From assembly GCF_921293095.1 (NCBI RefSeq), contig NC_060258.1:7330607-7394606 (forward strand): a stretch of 64,000 nucleotides of DNA, written 5' to 3'. Positions 1 to 64,000 of this stretch are shown piece after piece. Below the pieces are notes generated by a model. It was given only the letters and a program-made list of their open reading frames with translations. It was not told where the DNA came from and searched no databases. Source of the DNA: Ischnura elegans. Its lineage: Eukaryota > Arthropoda > Insecta > Odonata > Coenagrionidae. Position 1 is the first letter of the stretch; every line of letters begins with the position of its first letter. Position numbers and translations under genes: made by a program.

Positions 1-268
1 GTCTTTTAATATTTCTCTGTTTTAATTCATCAATAATGTATGCATGGTAGTAAGGTACTATGTACATAAAAATTGAATCTCTATGTCAGCACATTTCATT
101 CTCCATCCTGCAGCTGCCACTATTCCACCAACCATCTTGTAGATGCAATTATTCTGTCAGCAATGGCTTCATATTCTAAGGTGGTATTTTTTTGCAAGTC
201 ACCATTTTTATCTGCAAATTTGATGCATATCCTTCAGCACAACATGGTGCTTTAGAGATTTACTTTGG
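1..268. other. no gene seen (left edge)
   Basis: AT-rich sequence without a credible coding region or repeat boundary. A 60-codon open frame here has no recognisable motif and is treated as chance. Confidence 0.6.
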
Positions 269-1160
269 TTAACCTTTTCCCTACTGCACATGTATATATA
301 TATATATACGTGTGGACGTTTCCTGCCCCGGGAGGTGACGGGCGTATATATGCGTGTGGACGTTTCCTGACCCGGGAGACGACGGGCGTATATATACGTG
401 TGAGATTTACCCAGCCAGGAGTTCGAAAGCCGTATATATAAGTTTTCTAGCTTCCCCTTTTAGGACGGTCTTGGGTTTACGACGTCTTTGTCTCGGGACC
501 CAATGCATCGGGATTTAGGATTAACCCTCGGAATCCGGGAGCAGGTACCCGAACCCTTCGTCTTTTAGAACCCCTCTCAGCGGTACGGGACAGCGGTCAT
601 TCAATTGTTTATACAGTCAATTTTCGAAATAGATATTTGTTCATTTCTCCAGAAATATACACTAACAATTGAATTATTTGTCTTTTGAGCAGTGTTTAGA
701 ATTCTTAAACGAAATTCTACAACAAATATTAACTTATATCTCGAGTAATGTATAAACATCAACATGGAAATTTTTGCTGAGTTAAATCCGTTAATAATGG
801 CCTTAGAACTTCATTTAAAATTTGACAATGCTCAGATAAAAATGAGAAATTCATTTCAAAGTCTGTTATTTACGTGCAAGCAACAATAATCCATTTGCTA
901 AATACATATAAGCAATGCATAAGTTGACCGCGCACCAATGCCGCAGGTATGGTAGTAAACCCGGAAAGGAGGGAGCACAACTACTCTTGGAGTCCGAGAT
1001 AATGCGAAGTCCCTGCGTGGAGGGGTCGAAAAAGGTTCAGCGAGACCCTTATTAACGAATGCCCTCCAAAAATGCTCCGTACCACGAGAAAGAAGAGTCT
1101 CTTGGGGCTCGGTACAGCAGTCAAGCTAAGACGAAAACTCCGCCGTCTCGAAAGGGTTAA
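269..1160 (+). mobile_element. TTAA-bounded non-autonomous DNA element, copy A (piggyBac-like ends)
   Basis: The 892-bp segment starts with TTAACCTTTTCCC and ends with CGAAAGGGTTAA, so both ends read TTAACC(C/T)TTT inward. TTAA target duplications and C/G-rich ends of this kind are typical of piggyBac transposons; the assignment is inferred from that. No transposase is visible. A 54-bp-scale motif (CGTGTGGACGTTTCCTG followed by a CCCGGGAG block) is repeated at about 310-400. An inverted homologue lies at 5133-6017, and a relative at 43441-44687 shares end sequences and some internal blocks. Confidence 0.7.
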
Positions 1161-1346
1161 TAGTTTTTTGGCAGCTGCATTGGTGTACCAGGGTTTTGGT
1201 CATAAGTAGTATGTTCTCGTTTTCTGCAATGCTCCACAGATGTACAGGAAAATACATATATGGTATATACTGAAGTGGTGTTGCTGCATTGGAATTTGAC
1301 CTATGTAACCTCTGGTATAATCTCTACCCTCAGTAAGCATGAACAG
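1161..1346. other. spacer between two transposons
   Basis: Short unique sequence between the TTAA-bounded copy A and the TA-bounded element. No feature seen. Confidence 0.5.
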
Positions 1347-3883
1347 TAGGCCGGCCCTTATTTTTCATAATTGCGAAAAGTTATGTTTTCCTGGTCTCAA
1401 AATGATCCAAATGGTGTTTATATTCACGTTTTAAAATTTGGTTACTTTAAAATAACGGCAACCCGTGCCCCAAGGGCCCTAAGTACTAAGGACCCTCAAT
1501 TGAGTTTTTTGGGGCCGAAAAAGAGCTATTTCTATGTAAAACGTAAAAGTAAAGCCCTTTAGGGCCGATTTTCTGTTTGTTTTAACCTATCTCTAAGCGT
1601 TTAGGAGATATTGTCCGTCGTAATGCAATCCCCCCCTAGGGCGCCACCCCGCACCGCGGCACCGCTGAGGTATGTCCCGCACCACTTACTAGAGACTTCC
1701 CCTCAACCCCCTCCCCTCCCTCGGCAAAGACTTTGCTCCTGATGACAAGATTTACATGCTAGTGGTACAGTATTGAATAGGTTGTTCCTCTTGTGTCATG
1801 ATTAATGTTGTTAAAGCCTATAATGTCAATTTTAACCCTTCAATGCCGTCCCATGTACTGGGTACCGACCCCTTAAACGTTGATTTTTGCCGCCATACGG
1901 CCGCGAACTATTCCAGCAGGCTTTGTTCCAAAGTGCTTTTTATGTACAAAATATTATAAGCATGTGTTACAAATGTGTCTATGAATTATAAAGGAATGAA
2001 GGGAATGAGCAGGGCTAACAGGGCTCAAACAGTAGGTAGAAATATTCAAGGAAGACGAAACGAGGTAGTCAGTTCACGGATGTAGATCACTGTGGAGAGA
2101 TAGTTCTTGTGTATAGTGTGCAAAGGATAGGAAGTGCTAAGTTTTTTAGGATGTAAGGAGAAAAGTGGTGAAATAAATACTTTATCATGAACGTGAAGTT
2201 CATTTTAAGAATAGACCAACAAGGAAATCAAGACTAAATCCAGGCATTGAACTGGTTGGAAAAGAAAGTGAAGAAATACTCGGCTCAAATTTACCGACAG
2301 TGAGAGAAGTACTGTGTGTTTTCTATATCACCTAATGGGTTCGAAATTTGTAAGACTTAGGGCGAGAAAAACCGTGAGAAATGCGTCTCATCCATAGTAT
2401 AAAACTAGAATTCCTGTTGTTACGGAAAATAAGGCGATAGAAAAGTTAGAAAAATGACGCGAAGAATGGATGAACGTGCAACGGCAGAAAGAGAGCGCGA
2501 ACTACAGTGGATATGAAGAGAAGAGAATCTTTCGTAACAAAACTTGATGATTTGCTTGACATTGCAAGGAGCGGTACCATTGCATTTTTGACGCGCGAGG
2601 AGGAAAGTGCAGTTAATCTCTCGGATAAATGTGCTTGGGCTGAAGAAATAAAGTTCTTACGCAAATAAAGAGGAGAACAAAATGCAGTTATTGGTTGAAT
2701 AGATGTCAATACATTCAAGAACAAATGGAAAGATGTGGTTCTCCGCTCCTTTTGTTGCATTAGCTCCCATCAGTGGCCCGCAGTTCCTACAAAGACTTGT
2801 TAATTACGAAAGTGTTAACCTGGACATAGCGAAAGCAGCGCAAAAGAGGTTTTCAAACCACTTGTGGTACATGAGTGAGGAGTTGGTATGCCTGTCATTC
2901 TTTGACGGATCCATTTCTAGGTGTGAAAAAAACGTGATACGCCGTATGTGGTCTTGTGTAGGAAAATATGATCCACCGAAGAAGGCAGTCTATAAACGTA
3001 AAGACATGACTAAGGTATCTATACCAAATTTTGTCACCACTAATTCGAGAAAGCTATTTAATGTATTGTAAATATGTATTGCATTCTTTGATGTGAACAT
3101 GCGAGAATGTGATGAACATACAAGAACGATTGGCAAATTATTCGGGGTCATTAAGTGGGAAATGATTGTGCAGCGAGAGGAGTGAAACTAATTCAAGATT
3201 TTTAGGCAGTGTCGTTGAAGGAAGAGAGCTTTCAAAATATTACTAACAATAAGTGTGACTTATCATCGCAATACAACCCTTACGTGCGGAAAGGCACTTT
3301 AATTGCCAAATATGGGATGTCAGTGAAAAATTATAAATGCAATGAAATTCTCTTTTATTTTGGTTAATGTACCGAAATTCATGGACAGAGCGAAAAAAAA
3401 TTGATCTCTTGGATTGGAAGCATTGTTATGGCAATTAAATTCTTTCTAAAGTAAGCACATTTCTTCAGAGACTAGATCTTGACATCAGGAGCAAAGTCTT
3501 TGCCGAGGGAGGGGAGGGGGTTGAGGGGAAGTCTCTAGTAAGTGGTGCGGGACATACCTCAGCGGTGCCGCGGTACGGGGTGGCGCCCTAGGGGGGGATT
3601 GATTGCATTACGACAGACAATATCTCCTGAACGCTTAGAGATAGGTTAAAACAAACAGAAAATCGGCCCTGTAGACTTTACTTTTACGTTTTACATAGAA
3701 ATAGTGCTATTTCAACCCCAAAAAACTCAATTTAGGGTCCTTACTACTTGGGGCCCTTGGGGCACGGGTTGCCGTTATTTTAAAGTAACCAAATTTTAAC
3801 ACGTGAATATGAAGACCATTTGGATCATTTTGAGACCAGGAAAACATAACTTTTCGCAATTATGAAAAATAAGGGCCGGCCTA
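1347..3883 (+). mobile_element. TA-flanked DNA transposon with ~400-bp terminal inverted repeats
   Basis: Nucleotides 1347-1744 reappear in inverse orientation at 3483-3883 with only scattered differences. The outermost bases are TAGGCCGGCCCTTATTTTTC and its complement, so the element begins and ends with TA, which may be the target duplication. The arms include a G/C-rich block (1630-1740) and several runs of C. The interior (1745-3482) holds the wreck of a coding region on the plus strand. A TA target is known for Tc1/mariner and some other superfamilies, but the very long inverted repeats and the coding remnant do not let me name the superfamily. Confidence 0.8.
2513..3071 (+). pseudogene. 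decayed transposon-borne coding region (unclassified arthropod element protein)
   Basis: Two open stretches lie inside the TA-flanked element. The first (about 2513-2668) reads MKRRESFVTKLDDLLDIA and ends at a stop. The second (2703-3071, 122 codons) contains NHLWYMSEELVCLSFFDGS at about residues 52-70 and ends with IPNFVTTNSRKLFNVL. From memory, the patterns FVxxLDDLxDIA, HLWYLSEELxxLxFFD and DFVTxNSRKLF occur together in uncharacterised proteins of many insect genomes, consistent with an element-encoded protein of unknown function. Here it is interrupted by stops and frame changes and lacks both ends, so it cannot be functional. I do not assign a catalytic activity. Confidence 0.5.
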
Positions 3884-5132
3884 ATATGAATAAAATGAGC
3901 CTGAGAAAGGGATGAGGAGAAAAAAAGAAAAAAGTTGGAAGATGTGTTTTTTTTTCGACAGAAATAAAAACAATAATACTGTGAACTGTGTTAGAAACTA
4001 ACGCGTGGTACACTTTTGCTGAAAATTTTGAGAAGTGATTAGAAGGAAATAAATAGTTTACATGATTTATTTTCTGCATTCTTTAGACTCAATAAAACTT
4101 TTCAATAGTGCGAAATTGAACCTCTGCTGAGGACTACATATTTGTTAGTTTTTCTTTCCAATGCTGTATATAATTTGTAACAGGAGTATTTCAATAGTAA
4201 TAAGTGACCGTAATATGTATCATCGAAAAATTTTCCTCAAGAATACATTTTGGGAAATCGATTCAATATAGATAAGTAAATTAATTTAGTACATTTATTA
4301 GTATTTACGTAAGGCAAATAGAGGTCGACGCTGAAAATATGATGATATACAGTGATTGATGTGTATAAAAGTGTGTGCCATGTATTTATATCTCAATATT
4401 TAACTGTGTTCTTTGGCTGAAACAAAAACAATTGGCAATTTTTCCGGAGGAACTGGGACTGCCTACTGGAAAATAAGGTATTCAAAAATATTTTCTTAAA
4501 TTAATAAAAGTTGAATTTATGGTTTGAAATATATAGTATAGTCATTCCTAAATAAACAAAGGATACGTCGAGATGCAAAATTTTTAAATAATATATACTA
4601 CTAGAAAGAAATTGAAGAAAATCTTTTGGGGTGACAGAGACGACCCACGCGACCGTTTATGTTTGGAAAATGGGCGCGACTACCGCCGGGTTAATGAACC
4701 CACAACCAGTTGAGAGCCTTACGAAATACTTTTCTTCTTAAAACGAAATCAGGGTCTCCCACAAATAATTCTTTCCATCTAATATTGGTAACTGTAACAG
4801 TCACTCCCACTGAACACTGCAGATATCATCCCAAAAAGTGTCATGGTAAGTGGGAGATGCATTTCAGACAGTGTCATTTAAATTCTGTGCACCATAGGAT
4901 TAATTTACTGTGGCTATTTCACAGCAATGCACATAAAATAACCTTTATCATCCTTGCAGTCCCAAAGAGGACCACCTAATGGTTTCCTTTACGACCCGCC
5001 AGTCCCTTTCGGGATCAATGAGACACACTTTATTTTTAATCGGCTAATAATGAGTTTCATCGCTCGAGAGTTCACTTGAGAGCCGCTTATATTTTAAACC
5101 AAGGTCATTTAACATTGGCCGTATTGTACAAC
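3884..5132. other. intergenic or intronic sequence, nothing recognised
   Basis: AT-rich DNA between the TA-flanked element and TTAA copy B. An 89-codon open frame at 4710-4979 has no recognisable motif. No exon with a matching partner in the plus-strand ZAD gene was found here, although later exons of the minus-strand ZAD gene could lie on this side. Confidence 0.5.
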
Positions 5133-6017
5133 TTAACCCTTTCGAGACAGCAGAGTTTTTGTCTTCCCATGACTGCTGTACTGAGTCCCAAGAGACTCTT
5201 CTTTCTCGTGGTACAGAGCATTTTTGGAGGGCATTCGTTAAGAAGGATCTCGCGGAACCTTTTTTGACCCCACCTTGCTGGAACTCTGCATTATCTCAGA
5301 CTCTGAGGGTAGTTGTGCTCCCTCCTTTCCGGGTTTACGACCATACTTGCGGCATTGGTACGCGGTCAACTTATGTATAGCTTATACGTATTTAGAATAC
5401 GGATAATTGTTGCTTGCATATAAATTGCAGACTTTGAATTGAATTCCTCATTGTTTTCTGAGCATTGTCAAAATTTTAGTAAAGTTCTACGGTCAACATT
5501 AAAGCATTTAATGCAACAACAATTTCCATGTTGATGTTTATACATAACTCGAGATTTAAGTTAATATTTATCGTAGAATTTCGATTAAATATTGTAAATG
5601 CTGTTCAAAAGACCAATAATTCAATTCTTAGTCTTTTTTTCTTGAGAAATGACCAAATATTCATTTGGAAAACTGACTGGATAAACAATTGTATGACTGC
5701 TGTCCCTTACCGCTAAGAGGGGCTATAAAAGACGAGGGGTCTGGGTACATGCTCCCGGATTCTGAGGCTTATTCCTAAACCCTGCAGGGTTGAGTCCCGA
5801 GACAACTAGACAAAGTAAACCCACGACCGTCCTAAGTGGGGGAGAGCTAGAAAATGCACATCTTATGCACATTTTTTTTTCAGAGCTAGAAAATGCACAT
5901 CACACACGGCTTTTGTTCTCCTGGCCAGGAAAATGTCACACATAAATACACGGCTCTCTTCTCCCGGGTCAGGAAACTTCCACACATGTATGTATGTGTG
6001 TAGTAGGGAAAAGGTTA
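5133..6017 (-). mobile_element. TTAA-bounded non-autonomous DNA element, copy B (inverted relative of copy A)
   Basis: The segment starts with TTAACCCTTTCGAGAC and ends with GTAGGGAAAAGGTTAC, the last base having mutated from A. Read on the minus strand it follows copy A (269-1160) block for block, including the CCTCTTAGCGGTAAGGGACAG region, by eye at roughly 75-85% identity. The G+C-rich tandem motif at the outer end has diverged from that of copy A. Copies A and B form a large inverted pair around 1161-5132. Confidence 0.7.
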
Positions 6018-6222
6018 CATTGAATTATGAGTAAATGGATAAGCATATTACCTTCTATCATACAACTTATGATGCAAATGATAAAGAAGACTCCCCATAG
6101 AAATGCATATACTTATGCTAGGCAAACCTATTTTCATCATACAATTGATATATTAATATAACAAAAGCTAAAATAATGAATCTTTCGACACAGGTTTTAC
6201 CGTGTATGAGAATAAAACTTAC

Positions 6223-6390
6223 CAACATATTGGCAGTGGGCAGTTGGATGTCTGGCACAGGAATGAATATTTCATTTGGTTGGACTGAGCATGCTTTCTC
6301 TGAAGTGCTTACAATCGCATCTCGAATGCAGTCCTTAGTTTCAGCAGAAGACCTCAAATTGTCATGAACTGCCTCCTTTCCTCCAATACT
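6223..6390 (-). CDS. exon 3 of the minus-strand ZAD gene (acidic linker)
   Basis: On the minus strand the acceptor TTTGCAG precedes AGT ATT GGA and the donor GTAAGT follows TTG. The 56 codons are fully open. The peptide includes AVHDNLRSSAETKDCI and EIFIPVPDIQLP. It aligns end to end without gaps with exon 3 of the plus-strand gene (AVDDNLGPSVETTDCI, EIYIPVPDCLLP), including the first bases of the following intron. The motif (F/Y)IPVPD is the most conserved part. No known domain; probably a linker or interaction segment. Confidence 0.75.
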
Positions 6391-9300
6391 CTGCAAAGAG
6401 AGTAACACTGATAAACAACTCACCCACTTCAAAATTAACAAATAAGGAATGCTGATAATCTCAATGAAACAGGATTTTTGTAATTTTATCAATGCCATTA
6501 AATGAAAATTGAAATGCGTCTGCAAATCAATCAGCCATAAACTACATGGCTGTTAGAATCAACATTGGGCAAGAAGATTCTTGGTGAAACTCAGGTCATA
6601 CTATTATGGCTTTATTATAGCATCACATGGGCCATGAGAAGGCCTTCAAATCGTGTCATTCACAGCAAACTCATGTTACCCCGGGAATATCAAGGTCATG
6701 CAAAGAATCTTAACTCCCTTCTTTTAAACTTGCAAGCTAGTACATAAAATAGAACTTTAGGGTGACAATTTTCACAGGTAAATTACATTTATGTGTACAT
6801 TCATTCAAGGGTAATTTCATGGGTTCATTTATTGGGACAATAACTAGTAAGGTGAGGTGGTGTAAGTACGACATCCCTCAAGAAGATCGTATTTCCGTTC
6901 GCGAGGCACGTAGCGGTCATGCAACATATTCCACATATTGTAATGGAACCAGAGCCGTCTACTTCGAAATATGTACCCCTCGAATTCTTGTTCCACACTC
7001 TTAGAAAATATACCCTTCAGTTCATCTCGTAGTTGATGTTGGTTGTGAGGACAGGTAACACCACAGTTCCTTCAGCATCTGCGTATCAGAGGTGCTAGGT
7101 AAGAACTATATCTTGTTTTCTATTCTTCATGGATTAGTTTTCTTGGTTACTTTAAATTTTAGAACTCGGATCATTACATTTAGTTTAGATGGGGGTGTCG
7201 CACATTTCCCACCATATCCAATCATTCTTTCCTTACAGGGCTACAGGATTGTAGTATGGCTTAAATTTTTAGTTTTTGTCTGGCAATTCTTGAGTTAAAC
7301 TTTTTTTGTATACATATTAAAAATCATTGTGGACTATAGAACTAGGTTGTTTAATGAGAGTTCCCATATCAACTTTTATTTTTATGGTTGTTTTGATAAA
7401 GAAGCTTTTTTAATTAATTTTCATAAAATAATTACCTCGCATTTTTCTCTCACCATAACAATTGCATCTTTTTAAGTGTCATAACCTAAGTTCGATTCAG
7501 GCAAAATTGTTTATGCAAAGTTAAACTTGAGACCTTTCCTGAAGCCCTACCAAAATCAAGCTTATATTTTTAGCAGACATATTGTGTGTATTTCCTTCAC
7601 TGTGTTTAAGACCTGGTAGCATATATTCAATAATTTCGTGCATATTTTGGGGGTTGCTGTCATAATATGAGCAATAATTAATATTGCATGGCGAAATGGT
7701 GCACAATTATGTGAGAAAAACACAAAAGGGCTGCCAAATAGTAACGATGACCTAAAGAAGGCACTTGACGAAATTATAATTGGAAGAATGGGGAGAAAAT
7801 GTGCTAGTATGAATAAATATGGAATATAGTTGTCTAAAAAAGTGGATTTTGAAATGGTTGCTGATCATGCTCATAAAAATAGCATAAAATACCTTTCAAA
7901 GACGACAAACATCCTGAAGATTGCTTTTTTGGTCTAATTTCATGGCACAAATTTTCAATTAAAAAACCTCAAAGGATAGAGTATGCAAGGAAAAAAAATT
8001 CTGACCTTTTGTGATAAATGCTCAATTTGATTTGTTGCAAAAGACAATCCATGAGTTGCACGATGATAATAAACCAGAATGTACACATAGAATCTGGACA
8101 AAACTTCATCTTCTACGTACCCAGGGAAGACAAGAGTCGTTTTCAAGAGTGCATTTTCCTCGACTCATACAATTAGTTTATTAGGTCGTTTGAGCATCAT
8201 TGTTAATGGCGGAAAGTGCAAATGAAATCAAAGCCCCTCCTTTGATAGTATTCGAAGGGAAACATGCTTGGGATAGTTGGTGCACTCCCAAAAATACAGG
8301 ATTGTAGTGGAGATTGGATTCTGGCTATATTCAGAGGTAAAATGTCAGATGCTCACTATATTGGGAAAATTCTGGAGATCAATGAATCAGGTGATCCTGT
8401 GGTTTGCTTTCCAAGGACATGTTGCGGGACTGAAAAAAGTTTTACCTATCCACAGAATGAGGGTTCAAGCCAAATAACTAGGGAAGACATAACCATATTA
8501 CCTAAGCCTTCGGTTGGCTGTTGAGAATAAGTTAGCCATTTGCCCATCTTTCTCGGGATAAAACCAAACTTAAAATGAACTAATCAATATTCAATGCTGA
8601 ATAGTTTGAAGAAATAGTTTGAGTTGTTCCTTTCAATCTAATTTATATATGGATATCTTGTCGTATAAAAACTTGATGCTACTTTATCATTAATTATTCA
8701 GCTTCTACACACATTAGCTATTTGTAATACGCGTAAATTAATGTATGCAATTCGAACCATCATTAGCAGAACCAATTTCACCAAAATTCCTTAGTGTAAT
8801 ATCTAATTAACCAGAAGATGCAATAAAAGCCATTTAAAATACCTTGGAGAAGGTATTGGAAGTCATTGGGTTTATAGTAAATAGAAATGATATTAAACTG
8901 CAATTCTAAAGTTGTTTATATAAACTAAGACCTAAAAGATTATTACTTTTGATAGAAGCTTTGAAGGCTACTTGCTAACTTAACATAAGATCTTAATATC
9001 AATTAATAACCAACATTAGAGTAATTCGTGCTATTGAAATCAATGCTGATATGAACATAATTGATTTATTTTTGTTCTGATTTATTCAAATTGTAGATAT
9101 ATTGTTTATATTAAATGCACTATAAGTTATTCCTAGATAAAAATATAATGTAATTATGGTAGTTATGATTATGATAATAATCCATAAAGCTCTTTCAAGT
9201 ACTAGACAAAAACTCTAATATCTTGGATAAGGTATTGGATGTGGTGAGTTTTTCATGAACGGTTAAACGTAAGTTCGTACCATAAAGAGTAATGTAAAGC

Positions 9301-12300
9301 TGAATATCTGGGCAAATCGCACTTAGCCCATGCGCCATGCAATGTGGAAATATGTTGCACATCAGCCATGGGACTCACTTGCCCCACGCACGGGGAAAGT
9401 ACGATCCCTTGACAAGGCTTTAAGAAAAAAATTACAAAATTACCACTTTACAGAGAGAGGAATGTAAATCCTAAACTCTTATTCGGTTATTAATACATGT
9501 ATTTTTCAATGAATCTCAGGATTTTAACAAGCCTAGAAAAAAATCCTAAGCTAGTTAAAGTTGATATATGCTATCTAAGGGTAGCTCTTACCACACCTTT
9601 GTTATGTAAACAATATATTATTTACCATTAAATAATTTGAATAAAGGTTTTTGTAATCAAGCAGATAAAAATTTTTATGAACCACTGACATAGGTAATTT
9701 TAGCAAATAATATTGTTATCAAATCACTCAAATATGATACATATATAAAAATGCATGTATATAATATTTTAACATAACAACGGACAAGTACACTAAATAG
9801 CCATGGTGTGTTTAATCATTTTTCTTAATATGCCTTATTGATTTTAATATTTTTATTGAAATATCTTATTGGATACTTTTTGAGTAGCTTATTTACCTTT
9901 TAGTACTTGTATACTTATGCATTTCTCTCATCTCTTAATGTTTAATATGACTTTAAACTGGCAAATGAACTTTGAAAACGTCCGCAAATACGATTCTATA
10001 AATGACCTAAACTTCAAGAGTTAAAATTTAAACCCAAACAGGAGGTTAAAAGAAAGAGAAAGATATCGAAAACACATCCCAAAAATTATTCGCGTTCATT
10101 GATATCCTTAATTCGTAGGTCATACCTGAATTCCAATTACCCACTTTTTTGGCTTGGATTAAATTTTAAACACATAGTTGTACGAAAAGACAAAACGTCT
10201 GCGGTCCTCAACACTGAATAAATAAAATCGGAAACACTACGTGGGAAACTGGACTAATTTCACCATTCCCTCGCTCATTGGCGAGGTCCTTTCATATCAT
10301 TTAATATTGCTCAACTGAAACTCAACGACATCGTCGCCGACCAGAACCCTACCAACCCTCCTGTCTACATTAATGAATCCTTGACATCCTTAAACCGAAA
10401 GCTATATGCAATGGCCAGGGGACTTAAAAAAGAAGGTAAAATCAAATACGTGTGGATTCGTAATGGCCGTGTGTTTGCTCGGGTCCATGATGGTGGTGAA
10501 CGCATTTCTATCCTAGTTGAAACTGACCTTGACTGCTTAATATAACATACGGGGGCCTGTTCTCTTCCCGCAGGCCTACCAATTGCTAATGAAATCAACA
10601 TTTCCCTCGTCAATTGTCAATCTTTACTGTGTCATATCGACGAATTTCGGGTTCATTTTTCTTCCTGTGTAAGTGATATAATCTGTTTAACCGAAACATG
10701 GTTAAAACCAAATATTCCTGATAGCATGGTTGATCTTAGTGAACATTACTTGCTGAGACATGATCGGACCGGGAAAGGCGGTGGCGGGGTTGGTGCCTTC
10801 ATTCATCATCGACTGAGTTCGTCGGTGCTGGCGACCTCTTCCGCGACCTATGAATGCCGACCCGAGTTCATAGTTATTGAAGTGCATGGTATAAACCTTT
10901 CTAAACTTCTTCTATTTGTTGTTTACAGACCTCCAAATGTTGGGTCCTTGACTGATATTGAAGAAACATATACAACTTTTAGTCCAAACTATAAAAACAT
11001 TGTAATTGTTGGTGACTTTAACGCCGATTTGCTACGGGACAGCTGTCATTCTTCCTTCATCAGGAATTTCATTTTTAATTATAATCTTCATCTGGCCTCA
11101 ACGCAGCCCACGCATCATACAGAACATAGTCATACTCTCCTTGATCTCTGTATAGTTGATTCCCCTGAAAAACTCTCTTCATTCTCACAATTCCCTGTGC
11201 CTTTCCTCTCCGCACATGACAAAATTTTACTCTCTTATTCATTCAATTCCCCTCGTCTTCCTATACCTAAAATTCTCTATCGTGATCTTAAAAATTTCGA
11301 TACAGCAAAGTTTCAGGACGACCTGCTCACCTTTGACTGGAACAACATATTTAGCTCCTCGTCCATTGATTCAAAATTAGAACTCTTTAATCAGAAATTC
11401 TTAGAGTGCATAAATTGTCATGCCCCCCTGCGAACATGCGCACCTAGACGGCCTTCAGCCCCCTGGCTGACTAGTGACATTAAGCAAAAAATGAAGGAAC
11501 GTGATATTTCACGTAGAATTTTCACACGAACAAAAAGCCAGACTGCTTACACTGAGTTTATCGTCTTGCGTAATCAGGTAAAGCATCTCGTCACGGAAGC
11601 CAAGAAAAAATATTATGCAACCACCTTCTCCAATTTGACAGAACCAAACAAGGTCTGGAGGGAACTTAGAAGTCTTGGACTCGTGCAGCGACAAAACAAG
11701 CAGCCCTTACATGAATTATCTATCGATGATCTAAACAAGCACTTCACTCCCGCCTTTACCTTCGAGGCAAATAACATTGCTGACATATTCAGTCTCTCTA
11801 ACCTTGATCCACTTGTACCCTATAACGAGAGAAATTTCTTCTTCCAACACGTAACCCCACACAACCTACGTAAAACGTTATCTCTCTCTAAATCGAACTC
11901 AACTGGGGTCGATGGAATCTCAGTTAAATTTATAAAGGCCGCGTCAACTGTACTTCTACCTGTAATACTTGATATCTATAATTTTTCCTTATCGTCATCT
12001 GAATTTCCGAATGTATGGAAATATTCACTAATCACACCAATACAAAAAGTTAAAAAACCAACTTCTCCCAGTGATTATCGGCCAATCTCTATTCTGTGCT
12101 CTCTTTCTAAATGCTTAGAAAGAATTGTTTTTCAGCAGGTAACGAATTATCTGGACCAATGCAACTTGCATGATCCATATCAATCTGGATTTCGGAAAAA
12201 CTTCTCTACGCAAACAGCGCTACTCAAATTAACGGATGATATACGTCAAGGAATTGATAAACGGATGGTTACAATTCTGGTACTATTTCATTTCACCAAT

Positions 12301-14347
12301 GCTTTTGGTCTTGTTAATCACGCCAAACTTCTCCACAAGTTGAAAAACCTTAATTTTTCCTGTTCCTCACTTAACTGGTTTTACTCCTATCTAAAAGATC
12401 GTCAACAGGCAGTCAAGGACGCGAATGGGAATACATCGCAATGGACTACTGTCCATTGCGGGGTCCCCCAAGGGTCAGTTGTTGGTCCTCTCCTATTTTC
12501 CCTGTATGTCCTTGATCTGCCCAGGTGTATTCTAAACTGTAAATATCTCTTATATGCCGACGACCTACAGATTTATTTTCACTGTCATTTGTATGAGCTG
12601 AATGATGCAATTTCCAAAGTAAATCAGGACGTTCAGGCCATCACTTCATGGGCTGCAGACAATAACTTTGTGCTTAACCCTAGGAAAACAAAATCTATGT
12701 TATTTGGTACCTCAAAACTACTCAAACATGTCGACTTTGATGTTCTGCCCAAGATTTTTGTTGGTGATGCCGAAATATCATATGCAAACTCCGTTAAAAA
12801 TCTTGGAGTCTTATTGATGCCTAATTTGTCTTGGCAAAACCATGTTAAAGCCATCAGCAATAAGATCAACATGATCTTGTTTCAGCTAAAAATTCATAAA
12901 AACCTTATGCCCTCTCATACACGCAAGCAACTTGTATCCTCGTTAATATTCCCCCATATTGATTACTGCTGCCTTGTATATAATGACCTAACCGAAAAGA
13001 TTAACACCCTGATTCAACGGCAATTAAATATGTGTGTTAGGTTCATTTATGATCTTAAAAAAGATGAACATATATCCCCTTATTTCTCTAAATTAGAATG
13101 GCTTAAAGCAAAAACAAGGAGGCAATACATGCTTGCCTCTTTTTTATACAAACTTTTTAATTGCAAACAGCCAGAATACATTATGCAATTTTTTCAGAGT
13201 AAAGAGAAATATCGCAATGTTGTAACTAGATTATCAGCTGATTTTTTAATTGTTCCTCAACATCGAACCACTGCATTTGATAATTCATTTTCAGTTGTTG
13301 GGTCAAGGCTATGGAATGGTATTCCTGAACCAATCAAAACCGCAAAATCACTGATGTCTTTTAAAAATCTAATCTTCACTAAAATGCTATTACAAGAAAA
13401 AATGTAATTGTACCAATATGCCACTATATTCTGTTACAATTTATTTTCTATTTTTTTTGCATGTATCTTATTCTTCTGTGCATTGAGCTCTAATATGAAT
13501 GTAAGCCCTTGTATGTTCTTAGTGGACCATAAAGGTCCAAGAACAATAAATATTTCTTTATTCTTTATTGCTAATGAACTTATTTAATGCTCCATTAACT
13601 TTTGTATCCTAATCAAAGTGCTTTTTAATAAAATTTTCATGCACTAATTTGATGCAGACATAGGTATATCTTAACACTTTGCCCGTCGTGGCTTCATCAA
13701 ATACACGATTAAGTTACTTTTTCACGTTATTGTCTTAACCTGTTGAACCCACAAATACAAACATATTACTAAAGTTTTAAATCTCGTCGATATGAACGTG
13801 AAACTATTAAGGCTTAGCTACACGGTAAACTAATACGAACAAGTTAATATCGACTTACGTGAATGATTTCACATTATTTGTAAGACAGTTACACTAGAAT
13901 TCCAATGAAAAAAAGACGCACTCACCCTTGAGTAATTTATACACGAAACATTTCTCAGTTCTGCGACCGATTTATGACAAACATTTCTGAAATCATTGAA
14001 TTCGATGAGCTTTTCCAAGCACAGTGCACATAAAGTGGCAGGCAGGCCATCTCCCACAGCAACCTAAGAAATCAATGAAAATGTATGCAAGAGACCTCAG
14101 ACATATCGTGGAAAATAAGTTCATAGAACGGAATAAAAAAATAACTCAGGAAATTCATAAAATGTAAACCGTCACTTACTTTTAAGTCGACTAAATCATA
14201 TAAGGCATCCTCTACAGTTATCTGGCTTGCCACAACTGAAGTGAATATGTGGTAATAATAATCATTTTTCTTCATGCAAAGTCTGCACGGGGTACTCTCC
14301 GAATACTTTCCTGAAGACTCCGAGAAATCCCCAATGGTAATACTCAT
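6223..14347 (-). CDS. ZAD-type C2H2 zinc-finger gene, 5' part (gene-level entry, three exons)
   Basis: Minus-strand gene whose first three coding exons are 14347-14180, 14063-13926 and 6390-6223 (168, 138 and 168 nt, all phase 0). Exons 1 and 2 encode a ZAD domain, an arthropod zinc-binding dimerisation module found at the N-terminus of many C2H2 transcription factors. Exon 3 is an acidic linker. The plus-strand gene starting at 15398 has the same three exons with identical lengths and phases, so the two are head-to-head paralogues. The DNA-binding fingers are not in the window and presumably lie beyond position 1. The large second intron contains a LINE in the opposite orientation. The linking of exon 3 to exons 1-2 is inferred from the paralogue and from phase. 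Confidence 0.75.
6391..8263. other. intron sequence, nothing recognised
   Basis: Intron 2 of the minus-strand ZAD gene. It contains short chance open frames. The 6845-7085 stretch is richer in G+C than its surroundings, but I recognise nothing in it. Confidence 0.5.
8264..8524 (+). pseudogene. possible remnant of a transposon-encoded protein (86 codons)
   Basis: An open frame of 86 codons lies antisense to the surrounding intron. The order GDWILAIFRGKMSDAHYIGKI, then PVVCFPRT, then EDITILPKP resembles the C-terminal tails of some insect element-encoded proteins, which end in a segment with FxxPxxxDxxxxxxxDIxxxLPxP. The upstream part and any catalytic domain are missing. It could equally be a chance open frame; I cannot assign a function. 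Confidence 0.25.
8525..10254. other. AT-rich intron sequence, nothing recognised
   Basis: Intronic DNA upstream of the LINE. A loosely repeated phrase (TTGGAGAAGGTATTGGA near 8840, TTGGATAAGGTATTGGA near 9220) suggests an old local duplication; no gene or clear element end is visible. Confidence 0.5.
10256..10545 (+). pseudogene. LINE ORF1, C-terminal fragment
   Basis: In frame with the TAA at 10543-10545 the sequence reads LNRKLYAMARGLKKEGKIKY, then VWIRNGRVFARVHDGGERIS. This is the typical C-terminal segment (FP25K-like) of arthropod LINE ORF1 nucleic-acid-binding proteins. The frame is closed by a TAA at about 10253, just where recognisable ORF1 sequence begins, so the N-terminal part has been lost. 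Confidence 0.75.
10546..13407 (+). CDS. LINE ORF2: endonuclease / reverse transcriptase, probably inactive
   Basis: The polyprotein nicks target DNA and reverse-transcribes the element RNA. The frame is open from 10546, directly after the ORF1 stop; the first ATG is at 10726, but conserved endonuclease residues (NCQS, LTETW) lie before it. The APE-type endonuclease continues with VVYRPPN, IVGDFNAD and SAHDK. The reverse transcriptase follows with RPISILCSLSKCLERIV, SGFRKNFSTQTAL, GVPQGSVVGPLLF and YADD (Tyr610-Asp613 counted from the ATG). The 893 codons after the ATG contain no stop. However, the motif A position that normally holds a catalytic aspartate (DFSKAFD pattern) reads FHFTNAFG, with His at residue 522. 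ORF integrity suggests a recent insertion, but this substitution should abolish polymerase activity. Confidence 0.9.
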   Translation, partial: HTGACSLPAGLPIANEINISLVNCQSLLCHIDEFRVHFSSCVSDIICLTETWLKPNIPDSMVDLSEHYLLRHDRTGKGGGGVGAFIHHRLSSSVLATSSATYECRPEFIVIEVHGINLSKLLLFVVYRPPNVGSLTDIEETYTTFSPNYKNIVIVGDFNADLLRDSCHSSFIRNFIFNYNLHLASTQPTHHTEHSHTLLDLCIVDSPEKLSSFSQFPVPFLSAHDKILLSYSFNSPRLPIPKILYRDLKNFDTAKFQDDLLTFDWNNIFSSSSIDSKLELFNQKFLECINCHAPLRTCAPRRPSAPWLTSDIKQKMKERDISRRIFTRTKSQTAYTEFIVLRNQVKHLVTEAKKKYYATTFSNLTEPNKVWRELRSLGLVQRQNKQPLHELSIDDLNKHFTPAFTFEANNIADIFSLSNLDPLVPYNERNFFFQHVTPHNLRKTLSLSKSNSTGVDGISVKFIKAASTVLLPVILDIYNFSLSSSEFPNVWKYSLITPIQKVKKPTSPSDYRPISILCSLSKCLERIVFQQVTNYLDQCNLHDPYQSGFRKNFSTQTALLKLTDDIRQGIDKRMVTILVLFHFTNAFGLVNHAKLLHKLKNLNFSCSSLNWFYSYLKDRQQAVKDANGNTSQWTTVHCGVPQGSVVGPLLFSLYVLDLPRCILNCKYLLYADDLQIYFHCHLYELNDAISKVNQDVQAITSWAADNNFVLNPRKTKSMLFGTSKLLKHVDFDVLPKIFVGDAEISYANSVKNLGVLLMPNLSWQNHVKAISNKINMILFQLKIHKNLMPSHTRKQLVSSLIFPHIDYCCLVYNDLTEKINTLIQRQLNMCVRFIYDLKKDEHISPYFSKLEWLKAKTRRQYMLASFLYKLFNCKQPEYIMQFFQSKEKYRNVVTRLSADFLIVPQHRTTAFDNSFSVVGSRLWNGIPEPIKTAKSLMSFKNLIFTKMLLQEKM
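13571..13925. other. intron remainder, nothing recognised
   Basis: Short stretch of intron 2 of the minus-strand ZAD gene between the LINE tail and exon 2. It begins with the donor GTGAGT read on the minus strand. Confidence 0.5.
13926..14063 (-). CDS. exon 2 of the minus-strand ZAD gene (second half of ZAD)
   Basis: 46 codons, phase 0 at both ends. On the minus strand the acceptor TTCTTAG precedes GTT GCT GTG GGA, and AGG is followed by the donor GTGAGT. The peptide VAVGDGLPATLCALCLEKL supplies the second Cys-x2-Cys pair of the ZAD zinc site, followed by the usual LxxFxxFxxxC helix (FNDFRNVCHKSVAELR). It matches exon 2 of the plus-strand gene in length and in most residues of the first half. 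Confidence 0.85.
14180..14347 (-). CDS. exon 1 of the minus-strand ZAD gene (start and first half of ZAD)
   Basis: 56 codons, ending at a GTAAGT donor in phase 0. The start at 14347 gives MSITIGDFSESSGKYSESTP before CRLC, exactly the same spacing as in the plus-strand paralogue. An in-frame ATG seven codons upstream (14368) is possible. CRLCMKKNDYYYHIF holds the first Cys-x2-Cys pair; ITVEDALYDLVDLK is the central helix typical of ZAD domains. ZADs bind one zinc ion and mediate dimerisation of insect transcription factors in the nucleus. Confidence 0.85.
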
Positions 14348-15397
14348 GCTTTCACTGCAATGGCTCATTGAATCTGTATACCAGTTCACTCCAACAAATC
14401 ATCCACGTATCACTCAGTAATTTCCAAATTCCTAATACATTAAGATCATTTCCATGACGTACACCAATGCAAAAACATTAGACTTATCAAGGAAAAGGGC
14501 GTAATAAGTTCACATTTAAATCGGACTTCATAAAGAAATCACATAGCAGCAGAGTAAACAGCAAACGATTCACAAGAATTGAACCTTATTTACACCTTGT
14601 AACTGACCAGGTATGCTAGGTTTAGTTCTGATACCGAACTTTAGTTGCGTATTAAACCGCTAGAGGATAACGTATTCAACAGGCCTTCAACCCAAACTAG
14701 GTATTTTCAACGATTAGTGGCATAATTTTGGGATTTATTGAGAAATATCATTCATGAATATTTTTAAACGACTAATTCTACATCATATAAAGTTTAAAGT
14801 AATTTTTAGATTAAAAAAGCGCAAATGGAATATGAGCTTGTGCAAGCCGAAGTTGGCCTTAAATTCCGTATCTGGACAAATTATTGAATTAATATTTACG
14901 AAAGACAGTTATTTTACAACAAATTGAAAAAAATTATGAATAACAATGCATTGTCTATTTATTTTATCAAATGGAAAGAAAATTGTCTTCAAACGCGTAT
15001 GTTTGGCCTGTACTATAGGTCTGCTGTTGGCGGATAAAATGGCAACTAGAATCATCGACTCTATACTGAGGTGTGCTTGTATTGTCATATATTAACAAGT
15101 AATGTTGTGGATCAATATTTGTTGTGTATGTGTCCACGGAATTTGTAATCGTGTCCAAAATTGTTGAAAATATTCTCGGTCCATTCTATTTCGTCCTGGT
15201 ATATCTTTCAGGCGATTCATTAATTGTTGGCTTTTATGTTCCTTTCGTTGAGCATTCTAAGGTATTTTCATTTTCTCACATACTCGTAGTGAATGCAGTT
15301 TCCTTGCCGGATTTTGTGATGTTGGTCAATGCTGAGTGGATGATTTCTTTGACGATAGACCTGTTTTAAATATTGATTGATATTTTGAAGCGAAAAG
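14348..15397. promoter_or_regulatory. shared upstream region of two divergent ZAD genes
   Basis: The start codons of the two head-to-head paralogues are 1050 bp apart, so both promoters must lie here unless non-coding first exons lie elsewhere. The segment is AT-rich. I see no convincing TATA box or long internal symmetry. Open frames at 14967-15158 (minus) and 15124-15369 (plus) overlap each other, lack motifs and are probably chance. Promoter function is inferred from position only. Confidence 0.45.
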
Positions 15398-15565
15398 ATG
15401 AGTCACACCAGTGGGATTTTCTCGGATTCTTCTGGAAGGAGTTCAGAGATTGACCATTGCAGACTCTGTATGAAGAATCACGAGTTTTATTACAACATAT
15501 TCTCTTCGAGTGTAGCGTGCAAAATAACTGTGAAGGATGCCCTACATGATTTAGTCGGTTTATAT
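15398..15565 (+). CDS. exon 1: start and first half of ZAD
   Basis: Begins at ATG 15398, preceded by an in-frame TGA only 12 nt upstream, which fixes the start for this exon. 56 codons run to the donor GTAAGT in phase 0. The peptide has SDSSGRSSEIDHCRLC, with the first zinc-binding Cys-x2-Cys, then ITVKDALHDLVGLY. Identical in length and phase to exon 1 of the minus-strand paralogue. Confidence 0.88.
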
Positions 15566-18500
15566 GTAAGTTACATGTTATTATATACACGGTACATGTT
15601 ATCGATTTTCTTTAAAATGCTGCTTACTTCATTATGTTTTCCATGATAATTCCTAATGCTGTTGACGTTTAACTTGTTTATTAACCACTCAGATTGCTGT
15701 GGGAGATGGCCTGCCCGCTACCATGTGTCCACTGTGTTTGAAGAAACTGACGGAGTTCAGTGTTTTCAAAAAGACTTGTTTAGAGTCAAACGCATTTCTG
15801 AGAAAAAGTTTGACGAGAAAATGCTTCAGGGTGAGTACTTTTCGTTTTTTCTTATTTGAAGACTGGAGTAGTATAAATGTTGCACAGTTAAAAGTGACTC
15901 TCTTTGGTTTTTGTCTACAATAGTAGGAATCTAAGGAGAAAATGTTTGCTGACAGAAATAGTTACAGCATAAATTCTCAAGGATTATCTCAATATGACTA
16001 TAGATTAGTCGCTCGGTGACACAATTAGAGAAATATACAATGTTTTACAACTGCCGGTGACCATTAAATCGAATAGTAACTAAAAAGGCACTTCGATTAA
16101 CGATCAAAAGATAATTTAGCATACCTCTTGTTAATCTACAATTGTAGGGATATGTAAGGCCCTCAAACATGGTTTACGTAAAAGTGATAATAGTCCTATT
16201 TCCCATAAACGGTTTTTCCGCACCTGTGAATCCTTGGAAGGGTCATATTAATGTTGGAGTTGGTTTTTCAGTGGCAACTAATGAAGACATTTTGTCTTCT
16301 GGCAAAACTGAGTGTGTGCTAAACAATGATATCCTGGTAAGCATAGCATTCAAATGCACTATTTATCAACTGAAAAGGCAATCTACCCACTAGGCTGTAC
16401 CGCACTACCTTTTTAAGTATTTGATTAGGTAATCGGAGCATGCTAAATTGAACCAACAAATCCCTGACGATTTGCTGCTAAAAAATGAAGTGTCAGAGAC
16501 CCGGAAATTTTTATGCGTTGTCAAATAAAGTCTCGTATGCATGCAAACATATTTTCTTTCTTTTGTTCGGGGCCTCTTCCTCACCTTTAACTGTGATCTC
16601 ATGAGGCTAAGGTTATTTATAATTAAGCATCTTTGCTACGTTTCGGAAATTCATTGTTTTTATTCAAGGCATTTCATGGTGGGTACAATGAAGGCATGAT
16701 GGGCAAAATATTGGAAATTAATTTAAGTGCGCAAAAATTATCCTAGAAAACATATTCATCTATGGGTGTAAAATAAAAGCAATTAGGATTTTTGATGTGA
16801 TACATCTTATCCGTAATTGCTAACTCTAATTTACATATAAAATATTCCTATATTTGAATATTATTTTTATATTTGCATTTCTGTTAGTGCCTTCATTAAA
16901 ATTACTTGTATTTTTTGTTATAAAAACAGTTTCTTTAAAAAATCTCTCAGAAAAACTGTATTTTAAAAATGCATTATAAAATTTGAAAGCTTCCTTTAAC
17001 ATTGGTGGTTAGCAATTTTAAATATAACCTTAGTACAAAAAAGTTTAAAGGTTAACTGTATGATATTGGCCTGCAACTTTAAATATGACCTTGGTATAAA
17101 TAAGTTAAAAGGTTACCTGTGTTGGGAAATACATTTTTAGGTACATTTTTTCATCCCGCATAACAGCCTTCAAAATCGTGGAAAATACATGATATGCAGA
17201 AGGTTGCCCCATAATTACACCTGGTCAGATTCTCCAACACCATCTTCGCTGAAATTTCATTGTTCGAGTTTTCCAGGAGCTGTATTATGTATCTCCAAAC
17301 CGATCAGTGAGGCACCGATCGTTGGGTGGGGCGTCACACTGACTCCTGTTAGCAGTCGTGTGATTCTGTACGAACCAAAGTGGTACAGCACGAACAAGTA
17401 AAAGAGAGATCATCGATAGCCGTATGGACACCAAAAATGTATCAGAATGGCCACCGCGTAGGGGGTTTCATTAATCCCCCGTGCACATTGTACATTTTAT
17501 TTTGTTTTTCCCTCATCAACAAATAAATATGAGGCTTTCTGCAATGTTTAATCTTTGTCAACCTTTGAATAGGCCAGTATAATTTACTTTATCATCAACT
17601 ATTGATTACCTTAACAAAAATATAAGGTATTGGTTAATAAATATGAAGTCTGCCACCATTTCATGACTTTCTCTCATTGATAATATCACTTTCACTCACT
17701 TGGAACAGGCTTTATTTCACTCTATCATAATTTATTTACTCCCTTCACATAATAAAAGAAAAAGATAATTAGAAATAAAATGGAGAAAGAGATAAATTGT
17801 CACAAACCTCTTTCATGACTTGGTGATGAGGGGAAAACGAAATAAAAGACACGAATTGCATGGGGTATTCATGGAACCGACTAGTCGGTGGCCGTTTAGA
17901 CACCTTTTTTGTGTTGGTATGGCTAGCAATGATCCTCTGTTTTCACGTCGGTGCTGCACCCATCATCTTCATAAAGAATCGCAGGACTGCTTACCGCAAT
18001 TCTCTATGATGTCCCACCTGGCCAATCGGAGCCACACAGATCAGTTTGGAGATACAGAATACGGCCCCTGACCCGGTGGAATTCCTGAGTAACCTTCCAC
18101 AGATGTCTAAGCTTGGAAAACCTGTGATAACACTTTATATGATATGCATGTGTGGAAAGTTTATTGCATTCTTAATTTTTTGGGGCTATCGACTTTATTA
18201 AGGTGTAATAATGTATGATCAAAGTATTTAAATTCCTATTATATATTTTGATGTCAATTTCTTGAAACCTTATTTTTATCTGTTTTGATGACATTCGTGT
18301 AGTGATTGTGTAATAATTTGAATGGGATACTGTTATAATTTGTGGATGAATTTTATTCTTTGAGTTTGAAGTGTGGTAGCAGAAATTTTTTCTAAGTACT
18401 TATTGGAATGGTTAATGTTTTTTGCTCATATTTTTCTAAAGTGTATTTAAGTTTATGCAGATAACTGTGTTGAGAAATTTTTCATGTAATTGTAGAGTTA

Positions 18501-21500
18501 AAGATTTTGTTTCCTAGGTGTATGTATTTATTTTGTATTTAGTGGTTCATTTGATTAATAATTTAAAAATCTAGGTGATTAATAAGTTTCTGTCCACCCT
18601 ATGATAAAAACGGAGCTATGTATCCAAATTTCTAATGGGTTACATATAAAAGGAAGGAAGCTGTCCATCGTTAGGTGCAATTTTTCTGTATAATTGTGGC
18701 AGAGCTTGAATCATGATGGTTAAAGTGTTCATCTTCTGAGGTTATGCATGAATGAAGCCAATTTTCAATGTATTCACGTGGGTGCAAGTGCGGACCTGTC
18801 AGACCATGTACCATCAAATGGGACAAGTAATAATCAGACAGTGCAATGCCTGGAGGATTTGCGGGCAACATTTGGCCTTTACATTTGATTATTTCCAGCT
18901 AGGTTGTAATGGATTTTTTAATGTGAGGTGGATCATTTATATGCTTTATAATTACTGTTGAATCATTGGAAACTCAAGATCCTTGCTTAACACTAAATTA
19001 CCAACGCATGCAATGGCTTGGTGGGTAACTCCAAACACAAAGCAAACTCTTCTTAAGTTTTCCATTCGTCTTCTTCAAGCAATGCCTCCAATTAAGTTTC
19101 TTTGAAGGCTTTTGGTCTTCCTTCAAATGGACGGTCATCATCATTAGAATTACTGTGGTTGAAGCAGTGATACCAATCATTTAACGTTGTTTCTTGTGTA
19201 GCAGCATCTCGGTTAACTTAATGGGACTCTTGATGAACTTTATCCCCTCTTTTCTTTTAATGAAAGAAGGAAGTCATTTCCTCCCACAAATGATGGTTAA
19301 TTGGCTCAAACTTCGAAATTTTCTCACAACACTAAGTATCTATTACCGAGATGTATTCATCATGGTCATCGAGCTGCTTGTCTACCAAATGTCTTAGCTT
19401 GAGTCATGATGTTTCTGGTACTTCAAAAACGACAAGCAATCAGTGCTAAAGCCATCTATTGACAGACAGCAGGAACTTTGCATATCGCATAATACATAAT
19501 TGTTGTATGATTGGTTTAGCTTGTTTTAAGGCTAATAGTATCAGTGTTACTTAAAAAACAGTTTCATAAAAAATATATGGAAAACAAGATGGTTTTGAGG
19601 TTTCTTTTCTTTCTGCATAAATATGACACCCAGTATTCTCCTCCAGATTTTATATATTTAAATATTAACAGGAAGTCTAGGACATAATGAATGCATTGAA
19701 AACATATTCCACTTGTTTTTCCTCAAGTGTACTGAAGAGAAAAGGTGAAATAGTGATTTTGGCCTAACAAAAGCCACTACTCCAAACATTTTAATTGCGG
19801 AAGCAAATGGTGTGTTATAGGAAGAAACTCGATTAATTACTTTATTATCACAAAAATTTGAATCATTTATCTTTAGCTTGATTTCTCGTAATTTGAAAAA
19901 TGATATATCTGAGTGATCTACATTGTGTATTGTACAGTTTGCATTGAAGAGCCGGCTATCATGGCACAAATAAATTTAAAAAAGACGCTGAATGAACTCG
20001 GAATATCAGGGATCTTCCGGCTAAATTTTATTTCAGTCGGCACTGTAGCTTTTCAGTGATTGATTAATAGGTGTGCAGACAACTCTCCATTTTTACATGA
20101 AGCCAGATACATTATGTTCAGCATTCTTTTTTGCAATGCTCTAGTGCATCCCATGTATGTGTTTTTGAGGAGATAAGTGTTTTGTCACTGTTACTTTGTC
20201 TGCAGAGTTTTGAAAGAGAAGGGGCAGTTGATGACAATTTGGGGCCTTCTGTGGAGACTACGGACTGCATTCAAGACGTGATTGAAAACAATACACAGCT
20301 CACTTGCTCAGCCCAAGCCACTGAAATATACATTCCTGTGCCAGACTGCCTACTTCCCAGGGATGACAAGTTGGTAAGTTTTATTCTTATACACAATAAA
20401 ACCTATATTGATGCACCGTCAGTTGTGCAAATTTCTCAGTCGTATGAAGAAAGATAGTATGTCCGTCATAATAGTAAGTATTTCAACTGGAAGTCACTAA
20501 CATATATGCAACCGTTAGTGGTTGTACTTTTCTAGTAGTAACACATAAGGTAGAAATTCGAACCATACAAATCTTTTTTCATACAAGTCAATAACAGTTG
20601 TACAACGCTGCTAATCTGTTGAGAGAAATGTTTCTTATCCTGTGGAGTAGACTTTTGGATACCCTTTTCAAATATCTGTTTAAGCCATAGGTGGTGGCTA
20701 TTACCAGGTTGTGTCTCATGATTGCCCTCTTATTTGTTCAAGCCATCTTCCTCCTTTAATTCTACTAAGGAATTAGCATAAATTGTTGTGGCACCTCTTT
20801 ATAAGCCTAGGTAAAGAAATGATAAAGACAATTCAATGTCCACTGGAACCTTGATCTATCATTCCCGCTGTTGTGCCCCTACTGTAAGTGACCAAAACTC
20901 TCATTCAAACCTACAAAACTATCATTGAACGTGATCTTGGTGAAGCAGCTCCCCGTCCTTGTTTGGAAATTAATATTCTAGAGTTTGATCTTTGAGTTGC
21001 AAGAATCTCACGATTATTTTGACCAGCTGGAGTGGTCTCACTTAAAATAGGAGTTTTCATTATCGAATGAGGGAATTATTGTTTTGCCATTTTATGTTGA
21101 AATGAGATTATTGTTTTGCTTTCATTGGGTGACGCCCATTTTTCTCATATAGTTTCTAGTAGTGAAAGAGGAGAACGAAGGTCACCTCAGTGAGGAGAAT
21201 AATCCCATGCAGTACACGTCCGATCCAGCTGGAATTTCCAGTGATGTGTCAGACCCATTGACGACTGATGACCTGGTGAGTGTAGTTTTGCCAAGTGTAA
21301 TCCAATTTTCCTCTGGCACATTGTCATTCCTTTATGCATTATTTATTTATACCTCTCAGCAGAAACGTACTGCATTTTGCCTTGCCTTTTCAATCATGAA
21401 CAACTACGGAAGAGCTTTCATGTTTGAATCATTAACATTAAATGTAATGAACAGATTTGGTGTATTTTGCCAAACTGACCGTTAAACTCACTGAGCAAGT

Positions 21501-24500
21501 AAGCTCTCTGTCATCACGGCACTGAGCAGTCATTTGTAATGTGATCATACAAACACATTTTTCACTTCCGTTTACCACAGAGTGGAAGGGGGATTAGGAA
21601 TTGAGAGTTAAACTGAGTACTTTTGAATTAGGTACAGTGAAACAGATTGATCGTGACATCATGATGTAGCTGCTAGCCAAATTCAACTACATAACTTGCA
21701 TTCCTTATGAGGGATTGATGTTTATAGGAATCAGATTCTAGCAGATTCGGATTTTGTGATGAAAGTGAAGAGGAATTTATAGTGTAGGCTAGGGATTCAA
21801 CCTTCTTTGCCAATTTTGAATGGGGTGTTTGACGTTTGCAATGCAAGTTGATTGCCAAAAGATATCAATTTTTAGTGATGTTTACTGATTTTTATTTAGT
21901 CTGACTGAATTTTCTGCTGCTGTTATTCATAGTCTTGAAACCATTCCACTTTTAATGAAATATTAAGATTTTGCTTATTCTTAGATTTTTATCTATTTTT
22001 TTTAGAAGTTAGTGCTCTTGGCCTTGTTCCCTTTTGGAAATTAATTTTAATGATCGGGGAAGTTCACAACTTAAGAAGCTTTTTATTCCGAAGATTTTCC
22101 CAATAAAGTTGTTTCTTCTTCATACTATGACTGTTATTAGATTATTTGAGAACGAATAAGAATTTTACTGGCTGAATCCTTTTGGTTTATTAAGTCAATC
22201 TGTTTTCTACAAAGAGGCCAGAATCATTCATCAGGAATAATTTATTTTCTACAGAGACCATGTAATTCAAGCTTTGTTCATGATCACTTTTTATTTGTAT
22301 ACCAATTGATTAAAATGGGTATCCATCGTTGTCCCTCTTTCCAATAGAGTGATCGGGTAACATACAAGTGCTCTCCTGTTAAAGAAGATCAGATTAGCGA
22401 TGGTGAAGAAGGATATGTACTCAATGATTGCTCTGATGGTGTCTCAAGCAAACTGGTACATCAAGACTCTTCTGATCAGGTAATGCTATAATGATCTTTA
22501 TTTTGTACTGTATCACCATCATCAGTAAGCAAAACTGAAATTGGTTTCTTACAGCCCTCAATTCCGGTCTAGCATCTGTTCATCTTTTTCAAATAGATGG
22601 CCTTCTTTTTTATGTTCTTAATAACGTGGCCCATGAAAAACATACAGCACTATTATTTTCCCTTCTTTCTGTCCACCTCTCCTTTTTGTCCGACTATTGT
22701 ATTTATAAGGCCATCACATCTAATGAGGTGGCCAATTAAGATAAGGTTTTTAGAAGACTTCCCTTTCCTCCCACTCTTCTTTTTACTTCCTTCTTTTGTT
22801 TTCATTTTTTTATCTTTGGTAATCTTCTAGAGCGACACATTTTGAAAGCTTCCAATCTTGACTTTTCTGCAGCTGTCCATTTTGAAACATGGCGACCATT
22901 TTTTACTATGCTCGAAATGTAGTATCAGATATACTGTTTCCTTATTTAGGTGTTAATACTCTCTATTGTAGGAGAGTCTTCTTTTTTCTAGTGTTCTCTG
23001 TGCCTGTGACATTACACTGACTATTTATTTCTCGCTTCATCATCACTGGTAACTAAGCTTCCTAAAGCATAATATATCAGTCTGTTTGTAAGAATACAGA
23101 TGTCCTTAAAATGACAAAAGGTATTGTAACCTTCATCAGTGGTGGAGTTTTATACACGCGGTCCCCGACTTTCTTACACAATGCGTTCCCGAAAACTTGT
23201 ACGAAAGTCGAATGTACGAAAGTCGAACCATTGACTTCCATACTAATTACGGGTTACGTTCCAAAAGAGCGGAATATACGTACTAAAACCTTTTTTTTCA
23301 CGGAATTCATTTCAATTGACTTAATTTTAATAATATGTTAATAAAACTCCTCAAATCATCTAATTTCTTTCAAAAATACGCAGAAATGCAAATAAAAGTT
23401 AAAAAAAACAAGAACTCGGTTGGCTATCGAGTGAAACTTCCTCTTGGCGTTTAAGTTGACATTCCACTTATTACGTCCACTATGAATAAAAGGACATATC
23501 AAGAAGCATTACAAAATGTATTTGTTGAACCCGCACTCTGGATACCTTTTAATTTTTACACCAAAATTCGATATTTGGCAGGTGACATTCGTGATCGCGT
23601 ATATTCCGCTTGTTATTCAAAAAAGACAAAAGACAAACGGAATTCGGGTGATATTTCGTGCAATATCGTTGATGAAGGTTTACATGAATTAAACAGCACT
23701 CAAACGAAAAAACACAATTAGAAAGAAGTTCTTACTAGTTTTATTGAAAGCTATTCGATGATGTCCAGTCAACTTCTTTTGAAAAATATCTTCAATGAAG
23801 GCTTTCTTCTTCTCTTGATAAAGGAGCCTATAGCAGGCAGTCTCTCTCCCAAAGAAATCATCTAGATTAGAGTCAATTACCAACAATTCCCTTCATTATA
23901 TACGTTCGTATTGTTCGCATATACTGCCGATACTGCCATTTGAAACAATTGAATGTTGGGATGCGCAATAAACATCGGGGGAATTTTAAAAAAATTACAG
24001 ACCAACGTCCGAAAGTCCGAATTTAGCGTACGAAAGTCGAGTAAAAGGTGTCAATTTTGAACGTACGAAAGTGCGAATTGTACGAAAGTCGAGTGTACGA
24101 AAGTCGAGGACCGCCTGTATTAAATTGTAGAAATTATCATTTGAAGTCTATAATTTTTCATTAATTAAGTGCATTTACTCCTGAAACAATTTGATATGCT
24201 TGAAAGCACAGTCTAAATTTTTTGTGCAAATAAGTTGTGAAGGATTCAGTGTTTTCCGGGCAAACTAATATTGTTGTGTGGAAATATACATCATACAAAC
24301 TTAATTAAGTCACTGAATGTAAAAATACCTCAAGAAAACACCAATTATTAATTTTACATGTAGAGAAAAAATCTTCATATTTACTCATTGAAGTTATGCA
24401 AATTTTGTCCTATTAGAAATTAATCCAAAGATTTCTCTTTTTCGTTAACTGAAAATGGGCGTCAGTTGTATCTCGTCTGAGTAAGTTTTTTTTGTCAAAA

Positions 24501-27500
24501 TCCTTGATGTCTCTAAACCAAATTATAAACCAAAATAAACTGAAATTATTTTCTGTTTGTGCCCCTTTTTATTTTCCGTGAATGAAAGCTATTACCTATG
24601 GCCTCTGGATTCTCATACATAGTGTTCCCATAATATGAGTTTCTGTTATAATATAAGATGATATCTGGAGAATTACACCTCCAAGAACTGTTGCCCAGAG
24701 GATAATGACGTGGATTTTTCAGGAATTTTGCAATGAAAATAAGAAGCATTAGGAGTATAGTTAAGTGGTAAGTTTAATAACAACTATAAACATAATCAAT
24801 TCCTGACATTAATTACCTTGCCGGATAGTATGAAGATATCCATTTGAAACTAACTTTTATTTTATGCGTGTGAATAATTCTAAAAGCACATCTATGTTTC
24901 TGTACCTCATTTGCTAATGATGATGATTGGGGATTTTGTTGCAGCCCAATACCTTAACTGCTTCCCAAGGTGAAAAGGTGGAAACTCAGAGTAGGGGAGA
25001 TATTGTGGCAGACCTGGACTTGACGCTGATTGGGGCAAAGAAGGAACTATCTCCGGAGGAGAATGCCCAGGTATGTACAGAATCCTTGTAATGGAATGTA
25101 ATTATTTGTTGCAGGAGGTAAAAATCTAAATGTTTGTCATTTTAAATCATAGGACATTCTACTTTTTACACAGATTCATAGGTAACCCATTTGATTCAAA
25201 GTAATTAATTATTCAAACAAGTTATCTTATCTTAATGTAAGCAGTTTTTTTCCTTCGTATGTTGTTCATTTGGTAGTAGTTTTCTTGCCTTATACATTAC
25301 TATATAAAATCCTGGGACCGATAAACTTAACCTTATTAGCCCTCCAGTGGGGACGTGGGGCACCTTGGTGGTCCAAAGTGTTTCATGTGTGTGCTGTTAT
25401 TAATGTGATGGCACAAAATACCTGTGATTTTCAGAAGTTACCCATCATTTAGGTGTCAAAAGTATCACATAGTTGCTTGCTAGCAACCGGCACATGCTTA
25501 GCATTCAAGCTCTAGCTTTACATGTAAACAAGCTTAACTTTTTTTTCTTCCGGTGAATAAGAAAGAGCTGTCTTCCTGCAATGTAGGAATGTGGATTTCC
25601 AGTGGTGCTGTTTATTGAAAGTACACCAACCCTCTTCAGTATTCCTGTTCTCTTTGCTACTCCGATGCACGAGTATTTATGGGCAGTGTAACCCATTCAA
25701 TTGAAAGTTACAGAGGTCTGAAACAAGTAGGTATTCTTGTCTCTAAAGCAGCTGTTTATTCCTTTTTATGTTGTACGTAATTGTTGTAGTGTACTTGTCT
25801 TATATGTTAGTATGTTAAACACTGGTATCATATCTCATGAAGATGTTTATTTGACGATATGAAATCCTAGGACTGATAAATAATAGCTCATTAAGAAAAC
25901 CACGTCTCAAACTTCAGTCAAACTTTTTAATGTTGTAGTCCATTTGGAGCTGACCACAAATAACCCACACACAGGGTTACATAACCAATGGTTTTAAAAA
26001 GAAGTGCAGTTAAACATTCACAGGTCTATTTTATTCTTATAGAGGAAGGAGCGGTATCCCAGTGTTAATGGTGTTTGGCTACTACCTTGAAGTCCTAGGT
26101 TTGACATTCGCATGTAGTGCTCTTTTTTCATAATTTTTTTCTACTTATCTGTGTGCAAAATTTTACTTACAAATTGGTTTGTATTGGGAATGTAAAAATT
26201 TTAATTTTAGTTTTAAAATAGTTAAGCATTTAAAGAAAAATCAAACAACAATAAAAATGGCATTGCAACATTGTATGAATTATTGATTTATTGTGGTTGT
26301 GCCTGCCTGCTGTTCATCTTTGTCTCCATTAATTTCACTGAAGAAATTAGTTTCATGTGTGGAAATATTTTTCTGAGATGCGGCAGCATCAGATTTTATC
26401 CCATTTTTTTCACATGGATGCCTAGTTTCAATTACATTATTTTTGTTTTTTCCTCTCCAAAGAAACCTTAATATATTTATGGCATTGCATGAATAAAATG
26501 ACATCAATTGCAGAGTTAACAAATCAAAGTTAACAGATAATATTACAAGGAAGGCATAACATATATGAAAGACTGTTCCTGAAAAGATAGGCTAGATTCC
26601 TGTATATGAAAGACTGGTAAAAGAAGTAGGCAGACATTTATTTTTTAACCCTTAACCAGTGACGTGCAATTCTTGTTACACTACCAGTGACGTGCGGTAT
26701 GGGAGACTGCAATAAATCAAAAATTCATAAAATGTTGCAATGCCATTTTTATCGTTTTGTTTGATTTTTTCTTTAAATGTGTAACTATTGTAAAACGTAC
26801 ATTAAAATTTTTACATTCCCAATACAACCCAAATTGTAAGTAAACATTGTTATTTGAAACAGGATCAAAAAACTCATGCCAAAAACACTTGAGTTAAAAT
26901 TATTATTGTGTTTTTTATTATTATGTGTCAATATTTTGCCAGATCTAAAAATAAGGCCTTTAATGTTAAAGTTGGAAGGCTAAGTAGTAAGTAGCCATGA
27001 AGTTTATCCTTCTTACTCCTTTTCTGAATGCATTATGCAGGCGATCAAATCAATTACTATTTTTTCCTATGACATCTAACAACAAGTAACAACAGCAAGT
27101 TACTTGATAACAGCAAGTTATTTGTTACGTTTTATGTTTTTAGGAAGTAGGTTTTTTGGTGCTCACAAATACTCAGAAGAAGTCCAGAACTTATGCCACT
27201 CCTGAGTTCAATCATTTGTCTTTCCAATGCACTTAATTCTTCGATTTTTTGGAGATTAATTGAGTGTAGCTAGTTTATGGCACTATGTACCATTAAGTTC
27301 TCATAGACTACAGTTACCAAGTTCTTGGTACTATGTCGTTATAAAGGCATCAACCTGAATGATAAATCAAAATATGAAAGTGACGAATGATTGTTAGCTG
27401 AGATAGAAATTACAAATTTTGTCAAAATATTTTCCTTAATGTTTACATACCTGGTTTCTAGAGATGGACACAAATATTAACAACTGAGCTCATTGGAAAA

Positions 27501-30500
27501 AATAAACTTAATGAACACACTGCCAAAGTTGAAGGGCAACTGGGGAAGACAAAGGTCAAACAATAGCTACCTCCTGAGAGAAAAACTACTTTGTATAAAT
27601 GGTGAAAGTGGCAGGGCCTACTCAGTTCATTTTCACTTCCTTTTCCATGGACCCTTTTCAGGTCTAAAAGATGTGGTTACATTGTTACCATATTCAAATG
27701 TAATCTGATATTTTCCTCAGCTCAACTATGAAGTTTAAAAGTATCATTTCTTCCAAGAAGTTACAGTAACAAATGAATGTCTAATCCTCATTAGAGTAAA
27801 GGCTTGTCAAGGTTGGACAATGTGCCTTCTCAGATTATTTTTATAAGTTGCACAACATTAATTAAGTAAAACGCGTTCATGAAATTTTTGTCAATAAAAA
27901 TCGAGAAAGTTAAGTTGTGTCGACATGTATCCAGTACTTTTATGTGTTCTATAAAGCAACGATCAAGTTATCCCAGCAAGGATGGGTAAGTTCTGAGAAT
28001 TCCTTAAATATTCTATTTCAAAAGTATATTTTTCTTATCGAGAGAAAAAAAACCTGTAGATAATTTCTTTTTAATTTTGGAACTTATTATGCACAAGATT
28101 CATGTCATAAATACTTACTTAGTATAGAGAAAGCAGTTACCACAAGCATTTCGTCATACTTGAAGGAGGACCCAACACAGACTACCAGAGTAGTGTAAAG
28201 GGATTTTTTTAACAACAAAGCAAGCAAAAAGCCATGAATTTTAAGTTTATGTTATAAATGTTTTGTGGAACCATATTTTTGTCGCAAAATTTTCTAAAAT
28301 CTTATGAAACATATGAGTTTAGGGAATTTTCAATATCCCTTAGGATATTTTTCAATTAGTTTTTAGAATCCTCATGACTATTGTAAACCTGCAAATTTTC
28401 ATAAGAGTGGGATGAAAAGTATGGCTGAGACAAATTATTTCCCTCTGGAGGTACAAGCCCCTGGAGACCACATTCATTAAAAACTGCAGTTTCACCCAAA
28501 TATCAAATGGTCGCAATAAAGCTGTAAGATAGCCAAGAAGTATTTTACAATGTTTTATTCCTACATGGAAGGATAAAAATTGCCATGTTTGGTCAAAATC
28601 CAAGTTGGTGGGGGTCATGCCTGGATGAACTGGCATGAAATGAGCCATATGGGAAAAAGAGGCTCCATGACATCAGTATAAACAATTTACGATGGACGAT
28701 TTGCAGTATTCCTTAGCAGTATTGTGTAGCAGCTTCGTTTGTTTTTTCATTGTGTAGCAGCTTTGTTTTTTTCCTTCCAGGCTCACAGCCCAAGTATCTT
28801 TATCCTTTTCATCAATGTTCAACCCATTTACAACCTTTTCTAATATTTCCATGTTTTCATGGCTAAAGCCCGTATGACACTTGCCAATTTATTGGCCAAT
28901 CCATTGGATATTGGATTGTGGACCCACTGACACACACCAATTTCTAGCCCAATCTCCGTTTCACAATATTGGGCACAATTTCTTGGCCAATCTAGATTTT
29001 AGAACGGGTTCTATTTTCTCGAGGCCAATCTCCAATCAGAACTCAGTCTTGTCGACTCCTAGTGGCCAAATCTAGAAGCTCGTTGCAAAGCATTTCACCT
29101 CGGAATTTTAATATCATATATAAAAACTTTAGAAGCATAGCAATCCATGGAATAGCTCAAATAATTAATATGTACTTTGAGAGAACATAAATTCACAAAC
29201 ATCAACTGTCTAAAGTGGGTAATTCGGAAATAACATTTCGTATATTTAATGAATAAAAACGTCGTGATTCTCCTCGATTGCGTCTATATTTTATTTAAAT
29301 TACAATTATTAAACTATTTTTCATGATTTGAGCGCTAAAGTTTCGGGTGAAAGTCCCAATTGATGACACAATCTCTGTTTATTCGATGAACATATTCCAG
29401 CCAAAACGAGCCGCTACGTTATCTTGGCTCACCTATGAGATCACAATATTTCCTATCTCTCATCATTCAAGGAACTCATCCGAATGAAATTTCGAGCAAT
29501 TCGAAAATATCTTTGCAGCCCCTCGAAATAGTTATTAAATTTACAATTATTATGCCACCTTCCATTCTGTAGCTCATTGGCAATCAATCTGCGTCTTGAG
29601 ATGCTCTTTTGTCATTTTGTGTTATGTGGCGTTCTCTAGTGGGGTATTAGAACACTATAACGGCCAATATTGGTGTAAATATTGGTACGTGTCATACGAT
29701 GCCTTAAGCCCAATATTTTAACCAATATTGCGCGCCGATATATTGGCCAATAAATTGGCAAGTGTCATACGGGCTTAAGGTGAGCTCATTTTCTATGCCA
29801 AAGTATAGTATTTGAAGCTGCTCTGCTAAGTATTCCCTATTCCATGTTGTCTTTTTCTTTAGACATCATTAGTTTCCAAGGTAGCTTATTATGTCAATTC
29901 GATTTATTCCTAGAATATTTGATAATTTACTGGATGTAGTGGAGATGAATGGGAGGCCAGACCTCATGACTGGTTTTCTTGTTTCTCTTTCTTGTTTAAT
30001 GTATTAAGGATTGACATGTTTTCATCATAGGGTTTCTTAAGAGCAGGATGGATGTCTCTTTTACTGTATCCATTCTGCCTAAACGATTGGTGAAGGTGTT
30101 TCAAATCACTGGGTAAGCTCTCTTCATTGGCTATGGTTAAGGTGGACTGAATTAAATTTTCAGCATCCCGTTGGATGGGATGGTGATGACTCCGCCCATT
30201 CAAATAGATATTAATATGAGTGGGCTTTTGGTTGTCCAGGCATCTGCTATCTTCTTGATGTATTAGAATTTCAGGGAACGGCAGACATCCATTTTTCTTC
30301 TGCTCCATAGTGGACTTGATTTTGTGGCTTTTTCTATTAATTTTCTTGAGGTTTACCTTCTGCCCATGTGGCCAAACAATGAATGTGTCATTCATGTAGC
30401 AGTTTCAGTATTTAGGCTGTTATGAGTTACTGGGTAGAGTTTTCTCCTCAAAATCCTCCATTAAAAATGTGCCATGGCTGCATCGATGTTTGGACTTAAT

Positions 30501-33500
30501 CCAATGTGGATGCCTTCCATCTGCTCAAAGAACTTTCTATCTTTCATGAAGTATGTTGTTATCCTCTCAAGAAGAAATAGTTCTACTATATTGATTTGGA
30601 AGGGTATACTCGGGAGCTGAAGCATGTCTCTAAAGGGAAATCCTTTGTAGAGATAGGTACAGAGTTTCAAAGCTCATCATGATGTCACTTTTGTTGACCA
30701 TGCAGATGAATTGTTGGTCCATCACTCAATGCCCTGAGGACTATGGCAGAGCTAGCCATTGAAACGTTGACTCTGGCTGAACAGCTCACCTGATGACAAG
30801 GCCGTAGCCAGAAAATATTTTCGGGGGGTTTATGGAATAGTAGACAAAAATAAAATATACATATTTATTATAAACCCTTAAAGGAAAATATAAAAATATT
30901 ATTATAAAATTGAATTTAGCCTCCTAGTTTTTTTTGCAGCGACCAAATGAATTAACTCCTTGGTATCGTTGTCAATTCTGGGGTCCCTCAGGAGGTCCAT
31001 AAGTCATTCACCTTTCTTCTAATTCACAGCACTATTATTTCACACGCTGCACTACAACTACGCACACTGCATCTACAAATTTGCTTAGATAATTATTGAC
31101 TTGAGTCGCATTGGACTACTAGATATCCCTGCGCAGCTATACAAAGCCAAAGTCGGTTAGGCAGTTCATAGATCAGTATTGTTAGTTTTTTGACCTCCGA
31201 GGGTCACTATGGGGGTCAAAGGTCATAGAGTTAAACGTCGGACCTTCATGACAACCAACGTGTCAAACCATAGGTTTTGAAGGGTGCCAAAGTCGGTTAG
31301 GCAGTTCATAGATCCGTGTTGTTGGTTTTTTGACCTCCGAGGGTCACAATGGGGGTCAAAGGTCATAGAGTTGAACTTCGGGCCATCATGACAGCCAACG
31401 TGTCAAACCATAGGTTTTGAAGGGTGCCAAAGTCGGTTAGGCAGTTCATAGATCCGTGTTGTTGGTTTTTTGGCCTCCGAGGGTCACAATGGGGATCAAA
31501 GGTCATAGAGTTAAACTTTGGGCCATCATGACAACCAAAAAGTGGAACCATGGGTTTTAAAGGGTGCCCAAGTCAGTTTTGCAGTTCATAGTTCCGCATA
31601 ACAGATTTTTTTGATCTCCGAAATTCATAATGGGGATCAAAGGTCATAAAGAAAATATGCAATGCGCTTACCCCCCTTCCTTCCAAAAATTTTCCATTTC
31701 CTCGCAGTGCTTTCCGGCAGGCTTCCCATGCCATCTTAGCTTCATGCCGAAGTTGATCATTTATTTCTCTAAACATCATTTTGATTTGCAGCTCAAAGTG
31801 GAAGACAAAACTCCGTTTAAAAAGATATTGGCTATGTCCGAAACCATAAGGTAAAACGTAAAAGAAATGGATAAATCCAGCTTTTATTTTGATTGTATCA
31901 TGCGTTGTGATAAATATTTAACCATTAAAGAGAAATATCATTAAACGACAAAATTAATAGGATTATAAACTGAAATGTGAACATGTAGTATACATTGGGC
32001 TAGTCAACCATCCAATTGCAGAGATGGTTTTGATTGCCATGCTTTTCTTCTCGAAGCTGCAACATTACACTTTCTAGGGCTTCAAGTTTAGAATATTTAA
32101 ATTTTGTTATATCGCACACCTGGAATTGTCCAGTTCACGCTGCGCGGACAATAGTGCTCAGCGGCAAAAGCATCTTAATGGAAAGGCCAAGACATAGCAA
32201 TGAGACTGTTGGGTGTTATACCCAACCGATTTGCAAGTTTGAATGTGAAGTGAGGTCCTGATAAATTTGCAGACAGTAATGTTTGCAGGACGAGGGTCAG
32301 TCAGAAGGTTGCGGTCTTTACAGTCAAACTGGGACTTTTTCTTAACTACTTATTTAACATATCTTTAGGACTTTCATGGGAAAAACTCGCAACCCTTAAC
32401 TTGAGCGATACCAATGGAGGTCTAATACTTAAATGAAAAGCGGCATGAATGGGTTTTGCTATTTGCTTGTTGATCTTTAAAACCAATGGGATTTCAGCGT
32501 AGTTATAAAGAAAGTCCTATGTGGCGTTAGACCTCCATAAGACCTTCTTTGCAGAGAGATGTAGTGGAAAAATGTGGACACAGAGTCGGGAAAAAGGATG
32601 TCTAGGGAAATAAATAATCAAGAACGGCGTAAAACTAAGAGGGTAAGGGAGGCTTGTCGGAAAAGGCAGTGGATATGTGTACACCACTCACTTGGTCACC
32701 CTTCAAAACCTTTAGTTGGGGAAATTAGTTTTCCTATTATTTCAAAACATACATATATGACCTTTGACCCCCCCTTATGACCCTCGATGGTAAAAAAATC
32801 GACAATATGCAAACTGCTACGAACTGCCACACTGACTTGGGCACCCTTTAAAACCTATGGTTCCACGCTTTGGCTGTCATTATGGCCCGACGTTTAGCTC
32901 TATGACTTTTGGCCCCCATTGTGACCCCCGGAGGTCAAAAAACCAACAACACGGATCTATGAACTGCCTAACCGACTTTGGCACCCTTCAAAACCTATGG
33001 TTTGACACGTTGGCTGTCATGATGGCCCGAAGTTCATTCTATGACCTTTGACCCCTATTGTGACCCTCGGAGGGCAAAAAACCAACAATACGGATCTATG
33101 AACTGCCTATCCGACTTTGGCACCCTTCAAAACCTATGGTTTGACACGTTAGTTGCCACGATGGCCTGACGTTTAACACTATGACCTTTGACCCCCATTG
33201 TGACCCTCGTAGGTCAATTAGTGAATAATACGGGTATTTGGACAATACCAATGACTTGGGCACCCTATAAAACCCATAGATCGACACCTTTGTCGGTATG
33301 CTATTCTTTTTGCCACCCTTATGACCTTGACGGTGACCTTACTGGGTCAACGGTTGAATTTTCGTAAATAAAATTGTTATTTTCGGGTTTTTCGGGTCCG
33401 AAACCATAAGAATTGACACCTTGGTCAATGAAATTCAGACATTTTTCTATCTCGATTTTTTTAACATTGAAACCCCATAAGGCAAATTCAAATTTTTGGT

Positions 33501-36500
33501 TTGGACCCAAATTGTGAGGTCAAATGGTCAAAATTTTAAAATTTTGCTTTCACTCAACAACACTTAGGACCTTTTCCCATAAGTGTGCCAATTTTCATGA
33601 ACATAGCTCTACGGAAAGTTACTAAAATTACAGGTCAAAAATGACACACGACACTTGGGACAGTCTGTATAATATCGCTGTGTGAGCACCAAGCGAGCAT
33701 AAAGTATGTATTTATTTTTTTTCATTTTGGGGGGATCTAACCTCCTTGCTACAGCCTTGCCTGATGAAAATGACCTATTTATTATTTTCGATGTAGGTGA
33801 CTTGTTTATCTCTTTTACTTTCTGCATAGATCATCAAAGAAGAGAAGGCAGCTGATGACAATGCGGAATCTTCTGCTGGCACAAAAGAATGCATTTGAGA
33901 TACGATTGAAGTTACTTTGTAGATTGCATGCTCCGTTCAAATGACTGAAATATGCATTCCCGTGCAACACTGCCAATTGCCCAGAGCCAACATTGTGGCA
34001 AGGTTTATTCTCATCTAGGAGTAGAATGACCTTTATTTGAGTAAAATTGTTTGTTGTGTGACAAAATTAGGTTTGCATTGAGTGTATGTATGGATATTCA
34101 TGGGAAGCCACCCTCAAATGTGCGAGTTTCTGTTTTAAAACCTTTCCAGTGCACTACTATATGGCAACACTATACACTACATAGCAAAACTATTGAGATC
34201 TCAATCTATTTTCATGTTAATCAATCTTTTTTGTACAACATAACTATTCTTCTGAAAGAAAAGTGTTTCATTCCATTGAGTAGGCCAGTGGTGAACTTTA
34301 TTTAGTGTACTTTCAAGGTAAGTCTTCGCTATGTCAGAAAGCCTTAACGCGAATCTTTTTTCCCCTGATTAGATCCTTGTTGTACATTCTTGCTGTTCTT
34401 CTCATAGAAAGGTGATGCTTCCCATTCTTTTAATTATGTTTAGCTTTGGTTGAAACCTGCATTTATATTAGTTCTTTTCTTTGAGTCCTATTCCATTTAC
34501 CTCTTTGTTAAGCCAATCCCAATATCCATCTGCATAGAAGACAAATATGGCTTCAGTAATTAGAATGGCATGATTGTATGTGATACAGTGGTTGGCTACT
34601 GTTGATTCCCTCAGCGTATCTTATGCAATGTTTGTGTTCTGATATCTTGGTTTCAATAGTTCTTCCAGTTTGACCAATGTATATGTCTCCACACTCATGA
34701 GTCACGTGATAGTTGCCAGAGGTCTTTAAACTCCACACTTTGGCTCCATAGGTTTTCAGGAGGCATTTGTATTGTTTCAATGTTGCCATTTTTAGGAAAT
34801 GCATGACAATTTCCCTGAAATAGTGGAAGGAAATGAAAGAGCAAAAACGAGAATTGGCATCAAGACTTCCAACATCTTTCATATCCATTGAGAATGTTGA
34901 AACATCTGAGTTTGTGAAACTGGAAGAACAAAATTTACCACCCATGAGTTCCACGTGAGGATGTTTGCTAGCTGCCACTGAATCTAGCAAATATAGAGTC
35001 ATTCCACTCCAAGTGGGATGGAAAAACACCTGTCAAATCAGCAAGTGTATTAGAGTCAGTCTTAAGAATCTCAGGCATACACACTATCAACCAGCTTGAG
35101 TGGTCTCCACTTAAGGACAAGGTTTTATTATTATAAATTATCATTTAAAAGGTTATGATTATATTATATTGCATTTATTGAGTGACACTAAAAATTATCT
35201 TTTAGTGCAATGTAAAAGGGGAGAACGAAGAGCTCCTGAGTGGAGGGAATTATCCTGCATTTAACTCGTCGAATACAGGTGGACTTTCAAGTGAGACTTC
35301 TGATCCTCTGTCAATCGATGGCTTGGTAAGTGAACTTTTTCCGTTTTTAGCAAAGTTTTACTAGGATACAAATCTATCCTCTGTGGATAATGGCCAACAT
35401 TATTTATCAACAGCACATATCTTTTGCCCCACAAGGTAGTGTAATCGGCTTGCTATTGTTCATTACATTCATGTTTGACCTTTGCTTGGAAATTAGCAGT
35501 AAAATACATTTTTTTGATGATGGAGATGTCATATATGATGGAGATTCTTTGGTGTACAATATCACTCTCATTTTACCGAAACGATAATTTTATTCTTCTC
35601 CTCATACCTCCATCTAATTATGGCCTCACCAAAATTGCTTACTGTAATCTGGTAGTAGCATTAAAAATTACTGTTATATGTAAAGGCAACCAATTCCTGT
35701 TCATATGATGATATAAATCTAAGGTTGTACCTTAGTTAAGACATAGGTTGGGTGAACAACTGATCAAATGATTTTCTTAAATAAGTACGGCTTCTCCCAA
35801 AGCAGAAGAGTTGTTGCTTTGTTTACACTGAGATTTACTTTGTTGACTATGATGTTTTACTTTACAAAAATATTGCCTTGTTTCAAAATTTAGGCTGTAT
35901 TCTTTATACAACAGGAATTATAACCTTTTCAGGGTTGTAAATACTTTTATTGTATCTCGATTCTATGGACAAATTTTCCACTGGGAAATAGAATTTCTAT
36001 CTTCAATAATGTTTCTTAATTTTTTGTGAAACAGAGCATTACATCGATGATAACAAATGGTAAAAAGAATTACATCAATGGCAGAGTTATTGCTCAGTCT
36101 AGAATGAAACTAATTCAAAGGCTGTCTCTTTGTTGAATGAAATGAGAAAGTGTTTATTGCTGTGAAGGTATGGACATGAGTTCCATTTTCTAAAAAGAAA
36201 TATTTGTGCAGAAAATTTCAAATTTTGATTATTGGTTTTTAATTCAGTTGTAGATGATAATTTCCTAAAATATTGTTGATTTTCCTGAGCATTCATGATT
36301 AATATGATGATTCTTACTTTTAGCCTATGTTTACCAAGGATGAAAAACTGATTGATAATTGGAAAATGACCAAAGACTCCACAACTAAGGCTACAGGTGA
36401 GTAAACTCTAGGGCTTTCAATTACATAAATATATGTAGAAGTTGTTGCAAACTTGTTGAAGGATGAAGGACGTAATTTAGTCATCCATGTGTAATTTTTG

Positions 36501-39500
36501 TTTACTTAAGTTTACATGTCACTTACATATGAGAGAATATTTATCTTTACATTTGTGTGGTTATGGATTTCTAATACAATATAAGCTCGTGTAAGAGACG
36601 CACCTCTATTTTGAACACCGGAGATAAAGAAAACAATTTTTGGCATTTTTTCTATCCTATTGCACGGTGTTGTGGACTTTTGCCTAGACTTTCGACAGTC
36701 ATCAAAGTTTCCACTTTCAACACTAATAATTCACATGGAATTTTTCAGCTAAATTTACATGATATGTATGGTGCTCGTAGATGAGTAGGTATCCACTTGT
36801 AGTCTTAACCTTATGATACTTACTTGTGATGGTCGGATCGGATACCTCAGATCCAAATATCCACAAATAATGCCCTTCATCTTAATGTACTTTGGATCCA
36901 AATTCGTCCAATGCGTTACGCGGGAACAATCGAAACTTTTTTCATCCCTACCTGTCTCACCTGCTGACCTAGTTCAGTCTACCAGCTTCAATTCTCCCAG
37001 TTTCTGGAGCCAAATGCTAGGAAGATATCTTGGAACTCAGTAGGTGAGTCACCTACTGAGTTCCAAGATATCTTGATAGCTTTCAGCAATTGTATGATTG
37101 TATGACATGCATGAGGTTCAAAAATGAATGAGACATTACAAGATGGATATCTGACTCCGTTTAAGTATTTTAAGCTCTTATTTATTGACACAAAGATTTA
37201 TAGACATAAAAAGGCTACTAATATTCAAAATAGTCCAAACAGCACGATTTTGGAAGAAGAAAGCACAGCATGAGCGCATTCAAACAAGACAAGATGGACT
37301 GGTACCTTCAGGCAATGCAAACTGCGTATATCACATTCCTGTGTCTTCGCCCCTTTTGCTTTGAAGGCAACAACGTCACATGCAAAATCGGACGTGTTCT
37401 TTCCCTGCTCCTTTGCTCATAGCCTCGTTGCTTGGAAGATGGAGGGATCGTGCTCCTTCCCCTCGATCTCTCCTTCTCTATAATATGACTATGAAGGAAA
37501 GTATAATTTACTTTTTATTGCTGCCTTTCATGATGAGATTCTATATCATCATTGTAAACATTCAAATGCATAGTCGAAAAACGAAACAGATACTCTCTAG
37601 TTTCAAAATCACAGAAACATGTTAAACGTGATATGGAGGCATACGGAAAGAGTACATAAAGCAAATATTGAGTAAAAACGCTTAAAATGCAATGCAAGGT
37701 ATAGAAACTAGTATTTGGCCAGCCAAACGAAATGAAAATCAAGTCTTTGCTCACGAAGGCTATTGACGCCAATGTAAACAGAATTTTGCTATCATATTCA
37801 AGTATCTTGAAGGAAAATTCTGCATTATAAACGCATAAATAACCTAAGAACTTAACAGTTAGCTTGTATACAAAATCAACATAAATTATGTCAACCTGTT
37901 CAACTATGTTGTAATTGTGTAACTACTGTGTTGTAATTATCACATGACTGATAGAGTTAAACGTCAAAATATAAGTAAGCCATCAATACCGACTCGATAT
38001 ATTTCCAGGGAAAAGACATATATTACGTGTCTGGTTATTTATTGAAACGCGCCTGTCTGCTACTGTGTTCTCACCAAAAAAATCGTTCCCATTCATTTCC
38101 GTAACCCAAATATCTTCATATTTCAACTTCAATAACAGCCGGTGCAGCCATATTTAAACATCCGTAAAGGACACTTTAGCCCTAAAGTGAGCTCCCGTTG
38201 GGCACTTTACGGTAAAGTGACGAGTTGGCCATTTTTCTTCTAAAGTGGCGTTTATGAAACGGAAAAAGCAGACTCTAGCCCGGCTAAAGTATACTTTAGC
38301 CTAAAGTGCAGTCTATGAATCGCACCCTTAGTCTGAATAAATTGGGTTGTTGGATATCCTAAGACTGTAATGAATATATTTTTCATTTGAATATTCTTGT
38401 GTCCTTTTGCATTTGCTGCATACGTTAACCTTTTGCTGTTGGAATTTAGTAGTCATATACCAACAGTCCACTCGGAATTTATTTTTTAAATACCTTAAAT
38501 GGAAAAGCATGCTGATGGAGTGTGACTCGACTTCCACGTGAAAGTGCTCAAATGCTTTCTGGTTATGAAAATGAATTGATAAAAAAATTCGAAATCCCTA
38601 CTATTTCAATATGCTTGCTTGCATCTCATCATGAAGTTGATCAGAAAATGATTATCTTTGTCAACCTGGAAAATGTAATCGCTACCCCTACAACTTTTTT
38701 TACTTTTATCCTGAAATAGAGAAAAAGAGGAAATTATTTAATTTTAACAAATTTTATTTTTTAAATCAGACTTAACTGTGATTGCTGACTAGACTTGATT
38801 CATGGTTGGGGCATTCCTTCTTTTTCAAGAAAAATGTGCTGCGAATTTTGAAATAAAAGCGCATGAATTGTGGCCTCTTCCATGGAATATGTGATATCAG
38901 TTGCTACGTAATTTATGAAAAATATTTACTTTTTGATGTCGAAAGTAGTAGATGGTAAAATTAAACTCATATTGAAAGTCTGTAACTATTTTATCAATCA
39001 ATAAGTTACATTCCTTAAAGATTTAAATATTTGTTGTTCTCTCGCATAGAAGGATAAGGAAAACATTATTTTCTCCTTAACTATTCTCAAAAGAAAGATT
39101 TTTGTCTTTTAAAATATCAACTTAATGAACATTACGATGTGTATAACCAATAATCACTGAACACATTTTTGTCTTTTAAATGAAAAAAGAATTTAATGGG
39201 TCTTATTCGTTTTTCTTAAGCAATTTAAAGCTTGATGTGTGATGATTTTTTATGCCTGTTTGTCCTTTTTGGGCAAACTTGTAGCAATATTGAAATGACC
39301 CAAAAAGACCAACACCTATTTTACTTGCATAGGAGTATTTTGAAAACATAATTCTCTCTTAAAGTATTCCTAAATGAAAAATCGTTTGCCATTTTAAATA
39401 TCGGCTTTTGGGACATTACAATATTCAGAACATAAAATTACTAAACACTTTTGTCTTTTGAATTTTTATAGGGGATGATTTTTTTCATCAACAATTTTAA

Positions 39501-41302
39501 GCTAGATATGTGATAATTATTGATGCTTGCCTTTCCTTTTCGGACATAATTGAACCTATATTGAAATTGCCAAAAAGAGTGACATCTTTTTCATGTGTTA
39601 AGCAGCCAGCAAAAATATTAATTAAAGGGAATAGGTTTCTTTCTATCAAATGGTTTTTAAAAATTGGGTCTGTGAGTCCTAGATTTCCTGTCTGACTCAG
39701 AAAATTGAAGTACGATTTTCTTTTCTAGGGATATCAACTCCTGACAAAGTGCTGATGGAAACAACATCAACTTCATGTGTGCTGAAGGAAAGAAATGTAA
39801 CAATCGATCTTAACCATGACTTTATTGCTCCAGCAGTATCATTGACAATCAGGCAATCCAACACTGTAACATCCCATGTAGGTAAAGGAATGAATGTGAT
39901 GGATAAATATTTGGAAGAGGGCAGTGCTCATCATGCTGAGAAGATAATGTCTGACTCAATTCCTGATGATGGACACAGTTATAAGAAACACATTCCAGCA
40001 TCTAATAACGGTGGAAATGGAGCAACAATGAATGTTGTTGGGTGTAGAGGTGATGCACCAAATATCAGAGATAGCCTTAGGATAATCAGAATAGGTGAAT
40101 GCAAAAGAAGTGGCATTGAGGCAGTCATGGGAGACAAAAAAGAGATAAGTAATTGCTTCATCGAAAATCCTAGTAATGGTAAAAATTCAAACAAAAAGTT
40201 ATATTATTGCTCCCACTGCAGATATGGATTCAACACCAAAAGTGATCTGATCAAACACATGGAAATTCATTTCGGTGCCAGCAATTTGGATCTTGATGCA
40301 GAATCATCTATGGGAAAAAATGAGTGTTTAATAATCCCTGCATCAAGTGATGTGAGTAATAATTCTTGTGAGTCATCCACCTCCGAGACATTGAAAGGAT
40401 TGAAAAGGAAAAGACAAGTGCCGATGCATAAAGTAAATACTCCTGTTGTAAAATCCTCATGTGGAATGAAAGAGAAGAAAACTCTGGGAGGAGTGAGAAG
40501 CATTGATGGAGATGGGCAACCACACGCACAGAATGAGTCCACTTCTTGTGCTGGAAACCTCCAAAATGATGCAAGAGGATGCACAAAAGGAGGGCCTTTC
40601 AGTTGCAGCGTGTGCGCAGAGTCTTTCACTCTGAGAAGCAGTCTTAACAGCCACATGCGTGCACACGCAGGAAGAAAACGTTATCCGTGTACAATATGCA
40701 GCAAGTCTTTCACGAAGACTTCTGGTGTCACTGAACACATGCGCATTCACGCAAAAGAGAAGCCTTTCTTGTGCAAGACGTGTTTTAAATCTTTCACCAA
40801 GAGTTATCAACTAACTAACCACATGCGTACGCACTCAGGGGAGAAACCCTTTGCATGCAGCGATTGCGCAAAGTCCTTCACCAGAAGAGACAACCTGATC
40901 CGCCACTTGCGCATTCACTCAGGCACGAGACCATTTACATGCAACTTGTGCTGCAAGTCTTTCACTTCGAGTTCTTCTCTCACCAATCACATGCTAAAAC
41001 ACTCAGGGGAGAGACCTTTTTTGTGTAATAATTGCCAAAAGTCTTTCACTAGAAAATACAGCCTCATGCTCCACTTGCGTATGCATGCAAGAGAGAAATC
41101 TTTTTCATGTAATCACTGTGCAGAGTCTTTCTCTTGTAAGAGCAGCCTCAATCAACACGTGCGGACACACAAAGTAAAAAGACCTTATTACTGCAAAATT
41201 TGTTCCAAAAACTTTGCTGAAAGTAGTACCCTAAATGCACACATGCATACACATGCAGAAGTGAAGCCTTTTTCATTAAATGATTGTGCAGTCTTTCTCT
41301 AG
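15398..41302 (+). CDS. ZAD-type C2H2 zinc-finger transcription factor (gene-level entry, eight exons)
   Basis: Exon chain 15398-15565, 15693-15830, 20206-20373, 21153-21275, 22348-22479, 24945-25070, 36324-36396 and 39729-41302. Every exon is open, has GT and AG borders, and joins its neighbours in matching phase (all phase 0 except the last, phase 1), for about 833 codons. Order: ZAD (codons 1-102), acidic Ser/Asp/Glu-rich linkers (about 103-310), then the last exon with nine C2H2 fingers. An extra open exon at 35206-35325 would add 40 codons if used. Proteins of this type are nuclear DNA-binding regulators that dimerise through the ZAD; the target is unknown. The reading frame ends at a frameshift in finger 10, so the protein is shorter than its ancestor. 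The model rests on splice signals, phase and exon similarity to the minus-strand paralogue; transcript data are not available to me. Confidence 0.85.
15693..15830 (+). CDS. exon 2: second half of ZAD
   Basis: Acceptor CACTCAG, then ATT GCT GTG GGA; ends AGG before GTGAGT. The 46 codons include GDGLPATMCPLCLKKLTEF, with the second Cys-x2-Cys, and FSVFKKTCLESNAFLRK, the terminal helix. Both Cys pairs are intact, so the ZAD should fold. Confidence 0.88.
16148..16336 (+). CDS. candidate extra exon (weak)
   Basis: 63 open codons run from an acceptor-like TTGTAG to a donor CTG|GTAAGC, phase 0 at both ends, so it could be spliced between exons 2 and 3. The C-terminal part (VATNEDILSSGKTECVLNND) is acidic like the other linkers, but the first half is hydrophobic and unlike them. 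An alternative acceptor (TTTTTCAG at about 16266-16273) would give a phase that does not fit exon 2. No paralogous exon was found in the minus-strand gene. Confidence 0.25.
16337..17213. other. intron with a small tandem duplication
   Basis: Intron 2 of the plus-strand ZAD gene. A block of about 48 bp (AATTTTAAATATAACCTTAG type) occurs twice in tandem at roughly 17013-17060 and 17077-17125. Nothing else recognised. Confidence 0.5.
17214..18105. mobile_element. inverted-repeat element (MITE-like) in intron 2
   Basis: Nucleotides about 17215-17450 are repeated in inverse orientation at about 17862-18085 with many differences. Paired landmarks are GTATCTCCAAACCGATC against GATCAGTTTGGAGATAC, and AATGGCCACCGCG against GGTGGCCGTT. 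The arms enclose about 400 bp of AT-rich sequence. No coding capacity. Exact ends and target duplication could not be fixed, so the superfamily is open. Confidence 0.5.
18106..20205. other. intron sequence, nothing recognised
   Basis: AT-rich remainder of intron 2. Open frames up to 103 codons overlap on both strands and show no motif. Confidence 0.5.
20206..20373 (+). CDS. exon 3: acidic linker with IPVPD motif
   Basis: Acceptor CTGCAG and donor TTG|GTAAGT; 56 codons, phase 0. The peptide contains GAVDDNLGPSVETTDCI and EIYIPVPDCLLP. Its copy in the minus-strand gene (6223-6390) has exactly the same length. A third, dead copy lies downstream in this same gene at 33830-33997. Conservation between paralogues suggests the segment matters, but it has no named domain. 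Confidence 0.8.
20374..21152. other. intron 3
   Basis: Its last part (CCAGCTGGAGTGGTCTCACT near 21020, then AT-rich DNA) is similar to the sequence before the duplicated exon at 35206, showing that the duplication included intronic DNA. Confidence 0.55.
21153..21275 (+). CDS. exon 4: acidic linker
   Basis: Acceptor CATATAG, 41 codons in phase 0, donor CTG|GTGAGT. A second AG nine bases downstream would bring a stop into phase, so the first AG is chosen. The peptide (VVKEENEGHLSEENN, then ISSDVSDPLTTDDL) is rich in Glu, Asp and Ser. It is closely similar to the exon at 35206-35325. Confidence 0.78.
22348..22479 (+). CDS. exon 5: acidic linker
   Basis: Acceptor TTCCAATAG and donor CAG|GTAATG; 44 open codons, phase 0 at both ends. 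The peptide (YKCSPVKEDQISDGEEGYV and more) is acidic and Ser-rich with no known domain. Chosen for splice signals, frame and composition matching its neighbours; no paralogous copy in the window. Confidence 0.68.
22480..23154. other. intron 5, first part
   Basis: AT-rich, pyrimidine-rich stretches; nothing recognised before the Tigger-like element. Confidence 0.5.
23155..24117. mobile_element. Tigger/pogo-like non-autonomous element
   Basis: The 963-bp element is flanked by TA on both sides. Its ends are CACGCGGTCCCCGACTTTC and, inverted, CAGGCGGTCCTCGACTTTCG. TA duplications with CAGGCGGTCC(C/T)CGACTT ends are characteristic of Tigger-type (pogo) elements of the Tc1/mariner superfamily. The motif GTACGAAAGTCGA is repeated several times just inside both ends. 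No transposase frame is visible; a 79-codon open frame at 23482-23721 has no recognisable motif. It sits in intron 5 of the ZAD gene. Confidence 0.75.
24118..24944. other. intron 5, second part
   Basis: AT-rich intron sequence up to the acceptor TTTTGTTGCAG; nothing else seen. Confidence 0.5.
24945..25070 (+). CDS. exon 6: linker
   Basis: Acceptor TTGCAG and donor CAG|GTATGT; 42 codons, phase 0. The peptide (PNTLTASQGEKVETQSRGD, then a Leu-rich acidic end) has no known domain. Evidence is splice signals, frame and base composition: G+C is clearly higher than in the flanking intron. Confidence 0.7.
25071..26162. other. intron 6, first part
   Basis: No gene or clear element end recognised. 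Confidence 0.5.
26163..26843. mobile_element. MITE-like inverted repeat with ~130-bp arms
   Basis: Arm 26163-26294 recurs inverted at 26709-26843 with high similarity; the ends read TTACTTACAA and TTGTAAGTAA. The 414-bp middle is AT-rich apart from a twice-repeated ACCAGTGACGTGC block at about 26656-26697. No coding capacity. Target duplication uncertain. Confidence 0.6.
26844..28866. other. intron 6, middle part
   Basis: AT-rich intron DNA. A 98-codon minus-strand open frame at 28352-28648 shows no motif. Near 28720-28760 a short phrase (TTGTGTAGCAGCTT type) is repeated. Confidence 0.5.
28867..29775. mobile_element. PIF/Harbinger-like MITE (TAA target duplication)
   Basis: The 909-bp element has ends AGCCCGTATGACACTTGCC and the exact complement at the right, continuing through a pair of TTTATTGGCCAAT blocks for over 30 bp. 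TAA flanks it at 28864-28866 and 29776-29778. Three-base TWA duplications are characteristic of PIF/Harbinger; the assignment is inferred from that. Internal variants of the CCAATATTGG palindrome recur near both ends. No coding region. Confidence 0.7.
29964..30720 (-). pseudogene. Penelope-like retroelement, reverse-transcriptase fragment
   Basis: Minus-strand frames broken by stops carry, in order, ITTYFMKDRKFFEQMEGIHI, NDTFIVWPHG, NGCLPFPEILI, KPTHINIYLNGRSHHHP and RQNGYSKRDI. This is the order and wording of Penelope-like reverse transcriptases (TYFxxxGxxYEQxxG, YVDDTFxxW, NGxLPFLD, KPTHTxxYLNxxSxHHP, RQNGY). The YVDD catalytic motif is degraded to MND and the GIY-YIG domain is not attached, so this copy is dead. 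It lies antisense in intron 6 of the ZAD gene. Confidence 0.8.
31150..31650 (+). repeat. 140-bp tandem repeats, left arm
   Basis: Four copies start near 31153, 31293, 31433 and 31573 (marker AGTCGGTTAGGCAGTTCATA; the last is diverged). Each has GAGGGTCACAATGGGGGTCA followed by AAGGTCATAGAG, which includes a 13-bp GGGTCA-A-AGGTCA direct repeat. Confidence 0.85.
32690..33300 (-). repeat. 140-bp tandem repeats, right arm (inverted)
   Basis: The same repeat as at 31150-31650 in the opposite orientation. Marker TGAACTGCCTAACCGACTTT and variants recur at a spacing of about 140 bp (near 32823, 32960, 33101, and a diverged copy near 33240). The 13-bp direct-repeat site survives at 32758-32770, 33042-33054 and 33182-33194 and is degraded near 32903. 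Confidence 0.85.
33830..33997 (+). pseudogene. dead duplicate of exon 3
   Basis: The sequence aligns over the full 168 nt with exon 3 (20206-20373), including AADDNAESSAGTKECI and EICIPV. It carries two in-frame stops (TGA after the Cys-Ile pair and TAG nine codons later), and the donor has become GCAAGG. The acceptor CTGCATAG is intact. It should not be included in a productive transcript. Confidence 0.85.
34390..34790 (-). pseudogene. Penelope-like retroelement, GIY-YIG endonuclease fragment
   Basis: Minus strand. The frame reads NYHVTHECGDIYIGQTGRTI, then ETKISEHKHCIRYAEGIN, after which a one-base shift leads into VANHCITYNHAIL. GDIYIGQTGR with a following EHxxxI block is the GIY-YIG nuclease at the C-terminus of Penelope-like elements. 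The usual conserved zinc-linker residues are partly changed and the frame is broken. It lies upstream, on the minus strand, of the reverse-transcriptase fragment, so the two are not one intact element. Confidence 0.75.
35206..35325 (+). CDS. open duplicate of exon 4, possibly an alternative exon
   Basis: Acceptor ATCTTTTAG and donor TTG|GTAAGT; 40 codons, phase 0 at both ends. The peptide (NVKGENEELLSGG, then GGLSSETSDPLSIDGL) parallels exon 4 (VVKEENEGHLSEE and ISSDVSDPLTTDDL). It remains open and splice-competent although the exon 3 copy before it is dead. It would join exon 6 to exon 7 without a frame change. Whether it is used cannot be told from DNA. Confidence 0.55.
35395..35587 (+). 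pseudogene. LINE reverse-transcriptase fragment
   Basis: A short frame reads APQGSVIGLLLFITFMFDL, then LEISSKIHFFDDGDVIYDG. It corresponds to the (V)PQGSVLGPLLFLIYINDL and LFADDCVIY motifs of jockey/I-type LINE reverse transcriptases, with the catalytic ADD changed to DDG. Only this core piece remains. Confidence 0.65.
36324..36396 (+). CDS. exon 7: short linker
   Basis: Acceptor CTTTTAG and donor ACAG|GTGAGT; 24 codons plus one base (phase 1). The phase 1 end fits exactly the phase of the acceptor of the zinc-finger exon, which needs one base to complete a Gly codon. Peptide PMFTKDEKLIDNWKMTKDS and more; no domain. Confidence 0.7.
36397..37021. other. intron 7, first part
   Basis: AT-rich sequence with no recognised gene or element. 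Confidence 0.5.
37022..37074. repeat. perfect 53-bp palindrome
   Basis: Arms of 26 bp (37022-37047 and 37049-37074) are exact reverse complements around a single G at 37048; the arm starts AAGATATCTTGGAACTCAG. It would extrude as a hairpin with virtually no loop. It lies in intron 7 of the ZAD gene. Confidence 0.95.
37075..38140. other. intron 7, middle part
   Basis: No gene or element end recognised. Several chance open frames overlap on both strands. Confidence 0.45.
38141..38330. mobile_element. small MITE-like element rich in ACTTTAG/CTAAAGT motifs
   Basis: The short segment contains about eight copies of CTTTAG, CTAAAG or TAAAGTG in both orientations, and outer ends GGTGCAGCC and (inverted) GGGTGCGATTCATAGAC. 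The layout suggests a small inverted-repeat element; no target duplication was established. Confidence 0.45.
39062..39600. repeat. intronic tandem duplication, ~287-bp period
   Basis: Two diverged copies start near 39062 (AACATTATTTTCTCCTTAAC) and 39349 (AACATAATTCTCTCTTAAAG). Both continue through a TTTTGTCTTTT block, a GATATGTGATAATT-like block and a CCTTTTTGGGCA/CCTTTTCGGACA block. No coding content. Confidence 0.7.
39729..41302 (+). CDS. exon 8: nine C2H2 zinc fingers, C-terminus truncated by frameshift
   Basis: Acceptor TTTTCTAG, then 524 codons continuing the phase 1 junction (Gly-Ile-Ser-Thr-Pro). A spacer of about 150 codons leads to a lone finger (YYCSHCRYGFNTKSDLIKHM, first Cys at 40208). 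A Ser/Lys-rich spacer follows, then eight fingers with strict 84-nt spacing from 40598 to about 41260 (first Cys of the array at 40604). The linkers are of the H-x-G-E-K-P type (HSGEKPFAC, HSGERPFLC), typical of DNA-reading fingers. Finger 10 has lost its first Cys (FSLNDC) and then a 2-nt deletion shifts the frame to a TAG. Fingers 2-9 retain their Cys2His2 ligands. Confidence 0.92.
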
Positions 41303-41660
41303 AAGGAGCAACCTGCTGATACACTTGAATACAAATACAAAGAAGAAACCATTCCCATGCAAGGTATGCTGTAAATATTTCATTCAAGGTTCTCTCCCTC
41401 AGCAATCACATGGTAGCACACTTGGGATAGAAAGCATATATTGATATTATCCCTGCTATTATTGTGAAAAGTCTTCTGCTTGAAAGGGCTGCTTTGTCTC
41501 GAATTTGCATACACACAATGGAGAGAAATTTTATTCATAATTAATTCGCTCAGATCTTTCTCTACAAGGAGTCGTACACTGGCTTGCACACACAGGAATC
41601 AAACCTTTACCTTACAGAGTTTGCTCCAGGTGCTTCACTATTTTTACCAACTGCTGAACG
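41303..41660 (+). pseudogene. decayed zinc-finger coding sequence downstream of the stop
   Basis: Past the stop, pieces of further C2H2 fingers are readable in shifting frames: SFSRRSNLLIHLNTNTKKKP, then FPCKVCCKYFIQGSL, CYYCEKSS, LHTHNGEKFYS, and HTGIKPLPYRVCSRCFT near 41600. They show that the ancestral gene had about four or five more fingers. This DNA is probably now 3' untranslated sequence. Confidence 0.8.
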
Positions 41661-41736
41661 ACTTTTCCATAAGGATGATGCATATAATTTTTTATACATC
41701 TGTGACCTTTAGGGTATAGTGCTGCTGTGAAGTTAG

Positions 41737-41742
41737 AATAAA
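41737..41742 (+). promoter_or_regulatory. candidate polyadenylation signal
   Basis: AATAAA about 435 nt after the stop codon and just after the decayed fingers; the first well-placed hexamer for the ZAD gene transcript. Not confirmed by transcript evidence. Confidence 0.45.
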
Positions 41743-43440
41743 GGTATCGGTAGTATTGATCTTATGCATTGTGTAATTTAGCCTCACTTATGCTACTCCA
41801 ACATAAGAAACTATGTTCATGAATGTAGTTTTATGACAAACTTACTCAGTGTATTTAAGAAAATTATCATTGTGCGTGTTTGCTTTATTTAGGCTAATTG
41901 TCTTTCTGTTAGTTTATAACATAATTAATCTTGGTATCTCTTACTTCTATGTGTTTGGGCATTTATTAATATAACAGAAAACAGTATTAAAATAATATCA
42001 ATTAAAATCTGACATATTGGAAATGAATTCATTAGAAATTTACGATTCCTTGCACACATGGCATGCATCAAATATCAGTGAGAACAGTTCGTTGCAATGG
42101 GGGATAGGTAATTGGTGGAATGCAATCATCACAGAATATTTCAAAGATAAGGGAATTCCATTCAATTTCCATGTTAAGGGAATGTGAAATGTGTCAAGCA
42201 AAGGATATATTTTTGATCATCATCCTGGAACCAAATCATCCTTTCATGTCAAACAAAAGCAGTATAAAAGTTAATACTGTGTTGGAACTGTCAGTAAAAT
42301 TAGGTTTTGGCAAAAGATAAATGGCAAATACGTAGGAAAAGTGATAAAGTTTCTGAAACAGTGCAAGTTTTTCGTTGCTGCGGTGGGGAGGTGAGTGTCA
42401 TATTGTCCTCTTGTGTGGATTGCAAAGGTTAATGATAACTTGGGAATGCTTAACTTTATTTGCCTGACAGAATTCGGAGGAACACATTTCAAATTCCAGA
42501 GTAGGCAAATGATTTTATCGCAGAGAATTTCGGATGCTACAGGGAAATTCTCCCTTTAGTGAATATACCCAAAAGTATTTATTCCTAAAGAGATAAAGAA
42601 TTATTCAAATTTCACTGTTTCACCTTGAGATCATTCCGTTTTTTCCTTTTCTAATGATTACGTGCATTCCTTCATGGAAGAGACGGTGGAATCTGAGAAA
42701 GTTGAGATGCCTTTGTATGGTAAACTGGTAGTTGAGAAGGAAGGTTATGAGATGAGTTTTCCTCTTGCATACACAATCTTTTGTGGAGAGTAATGCAATG
42801 GTATTGGTAGTCGAGTGCTTGAAATCATACCAGAGATTTTTCTCACACCCTTCTGTGATACATCCTTGCTTGCCAAAGTTGCACTTTCATCCGAATTAAT
42901 TGCAAGTAATTCTTCAATATTTTGTTGTCATTTTGTAATTCTATTTTTTTTCTATCTGTTGAAGTTATTGTAACGATCCCCAATATTAAAAAAACAACAT
43001 ACAGGGTTTTACCACAAGATAAATTACAACACAGAAGACCACACAGCATGAATGATTTTGGTGTATTGAAATGCATGTTTCGAATCCCCATCAAGAGACA
43101 AGAAAATATCTCGAAGGAGCCCTGGGTATATGTTGATTGTTTAAATTGGCAGGAGACTGCAAATTTATTTTTAGTAAAACATTCATTAACTTACATCGAT
43201 TCTGAAGGGAGTTTCAAGGTTTTGGTCTGAAGAAAAAATAATTTGGCACTGCTTGGATGAAAAGAAAATTTTAGTAGTTAAAATTGTTGCATCTTTGAAT
43301 CCATTGAATTGAGATTTGTTAATTTGTTTCAAAAAGGAAAAAAATTATGAGATTTATGGGATCGAGAAAGCATATCAATAATACCATTGGGAAACCTTAA
43401 AGATATTTATAGATTCCTTTGAGTAAAATTTTTAAATAAT
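41743..43440. other. intergenic sequence, nothing recognised
   Basis: AT-rich DNA. The longest open frame (42922-43230, 102 codons, plus) has no motif and no neighbours that would support it. Confidence 0.5.
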
Positions 43441-44687
43441 TTAACCTTTTCGCGCCGAGCTCTTTCGCGGGAAGTTGCTTTCGCCCTGTACGGAGTTTTT
43501 TTTTCGGCTTGGGACTGACCAGGTACCCTTTCCTCGGCAACTGGGCAAATATAATCCTCGACCCTTTTCCCCGAAGGCAGCTAATCCCGGCGTACTTTTG
43601 CGGTCAGTTTTTTATTGCCAGTGCAATTTTAATTTTTTTAATTGTTACTGTTGCATTAAATGTCAGTTCATCAATGTATTCCTTTCATTTTGCAATGCCT
43701 GTAGAACTTTTAAACGAAGTTCTACGGTTATTTTTAGGGTTTTCAGCAAAACGGCACTCTATCATTGCCAAATGAGCTTTTCCGAGAAGAGTGAGGTTAT
43801 CATCTTCCACGTACATATTTCAGTAGGACAATACTTACACCAATGAGAGTACTTACAATATGAGAGTAATTACCTGGGTAGAGCAGTTCTTATTCCTGCA
43901 TTGGTATGGAATGCTTCTCACAACATGTGTCTACGTAAAACATTCCCTATTGGTACATTAAATTTACGAATTTTTAGGATATGCATTAATCAGTATTTAT
44001 AGCGAAATTCGTTTATAATACCTTTGTATTCAAAGGTTGGTAAGAGGTTATTGAAAATAGTCGCTGTAATTTTGGCTCACGACAAAGAACTGAGAGAATC
44101 ATATTTTATTACATTACGAGGGCTTTTTTTCATAGAAGTTAAATCGGATATTCTATCGAATTTCACCGCAAATGTACACTTAGAATGTAGCTAACAGAGT
44201 AACGTATACTTTTAGATGTAAATCAATACAACATCGCTCCTATAAACTTGCTAGTGAGTTATAAAAATAACAATTAAACATCTAACCTTGGCGTCTCCAA
44301 AAATTGTTCTAGTTGATGATCAACTCCGTTAATATGAACGCTAGAATTCCGTTTAAAATTTGGAACCAATCAGCAGAACATACAGAATGTTATTCCTCGC
44401 ATTGATTTTCAATAAATGCAACATGAACGTTTTTAGTTTTTCCACCTTATAAACAAATAAGTGACCATGAGCACCCTCCTTGAGTGGGACACTGAGAGCC
44501 GGAATGGGCCGAGGTAATCCCCACACGGACAATAGGAAAGGGTCGGACCTCTCGCGCCGAGGGACCCTAATGACGGTTGGGACCCACTTGGCATTCTTGA
44601 CCGCGAAACCGTGAAAACACGGCCTTTGGCCATTTGCTTCGAAAAATACAGGCCGTGAAATCACGCCCTGCGTAGGGAAGAGGTTAA
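43441..44687. mobile_element. TTAA-bounded non-autonomous DNA element, copy C
   Basis: 1247 bp from TTAACCTTTTCGCGCCGAG to GCGTAGGGAAGAGGTTAA. The ends match those of copies A and B (TTAACCTTTTCCC and TTAACCCTTTCGAG), and an internal block (CTTTTAAACGAAGTTCTACGG) matches TTCTTAAACGAAATTCTAC in copy A. Open frames inside lack any transposase motif. Piggybac-like by its TTAA ends. Confidence 0.65.
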
Positions 44688-45109
44688 AGTGTGTAGATGA
44701 TGGCATACACAATAAGTTAATAACTGCGGATTCCCTGTGCTCTTACCACCTACTCCCTTATTTGTACATCTGTAAATTAGAGAGGTCTCATCGGAACCAT
44801 TTCATGCATCCATCAAAATCTGGGTAAGAAAGAAACCTCTATAAGTGAGAAAAGAAGGCCGATCCTTTGAACTCCCATATATCAAGGTTTTCAACTGTAC
44901 TTACATTTTTCTCATTGTGAATGTAAAAATTAACCACTTAAGATACTACACATAACAAAAACCCCTGATAAAATACCTTGGATATCCTTGCCTATGCTAT
45001 GCAGTGCTATGCAGTTCAGTCCTGCCGACGAATTTGAGTGTGTTGCGTTTTACAAGGATGACAATGGTAGAGCTCACTGATCATGACGAGGTCTTCCTAG
45101 GTGATGAGA
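44688..45109. other. intergenic sequence, nothing recognised
   Basis: No feature seen. Confidence 0.45.
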
Positions 45110-45516
45110 GGGCATACCTAGAATTAAAACCGGGTGGGGGGGGCAAAAGAATTGTGGGCGTTCAAGTGTTAACTTTTTTGCACAGGAAAGGTTAATTAAA
45201 CCAAACTTTTAAGGAAATTATGATAACTGTTTATTAGATTTTACAATTATTTGCCTGAAAAATGAGAACTACTTAAAAATTTAAACTAATTTATTCATTT
45301 CCTTAAAAATTTAATAAAACCAAAATTATAAGGAAATTACGACAGCAATTTATTAGTTTTTACGACTATTTGCCTAAAAAAATAATGATTTTTATTTTAG
45401 TTCCAAGTATTAAACTAATATCGTTTTCCTTCAAAAGAAAAATTAGTTCATAACTATTGTTTTGAACTTAATTTATATTTGCTTCCAGGGGGCAGTTGCC
45501 TCACCTAGGTATGCCC
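45110..45516. mobile_element. possible small inverted-repeat element
   Basis: GGGCATACCTAG at 45110-45121 recurs inverted at 45505-45516. Between them a block of about 119 bp (AAGGAAATTA, then TTTATTAG and ACTATTTGCCT) occurs twice. The ends are short, so this may be a remnant. Confidence 0.35.
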
Positions 45517-46807
45517 ATGTGAGGAGGGGCAGCGCTAGCCAGAGGCACAGCGAGGGGGATTCCTTAAACTCTGGGGGGGACAAAACCTCCTGAGGAGGAT
45601 AAAAGCCTCAACAGAGCTCAGAGAATTTTGCATATAAAAATATTTTAATGTGATAATTTTTATAACTAATACCAGGGGTACGGATAGTTCACTAACAAAA
45701 CAACAAAATATTCACACGGCCATAATACTCGCCATTTAGAATCAATTAGGTATTTCAAAGATTTTTCTGAGGGAGGGGCCCTGAAAACCCCCACCAGTCG
45801 CATAGCCAAGGGGGGGTCCGGACCCCTCTAAATATAAAGTTATTTTCCTTCTTAAGAAAATGTTGAAAAATCATGAATTTAAAAAATATTTCCTTCACAA
45901 ATAAAATTTTTTCGATGATGAAAAGTGTTTGTATTTGTTAAAAACCCTTCCCTTATTATCCTGTTTTTCAAAAAATTTTGAGCGTTGAGGGGTCAAATAC
46001 TCGATGTGAAACATTTAATTGGAAATATAGTACATGAACAAACAGGCCAGCATTTTTCCAGCCATGAGTGGTAATCCTTATAAAACGCAACACCCCTAAT
46101 TTCGTAGGCAAGGCTGTAGTGCATAACTTTCAGGATATAGTAGGCATTTTATCACGGGTTTTAGTAATCTGGAGTAATATTTCATCACTTCTTATGTAGT
46201 TGGTAACATCGATTTAACGTCGAGGAGGTCCAAATAAGGGACAAGAAGTCTCACTACGCATTATTTATTTACCTTCTACCATCTTCCGATCTATATTATC
46301 AAATATAAACGCCCTCCTAGCAACACTCGCGGGATGAATTTTGCTGTATTCGCGGCGTGGGAGGGGGAGAAGTGAGCGGGGAGGAAACGGGATCGGCCTG
46401 CCGTTCTTGTATCCGCGACGCTGCATGGGCGTTGGAATATTTTCTTCACGGACTCAAATTAGGCATTTTGTGGCTAAACGGTGGTAGATACGTCAAAATG
46501 CACGAAATTTTTTTTCAGATTCATGACCCTCCTTTTAAATTGCATTAGAGCGAGGGTCAGGGGTTCAACTGGAGGTCTCAAAACTTTCAGGCCTTATTTT
46601 AGATAGGTCCCACAACTTTTTTTTACTGGGCCATGGATTTGAAAAAATCCATTTTTCCGATCCGCCCTAATGTGCAGCTCATCGGCGGTGTATTTTTTTA
46701 CAACAACGAGAAAAATGTATGTAGTGTCGAACACATTGATAGTGAGAGGTCAAGGACTGGCATTATATTCTAGCTCATAGAGTTTTCTTAATTACCCAGA
46801 TTCTCAC
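45517..46807. other. transposon debris, no gene
   Basis: Fragments such as GCTAGCCAGAGGCACAGCG (45533), CGCATAGCCAAGGGGGG (45800) and CAAGGCTGTAGTGCA (46108) resemble the ends of the hAT-like element at 30797-33759. Nothing coding is recognisable. Confidence 0.4.
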
Positions 46808-47500
46808 TTAACCCTTTCACTGCTTTGAGCGTAGCTGTTACGATCGCACGGCAGGCTGCTGTGAACGTACTTTTTCTTCCTCACTGCCATGTAAAGCACT
46901 TCGAAGGGTCCCTAATCCAGGACCCTCTCCTCGACGAGCTCACCCTCGTTGGTCCCTCTCTTCGACCCTCTGAGAGGGGGGCCTCCCTCCCCTAAAGTGA
47001 CCGCTCTGACTGCATTTTGAAAAACTATCAATCCATCCGATCGTCAAAAAATGATTGTTTGCATCGCACTCTTGTCAATAAAGTACGTCTTTGAACCGTT
47101 TTTCTGAGATGAAAAATCACGGTTTTGTTAACTTTCCAAAAGTGACCATTTTCCGGTGCTCGGCAGCCGCTTTTTTAGTAAAATTAACAAAATCGTTATT
47201 TTTCAACGCATAAACACGGTTCAAAGTCGTACTTGATTGACAGGAGGGCGACTCAAACAATCATTTTTTGATATTCGGATTGATTGATTGATTTTCAACA
47301 TGCAGTCAGAGCGGTCACTTTTCGACCCCCGCTGGTAGGGCCGATGAGACGGTCCTGATTGGGTTAGCTGGTCGAGGATGGGGCCCCGGTTTAGCGACCC
47401 ATCATTGAAGTACCTGCTCCATGGTCCCACGAAACGCATTTTTACCTTTTTGCCGCAAGTGAGAAGGTTTTCAGAGATTAAAAAACATCGAAAGGGTTAA
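46808..47500. mobile_element. TTAA-bounded fold-back element, copy D
   Basis: 693 bp from TTAACCCTTTCACTGC to CATCGAAAGGGTTAA. Its centre folds on itself: AGTGACCGCTCTGACTGCAT (about 46996) pairs with ATGCAGTCAGAGCGGTCACT (about 47300), and pairing continues inward through TCAAAAAATGATTGTTTG and GTACGTCTTTGAACCG. No coding capacity. Confidence 0.65.
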
Positions 47501-48034
47501 TATTATTAAATTGTTTCTCTTGTTATTGCGATTCCTCTGTAATTGGCCTCGTGCTGTTTTTGGTCTGAAATAAATAAATATTTAAACAATTTCAAGCAAA
47601 GCCGTTAGTATCGCATCTACTCTTTGTCGGCAATGATGCTACCACCATCGGCTTTTTGATTTATCAATGCGAACTAGACTCTTGAAAATACGATCAGTGG
47701 AATTCATCTGCATTTCACGAATCGAGCGGCACCTAACTCCACTGTTGTTTTGAATTGGATGTCACGCATCCTCCACTTTCGAAGGAGGAGGGATTTGCAA
47801 GCAGAATGCTCAACTACCATAATTTTGTTGTGATAACTGCGCCAGTTTGGGTATTTTTTGCGTGTATGCATAAGGTTTAAAAGCGTGTTTACACGATGGA
47901 TTCTCCCGCCAGAGTAGATGCGTAAACATGTTTACCGTCATAATTTCCCCGTGTAAACACTCAAAATTGAGATAATGCAAGTCCAGAAAATACCCCCTCT
48001 GCTAATTAAGTGCATCTAATCGAGTAATAGTTAA

Positions 48035-48262
48035 GCGACCAGCAATAGGGTCACTTTTCAGGCTCCATGCTCGGAGGGTCAATCATACGGGCCAGCGAGG
48101 TTGAGCTCGACGATAAAAGGGTTCTGGATTAGCGACCCGATAGAGGGTGTACTACGCCCATCCTGGAAGTACCTGCTCCATGGCCCAACGAAACGCATTT
48201 TAACATTTTCGCCGCATGTGAGGAGAAGGTTTTCGCAGATTCAACAGCAGTCAAAGGGTTAA
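48035..48262. mobile_element. solo right half of a copy D-type element
   Basis: The sequence TTAGCGACCCGATAG through GTACCTGCTCCATGGCCCAAC to TCAAAGGGTTAA follows the right end of copy D (TTAGCGACCCATCAT, GTACCTGCTCCATGGTCCCA, GAAAGGGTTAA). The matching left end is not visible, so this is a truncated copy. Confidence 0.6.
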
Positions 48263-50196
48263 AATGGTTCCGAAAAGATCTGTCTCATTCATAAAGGCAC
48301 AAATAAGGAATTAAGGGGAGGAGAGCGCGGGGAATCCTCAATTACCATTAACTAGTGGAGTATTTACTATAATCTATACTCTTTAAATTTTTTGCAATGT
48401 TTATTCAAAGGAATCTATTAGTATATTTTAGATTGTCCTATGGCATTATTGATACGCTTTTCGATCCCACAACTCTCATTGAAAATATTTTTTCATTTTT
48501 GAAACAACTCCACAACACATATCTCGATTCACTGGATTCAAAGATGCAACAATTTAATTTTTTTTTTTTTCTTCTTGTCCCAGCGGCGATATTATATTTT
48601 TTCATATGATTAAAACCTTTGTACTCCGTTCAAAATTGACATAAGTTAATGATTGTTTCACTAAAAATAAATTTTGCACCTCTTCCCCCAACTTGATACG
48701 GAAAATAAAGGGACCTATGACGTAAAGAAATGGAAGTTAATGAGCGACTAATTTTTACCTAGCACAAATCCAAATTTTCTTACCCATAAGAGTGCTACTT
48801 CGGTATAACAAAATTGTAACGTAAGTGTTTAAAAAGGGAAGACCTCCAAAGAGAAAAGGGTGTGAAGGATTTTGTGTAGAAGATTCAATCCAATATAAAC
48901 AACGATTATGTGATAATTACGAGAGGAAGATAAAATAAAAAAACACACCTTTCTAATGGAAATTTATGAAAGTTTTTATACGACCTTTGCTATAATTTTT
49001 ATCGAAAAAATATTGGCACCAATGAATGCAGCGTCTCATCCTAGATTAGAATACAACGTTAAACAGTGCTTATGGCAGTATTAATTTTCATGCTGCTTTT
49101 GAAAACACAGCGTTCCTGGCCTTATGGAAATTAACATGGGAAACGATTCTCCATACGAGCCCACACTGTCAACAAGATGTGGAACGCAGTATACCCTCCT
49201 CAAAAAAATTAAAGTGGAGAACTTATAGTGCTTTTTTGTCTGAGAAATGACATTCGTAGTTGGGCCTCTTTTTATTACGCTGGAATAGCTACGAAAAGTT
49301 TAGGGAAGTGGCGAGTCCATGGGCTCACTTGAGCTCATGAGCCAGCTGCAGCTTTATTGGTTACACGCAACCAATAAAGAGTTAGGGAATATTATGCCCT
49401 CAAAATTTTAATCTATTTAGCAGTATAACTACGTAAAGTACTTCTGTTGCTGGTACCATGAAATTTAGGGCAATATAATGTGACGATACGTCGTAAATCT
49501 AGTTGATTTTTCACGTAGGCCCAGACAAGGGAAATACTCCAACCGTCGGTCACAAGCTGGATCAGGGAAAAGACTCCACAAACAAGAAAAACAGCTCACA
49601 AAAAAGGTAGCCAAAAACAATTTACGGATTATTGCCGTTCGATATCTATTCAAAAGTAGAGTATTAAATAATCAGAAGTATTACAGAAAACAATGATAGT
49701 AATTCATGATCCCAAAGGAAACATTACCAGCTAAATACCAGCAGAATAATTGCTCTAAATTTGCCATGTCTCACTAGACATGTGTCCCCGACCAGGCCAC
49801 GAGCAGAAGAGGGCTTGCCTATTGCAAGACGAGAGAGGATTTGAGGGGAGGGATTCTTCCAGGGAGTGGAGGGGTAGACAGGCGAATTCCACTACCGCGC
49901 CACTGGTGCGTCACTGCCCCTGCAGAACGGCCGCTCCGCAACACACCATTCCTTGGTTTTGAGTCAACAGCATACCACCCAGAATTTTCCCCTCAACTTC
50001 TGGGTTTAAAACATCAGTCGAATCAGCGGTATAATTCATTGGAACACATGGAGGGGAAGGAGATACTGGGGTGAGGTGTTAAAGGGAGAGAGAGTTGTGA
50101 TAGGACAATGGTAAAACTTCTCACTCCAAAGTGCAAGGCCTTAGCACCGATTTCCCCTTGCTTGCCAAGGTGTAAGTATTCCTCCGCAGTAGTCCT
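48263..50196. other. intergenic sequence, no gene recognised
   Basis: Short open frames without motifs. A small perfect hairpin (11-bp arms CTTTATTGGTT/AACCAATAAAG, loop ACACGC) lies at 49352-49379. Confidence 0.5.
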
Positions 50197-50510
50197 ATAT
50201 GTCTTGGATTGCAGGTAGGTTGGTTCGGGGTTGGTTCGGGGTTGTTTCGGGGCTGTTTCAGAGGCTGATTCCAGAGCCTGAGTTACTTGGTTCCAGAGGC
50301 AGGGTTTCCAGAGGCAGGATTTTCCAGAGACAGGATTTTGCGAGACGGGGCATTTTGCTACAGGGCCGTTTTGCGCGAAAATACTTTGCGCGAAAAACCT
50401 TAGCGCGAAAAGTCCTTGGCAGGAGAAGTTCTGCGGATAAGTTCGGAGGAAGTTCGAGGAATTTCTGGGGGAGGAGGGGTACCAGAAATTTTGGGGGGGA
50501 ACACTAAAAA
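50197..50510 (+). repeat. degenerate short-period repeats
   Basis: Successive imperfect repeats: GGTTGGTTCGGGGTTGGTTC; then CCAGAGGCAGG three times with variation; then GCGCGAAAATACTTTGCGCG with a third GCGCGAAAA. Period roughly 15-25 bp and drifting. A 102-codon open frame across it (SRGRIFQRQDFARRG and similar) reflects the periodicity and is probably not a gene. Confidence 0.6.
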
Positions 50511-50884
50511 AATGCCACAATAAGCCTATAAGTTGAATAAAATTCCATAATTAAGAGCGAATTATGTTCGATGGATTCAGCTAGTAGCTGCATCACATGG
50601 TTCACTGACAATGCAAGGAACACAACTAACTCAACTGGACTCGGCTTAATCGTCCGGCACGAATAATTTTGTTCATTATGAATAATTTCATCTCCAACTC
50701 ATGATTCCAATCATTGGGTACAGAAATTAATCGAATGTGATCACTCGATGAGAGCGTACCGTATGAAACAGAACGAAGTCTTTTGTTTGCCTCACTTATG
50801 CTCCGTGGTGATCAGAAGTGATCAAGACGTTTCTACGGTCACAAAAATGGGATACCTCGTGATGTAAGGCTAAGGATGTGAAAT
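50511..50884. other. spacer before the tandem array
   Basis: Ordinary AT-rich DNA. A phrase TAAGGCTAAGGATG just before the array border echoes the first array bases (TAAGGCTAAAAAAAGG). Confidence 0.45.
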
Positions 50885-51566
50885 AAGGCTAAAAAAAGGT
50901 ATCTCTCGTTGGATTTTGATCAGAATGCTATCAAAACGTACGAAATATCCTAATAATTATTTAAGTAGAGTTTCATTGTGAATGAGTTTCAAGTTTCAAG
51001 AAAATATTTCATGATTTGTGGTTGTCATGCTACCAAGAAAGAATTCAAAATCAGCCAACCGGTGTTAAATATTATTTCTCATCGGATTTTGGTCAGATTA
51101 CTTTTAAAACGTTTGAAATGACTCAGTAGAGTGTTATTGTGACAGAATTTCAACTTCGGGAGAAATCGTAGGATTTTTGGTTGCGTTCCACCCTTTCAAA
51201 ATCAGAAAGATTTTGTTCGTATGCGTGATTAAATGTTCTTTAAGAATTGAAAATAGTTATGTAGATTTTCTGTGCGACTGATTTACAACTTTTAAAAATA
51301 TTGTAGTAATTGTTGATGGCGTACACCTAGAAAAAAATTCAACGGGAACATTCTACCTTAGGAACTGTCTTATCAGGCGATTTCGACCAGAAAGTTTAGT
51401 AAAGAACGCGTCGAGAGTATATTCGAATAACCCTAACCACTTCTTTCTCGATAAATGATTGTTTTGCGTATTAAGTTCTTATTATCATCACCTGCAGTTA
51501 TGGAAAGTCACCACAGGGGTTCCGCGTTTGAAAAGACCACGTTAATTATCAGACGTTTTGAACGGG
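50885..51566 (+). repeat. array unit 0 (partial, last monomers and tail)
   Basis: The array starts within a unit, at the border of the monomer beginning GGTATCTCTCGTTGG. Two monomers and the unit tail (ACGCGTCGAGAGTATATTCG) follow. This marks the left array border. Confidence 0.8.
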
Positions 51567-51638
51567 GGGGCGGTAGACTAGTGGTTAGCGTGTTGGATTC
51601 CCACGCGGGGGTCCCGGGTTCGATTCCCGGCCGCGGCC
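51567..51638 (+). repeat. tRNA-like pol III module, copy 1
   Basis: TAGACTAGTGG fits an A box with one mismatch and GGTTCGATTCC is an exact B box, with a perfect T stem (CCGGG/CCCGG). The anticodon arm is GCGTG/CACGC around a nine-base loop TTGGATTCC, and the acceptor stem pairs only in part. It is therefore a tRNA-derived sequence, as found in SINE heads, rather than a tRNA gene. Confidence 0.8.
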
Positions 51639-51729
51639 GTCGGAAAAAATGCGAAAAATTAGGGCGTTAAGATTGGGTTCGTTAGAGTCAGGTCGATCAG
51701 AACGTATGTCGGTTAGGTAGTCTCAGGTG

Positions 51730-51829
51730 CCTCCAGTGTTCAGTGGCCGGGTGCGAACCCGGGTCCCTGAGTTGACAACTTTTCCCCTCGGGGACCCGGG
51801 TTCTCATCCCGGTCACTGAACACTGGAGG
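51730..51829. repeat. hairpin module of the array unit
   Basis: Arms of about 38 bp (51730-51767 and 51791-51829; CCTCCAGTGTTCAGTGGCCG and its complement, with CCCGGGT blocks) enclose about 23 nt. Present in every unit. Read on the minus strand the left arm holds GGGTTCGCACCC, which resembles a B box. It may be derived from inverted tRNA-like DNA. Confidence 0.75.
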
Positions 51830-52003
51830 AGAGGAGGCTGGAGGCATTTTGTTGCCTTTTTTTATCGCAGGCTCTCGGTGGCAAAGAACGTACGTATCGA
51901 TGAGCGACGATGTTGCCACCACACGGCATTCGAGGGAGTTACAAAGATCGCGGAAGTGACAAGTGAGAGTGATTTTACGGGAATTTTCCTTTTCCTTTCC
52001 CTA

Positions 52004-52008
52004 CGGCG
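52004..52008. repeat. left target duplication CGGCG
   Basis: CGGCG is present once at the equivalent empty site of the other units (CCTACGGCGCTTGATAT) and twice around the transposon (52004-52008 and 55232-55236). Confidence 0.9.
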
Positions 52009-53000
52009 CACAGTGGTCTGAAATCGGAAAAAGCTGGACAAAAGTCCAAAATTGCGTTTTTTGAGGTAGAGACTTGAAACTTGGCGTATATACTCACAAA
52101 TAGTTGGTGATCACGGTATAATAAGTTATTTCTCCTATATCTAATCCGTTACTGAGATACAGGGGATCAAACATGACCAAATTTCCAAAAACACGCCCGA
52201 TCTCGTTTTTCTCCGAAAAACTTCGGAGTTAAACTGCTGGTAGAGTTTTTGAAGGATTTTAATGCAGTAAAAAACGTTATATTCCAAAAATATTGTACTT
52301 TATCTACATTTTCCATTATTTTTCAACTTTTTGGTTAGTATTGGTGCAGTATAATGTCGCAAAATGGCGGACCCTTTTTTCTGGCCAATTTTGACATAAA
52401 GTAGACAATATCTTTAGTTTAAGAAAAAACATATCTCCAATTTTTCCTCAGAGTATTTAATAGACATCATTTAAGAGAATGGAGCAAAAATCTATGAAAA
52501 AAGTTTGCCCCTTCATTAATGAACGCGATTTTTCGATCGCGCTGCACGTCCCGGCTCCGCGACACGGGGGCCTAGAGACTCGGGGACACCGTTGGATATT
52601 TCACTTTGTTTGGAACTTAATTATTTAAAATCGTAATTTTAAGCACACTATACAGTCTCTATTGACCCAAAATACTTAACTGAAGACATTACTAGAATAT
52701 TGGATCGATATACTTGGTTACTGAACGCCGTAACTCTGGTAAACATGCTTTGGTTTCGAAACCTAACTGAATCATTACACTTTTTCTTTCACTACGGAAG
52801 CACATTAGGAACACCCTTTGGGTAGGATTTAAGTTTTCTCGCGAAGCTTGCCATGCACAGTTACCAGGAAAGGCTGCAGCCCGGATTCTTTCACTAATTC
52901 TTTCCCTTTTCACCCACGCCGAGGAGGAGCGTGCGAAAAGGGACATTTTATGATACCGCGCGGCCGTTGAGGGAATTTCCGAAGGGGTTTTTCCAAAGGG
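52009..53000 (+). repeat. Transib left terminal inverted repeat
   Basis: Starts with heptamer CACAGTG (52009-52015), a 22-nt spacer, then ACAAAAGTC (52038-52046), close to the V(D)J nonamer ACAAAAACC. The arm also contains a chance open frame (52692-53030, minus) that is mirrored in the right arm. Confidence 0.9.
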
Positions 53001-53500
53001 TTTTTTCCGCTCCCTTTCCTTTTTAACCATGCAATATTACCACGAGGAAGTTTTAGTAATGATGGGATAATGAAATGGTTAAATAGATTTTTTTACCTTA
53101 TTTTTTAATAACATGGCGTATTATATATAAAGATGGAAATTATGAAATTGCATTTTTACTCTTCCATTGCATGTTTAACTATTGAACATCCCATCCAATG
53201 TAAATTATCTAGAGAATATACCTCAATTAATACTAAATCAAAAGACAGACCAATAAAAATATTTTTCAAATTTGATGAAGAAAAAGTAGGATATACACTC
53301 CTGAAGGGAATAATTTGAAATCATAATAAACATGTGTACAATGAGATAAGCAAAACATGCTAACTATAAATCTTACGAATGAAATAAAATTAATTTTAAA
53401 CACCTAGGAATAAGAAAATGTACAATTTTGATGTTGCCTAATACCACCCTGGGTGTTAGTAATTATGATTATTGTTTGAAACTTCAATCAATTCAATACT

Positions 53501-53941
53501 TCAGTCCTCCGAAGAATCTTGGTCATCACCACTATCTGACTCTTCTCCTTCACTTTCATCTAAATCTAGTAGTTCCCTCAATTCTTTAGGTATTTTCCTT
53601 GATATTTTCTGTTTTACTGTTACGGTTGATGAAATAAATGGATCCGACGTAATCAACAGTCTTTGAATGAGATCCTGATTAGTGGCCACTCTTGAGTGCT
53701 TTCTAGTGAACCTTTGACGAAATTTTCGGGAGTCCTTATTTCTAGCTTCCAATGCCTCTTCGGATAGTTGCCCTAGTGGGAGAATTGCCTCCTTCGCAAT
53801 TTCTCCTCCATGCATCAGCACTTTATGGACCGTGGTTGGCATATAATACCATGGGTACAGGTCCACGTACAGTTCCGCTGTTCTCCGGCAGTAATCCGAG
53901 AATACTGCATGATTGAGACTTATTCCACTAGATATTGCCAA
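53501..53941 (-). pseudogene. Transib transposase, C-terminal fragment
   Basis: 146 open codons on the minus strand. The order is AELYVDLYPWYYMPTTVHKV (residues 22-41), LPLGQLSEEALEARNKD (54-70), FRQRFTRKHSR and LLITSDPFISS, then an acidic Ser/Asp/Glu tail. This matches the C-terminal part of Transib transposases. The SEExxEARNKDxRxFR segment corresponds to the region of RAG1 that holds its third catalytic acidic residue, followed by a basic FRR-type stretch. The N-terminal DNA-binding region and the two catalytic aspartates are absent from the window, so no active enzyme can be made from this copy. Confidence 0.8.
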
Positions 53942-54240
53942 ACGGAATAATAAAACTTCGGAATGACGTATAAAAATAAGTCATGATAGAGAAAAATAAA
54001 AAAGACTCAACTGGAAAAATGGCTCTACTCAGAAGAACAACAAGGGAAACCGAGGCCCGGACACGGAAGTAAAAAGCGAAACTAATTCAACGATGTACAC
54101 GCAAATTCACTGGACACACAGAAGATTATACCACTTCACTAGGTCACTGTAGGCACAACACTCTTTCACCAAGTTCAAAATAGATCTGCAATCTACAAGA
54201 TGCATTGTAAGATGCATTTCTGAAGGGGAAAGAAAAATAC

Positions 54241-55231
54241 CCCTTTGGAAAAACCCCTTCGGAAATTCCCTCAACGGCCGCGCGGTATCATAAAATGTCC
54301 CTTTTCGCACGCTCCTCCTCGGCGTGGGTGAAAAGGGAAAGAATTAGTGAAAGAATCCGGGCTGCAGCCTTTCCTGGTAACTGTGCATGGCAAGCTTCGC
54401 GAGAAAACTTAAATCCTACCCAAAGGGTGTTCCTAATGTGCTTCCGTAGTGAAAGAAAAAGTGTAATGATTCAGTTAGGTTTCGAAACCAAAGCATGTTT
54501 ACCAGAGTTACGGCGTTCAGTAACCAAGTATATCGATCCAATATTCTAGTAATGTCTTCAGTTAAGTATTTTGGGTCAATAGAGACTGTATAGTGTGCTT
54601 AAAATTACGATTTTAAATAATTAAGTTCCAAACAAAGTGAAATATCCAACGGTGTCCCCGAGTCTCTAGGCCCCCGTGTCGCGGAGCCGGGACGTGCAGC
54701 GCGATCGAAAAATCGCGTTCATTAATGAAGGGGCAAACTTTTTTCATAGATTTTTGCTCCATTCTCTTAAATGATGTCTATTAAATACTCTGAGGAAAAA
54801 TTGGAGATATGTTTTTTCTTAAACTAAAGATATTGTCTACTTTATGTCAAAATTGGCCAGAAAAAAGGGTCCGCCATTTTGCGACATTATACTGCACCAA
54901 TACTAACCAAAAAGTTGAAAAATAATGGAAAATGTAGATAAAGTACAATATTTTTGGAATATAACGTTTTTTACTGCATTAAAATCCTTCAAAAACTCTA
55001 CCAGCAGTTTAACTCCGACGTTTTTCGGAGAAAAACGAGATCGGGCGTGTTTTTGGAAATTTGGTCATGTTTGTCCCCTGTATCTCAGTAACGGATTAGA
55101 TATAGGAGAAATAACTTATTATACCGTGATCACCAACTATTTGTGAGTATATACGCCCAGTTTCAAGTCTCTACCTCAAAAAACGCATTTTTTGACTTTT
55201 GTCCAGCTTTTTCCGATTTCAGACCACTGTG
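54241..55231 (-). repeat. Transib right terminal inverted repeat
   Basis: Inverse copy of 52009-53000, ending CCACTGTG at 55231, with the same heptamer, spacer length and ACAAAAGTC nonamer-like sequence when read inward. Confidence 0.9.
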
Positions 55232-55236
55232 CGGCG
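55232..55236. repeat. right target duplication CGGCG
   Basis: Second copy of the 5-bp target; followed by CTTGATATTCG, as in the uninterrupted long units. Confidence 0.9.
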
Positions 55237-55409
55237 CTTGATATTCGTAGGTCTCATTCATAGCGTGATCGTACTGGTACCGCAGTCCCACCTAGTTGTA
55301 GCATCATCTTTTTTCGCGATCCTAAATTCAGTCCTTCCAGGTCCGAAACTGGACTTTGAAATTTACAATAAATACTTAATCAACCATCTTGAGTTAAAAA
55401 AGTATTTGT

Positions 55410-56450
55410 CGTCGGATTTTGGTCAAAATACTTTTAAACCGTTCGGAATATTTTAATTATTATTAAAGTAGAGTCTTTGTGTGATTTAATTTCATGTTTC
55501 GAAAATATTTCATGATTTTTGTTCGCAATACACCCAGGACACACATTGAAAAAGATCCATCTTAAGTAATGTAAATATTTCTCGTCGGATTTTAATCAGA
55601 ATACTTTGAAAACGTTTGCAATATCCTAATAATTATTCAAGTAGGGTTTCAGTGCGATTAATTTTCAATTTTCGAAAATATTTTATGATTTTTGTTTTCC
55701 ATACACCCAGGACACCCATTCAAAAAGAACCATCTTGAGTTTAAAAAGTATTTATCGTCGGATTTTGGTCACAATTCTTTTAAAACGTTTGAAATATTAC
55801 AATTATTATTAAGGTTGAGTTTAAGTGTGATTCAGGTTCAAGTTTCGAAAATATTTCATGATTTGTGGTTGCCATACACCCAGGAAACACATTCAAAAGG
55901 AACCATCTTGAGTTAAAGAAGTATTCTCTCCTCGGTTTTCGGTCAGAATACTTTTTAAACATTTGCAGTATCCTAGTTATTATGTAAGAGGAGTTTCAAT
56001 GTGATTAAATTTCAAGTTTCGAAAATATTTCATGATTTGTGTTTGCCATACACCCAGGACACACATTCAAAAAGAACCATCTTGCTAAAAAAAGGTATCT
56101 CTCGTTGGATTTTGATCAGAATGCTTTCAAAACGTACGAAATATCCTAATAATTATTTAAGTAGAGTTTCATTGTGAATGAGTTTCAAGTTTCAAGAAAA
56201 TATTTCATGATTTGTGGTTGTCATGCACCCAAGAAAGAATTCAAAATCAGCCAACCGGTGTTAAATATTATTTCTCATCGGATTTTGGTCAGATTACTTT
56301 TAAAACGTTTGAAATGACTCAGTAGAGTGTTATTGTGACAGAATTTTAACTTCGGGAGATATCGTAGGATTTTTGGTTGCATTCCACCCAGGAAACACGT
56401 TTCAAAATCAGAAAGATTTTGTTCGTATGCGTGATTAAATGTTCTTTAAG
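55410..56450 (+). repeat. block of 173-bp monomers (six copies)
   Basis: Monomers begin at 55410, 55583, 55756, 55930, 56103 and 56276, each with C(G/A)T(C/T)GGATTTTGGTCA or a variant. They share TTTTAAAACGTTTGAAATAT, TTTCGAAAATATTTCATGAT, and CACCCAGGACACACATTC. Spacing is 173-174 bp, but sequence identity between neighbours is modest, whereas the same monomer in different units is nearly identical. Confidence 0.88.
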
Positions 56451-56772
56451 AATTGAAAATAGTTATGTAGATTTTCTGTGCGACTGATTTACAACTTTTA
56501 AAAATATTGTAGTAATTGTTGATGGCGTACACCTAGAAAAAATTTCAACGGGAACATTCTACCTTAGGAACTGTCTTATCAGGCGATTTCGACCAGAAAG
56601 TTTTGTAAAGAACGCGTCGAGAGTATATTCGAATAACCCTAACCACTTCTTTCTCGATAAATGATTGTTTTGCGTATTAAGTTCTTATTATCATCACCTG
56701 CAGTTATGGAAAGTCACCACAGGGGTTCCGCGTTTGAAAAGACCACGTTAATTATCAGACGTTTTGAACGGG

Positions 56773-56844
56773 GGGGCGGTAGACTAGTGGTTAGCGTGTT
56801 GGATTCCCACGCGGGGGTCCCGGGTTCGATTCCCGGCCGCGGCC
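56773..56844 (+). repeat. tRNA-like pol III module, copy 2
   Basis: Same A box and exact B box as copy 1; the downstream 50 bp is deleted. Confidence 0.8.
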
Positions 56845-58698
56845 CGGTCGATCAGAACGTATGTCGGTTGGGTAGTCTCAGGTGCCTCCAGTGTTCAGTG
56901 GCCGGGTGCGAACCCGGGTCCCTGAGTTGACACCTTTTCCCCTCGGGGACCCGGGTTCTCATCCCGGCCACTGAACACTGGAGGAGAGGAGGCTGGAGGC
57001 ATTTTGTTGCATTTTTTTACGCAGGCTCTCGGTGGCAAAGAACGTACGTATCGATGAGCGACGATGTTGCCACCACACGGCATTCGAGGGAGTTACAAAG
57101 ATCGCGGAAGTGACAAGTGAGAGTGATTTTACGGGAATTTTCCTTTTCCTTTCCCTACGGCGCTTGATATTCGTAGGTCTCATTCATAGCGTGATCGTAC
57201 TGGTACCGCAGTTCCACCTAGTTGTAGCATCATCTTTTTTCGCGATCCTAAATTCAGTCCTTCCAGGTCCGAAACTGGACTTTGAAATTTACAATAAATA
57301 CTTAATCAACCATCTTGAGTTAAAGAAGTATTTGTCGTCGGATTTTGGTCAAAATACTTTTAAACCGTTCGGAATATTTTAATTATTATTAAAGTAGAGT
57401 CTTTGTGTGATTTAATTTCATGTTTCGAAAATATTTCATGATTTTTGTTCGCAATACACCCAGGACACACATTGAAAAAGATCCATCTTAAGTAATGTAA
57501 ATATTTCTCGTCGGATTTTAATCAGAATACTTTGAAAACGTTTGCAATATCCTAATAATTATTCAAGTAGGGTTTCAGTGCGATTAATTTTCAATTTTCG
57601 AAAATATTATATGATTTTTTTTTTCCATACACCCAGGACACCCATTCAAAAAGAACCATCTTGAGTTTAAAAAGTATTTATCGTCGGATTTTGGTCACAA
57701 TTCTTTTAAAACATTTGAAATATTACATCTATTATTAAGGTTGAGTTTAAGTGTGATTCAGGTTCAAGTTTCGAAAATATTTCATGATTTGTGGTTGCCA
57801 TACACCCAGGAAACACATTCAAAAGGAACCATCTTGAGTTAAAGAAGTATTCTCTCCTCGGTTTTCGGTCAGAATACTTTTTAAACATTTGCAGTATCCT
57901 AGTTATTATGTAAGAGGAGTTTCAATGTGATTAAATTTCAAGTTTCGAAAATATTTCATGATTTGTGTTTGCCATACACCCAGGACACACATTCAAAAAG
58001 AACCATCTTGCTAAAAAAAGGTATCTCTCGTTGGATTTTGATCAGAATGCTTTCAAAACGTACGAAATATCCTAATTATTATTTAAGTAGAGTTTCATTG
58101 TGAATGAGTTTCAAGTTTCAAGAAAATATTTCATGATTTGTGGTTGTCATGCACCCAAGAAAGAATTCAAAATCAGCCAACCGGTGTTAAATATTATTTC
58201 TCATCGGATTTTGGTCAGATTACTTTTAAAACGTTTGAAATGACTCAGTAGAGTGTTATTGTGACAGAATTTCAACATCGGGAGATATCGTAGGATTTTT
58301 GGTTGCATTCCACCCAGGAAACACGTTTCAAAATCAGAAAGATTTTGTTCGTATGCGTGATTAAATGTTCTTTAAGAATTGAAAATAGTTATGTAGATTT
58401 TCTGTGCGACTGATTTACAACTTTTAAAAATATTGTAGTAATTGTTGATGGCGTACACCTAGAAAAAATTTCAACGGGAACATTCTACCTTAGGAACTGT
58501 CTTATCAGGCGATTTCGACCAGAAAGTTTTGTAAAGAACGCGTCGAGAGTATATTCGAATAACCCTAACCACTTCTTTCTCGATAAATGATTGTTTTGCG
58601 TATTAAGTTCTTATTATCATCACCTGCAGTTATGGAAAGTCACCACAGGGGTTCCGCGTTTGAAAAGACCACGTTAATTATCAGACGTTTTGAACAGG
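56773..58698 (+). repeat. array unit 2 (long type, 1926 bp)
   Basis: Long-type unit. It lacks about 50 bp directly after the tRNA-like module (GCGGCC joins straight to CGGTCGATCAG), which accounts for its shortness relative to 1974-1978 bp. Confidence 0.85.
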
Positions 58699-58770
58699 GG
58701 GGCGGTAGACTAGTGGTTAGCGTGTTGGATTCCCACGCGGGGGTCCCGGGTTCGATTCCCGGCCGCGGCC
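58699..58770 (+). repeat. tRNA-like pol III module, copy 3
   Basis: Same boxes; one G-to-A change in the upstream G run (GAACAGGGGGGCGG). Confidence 0.8.
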
Positions 58771-60245
58771 GTCGGAAAAAATGCGAAAAATTAGGGCGTT
58801 AAGATTGGGTTCGTTAGAGTCAGGTCGATCAGAACGTATGTCGGTTGGGTAATCTCAGGTGTCTCCAGTGTTCAGTGGCCGGGTGCGAACCCGGGTCCCT
58901 GAGTTGACACCTTTTCCCCTCGGGGACCCGGGTTCTCATCCCGGCCACTAAACACTGGAGGAGAGGAGGCTGGAGGCATTTTGTTGCATTTTTTTACGCA
59001 GGCTCTCGGTGGCAAAGAACGTACGTATCGATGAGCGACGATGTTGCCACCACACGGCATTCGAGGGAGTTACAAAGATCGCGGAAGTGACAAGTGAGAG
59101 TGATTTTACGGGAATTTTCCCTTTCCTTTCCCTACGGCGCTTGATATTATTAATATTTTATGATTTTTGTTTTCCATACACCCAGGACACCCATTCAAAA
59201 AGAACCATCTTGAGTTTAAAAAGTATTTATCGTCGGATTTTGGTCACAATTCTTTTAAAACGTTTGAAATATTACAATTATTATTAAGGTTGAGTTTAAG
59301 TGTGATTCAGGTTCAAGTTTCGAAAATATTTCATGATTTGTGGTTGCCATAAACCCAGGAAACACATTCAAAAGGAACCATCTTGAGTTAAAGAAGTATT
59401 CTCTCCTCGGTTTTCGGTCAGAATACTTTTAAAACATTTGCAGTATCCTAGTTATTATGTAAGAGGAGTTTCAATGTGATTAAATTTCAAGTTTCGAAAA
59501 TTTTTCATGATTTGTGTTTGCCATACACTCAGGACACACATTCAAAAAGAACCATCTTGCTAAAAAAAGGTATCTCTCGTTGGATTTTGATCAGAATGCT
59601 TTCAAAACGTACGAAATATCCTAATAATTATTTAAGTAGAGTTTCATTGTGAATGAGTTTCAAGTTTCAAGAAAATATTTCATGATTTTTGGTTGTCATG
59701 CACCCAAGAAAGAATTCAAAATCAGCCAACCGGTGTTAAATATTATTTCTCATCGGATTTTGGTCAGATTACTTTTAAAACGTTTGAAATGACTCAGTAG
59801 AGTGTTATTGTGACAGAATTTCAACTTCGGGAGATATCGTAGGATTTTTGGTTGCATTCCACCCAGGAAACACGTTTCAAAATCAGAAAGATTTTGTTCG
59901 TATGCGTGATTAAATGTTCTTTAATAATTGAAAATAGTTATTAAGATTTTCTGTGCGACTGATTTACAACTTTTAAAAATATTGTAGTAATTGTTGATGG
60001 CGTACACCTAGAAAAAATTTCAACGGGAACATTCTACCTTAGGAACTGTCTTATCAGCGATTTCGACCAGAAAGTTTTGTAAAGAACGCGTCGAGAGTAT
60101 ATTCGAATAACCCTAACCACTTCTTTCTCGATAAATGATTGTTTTGCGTATTAAGTTCTTATTATCATCACCTGCAGTTATGGAAAGTCACCACAGGGGT
60201 TCCGCGTTTGAAAAGACCACGTTAATTATCAGACGTTTTGAACGG
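58699..60245 (+). repeat. array unit 3 (short type, 1547 bp)
   Basis: After CGGCGCTTGATAT the sequence jumps to TATTAATATTTTATGATT, deleting the first monomer and most of the second. It keeps four complete monomers. It shares length and junction with unit 5. Confidence 0.85.
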
Positions 60246-60317
60246 GGGGCGGTAGACTAGTGGTTAGCGTGTTGGATTCCCACGCGGGGCTCCCGGGTTC
60301 GATTCCCGGCCGCGGCC
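60246..60317 (+). repeat. tRNA-like pol III module, copy 4
   Basis: Same boxes; G-to-C change in the variable region (GGGGCTCCCGGG). Confidence 0.8.
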
Positions 60318-62219
60318 GTCGGAAAAAGTGCGAAAAATTAGGGCGTTAAGATTGGGTTCGTTAGAGTCAGGTCGATCAGAACGTATGTCGGTTGGGTAGT
60401 CTCAGGTACCTCCAGTGTTCAGTGGCCGGGTGCGACCCGGGTCCCTGAGTTGACACCTTTTCCCCTCGGGGACCCGGGTTCTCATCCCGGCCACTGAACA
60501 CTGGAGGAGAGGAGGCTGGAGGCATTTTGTTGCATTTTTTTACGCAGGCTCTCGGTGGCAAAGAACGTACGTATCGATGAGCGACGATGTTGCCACCACA
60601 CGGCATTCGAGGGAGTTACAAAGATCGCGGAAGTGACAAGTGAGAGTGATTTTACGGGAATTTTCCTTTTCCTTTCCCTACGGCGCTTGATATACGTAGG
60701 TCTCATTCATAGCGTGATCGTACTGGTACCGCAGTCCCACCCAGTTGTAGCATCCTCCTTTTTCGCGATCCTAAATTCAGTCCTTCCAGGTCCGAAACTG
60801 GACTTTGAAATTTACAATAAATACTTAATCAACCATCTTGAGTTAAAAAGTATTTCTCGTCGGATTTTGGTCAAAATACTTTTAAACCGTTCGAAATATT
60901 TTAACTATCATTAAGTTAGAGTTTTTTTGTGATGTAATTTCATGTTTCGAAAATATTTCATGATTTTTGTTCGCAATACACCCAGGACACACATTGAAAA
61001 ATATCCATCTTAAGTAATGTAAATATTTCTCGTCGAATTTTAATCAGAATACTTTGAAAACGCTTGCAATATCCTAATAATTATTCAAGTAGGGTTTCAG
61101 TGCGATTAATTTTCAATTTTCGAAAATATTATATGATTTTTGTTTTCCATACACCCAGGACACCCATTCAAAAAGAACCATCTTGAGTTTAAAAAGTATT
61201 TATCGTCGGATTTTGGTCACAATTCTTTTAAAACGTTTGAAATATTACAATTATTATTAAGGTTGAGTTTAAGTGTGATTCAGGTTCAAGTTTCGAAAAT
61301 ATTTCATGATTTGTGGTTGCCATACACCCAGGACACACATTCAAAAGGAACCATCTTGAGTTAAAGAAGTATTCTCTCCTCGGTTTTCGATCAGAATACT
61401 TTTAAAACATTTGCAGTATCCTAGTTATTATGTAAGAGGAGTTTCAATGTGATTAAATTTCAAGTTTCGAAAATATTTCAAGATTTGTTTTGCCATACAC
61501 CCAGGACACACATTCAAAAAGAACCATCTTGCTAAAAAAAGGTATCTCTCGTTGGATTTTGATCAGAATGCTTTCAAAACGTACGAAATATCCTAAAAAT
61601 TATTTAAGTAGAGTTTCATTGTGAATGAGTTTCAAGTTTCAAGAAAATATTTCATGATTTGTGGTTGTCATGCACCCAAGAAAGAATTCAAAATCAGCCA
61701 ACCGGTGTTAAATATTATTTCTCATCGGATTTTGGTCAGATTACTTTTAAAACGTTTGAAATGACTCAGTAGAGTGTTATTGTGAAAGAATTTCAACTTC
61801 GGGAGATATCGTAGGATTTTTGGTTGCATTCCACCCAGGAAACACGTTTCAAAATCAGAAAGATTTTGTTCGTATGCGTGATTAAATGTTCTTTAAGAAT
61901 TGAAAATAGTTATGTAGATTTTCTCTGCGACTGATTTACAACTTTTAAAAATATTGTAGTAATTGTTGATGGCGTACACCTAGAAAAAATTTCAACGGGA
62001 ACATTCTACCTTAGGAACTGTCTTATCAGGCGATTTCGACCAGAAAGTTTTGTAAAGAACGCGTCGAGAGTATATTCGAATAACCCTAACCACTTCTTTC
62101 TCGATAAATGATTGTTTTGCGTATTAAGTTCTTATTATCATCACCTGCAGTTATGGAAAGTCACCACAGGGGTTCCGCGTTTGAAAAGACCACGTTAATT
62201 ATCAGACGTTTTGAACGGG
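60246..62219 (+). repeat. array unit 4 (long type, 1974 bp)
   Basis: Long-type unit carrying the variants GCGGGGCTCCCGGG and GTGCGACCCGGG, which also occur in unit 6. Confidence 0.85.
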
Positions 62220-62291
62220 GGGGCGGTAGACTAGTGGTTAGCGTGTTGGATTCCCACGCGGGTGTCCCGGGTTCGATTCCCGGCCGCGGCC
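62220..62291 (+). repeat. tRNA-like pol III module, copy 5
   Basis: Same boxes; GGGTGTCCCGGG variant in the variable region. Confidence 0.8.
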
Positions 62292-63766
62292 GTCGGAAAA
62301 AATGCGAAAAATTAGGGCGTTAAGATTGGGTTCGTTAGAGTCAGGTCGATCAGAACGTATGTCGGTTGGGTAGTATCAGGTGCCTCCAGTGTTCAGTGGC
62401 CGGGTGCGAACCCGGGTCCCTGAGTTGACACCTTTTCCCCTCGGGGACCCGGGTTCTCATCCCGGCCACTGAACACTGGAGGAGAGGAGGCTGGAGGCAT
62501 TTTGTTGCATTTTTTTACGCAGGCTCTCGGTGGCAAAGAACGTACGTATCGATGAGCGACGATGTTGCCACCACACGGCATTCGAGGGAGTTACAAAGAT
62601 CGCGGAAGTGACAAGTGAGAGTGATTTTACGGGAATTTTCCTTTTCCTTTCCCTACGGCGCTTGATATTATTAATATTTTATAATTTTTGTTTTCCATAC
62701 ACCCAGGACACCCATTCAAAAAGAACCATCTTGAGTTTAAAAAGTATTTATCGTCGGATTTTGGTCACAATTCTTTCAAAACGTTTGAAATATTACAATT
62801 ATTATTAAGGTTGAGTTTAAGTGTGATTCAGGTTCAAGTTTCGAAAATATTTCATGATTTGTGGTTGCCATAAACCCAGGAAACACATTCAAAAGGAACC
62901 ATCTTGAGTTAAAGAAGTATTCTCTCCTCGGTTTTCGGTCAGAATACTTTTAAAACATTTGCAGTATCCTAGTTATTGTGTAAGAGGAGTTTCAATGTGA
63001 TTAAATTTCAAGTTTCGAAAATTTTTCATGATTTGTGTTTGCCATACACCCAGGACACACATTCAAAAAGAACCATCTTGCTAAAAAAAGGTATCTCTCG
63101 TTGGATTTTGATCAGAATGCTTTCAAAACGTACGAAATATCCTAAAAATTATTCAAGTAGAGTTTCATTGTGAATGAGTTTCAAGTTTCAAGAAAATATT
63201 TCATGATTTTTGGTTGTCATGCACCCAAGAAAGAATTCAAAATCAGCCAACCGGTGTTAAATATTATTTCTCATCGGATTTTGGTCAGATTACTTTTAAA
63301 ACGTTTGAAATGACTCAGTAGAGTGTTATTGTGACAGAATTTCAACTTCGGGAGATATCGTAGGATTTTTGGTTGCATTCCACCCAGGAAACACGTTTCA
63401 AAATCAGAAAGATTTTGTTCGTATGCGTGATTAAATGTTCTTTAATAATTGAAAATAGTTATTAATATTTTCTGTGCGACTGATTTACAACTTTTAAAGA
63501 TATTGTAGTAATTGTTGATGGCGTACACCTAGAAAAAATTTCAACGGGAACATTCTACCTTAGGAACTGTCTTATCAGCGATTTCGACCAGAAAGTTTTG
63601 TAAAGAACGCGTCGAGAGTATATTCGAATAACCCTAACCACTTCTTTCTCGATAAATGATTGTTTTGCGTATTAAGTTCTTATTATCATCACCTGCAGTT
63701 ATGGAAAGTCACCACAGGGGTTCCGCGTTTGAAAAGACCACGTTAATTATCAGACGTTTTGAACGG
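62220..63766 (+). repeat. array unit 5 (short type, 1547 bp)
   Basis: Identical in length and deletion junction to unit 3. Near its end it shares with unit 3 the variants TTTAATAATTGAAAATAG and TTATCAGCGATTTCG, which are absent from long units. Confidence 0.85.
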
Positions 63767-64000
63767 GGGGCGGTAGACTAGTGGTTAGCGTGTTGGATTC
63801 CCACGCGGGGCTCCCGGGTTCGATTCCCGGCCGCGGCCGTCGGAAAAAGTGCGAAAAATTAGGGCGTTAAGATTGGGTTCGTTAGCGTCAGGTCGATCAG
63901 AACGTATGTCGGTTGGGTAGTCTCAGGTACCTCCAGTGTTCAGTGGCCGGGTGCGACCCGGGTCCCTGAGTTGACACCTTTTCCCCTCGGGGACCCGGGT
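63767..64000 (+). repeat. array unit 6 (partial at window edge)
   Basis: Begins with a sixth tRNA-like module (63767-63838) of the unit 4 type and runs into the hairpin module at the window end. The order long-short-long-short predicts a long unit. Confidence 0.8.

Follow-up and report, generated by a model that had tools for sequence, protein, structure and literature searches.

The window, a stretch of 64,000 nucleotides of Ischnura elegans DNA, carries at positions 52009-55231 a Transib element that lies inside one unit of a local tandem array. The following features were delimited (coordinates are those of the window):

52009-55231, no strand assigned: non-autonomous Transib element of 3,223 bp, recognised by its ends, its arms, a gene-bearing copy and empty sites
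52004-52008, no strand assigned: left copy of the 5-bp target-site duplication CGGCG, from the sequence and the empty site
55232-55236, no strand assigned: right copy of the 5-bp target-site duplication CGGCG, from the sequence and the empty site
52009-53018, plus strand: left inverted arm (identity between the two arms, 98.9%)
54222-55231, minus strand: right inverted arm, 98.9% identical to the left arm
52009-52043, plus strand: left 35-bp conserved end, from CACAGTG to CAAAA (heptamer 52009-52015, spacer 52016-52037, nonamer-like block 52038-52046)
55197-55231, minus strand: right 35-bp conserved end (heptamer 55225-55231, spacer 55203-55224, nonamer-like block 55194-55202)
53501-53956, minus strand: last exon of a Transib transposase, matching 6pqn residues 351-487 (E 1.1e-35), with the motif of the third catalytic Glu
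53938-53940, no strand assigned: approximate junction of an internal deletion, where about 2.2 kb present in the gene-bearing C1 copy is missing
57043-57282, plus strand: paralogous empty target site, 99.6% identical to the joined flanks, ungapped
60566-60805, plus strand: second paralogous empty target site, 98.3% identical to the joined flanks, ungapped

The tandem array spans 50888-64000 and consists of kilobase units with sub-repeats of about 173 bp. Elsewhere in the window we noted by eye a 953-amino-acid open frame resembling a LINE polymerase (10546-13407, plus strand) and a 539-amino-acid open frame with C2H2 zinc-finger-like repeats (39683-41302, plus strand). A ~140-bp repeat also forms two arrays separated by about 1.1 kb (31146-31648 and 32756-33274), whose orientations, judged by eye, are opposite.

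To delimit the insertion, both flanks of the element were joined with one CGGCG and compared within the window. The insertion site is one unit of the array, and two other units keep the empty site. Because both empty sites align without gaps, the element boundaries and the CGGCG duplication, which the earlier note had proposed, are demonstrated within the window itself. The same match speaks against the 3,223-bp structure being a recombination product without related mobile copies. Among 18 elements of the same family (family A, window element included) with both ends in one locus, 15 are flanked by identical 5-bp duplications, so that this length, which the earlier note had put up for checking, holds up in other copies. 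Two more (L010 and L016) agree as far as they can be read, the locus edge cutting their flanks, and one (L036) has unequal flanks, which counts against the explanation that we prefer below. All 15 exact pairs have the form C-R-N-Y-G, a pattern derived from the very data on which it was scored and from duplications of family A only; it agrees with the GC-biased 5-bp targets described for RAG and Transib in passages of PMC8289069 and PMC11844651.

The coding remnant identifies the superfamily. The window exon matches the C-terminus of the HzTransib transposase (6pqn), which, together with the 5-bp duplications, bears out the assignment to Transib made in the earlier note. A homologous transposase, a 5-bp duplication and termini that start with CAC and contain a heptamer-like block, three marks of the Transib superfamily, are present. 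CENP-T, a match below the cut-off in a Pfam scan of the window exon, was dropped. The Pfam RAG1 profile PF12940 found no match in the genome, but none in control genomes either, so that this negative carries no weight. Searching the genome (1.72 Gb in 110 contigs) yielded at least 150 matches to the last exon, with 51 to 100% identity among the matches listed, and at least 40 to the outer 152 bp of the element, identical in 40 of the 40 listed. COX1-like nuclear fragments gave 43 matches in this genome and look arthropod.

One of the related copies carries upstream exons. This gene-bearing copy (C1:108595166-108600607, about 5.44 kb) has the same ~1-kb arms as the window element; its two arms share 99.4% identity across 1011 bp, and its 5-bp flanks match, reading CGACG on the plus strand. 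Its exon pieces, together with those from another copy on contig C95, match 6pqn residues 8-142, 144-213, 209-281 and 293-340. Apart from lacking about 2.2 kb of upstream exons, the window element equals the 5.44-kb structure, and the two sides of the junction near position 53939 share one or two bases at most. It keeps only the last transposase exon and is therefore non-autonomous, a point absent from the earlier note. Another derivative, of 3,293 bp, makes up 9 of the 18 paired copies.

We then turned to the ends, which the earlier note had likened to V(D)J recombination signals. CACAGTG stands at both ends of the element (52009-52015, plus strand; 55225-55231, minus strand), followed in each case after a spacer of 22 nt by ACAAAAGTC (52038-52046, plus strand; 55194-55202, minus strand), which shares 7 of 9 bases with the nonamer ACAAAAACC of the recombination signal sequence (RSS), all as the note had described. 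The two ends agree because each arm, about 1 kb long, nearly duplicates the other (98.9% identity across 1010 bp). By itself the heptamer is no rarity: CACAGTG occurs 7 times without mismatch in the window, where 5.1 occurrences would be expected. A nonamer match of at least 7 of 9 arises by chance in 0.33-0.45% of cases at one fixed spacer and in 1.6-2.3% over five spacers. The ends stand out from chance through their placement on either side of an inverted repeat, together with the duplication and the ungapped empty sites.

Comparison between families gave a sharper view of what is conserved. Eighteen diverged Transib loci, taken from exon matches and 54 to 83% identical to the window exon in their last exon, sort into seven further families (B to H, eight with A), which are sampled thinly and whose two ends were compared only through neighbour pairs. 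The 3' end was found in 16 of the 18, and all 16 begin with CACAGTGG; a search for the terminus in L041 and L046 found none. With one end per family, invariant positions across the eight families number 7 of 7 in the heptamer, 16 of 22 in the spacer, 5 of 9 in the nonamer-like block and 4 of 32 at positions 39-70. Families G and H have the first 35 bp in common with the others and, as judged by eye, little beyond. The CAAAA core of the nonamer-like block is invariant, the last three nonamer bases vary, and the match to ACAAAAACC at spacer 22 amounts to 5 to 7 of 9, short of an RSS nonamer. The heptamer is that of the RSS, CACAGTG; the 12/23 asymmetric pair of the RSS is not there, the spacer being 22 nt at both ends and conserved.

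Genome-wide, we found about 3,600 pattern matches to the Transib end (reversed-pattern controls, 0). With the other positions held fixed, retention was 3411 of 3596 ends (94.9%) for the final four bases of the heptamer, 3411 of 3619 (94.3%) for four bases of the spacer and 3411 of 3572 (95.5%) for the AAAA within the nonamer-like block; as many of these ends are recent, this test is weaker than the comparison between families. Ends with a spacer one base shorter number 38. Among the first 100 ends listed, 97 have CACAGTG and 29 convergent neighbour pairs lie within 8 kb, with identical 35-mers in 27 of the 29. We also observed that near-identical Transib pairs, mostly about 7 kb apart, recur near contig ends (pairs at C1:2.24M, C2:0.28M, C3:138.8M, C4:134.3M, C5:1.4M, C6:125.4M, C7:0.32M and 116.67M, C8:116.4M, C19:119.5M and 121.5M), as though a single block had been copied among the ends of chromosomes. 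At C1:2442321-2450177 the ends of one Transib type are nested within those of another, as if inserted.

These data bear on whether the ends are RSS-like in the strict sense, that is, with heptamer and nonamer selected and the spacer mattering only in its length. The invariant heptamer in eight of eight families, the invariant CAAAA core and the constant spacer length of 22 would suit such ends, and some Transibs are described in parts of PMC8355894 as having 12/23 asymmetry with near-RSS heptamers and nonamers. However, the spacer is invariant at a larger share of its positions than the nonamer, the three blocks are retained almost equally across the genome, and both ends carry the same spacer, which makes this reading very improbable. 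The conserved unit is instead one continuous 35-bp end of fixed length, the same on both sides, in which a bipartite heptamer/nonamer layout is absent. Given the 12/23 asymmetry in other Transibs, this layout need not apply to the whole superfamily. Of the signal proposed in the earlier note, the heptamer stands, as a genuine feature common to Transib end and RSS, and the CACAGTG-type start is found in other copies as well; the nonamer match, conserved among families in its core and variable in the remainder, amounts for the most part to an A-rich block. Earlier work on Transib has described both heptamers identical to that of the RSS (passages of PMC6941560) and symmetric spacers of 20-22 nt (families of Kapitonov and Jurka 2005, as described in parts of PMC8355894).

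We are therefore highly confident that the window holds a non-autonomous Transib of derived structure, with continuous ends of about 35 bp, inserted with duplication of CGGCG and moved in trans. The 3,223-bp Transib inserted into one unit of the tandem array, duplicating CGGCG, and corresponds, by the comparison, to a transposase-bearing element of about 5.44 kb with the same arms, less about 2.2 kb of upstream exons; abortive gap repair is one conceivable route to this loss. Its ends would be read by the transposase as one continuous unit of about 35 bp starting with CACAGTG. This transposase must act on the window copy in trans and may come from its own family or from a relative with nearly the same 35-bp end. 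By analogy with HzTransib, cleavage is predicted at the outer edge of CAC, leaving hairpins on the flanks; passages of PMC6941560 describe HzTransib as nicking the outer edge of its end with hairpins left on the flank, like RAG. That the heptamer matches the RSS accords with the known relation between Transib and RAG1.

The source of this enzyme raises a second issue. In the gene-bearing C1 copy, the exon that encodes the second catalytic residue is interrupted by an in-frame stop, and family A has an unexpected residue at that position; an active source within family A is thus only putative. Asp, Asp and Glu occupy 6pqn chain positions 109, 208 and 419, which by manual count lie at a constant offset of 17 from D126, D225 and E436. 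Family A has the first Asp and the last Glu (EARNKD motif), but Asn (TMINGK) at position 208; the window element itself is without this exon. We take RAG1 D708 to be the equivalent of HzTransib D225, going by the order of the D-D-E residues and the RAG1 sequence. Passages of PMC6941560 give this order and name D126, D225 and E436 as the catalytic residues of HzTransib, and RAG1 D708N is reported in a part of PMC12216023 to be catalytically dead.

Asn is widespread at this position. An exon search provided 30 loci, of which 29 reach the residue (L063 ends before it and was left uncounted), and all 29, among them family A, family C and a 75% type, have Asn; at least 10 of them lie in one duplicated block and are not independent. 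Twelve further loci comprise seven with Asn (families D, E, F and H, the F-like L094, L097 and L100) and five with Asp (family G, L095, L096, L098 and L099), so that families A, C, D, E, F and H are of the Asn type. The loci are:

Asn: L014, L028, L038, L059-L062, L064-L089, L091-L094, L097, L100
Asp: L090, L095, L096, L098, L099

Across the genome, LTMINGK occurs at 293 sites versus 46 for LTMIDGK (reversed controls, 2 and 0), counts that miss the variants TMVNGK, TVINGK, TMKNGK, SMVDGK and TDIDGK seen at loci. A second exon with Asp was sought beside the Asn exons in the fetched loci and none was found, and a search of a limited literature collection by words, not sequences, found no mention of an Asp-to-Asn change at the second catalytic position. 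Many of the most diverged copies (about 30 of the matches listed, 44-50% identity, for example C1:12499142 and C4:1459132) have a shared in-frame TGA in this exon, among them the Asn copy L097 and the Asp copy L096.

In the last-exon tree, families A to F form one group (support 80/80), outside which G and H branch in an order that the tree does not resolve; a single Asp-to-Asn change is thus possible. This fits poorly with an Asp motif at C4:123226407, which adjoins a family-B-like last exon (79%, two stops) and is at odds with a neat division into Asn and Asp types; this Asp may have arisen late, in a copy already dead. L064 (Asn, 87% to A) is family-B-like by distance only. Between families, dN/dS of the Asn exon is 0.09-0.20 in five pairs whose dS reaches at most 1.4; a sixth pair, near saturation, gives 0.07. 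For the last exon it is 0.08-0.16 in the 7 of 28 family pairs with measurable dS, one of which (C-G) joins an Asn family to an Asp family. These low values indicate that Asn-type proteins have been under constraint. Between near-identical copies of the 75%-type family, dN/dS is 0.4-2.0, as expected from neutral decay.

How, then, do Asn-type elements move? Their transposases could be dead and the families mobilised in trans by Asp-type Transibs, for instance G, whose 35-bp ends are almost identical to theirs. The loss of catalysis in RAG1 D708N points this way, the 35-bp ends of G and F differ at one position, and the window element shows that enzyme-less copies can move. A dead protein, however, should not stay as constrained as both exons are, and we consider this account a serious contender with somewhat less than an even chance. 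Asp might also be restored later, by A-to-I RNA editing (AAT/AAC to GAT/GAC) or by deamidation of Asn-Gly. Both Asn codons observed, AAT and AAC, become Asp codons by a first-position change, Gly comes next in 29 of 29 exon-search loci and in 12 of 12 further loci, and Asn-Gly deamidates fast. Yet Gly also follows Asp in the Asp-type loci and is no special feature of those with Asn, and at 13 loci the pairing energy at the Asn codon was no stronger than in neighbouring windows, so no editing hairpin was seen; restoration is accordingly improbable. We lean slightly towards a Transib lineage that swapped its second catalytic Asp for Asn, yet is under purifying selection and supplies most of the motif sites: either its active site works with Asn, or its proteins are kept for another job. 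Such a non-cutting job could, for example, be that of partners or restrainers of Asp-type Transibs with shared ends.

The likeness of Transib ends to the RSS is a textbook link between transposons and adaptive immunity, RAG1 being the enzyme that cuts antibody genes and Transib the family related to it. This genome, in which one end pattern has about 3,600 matches and the Transib families number at least eight, puts the likeness to the test, and the signal here appears as a continuous 35-bp unit. Were this also true of the ancestor, the RSS with its free spacer would be a later layout rather than an inherited one. The Asn lineage, in turn, offers a natural test of what the RAG1/Transib metal site requires.

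Among known systems, HzTransib of Helicoverpa zea (6pqn, 6pqr, 6pqu, 6pqx, 6pqy, 6pr5) is homologous in its transposase over nearly the whole chain and has a 5-bp duplication and a heptamer-like end, as here; long terminal inverted repeats are reported for it in passages of PMC1852546. It differs in being 3,518 bp long with Asp at 225 and is credited with little or no nonamer similarity (PMC1852546 and PMC8289069, in part); the gene-bearing copy here has 5.44 kb, several exons and Asn at this position. The Transib families of Kapitonov and Jurka 2005, with spacers of 20-22 nt as described in parts of PMC8355894, likewise have symmetric ends, the spacer length of 22 and heptamer and nonamer-like blocks, and family A may already be a named Transib family. 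Autonomous Transibs usually occur in one or a few copies according to a part of PMC4411706; two exon searches here gave at least 150 genome matches each, although most of these copies may be dead. The ends of ProtoRAG and RAGL elements also start with CAC and make 5-bp duplications (passages of PMC8289069 and PMC7204232), but in ProtoRAG the start reads CACTATG, the spacers measure 27 and 31 and the inner block differs, and RAGL elements also carry a RAG2-like gene. With the V(D)J 23-RSS, finally, the window element has in common the heptamer CACAGTG and 7 of 9 nonamer bases at spacer 22, and it differs in a conserved spacer, varying last nonamer bases and a symmetric pair of ends.
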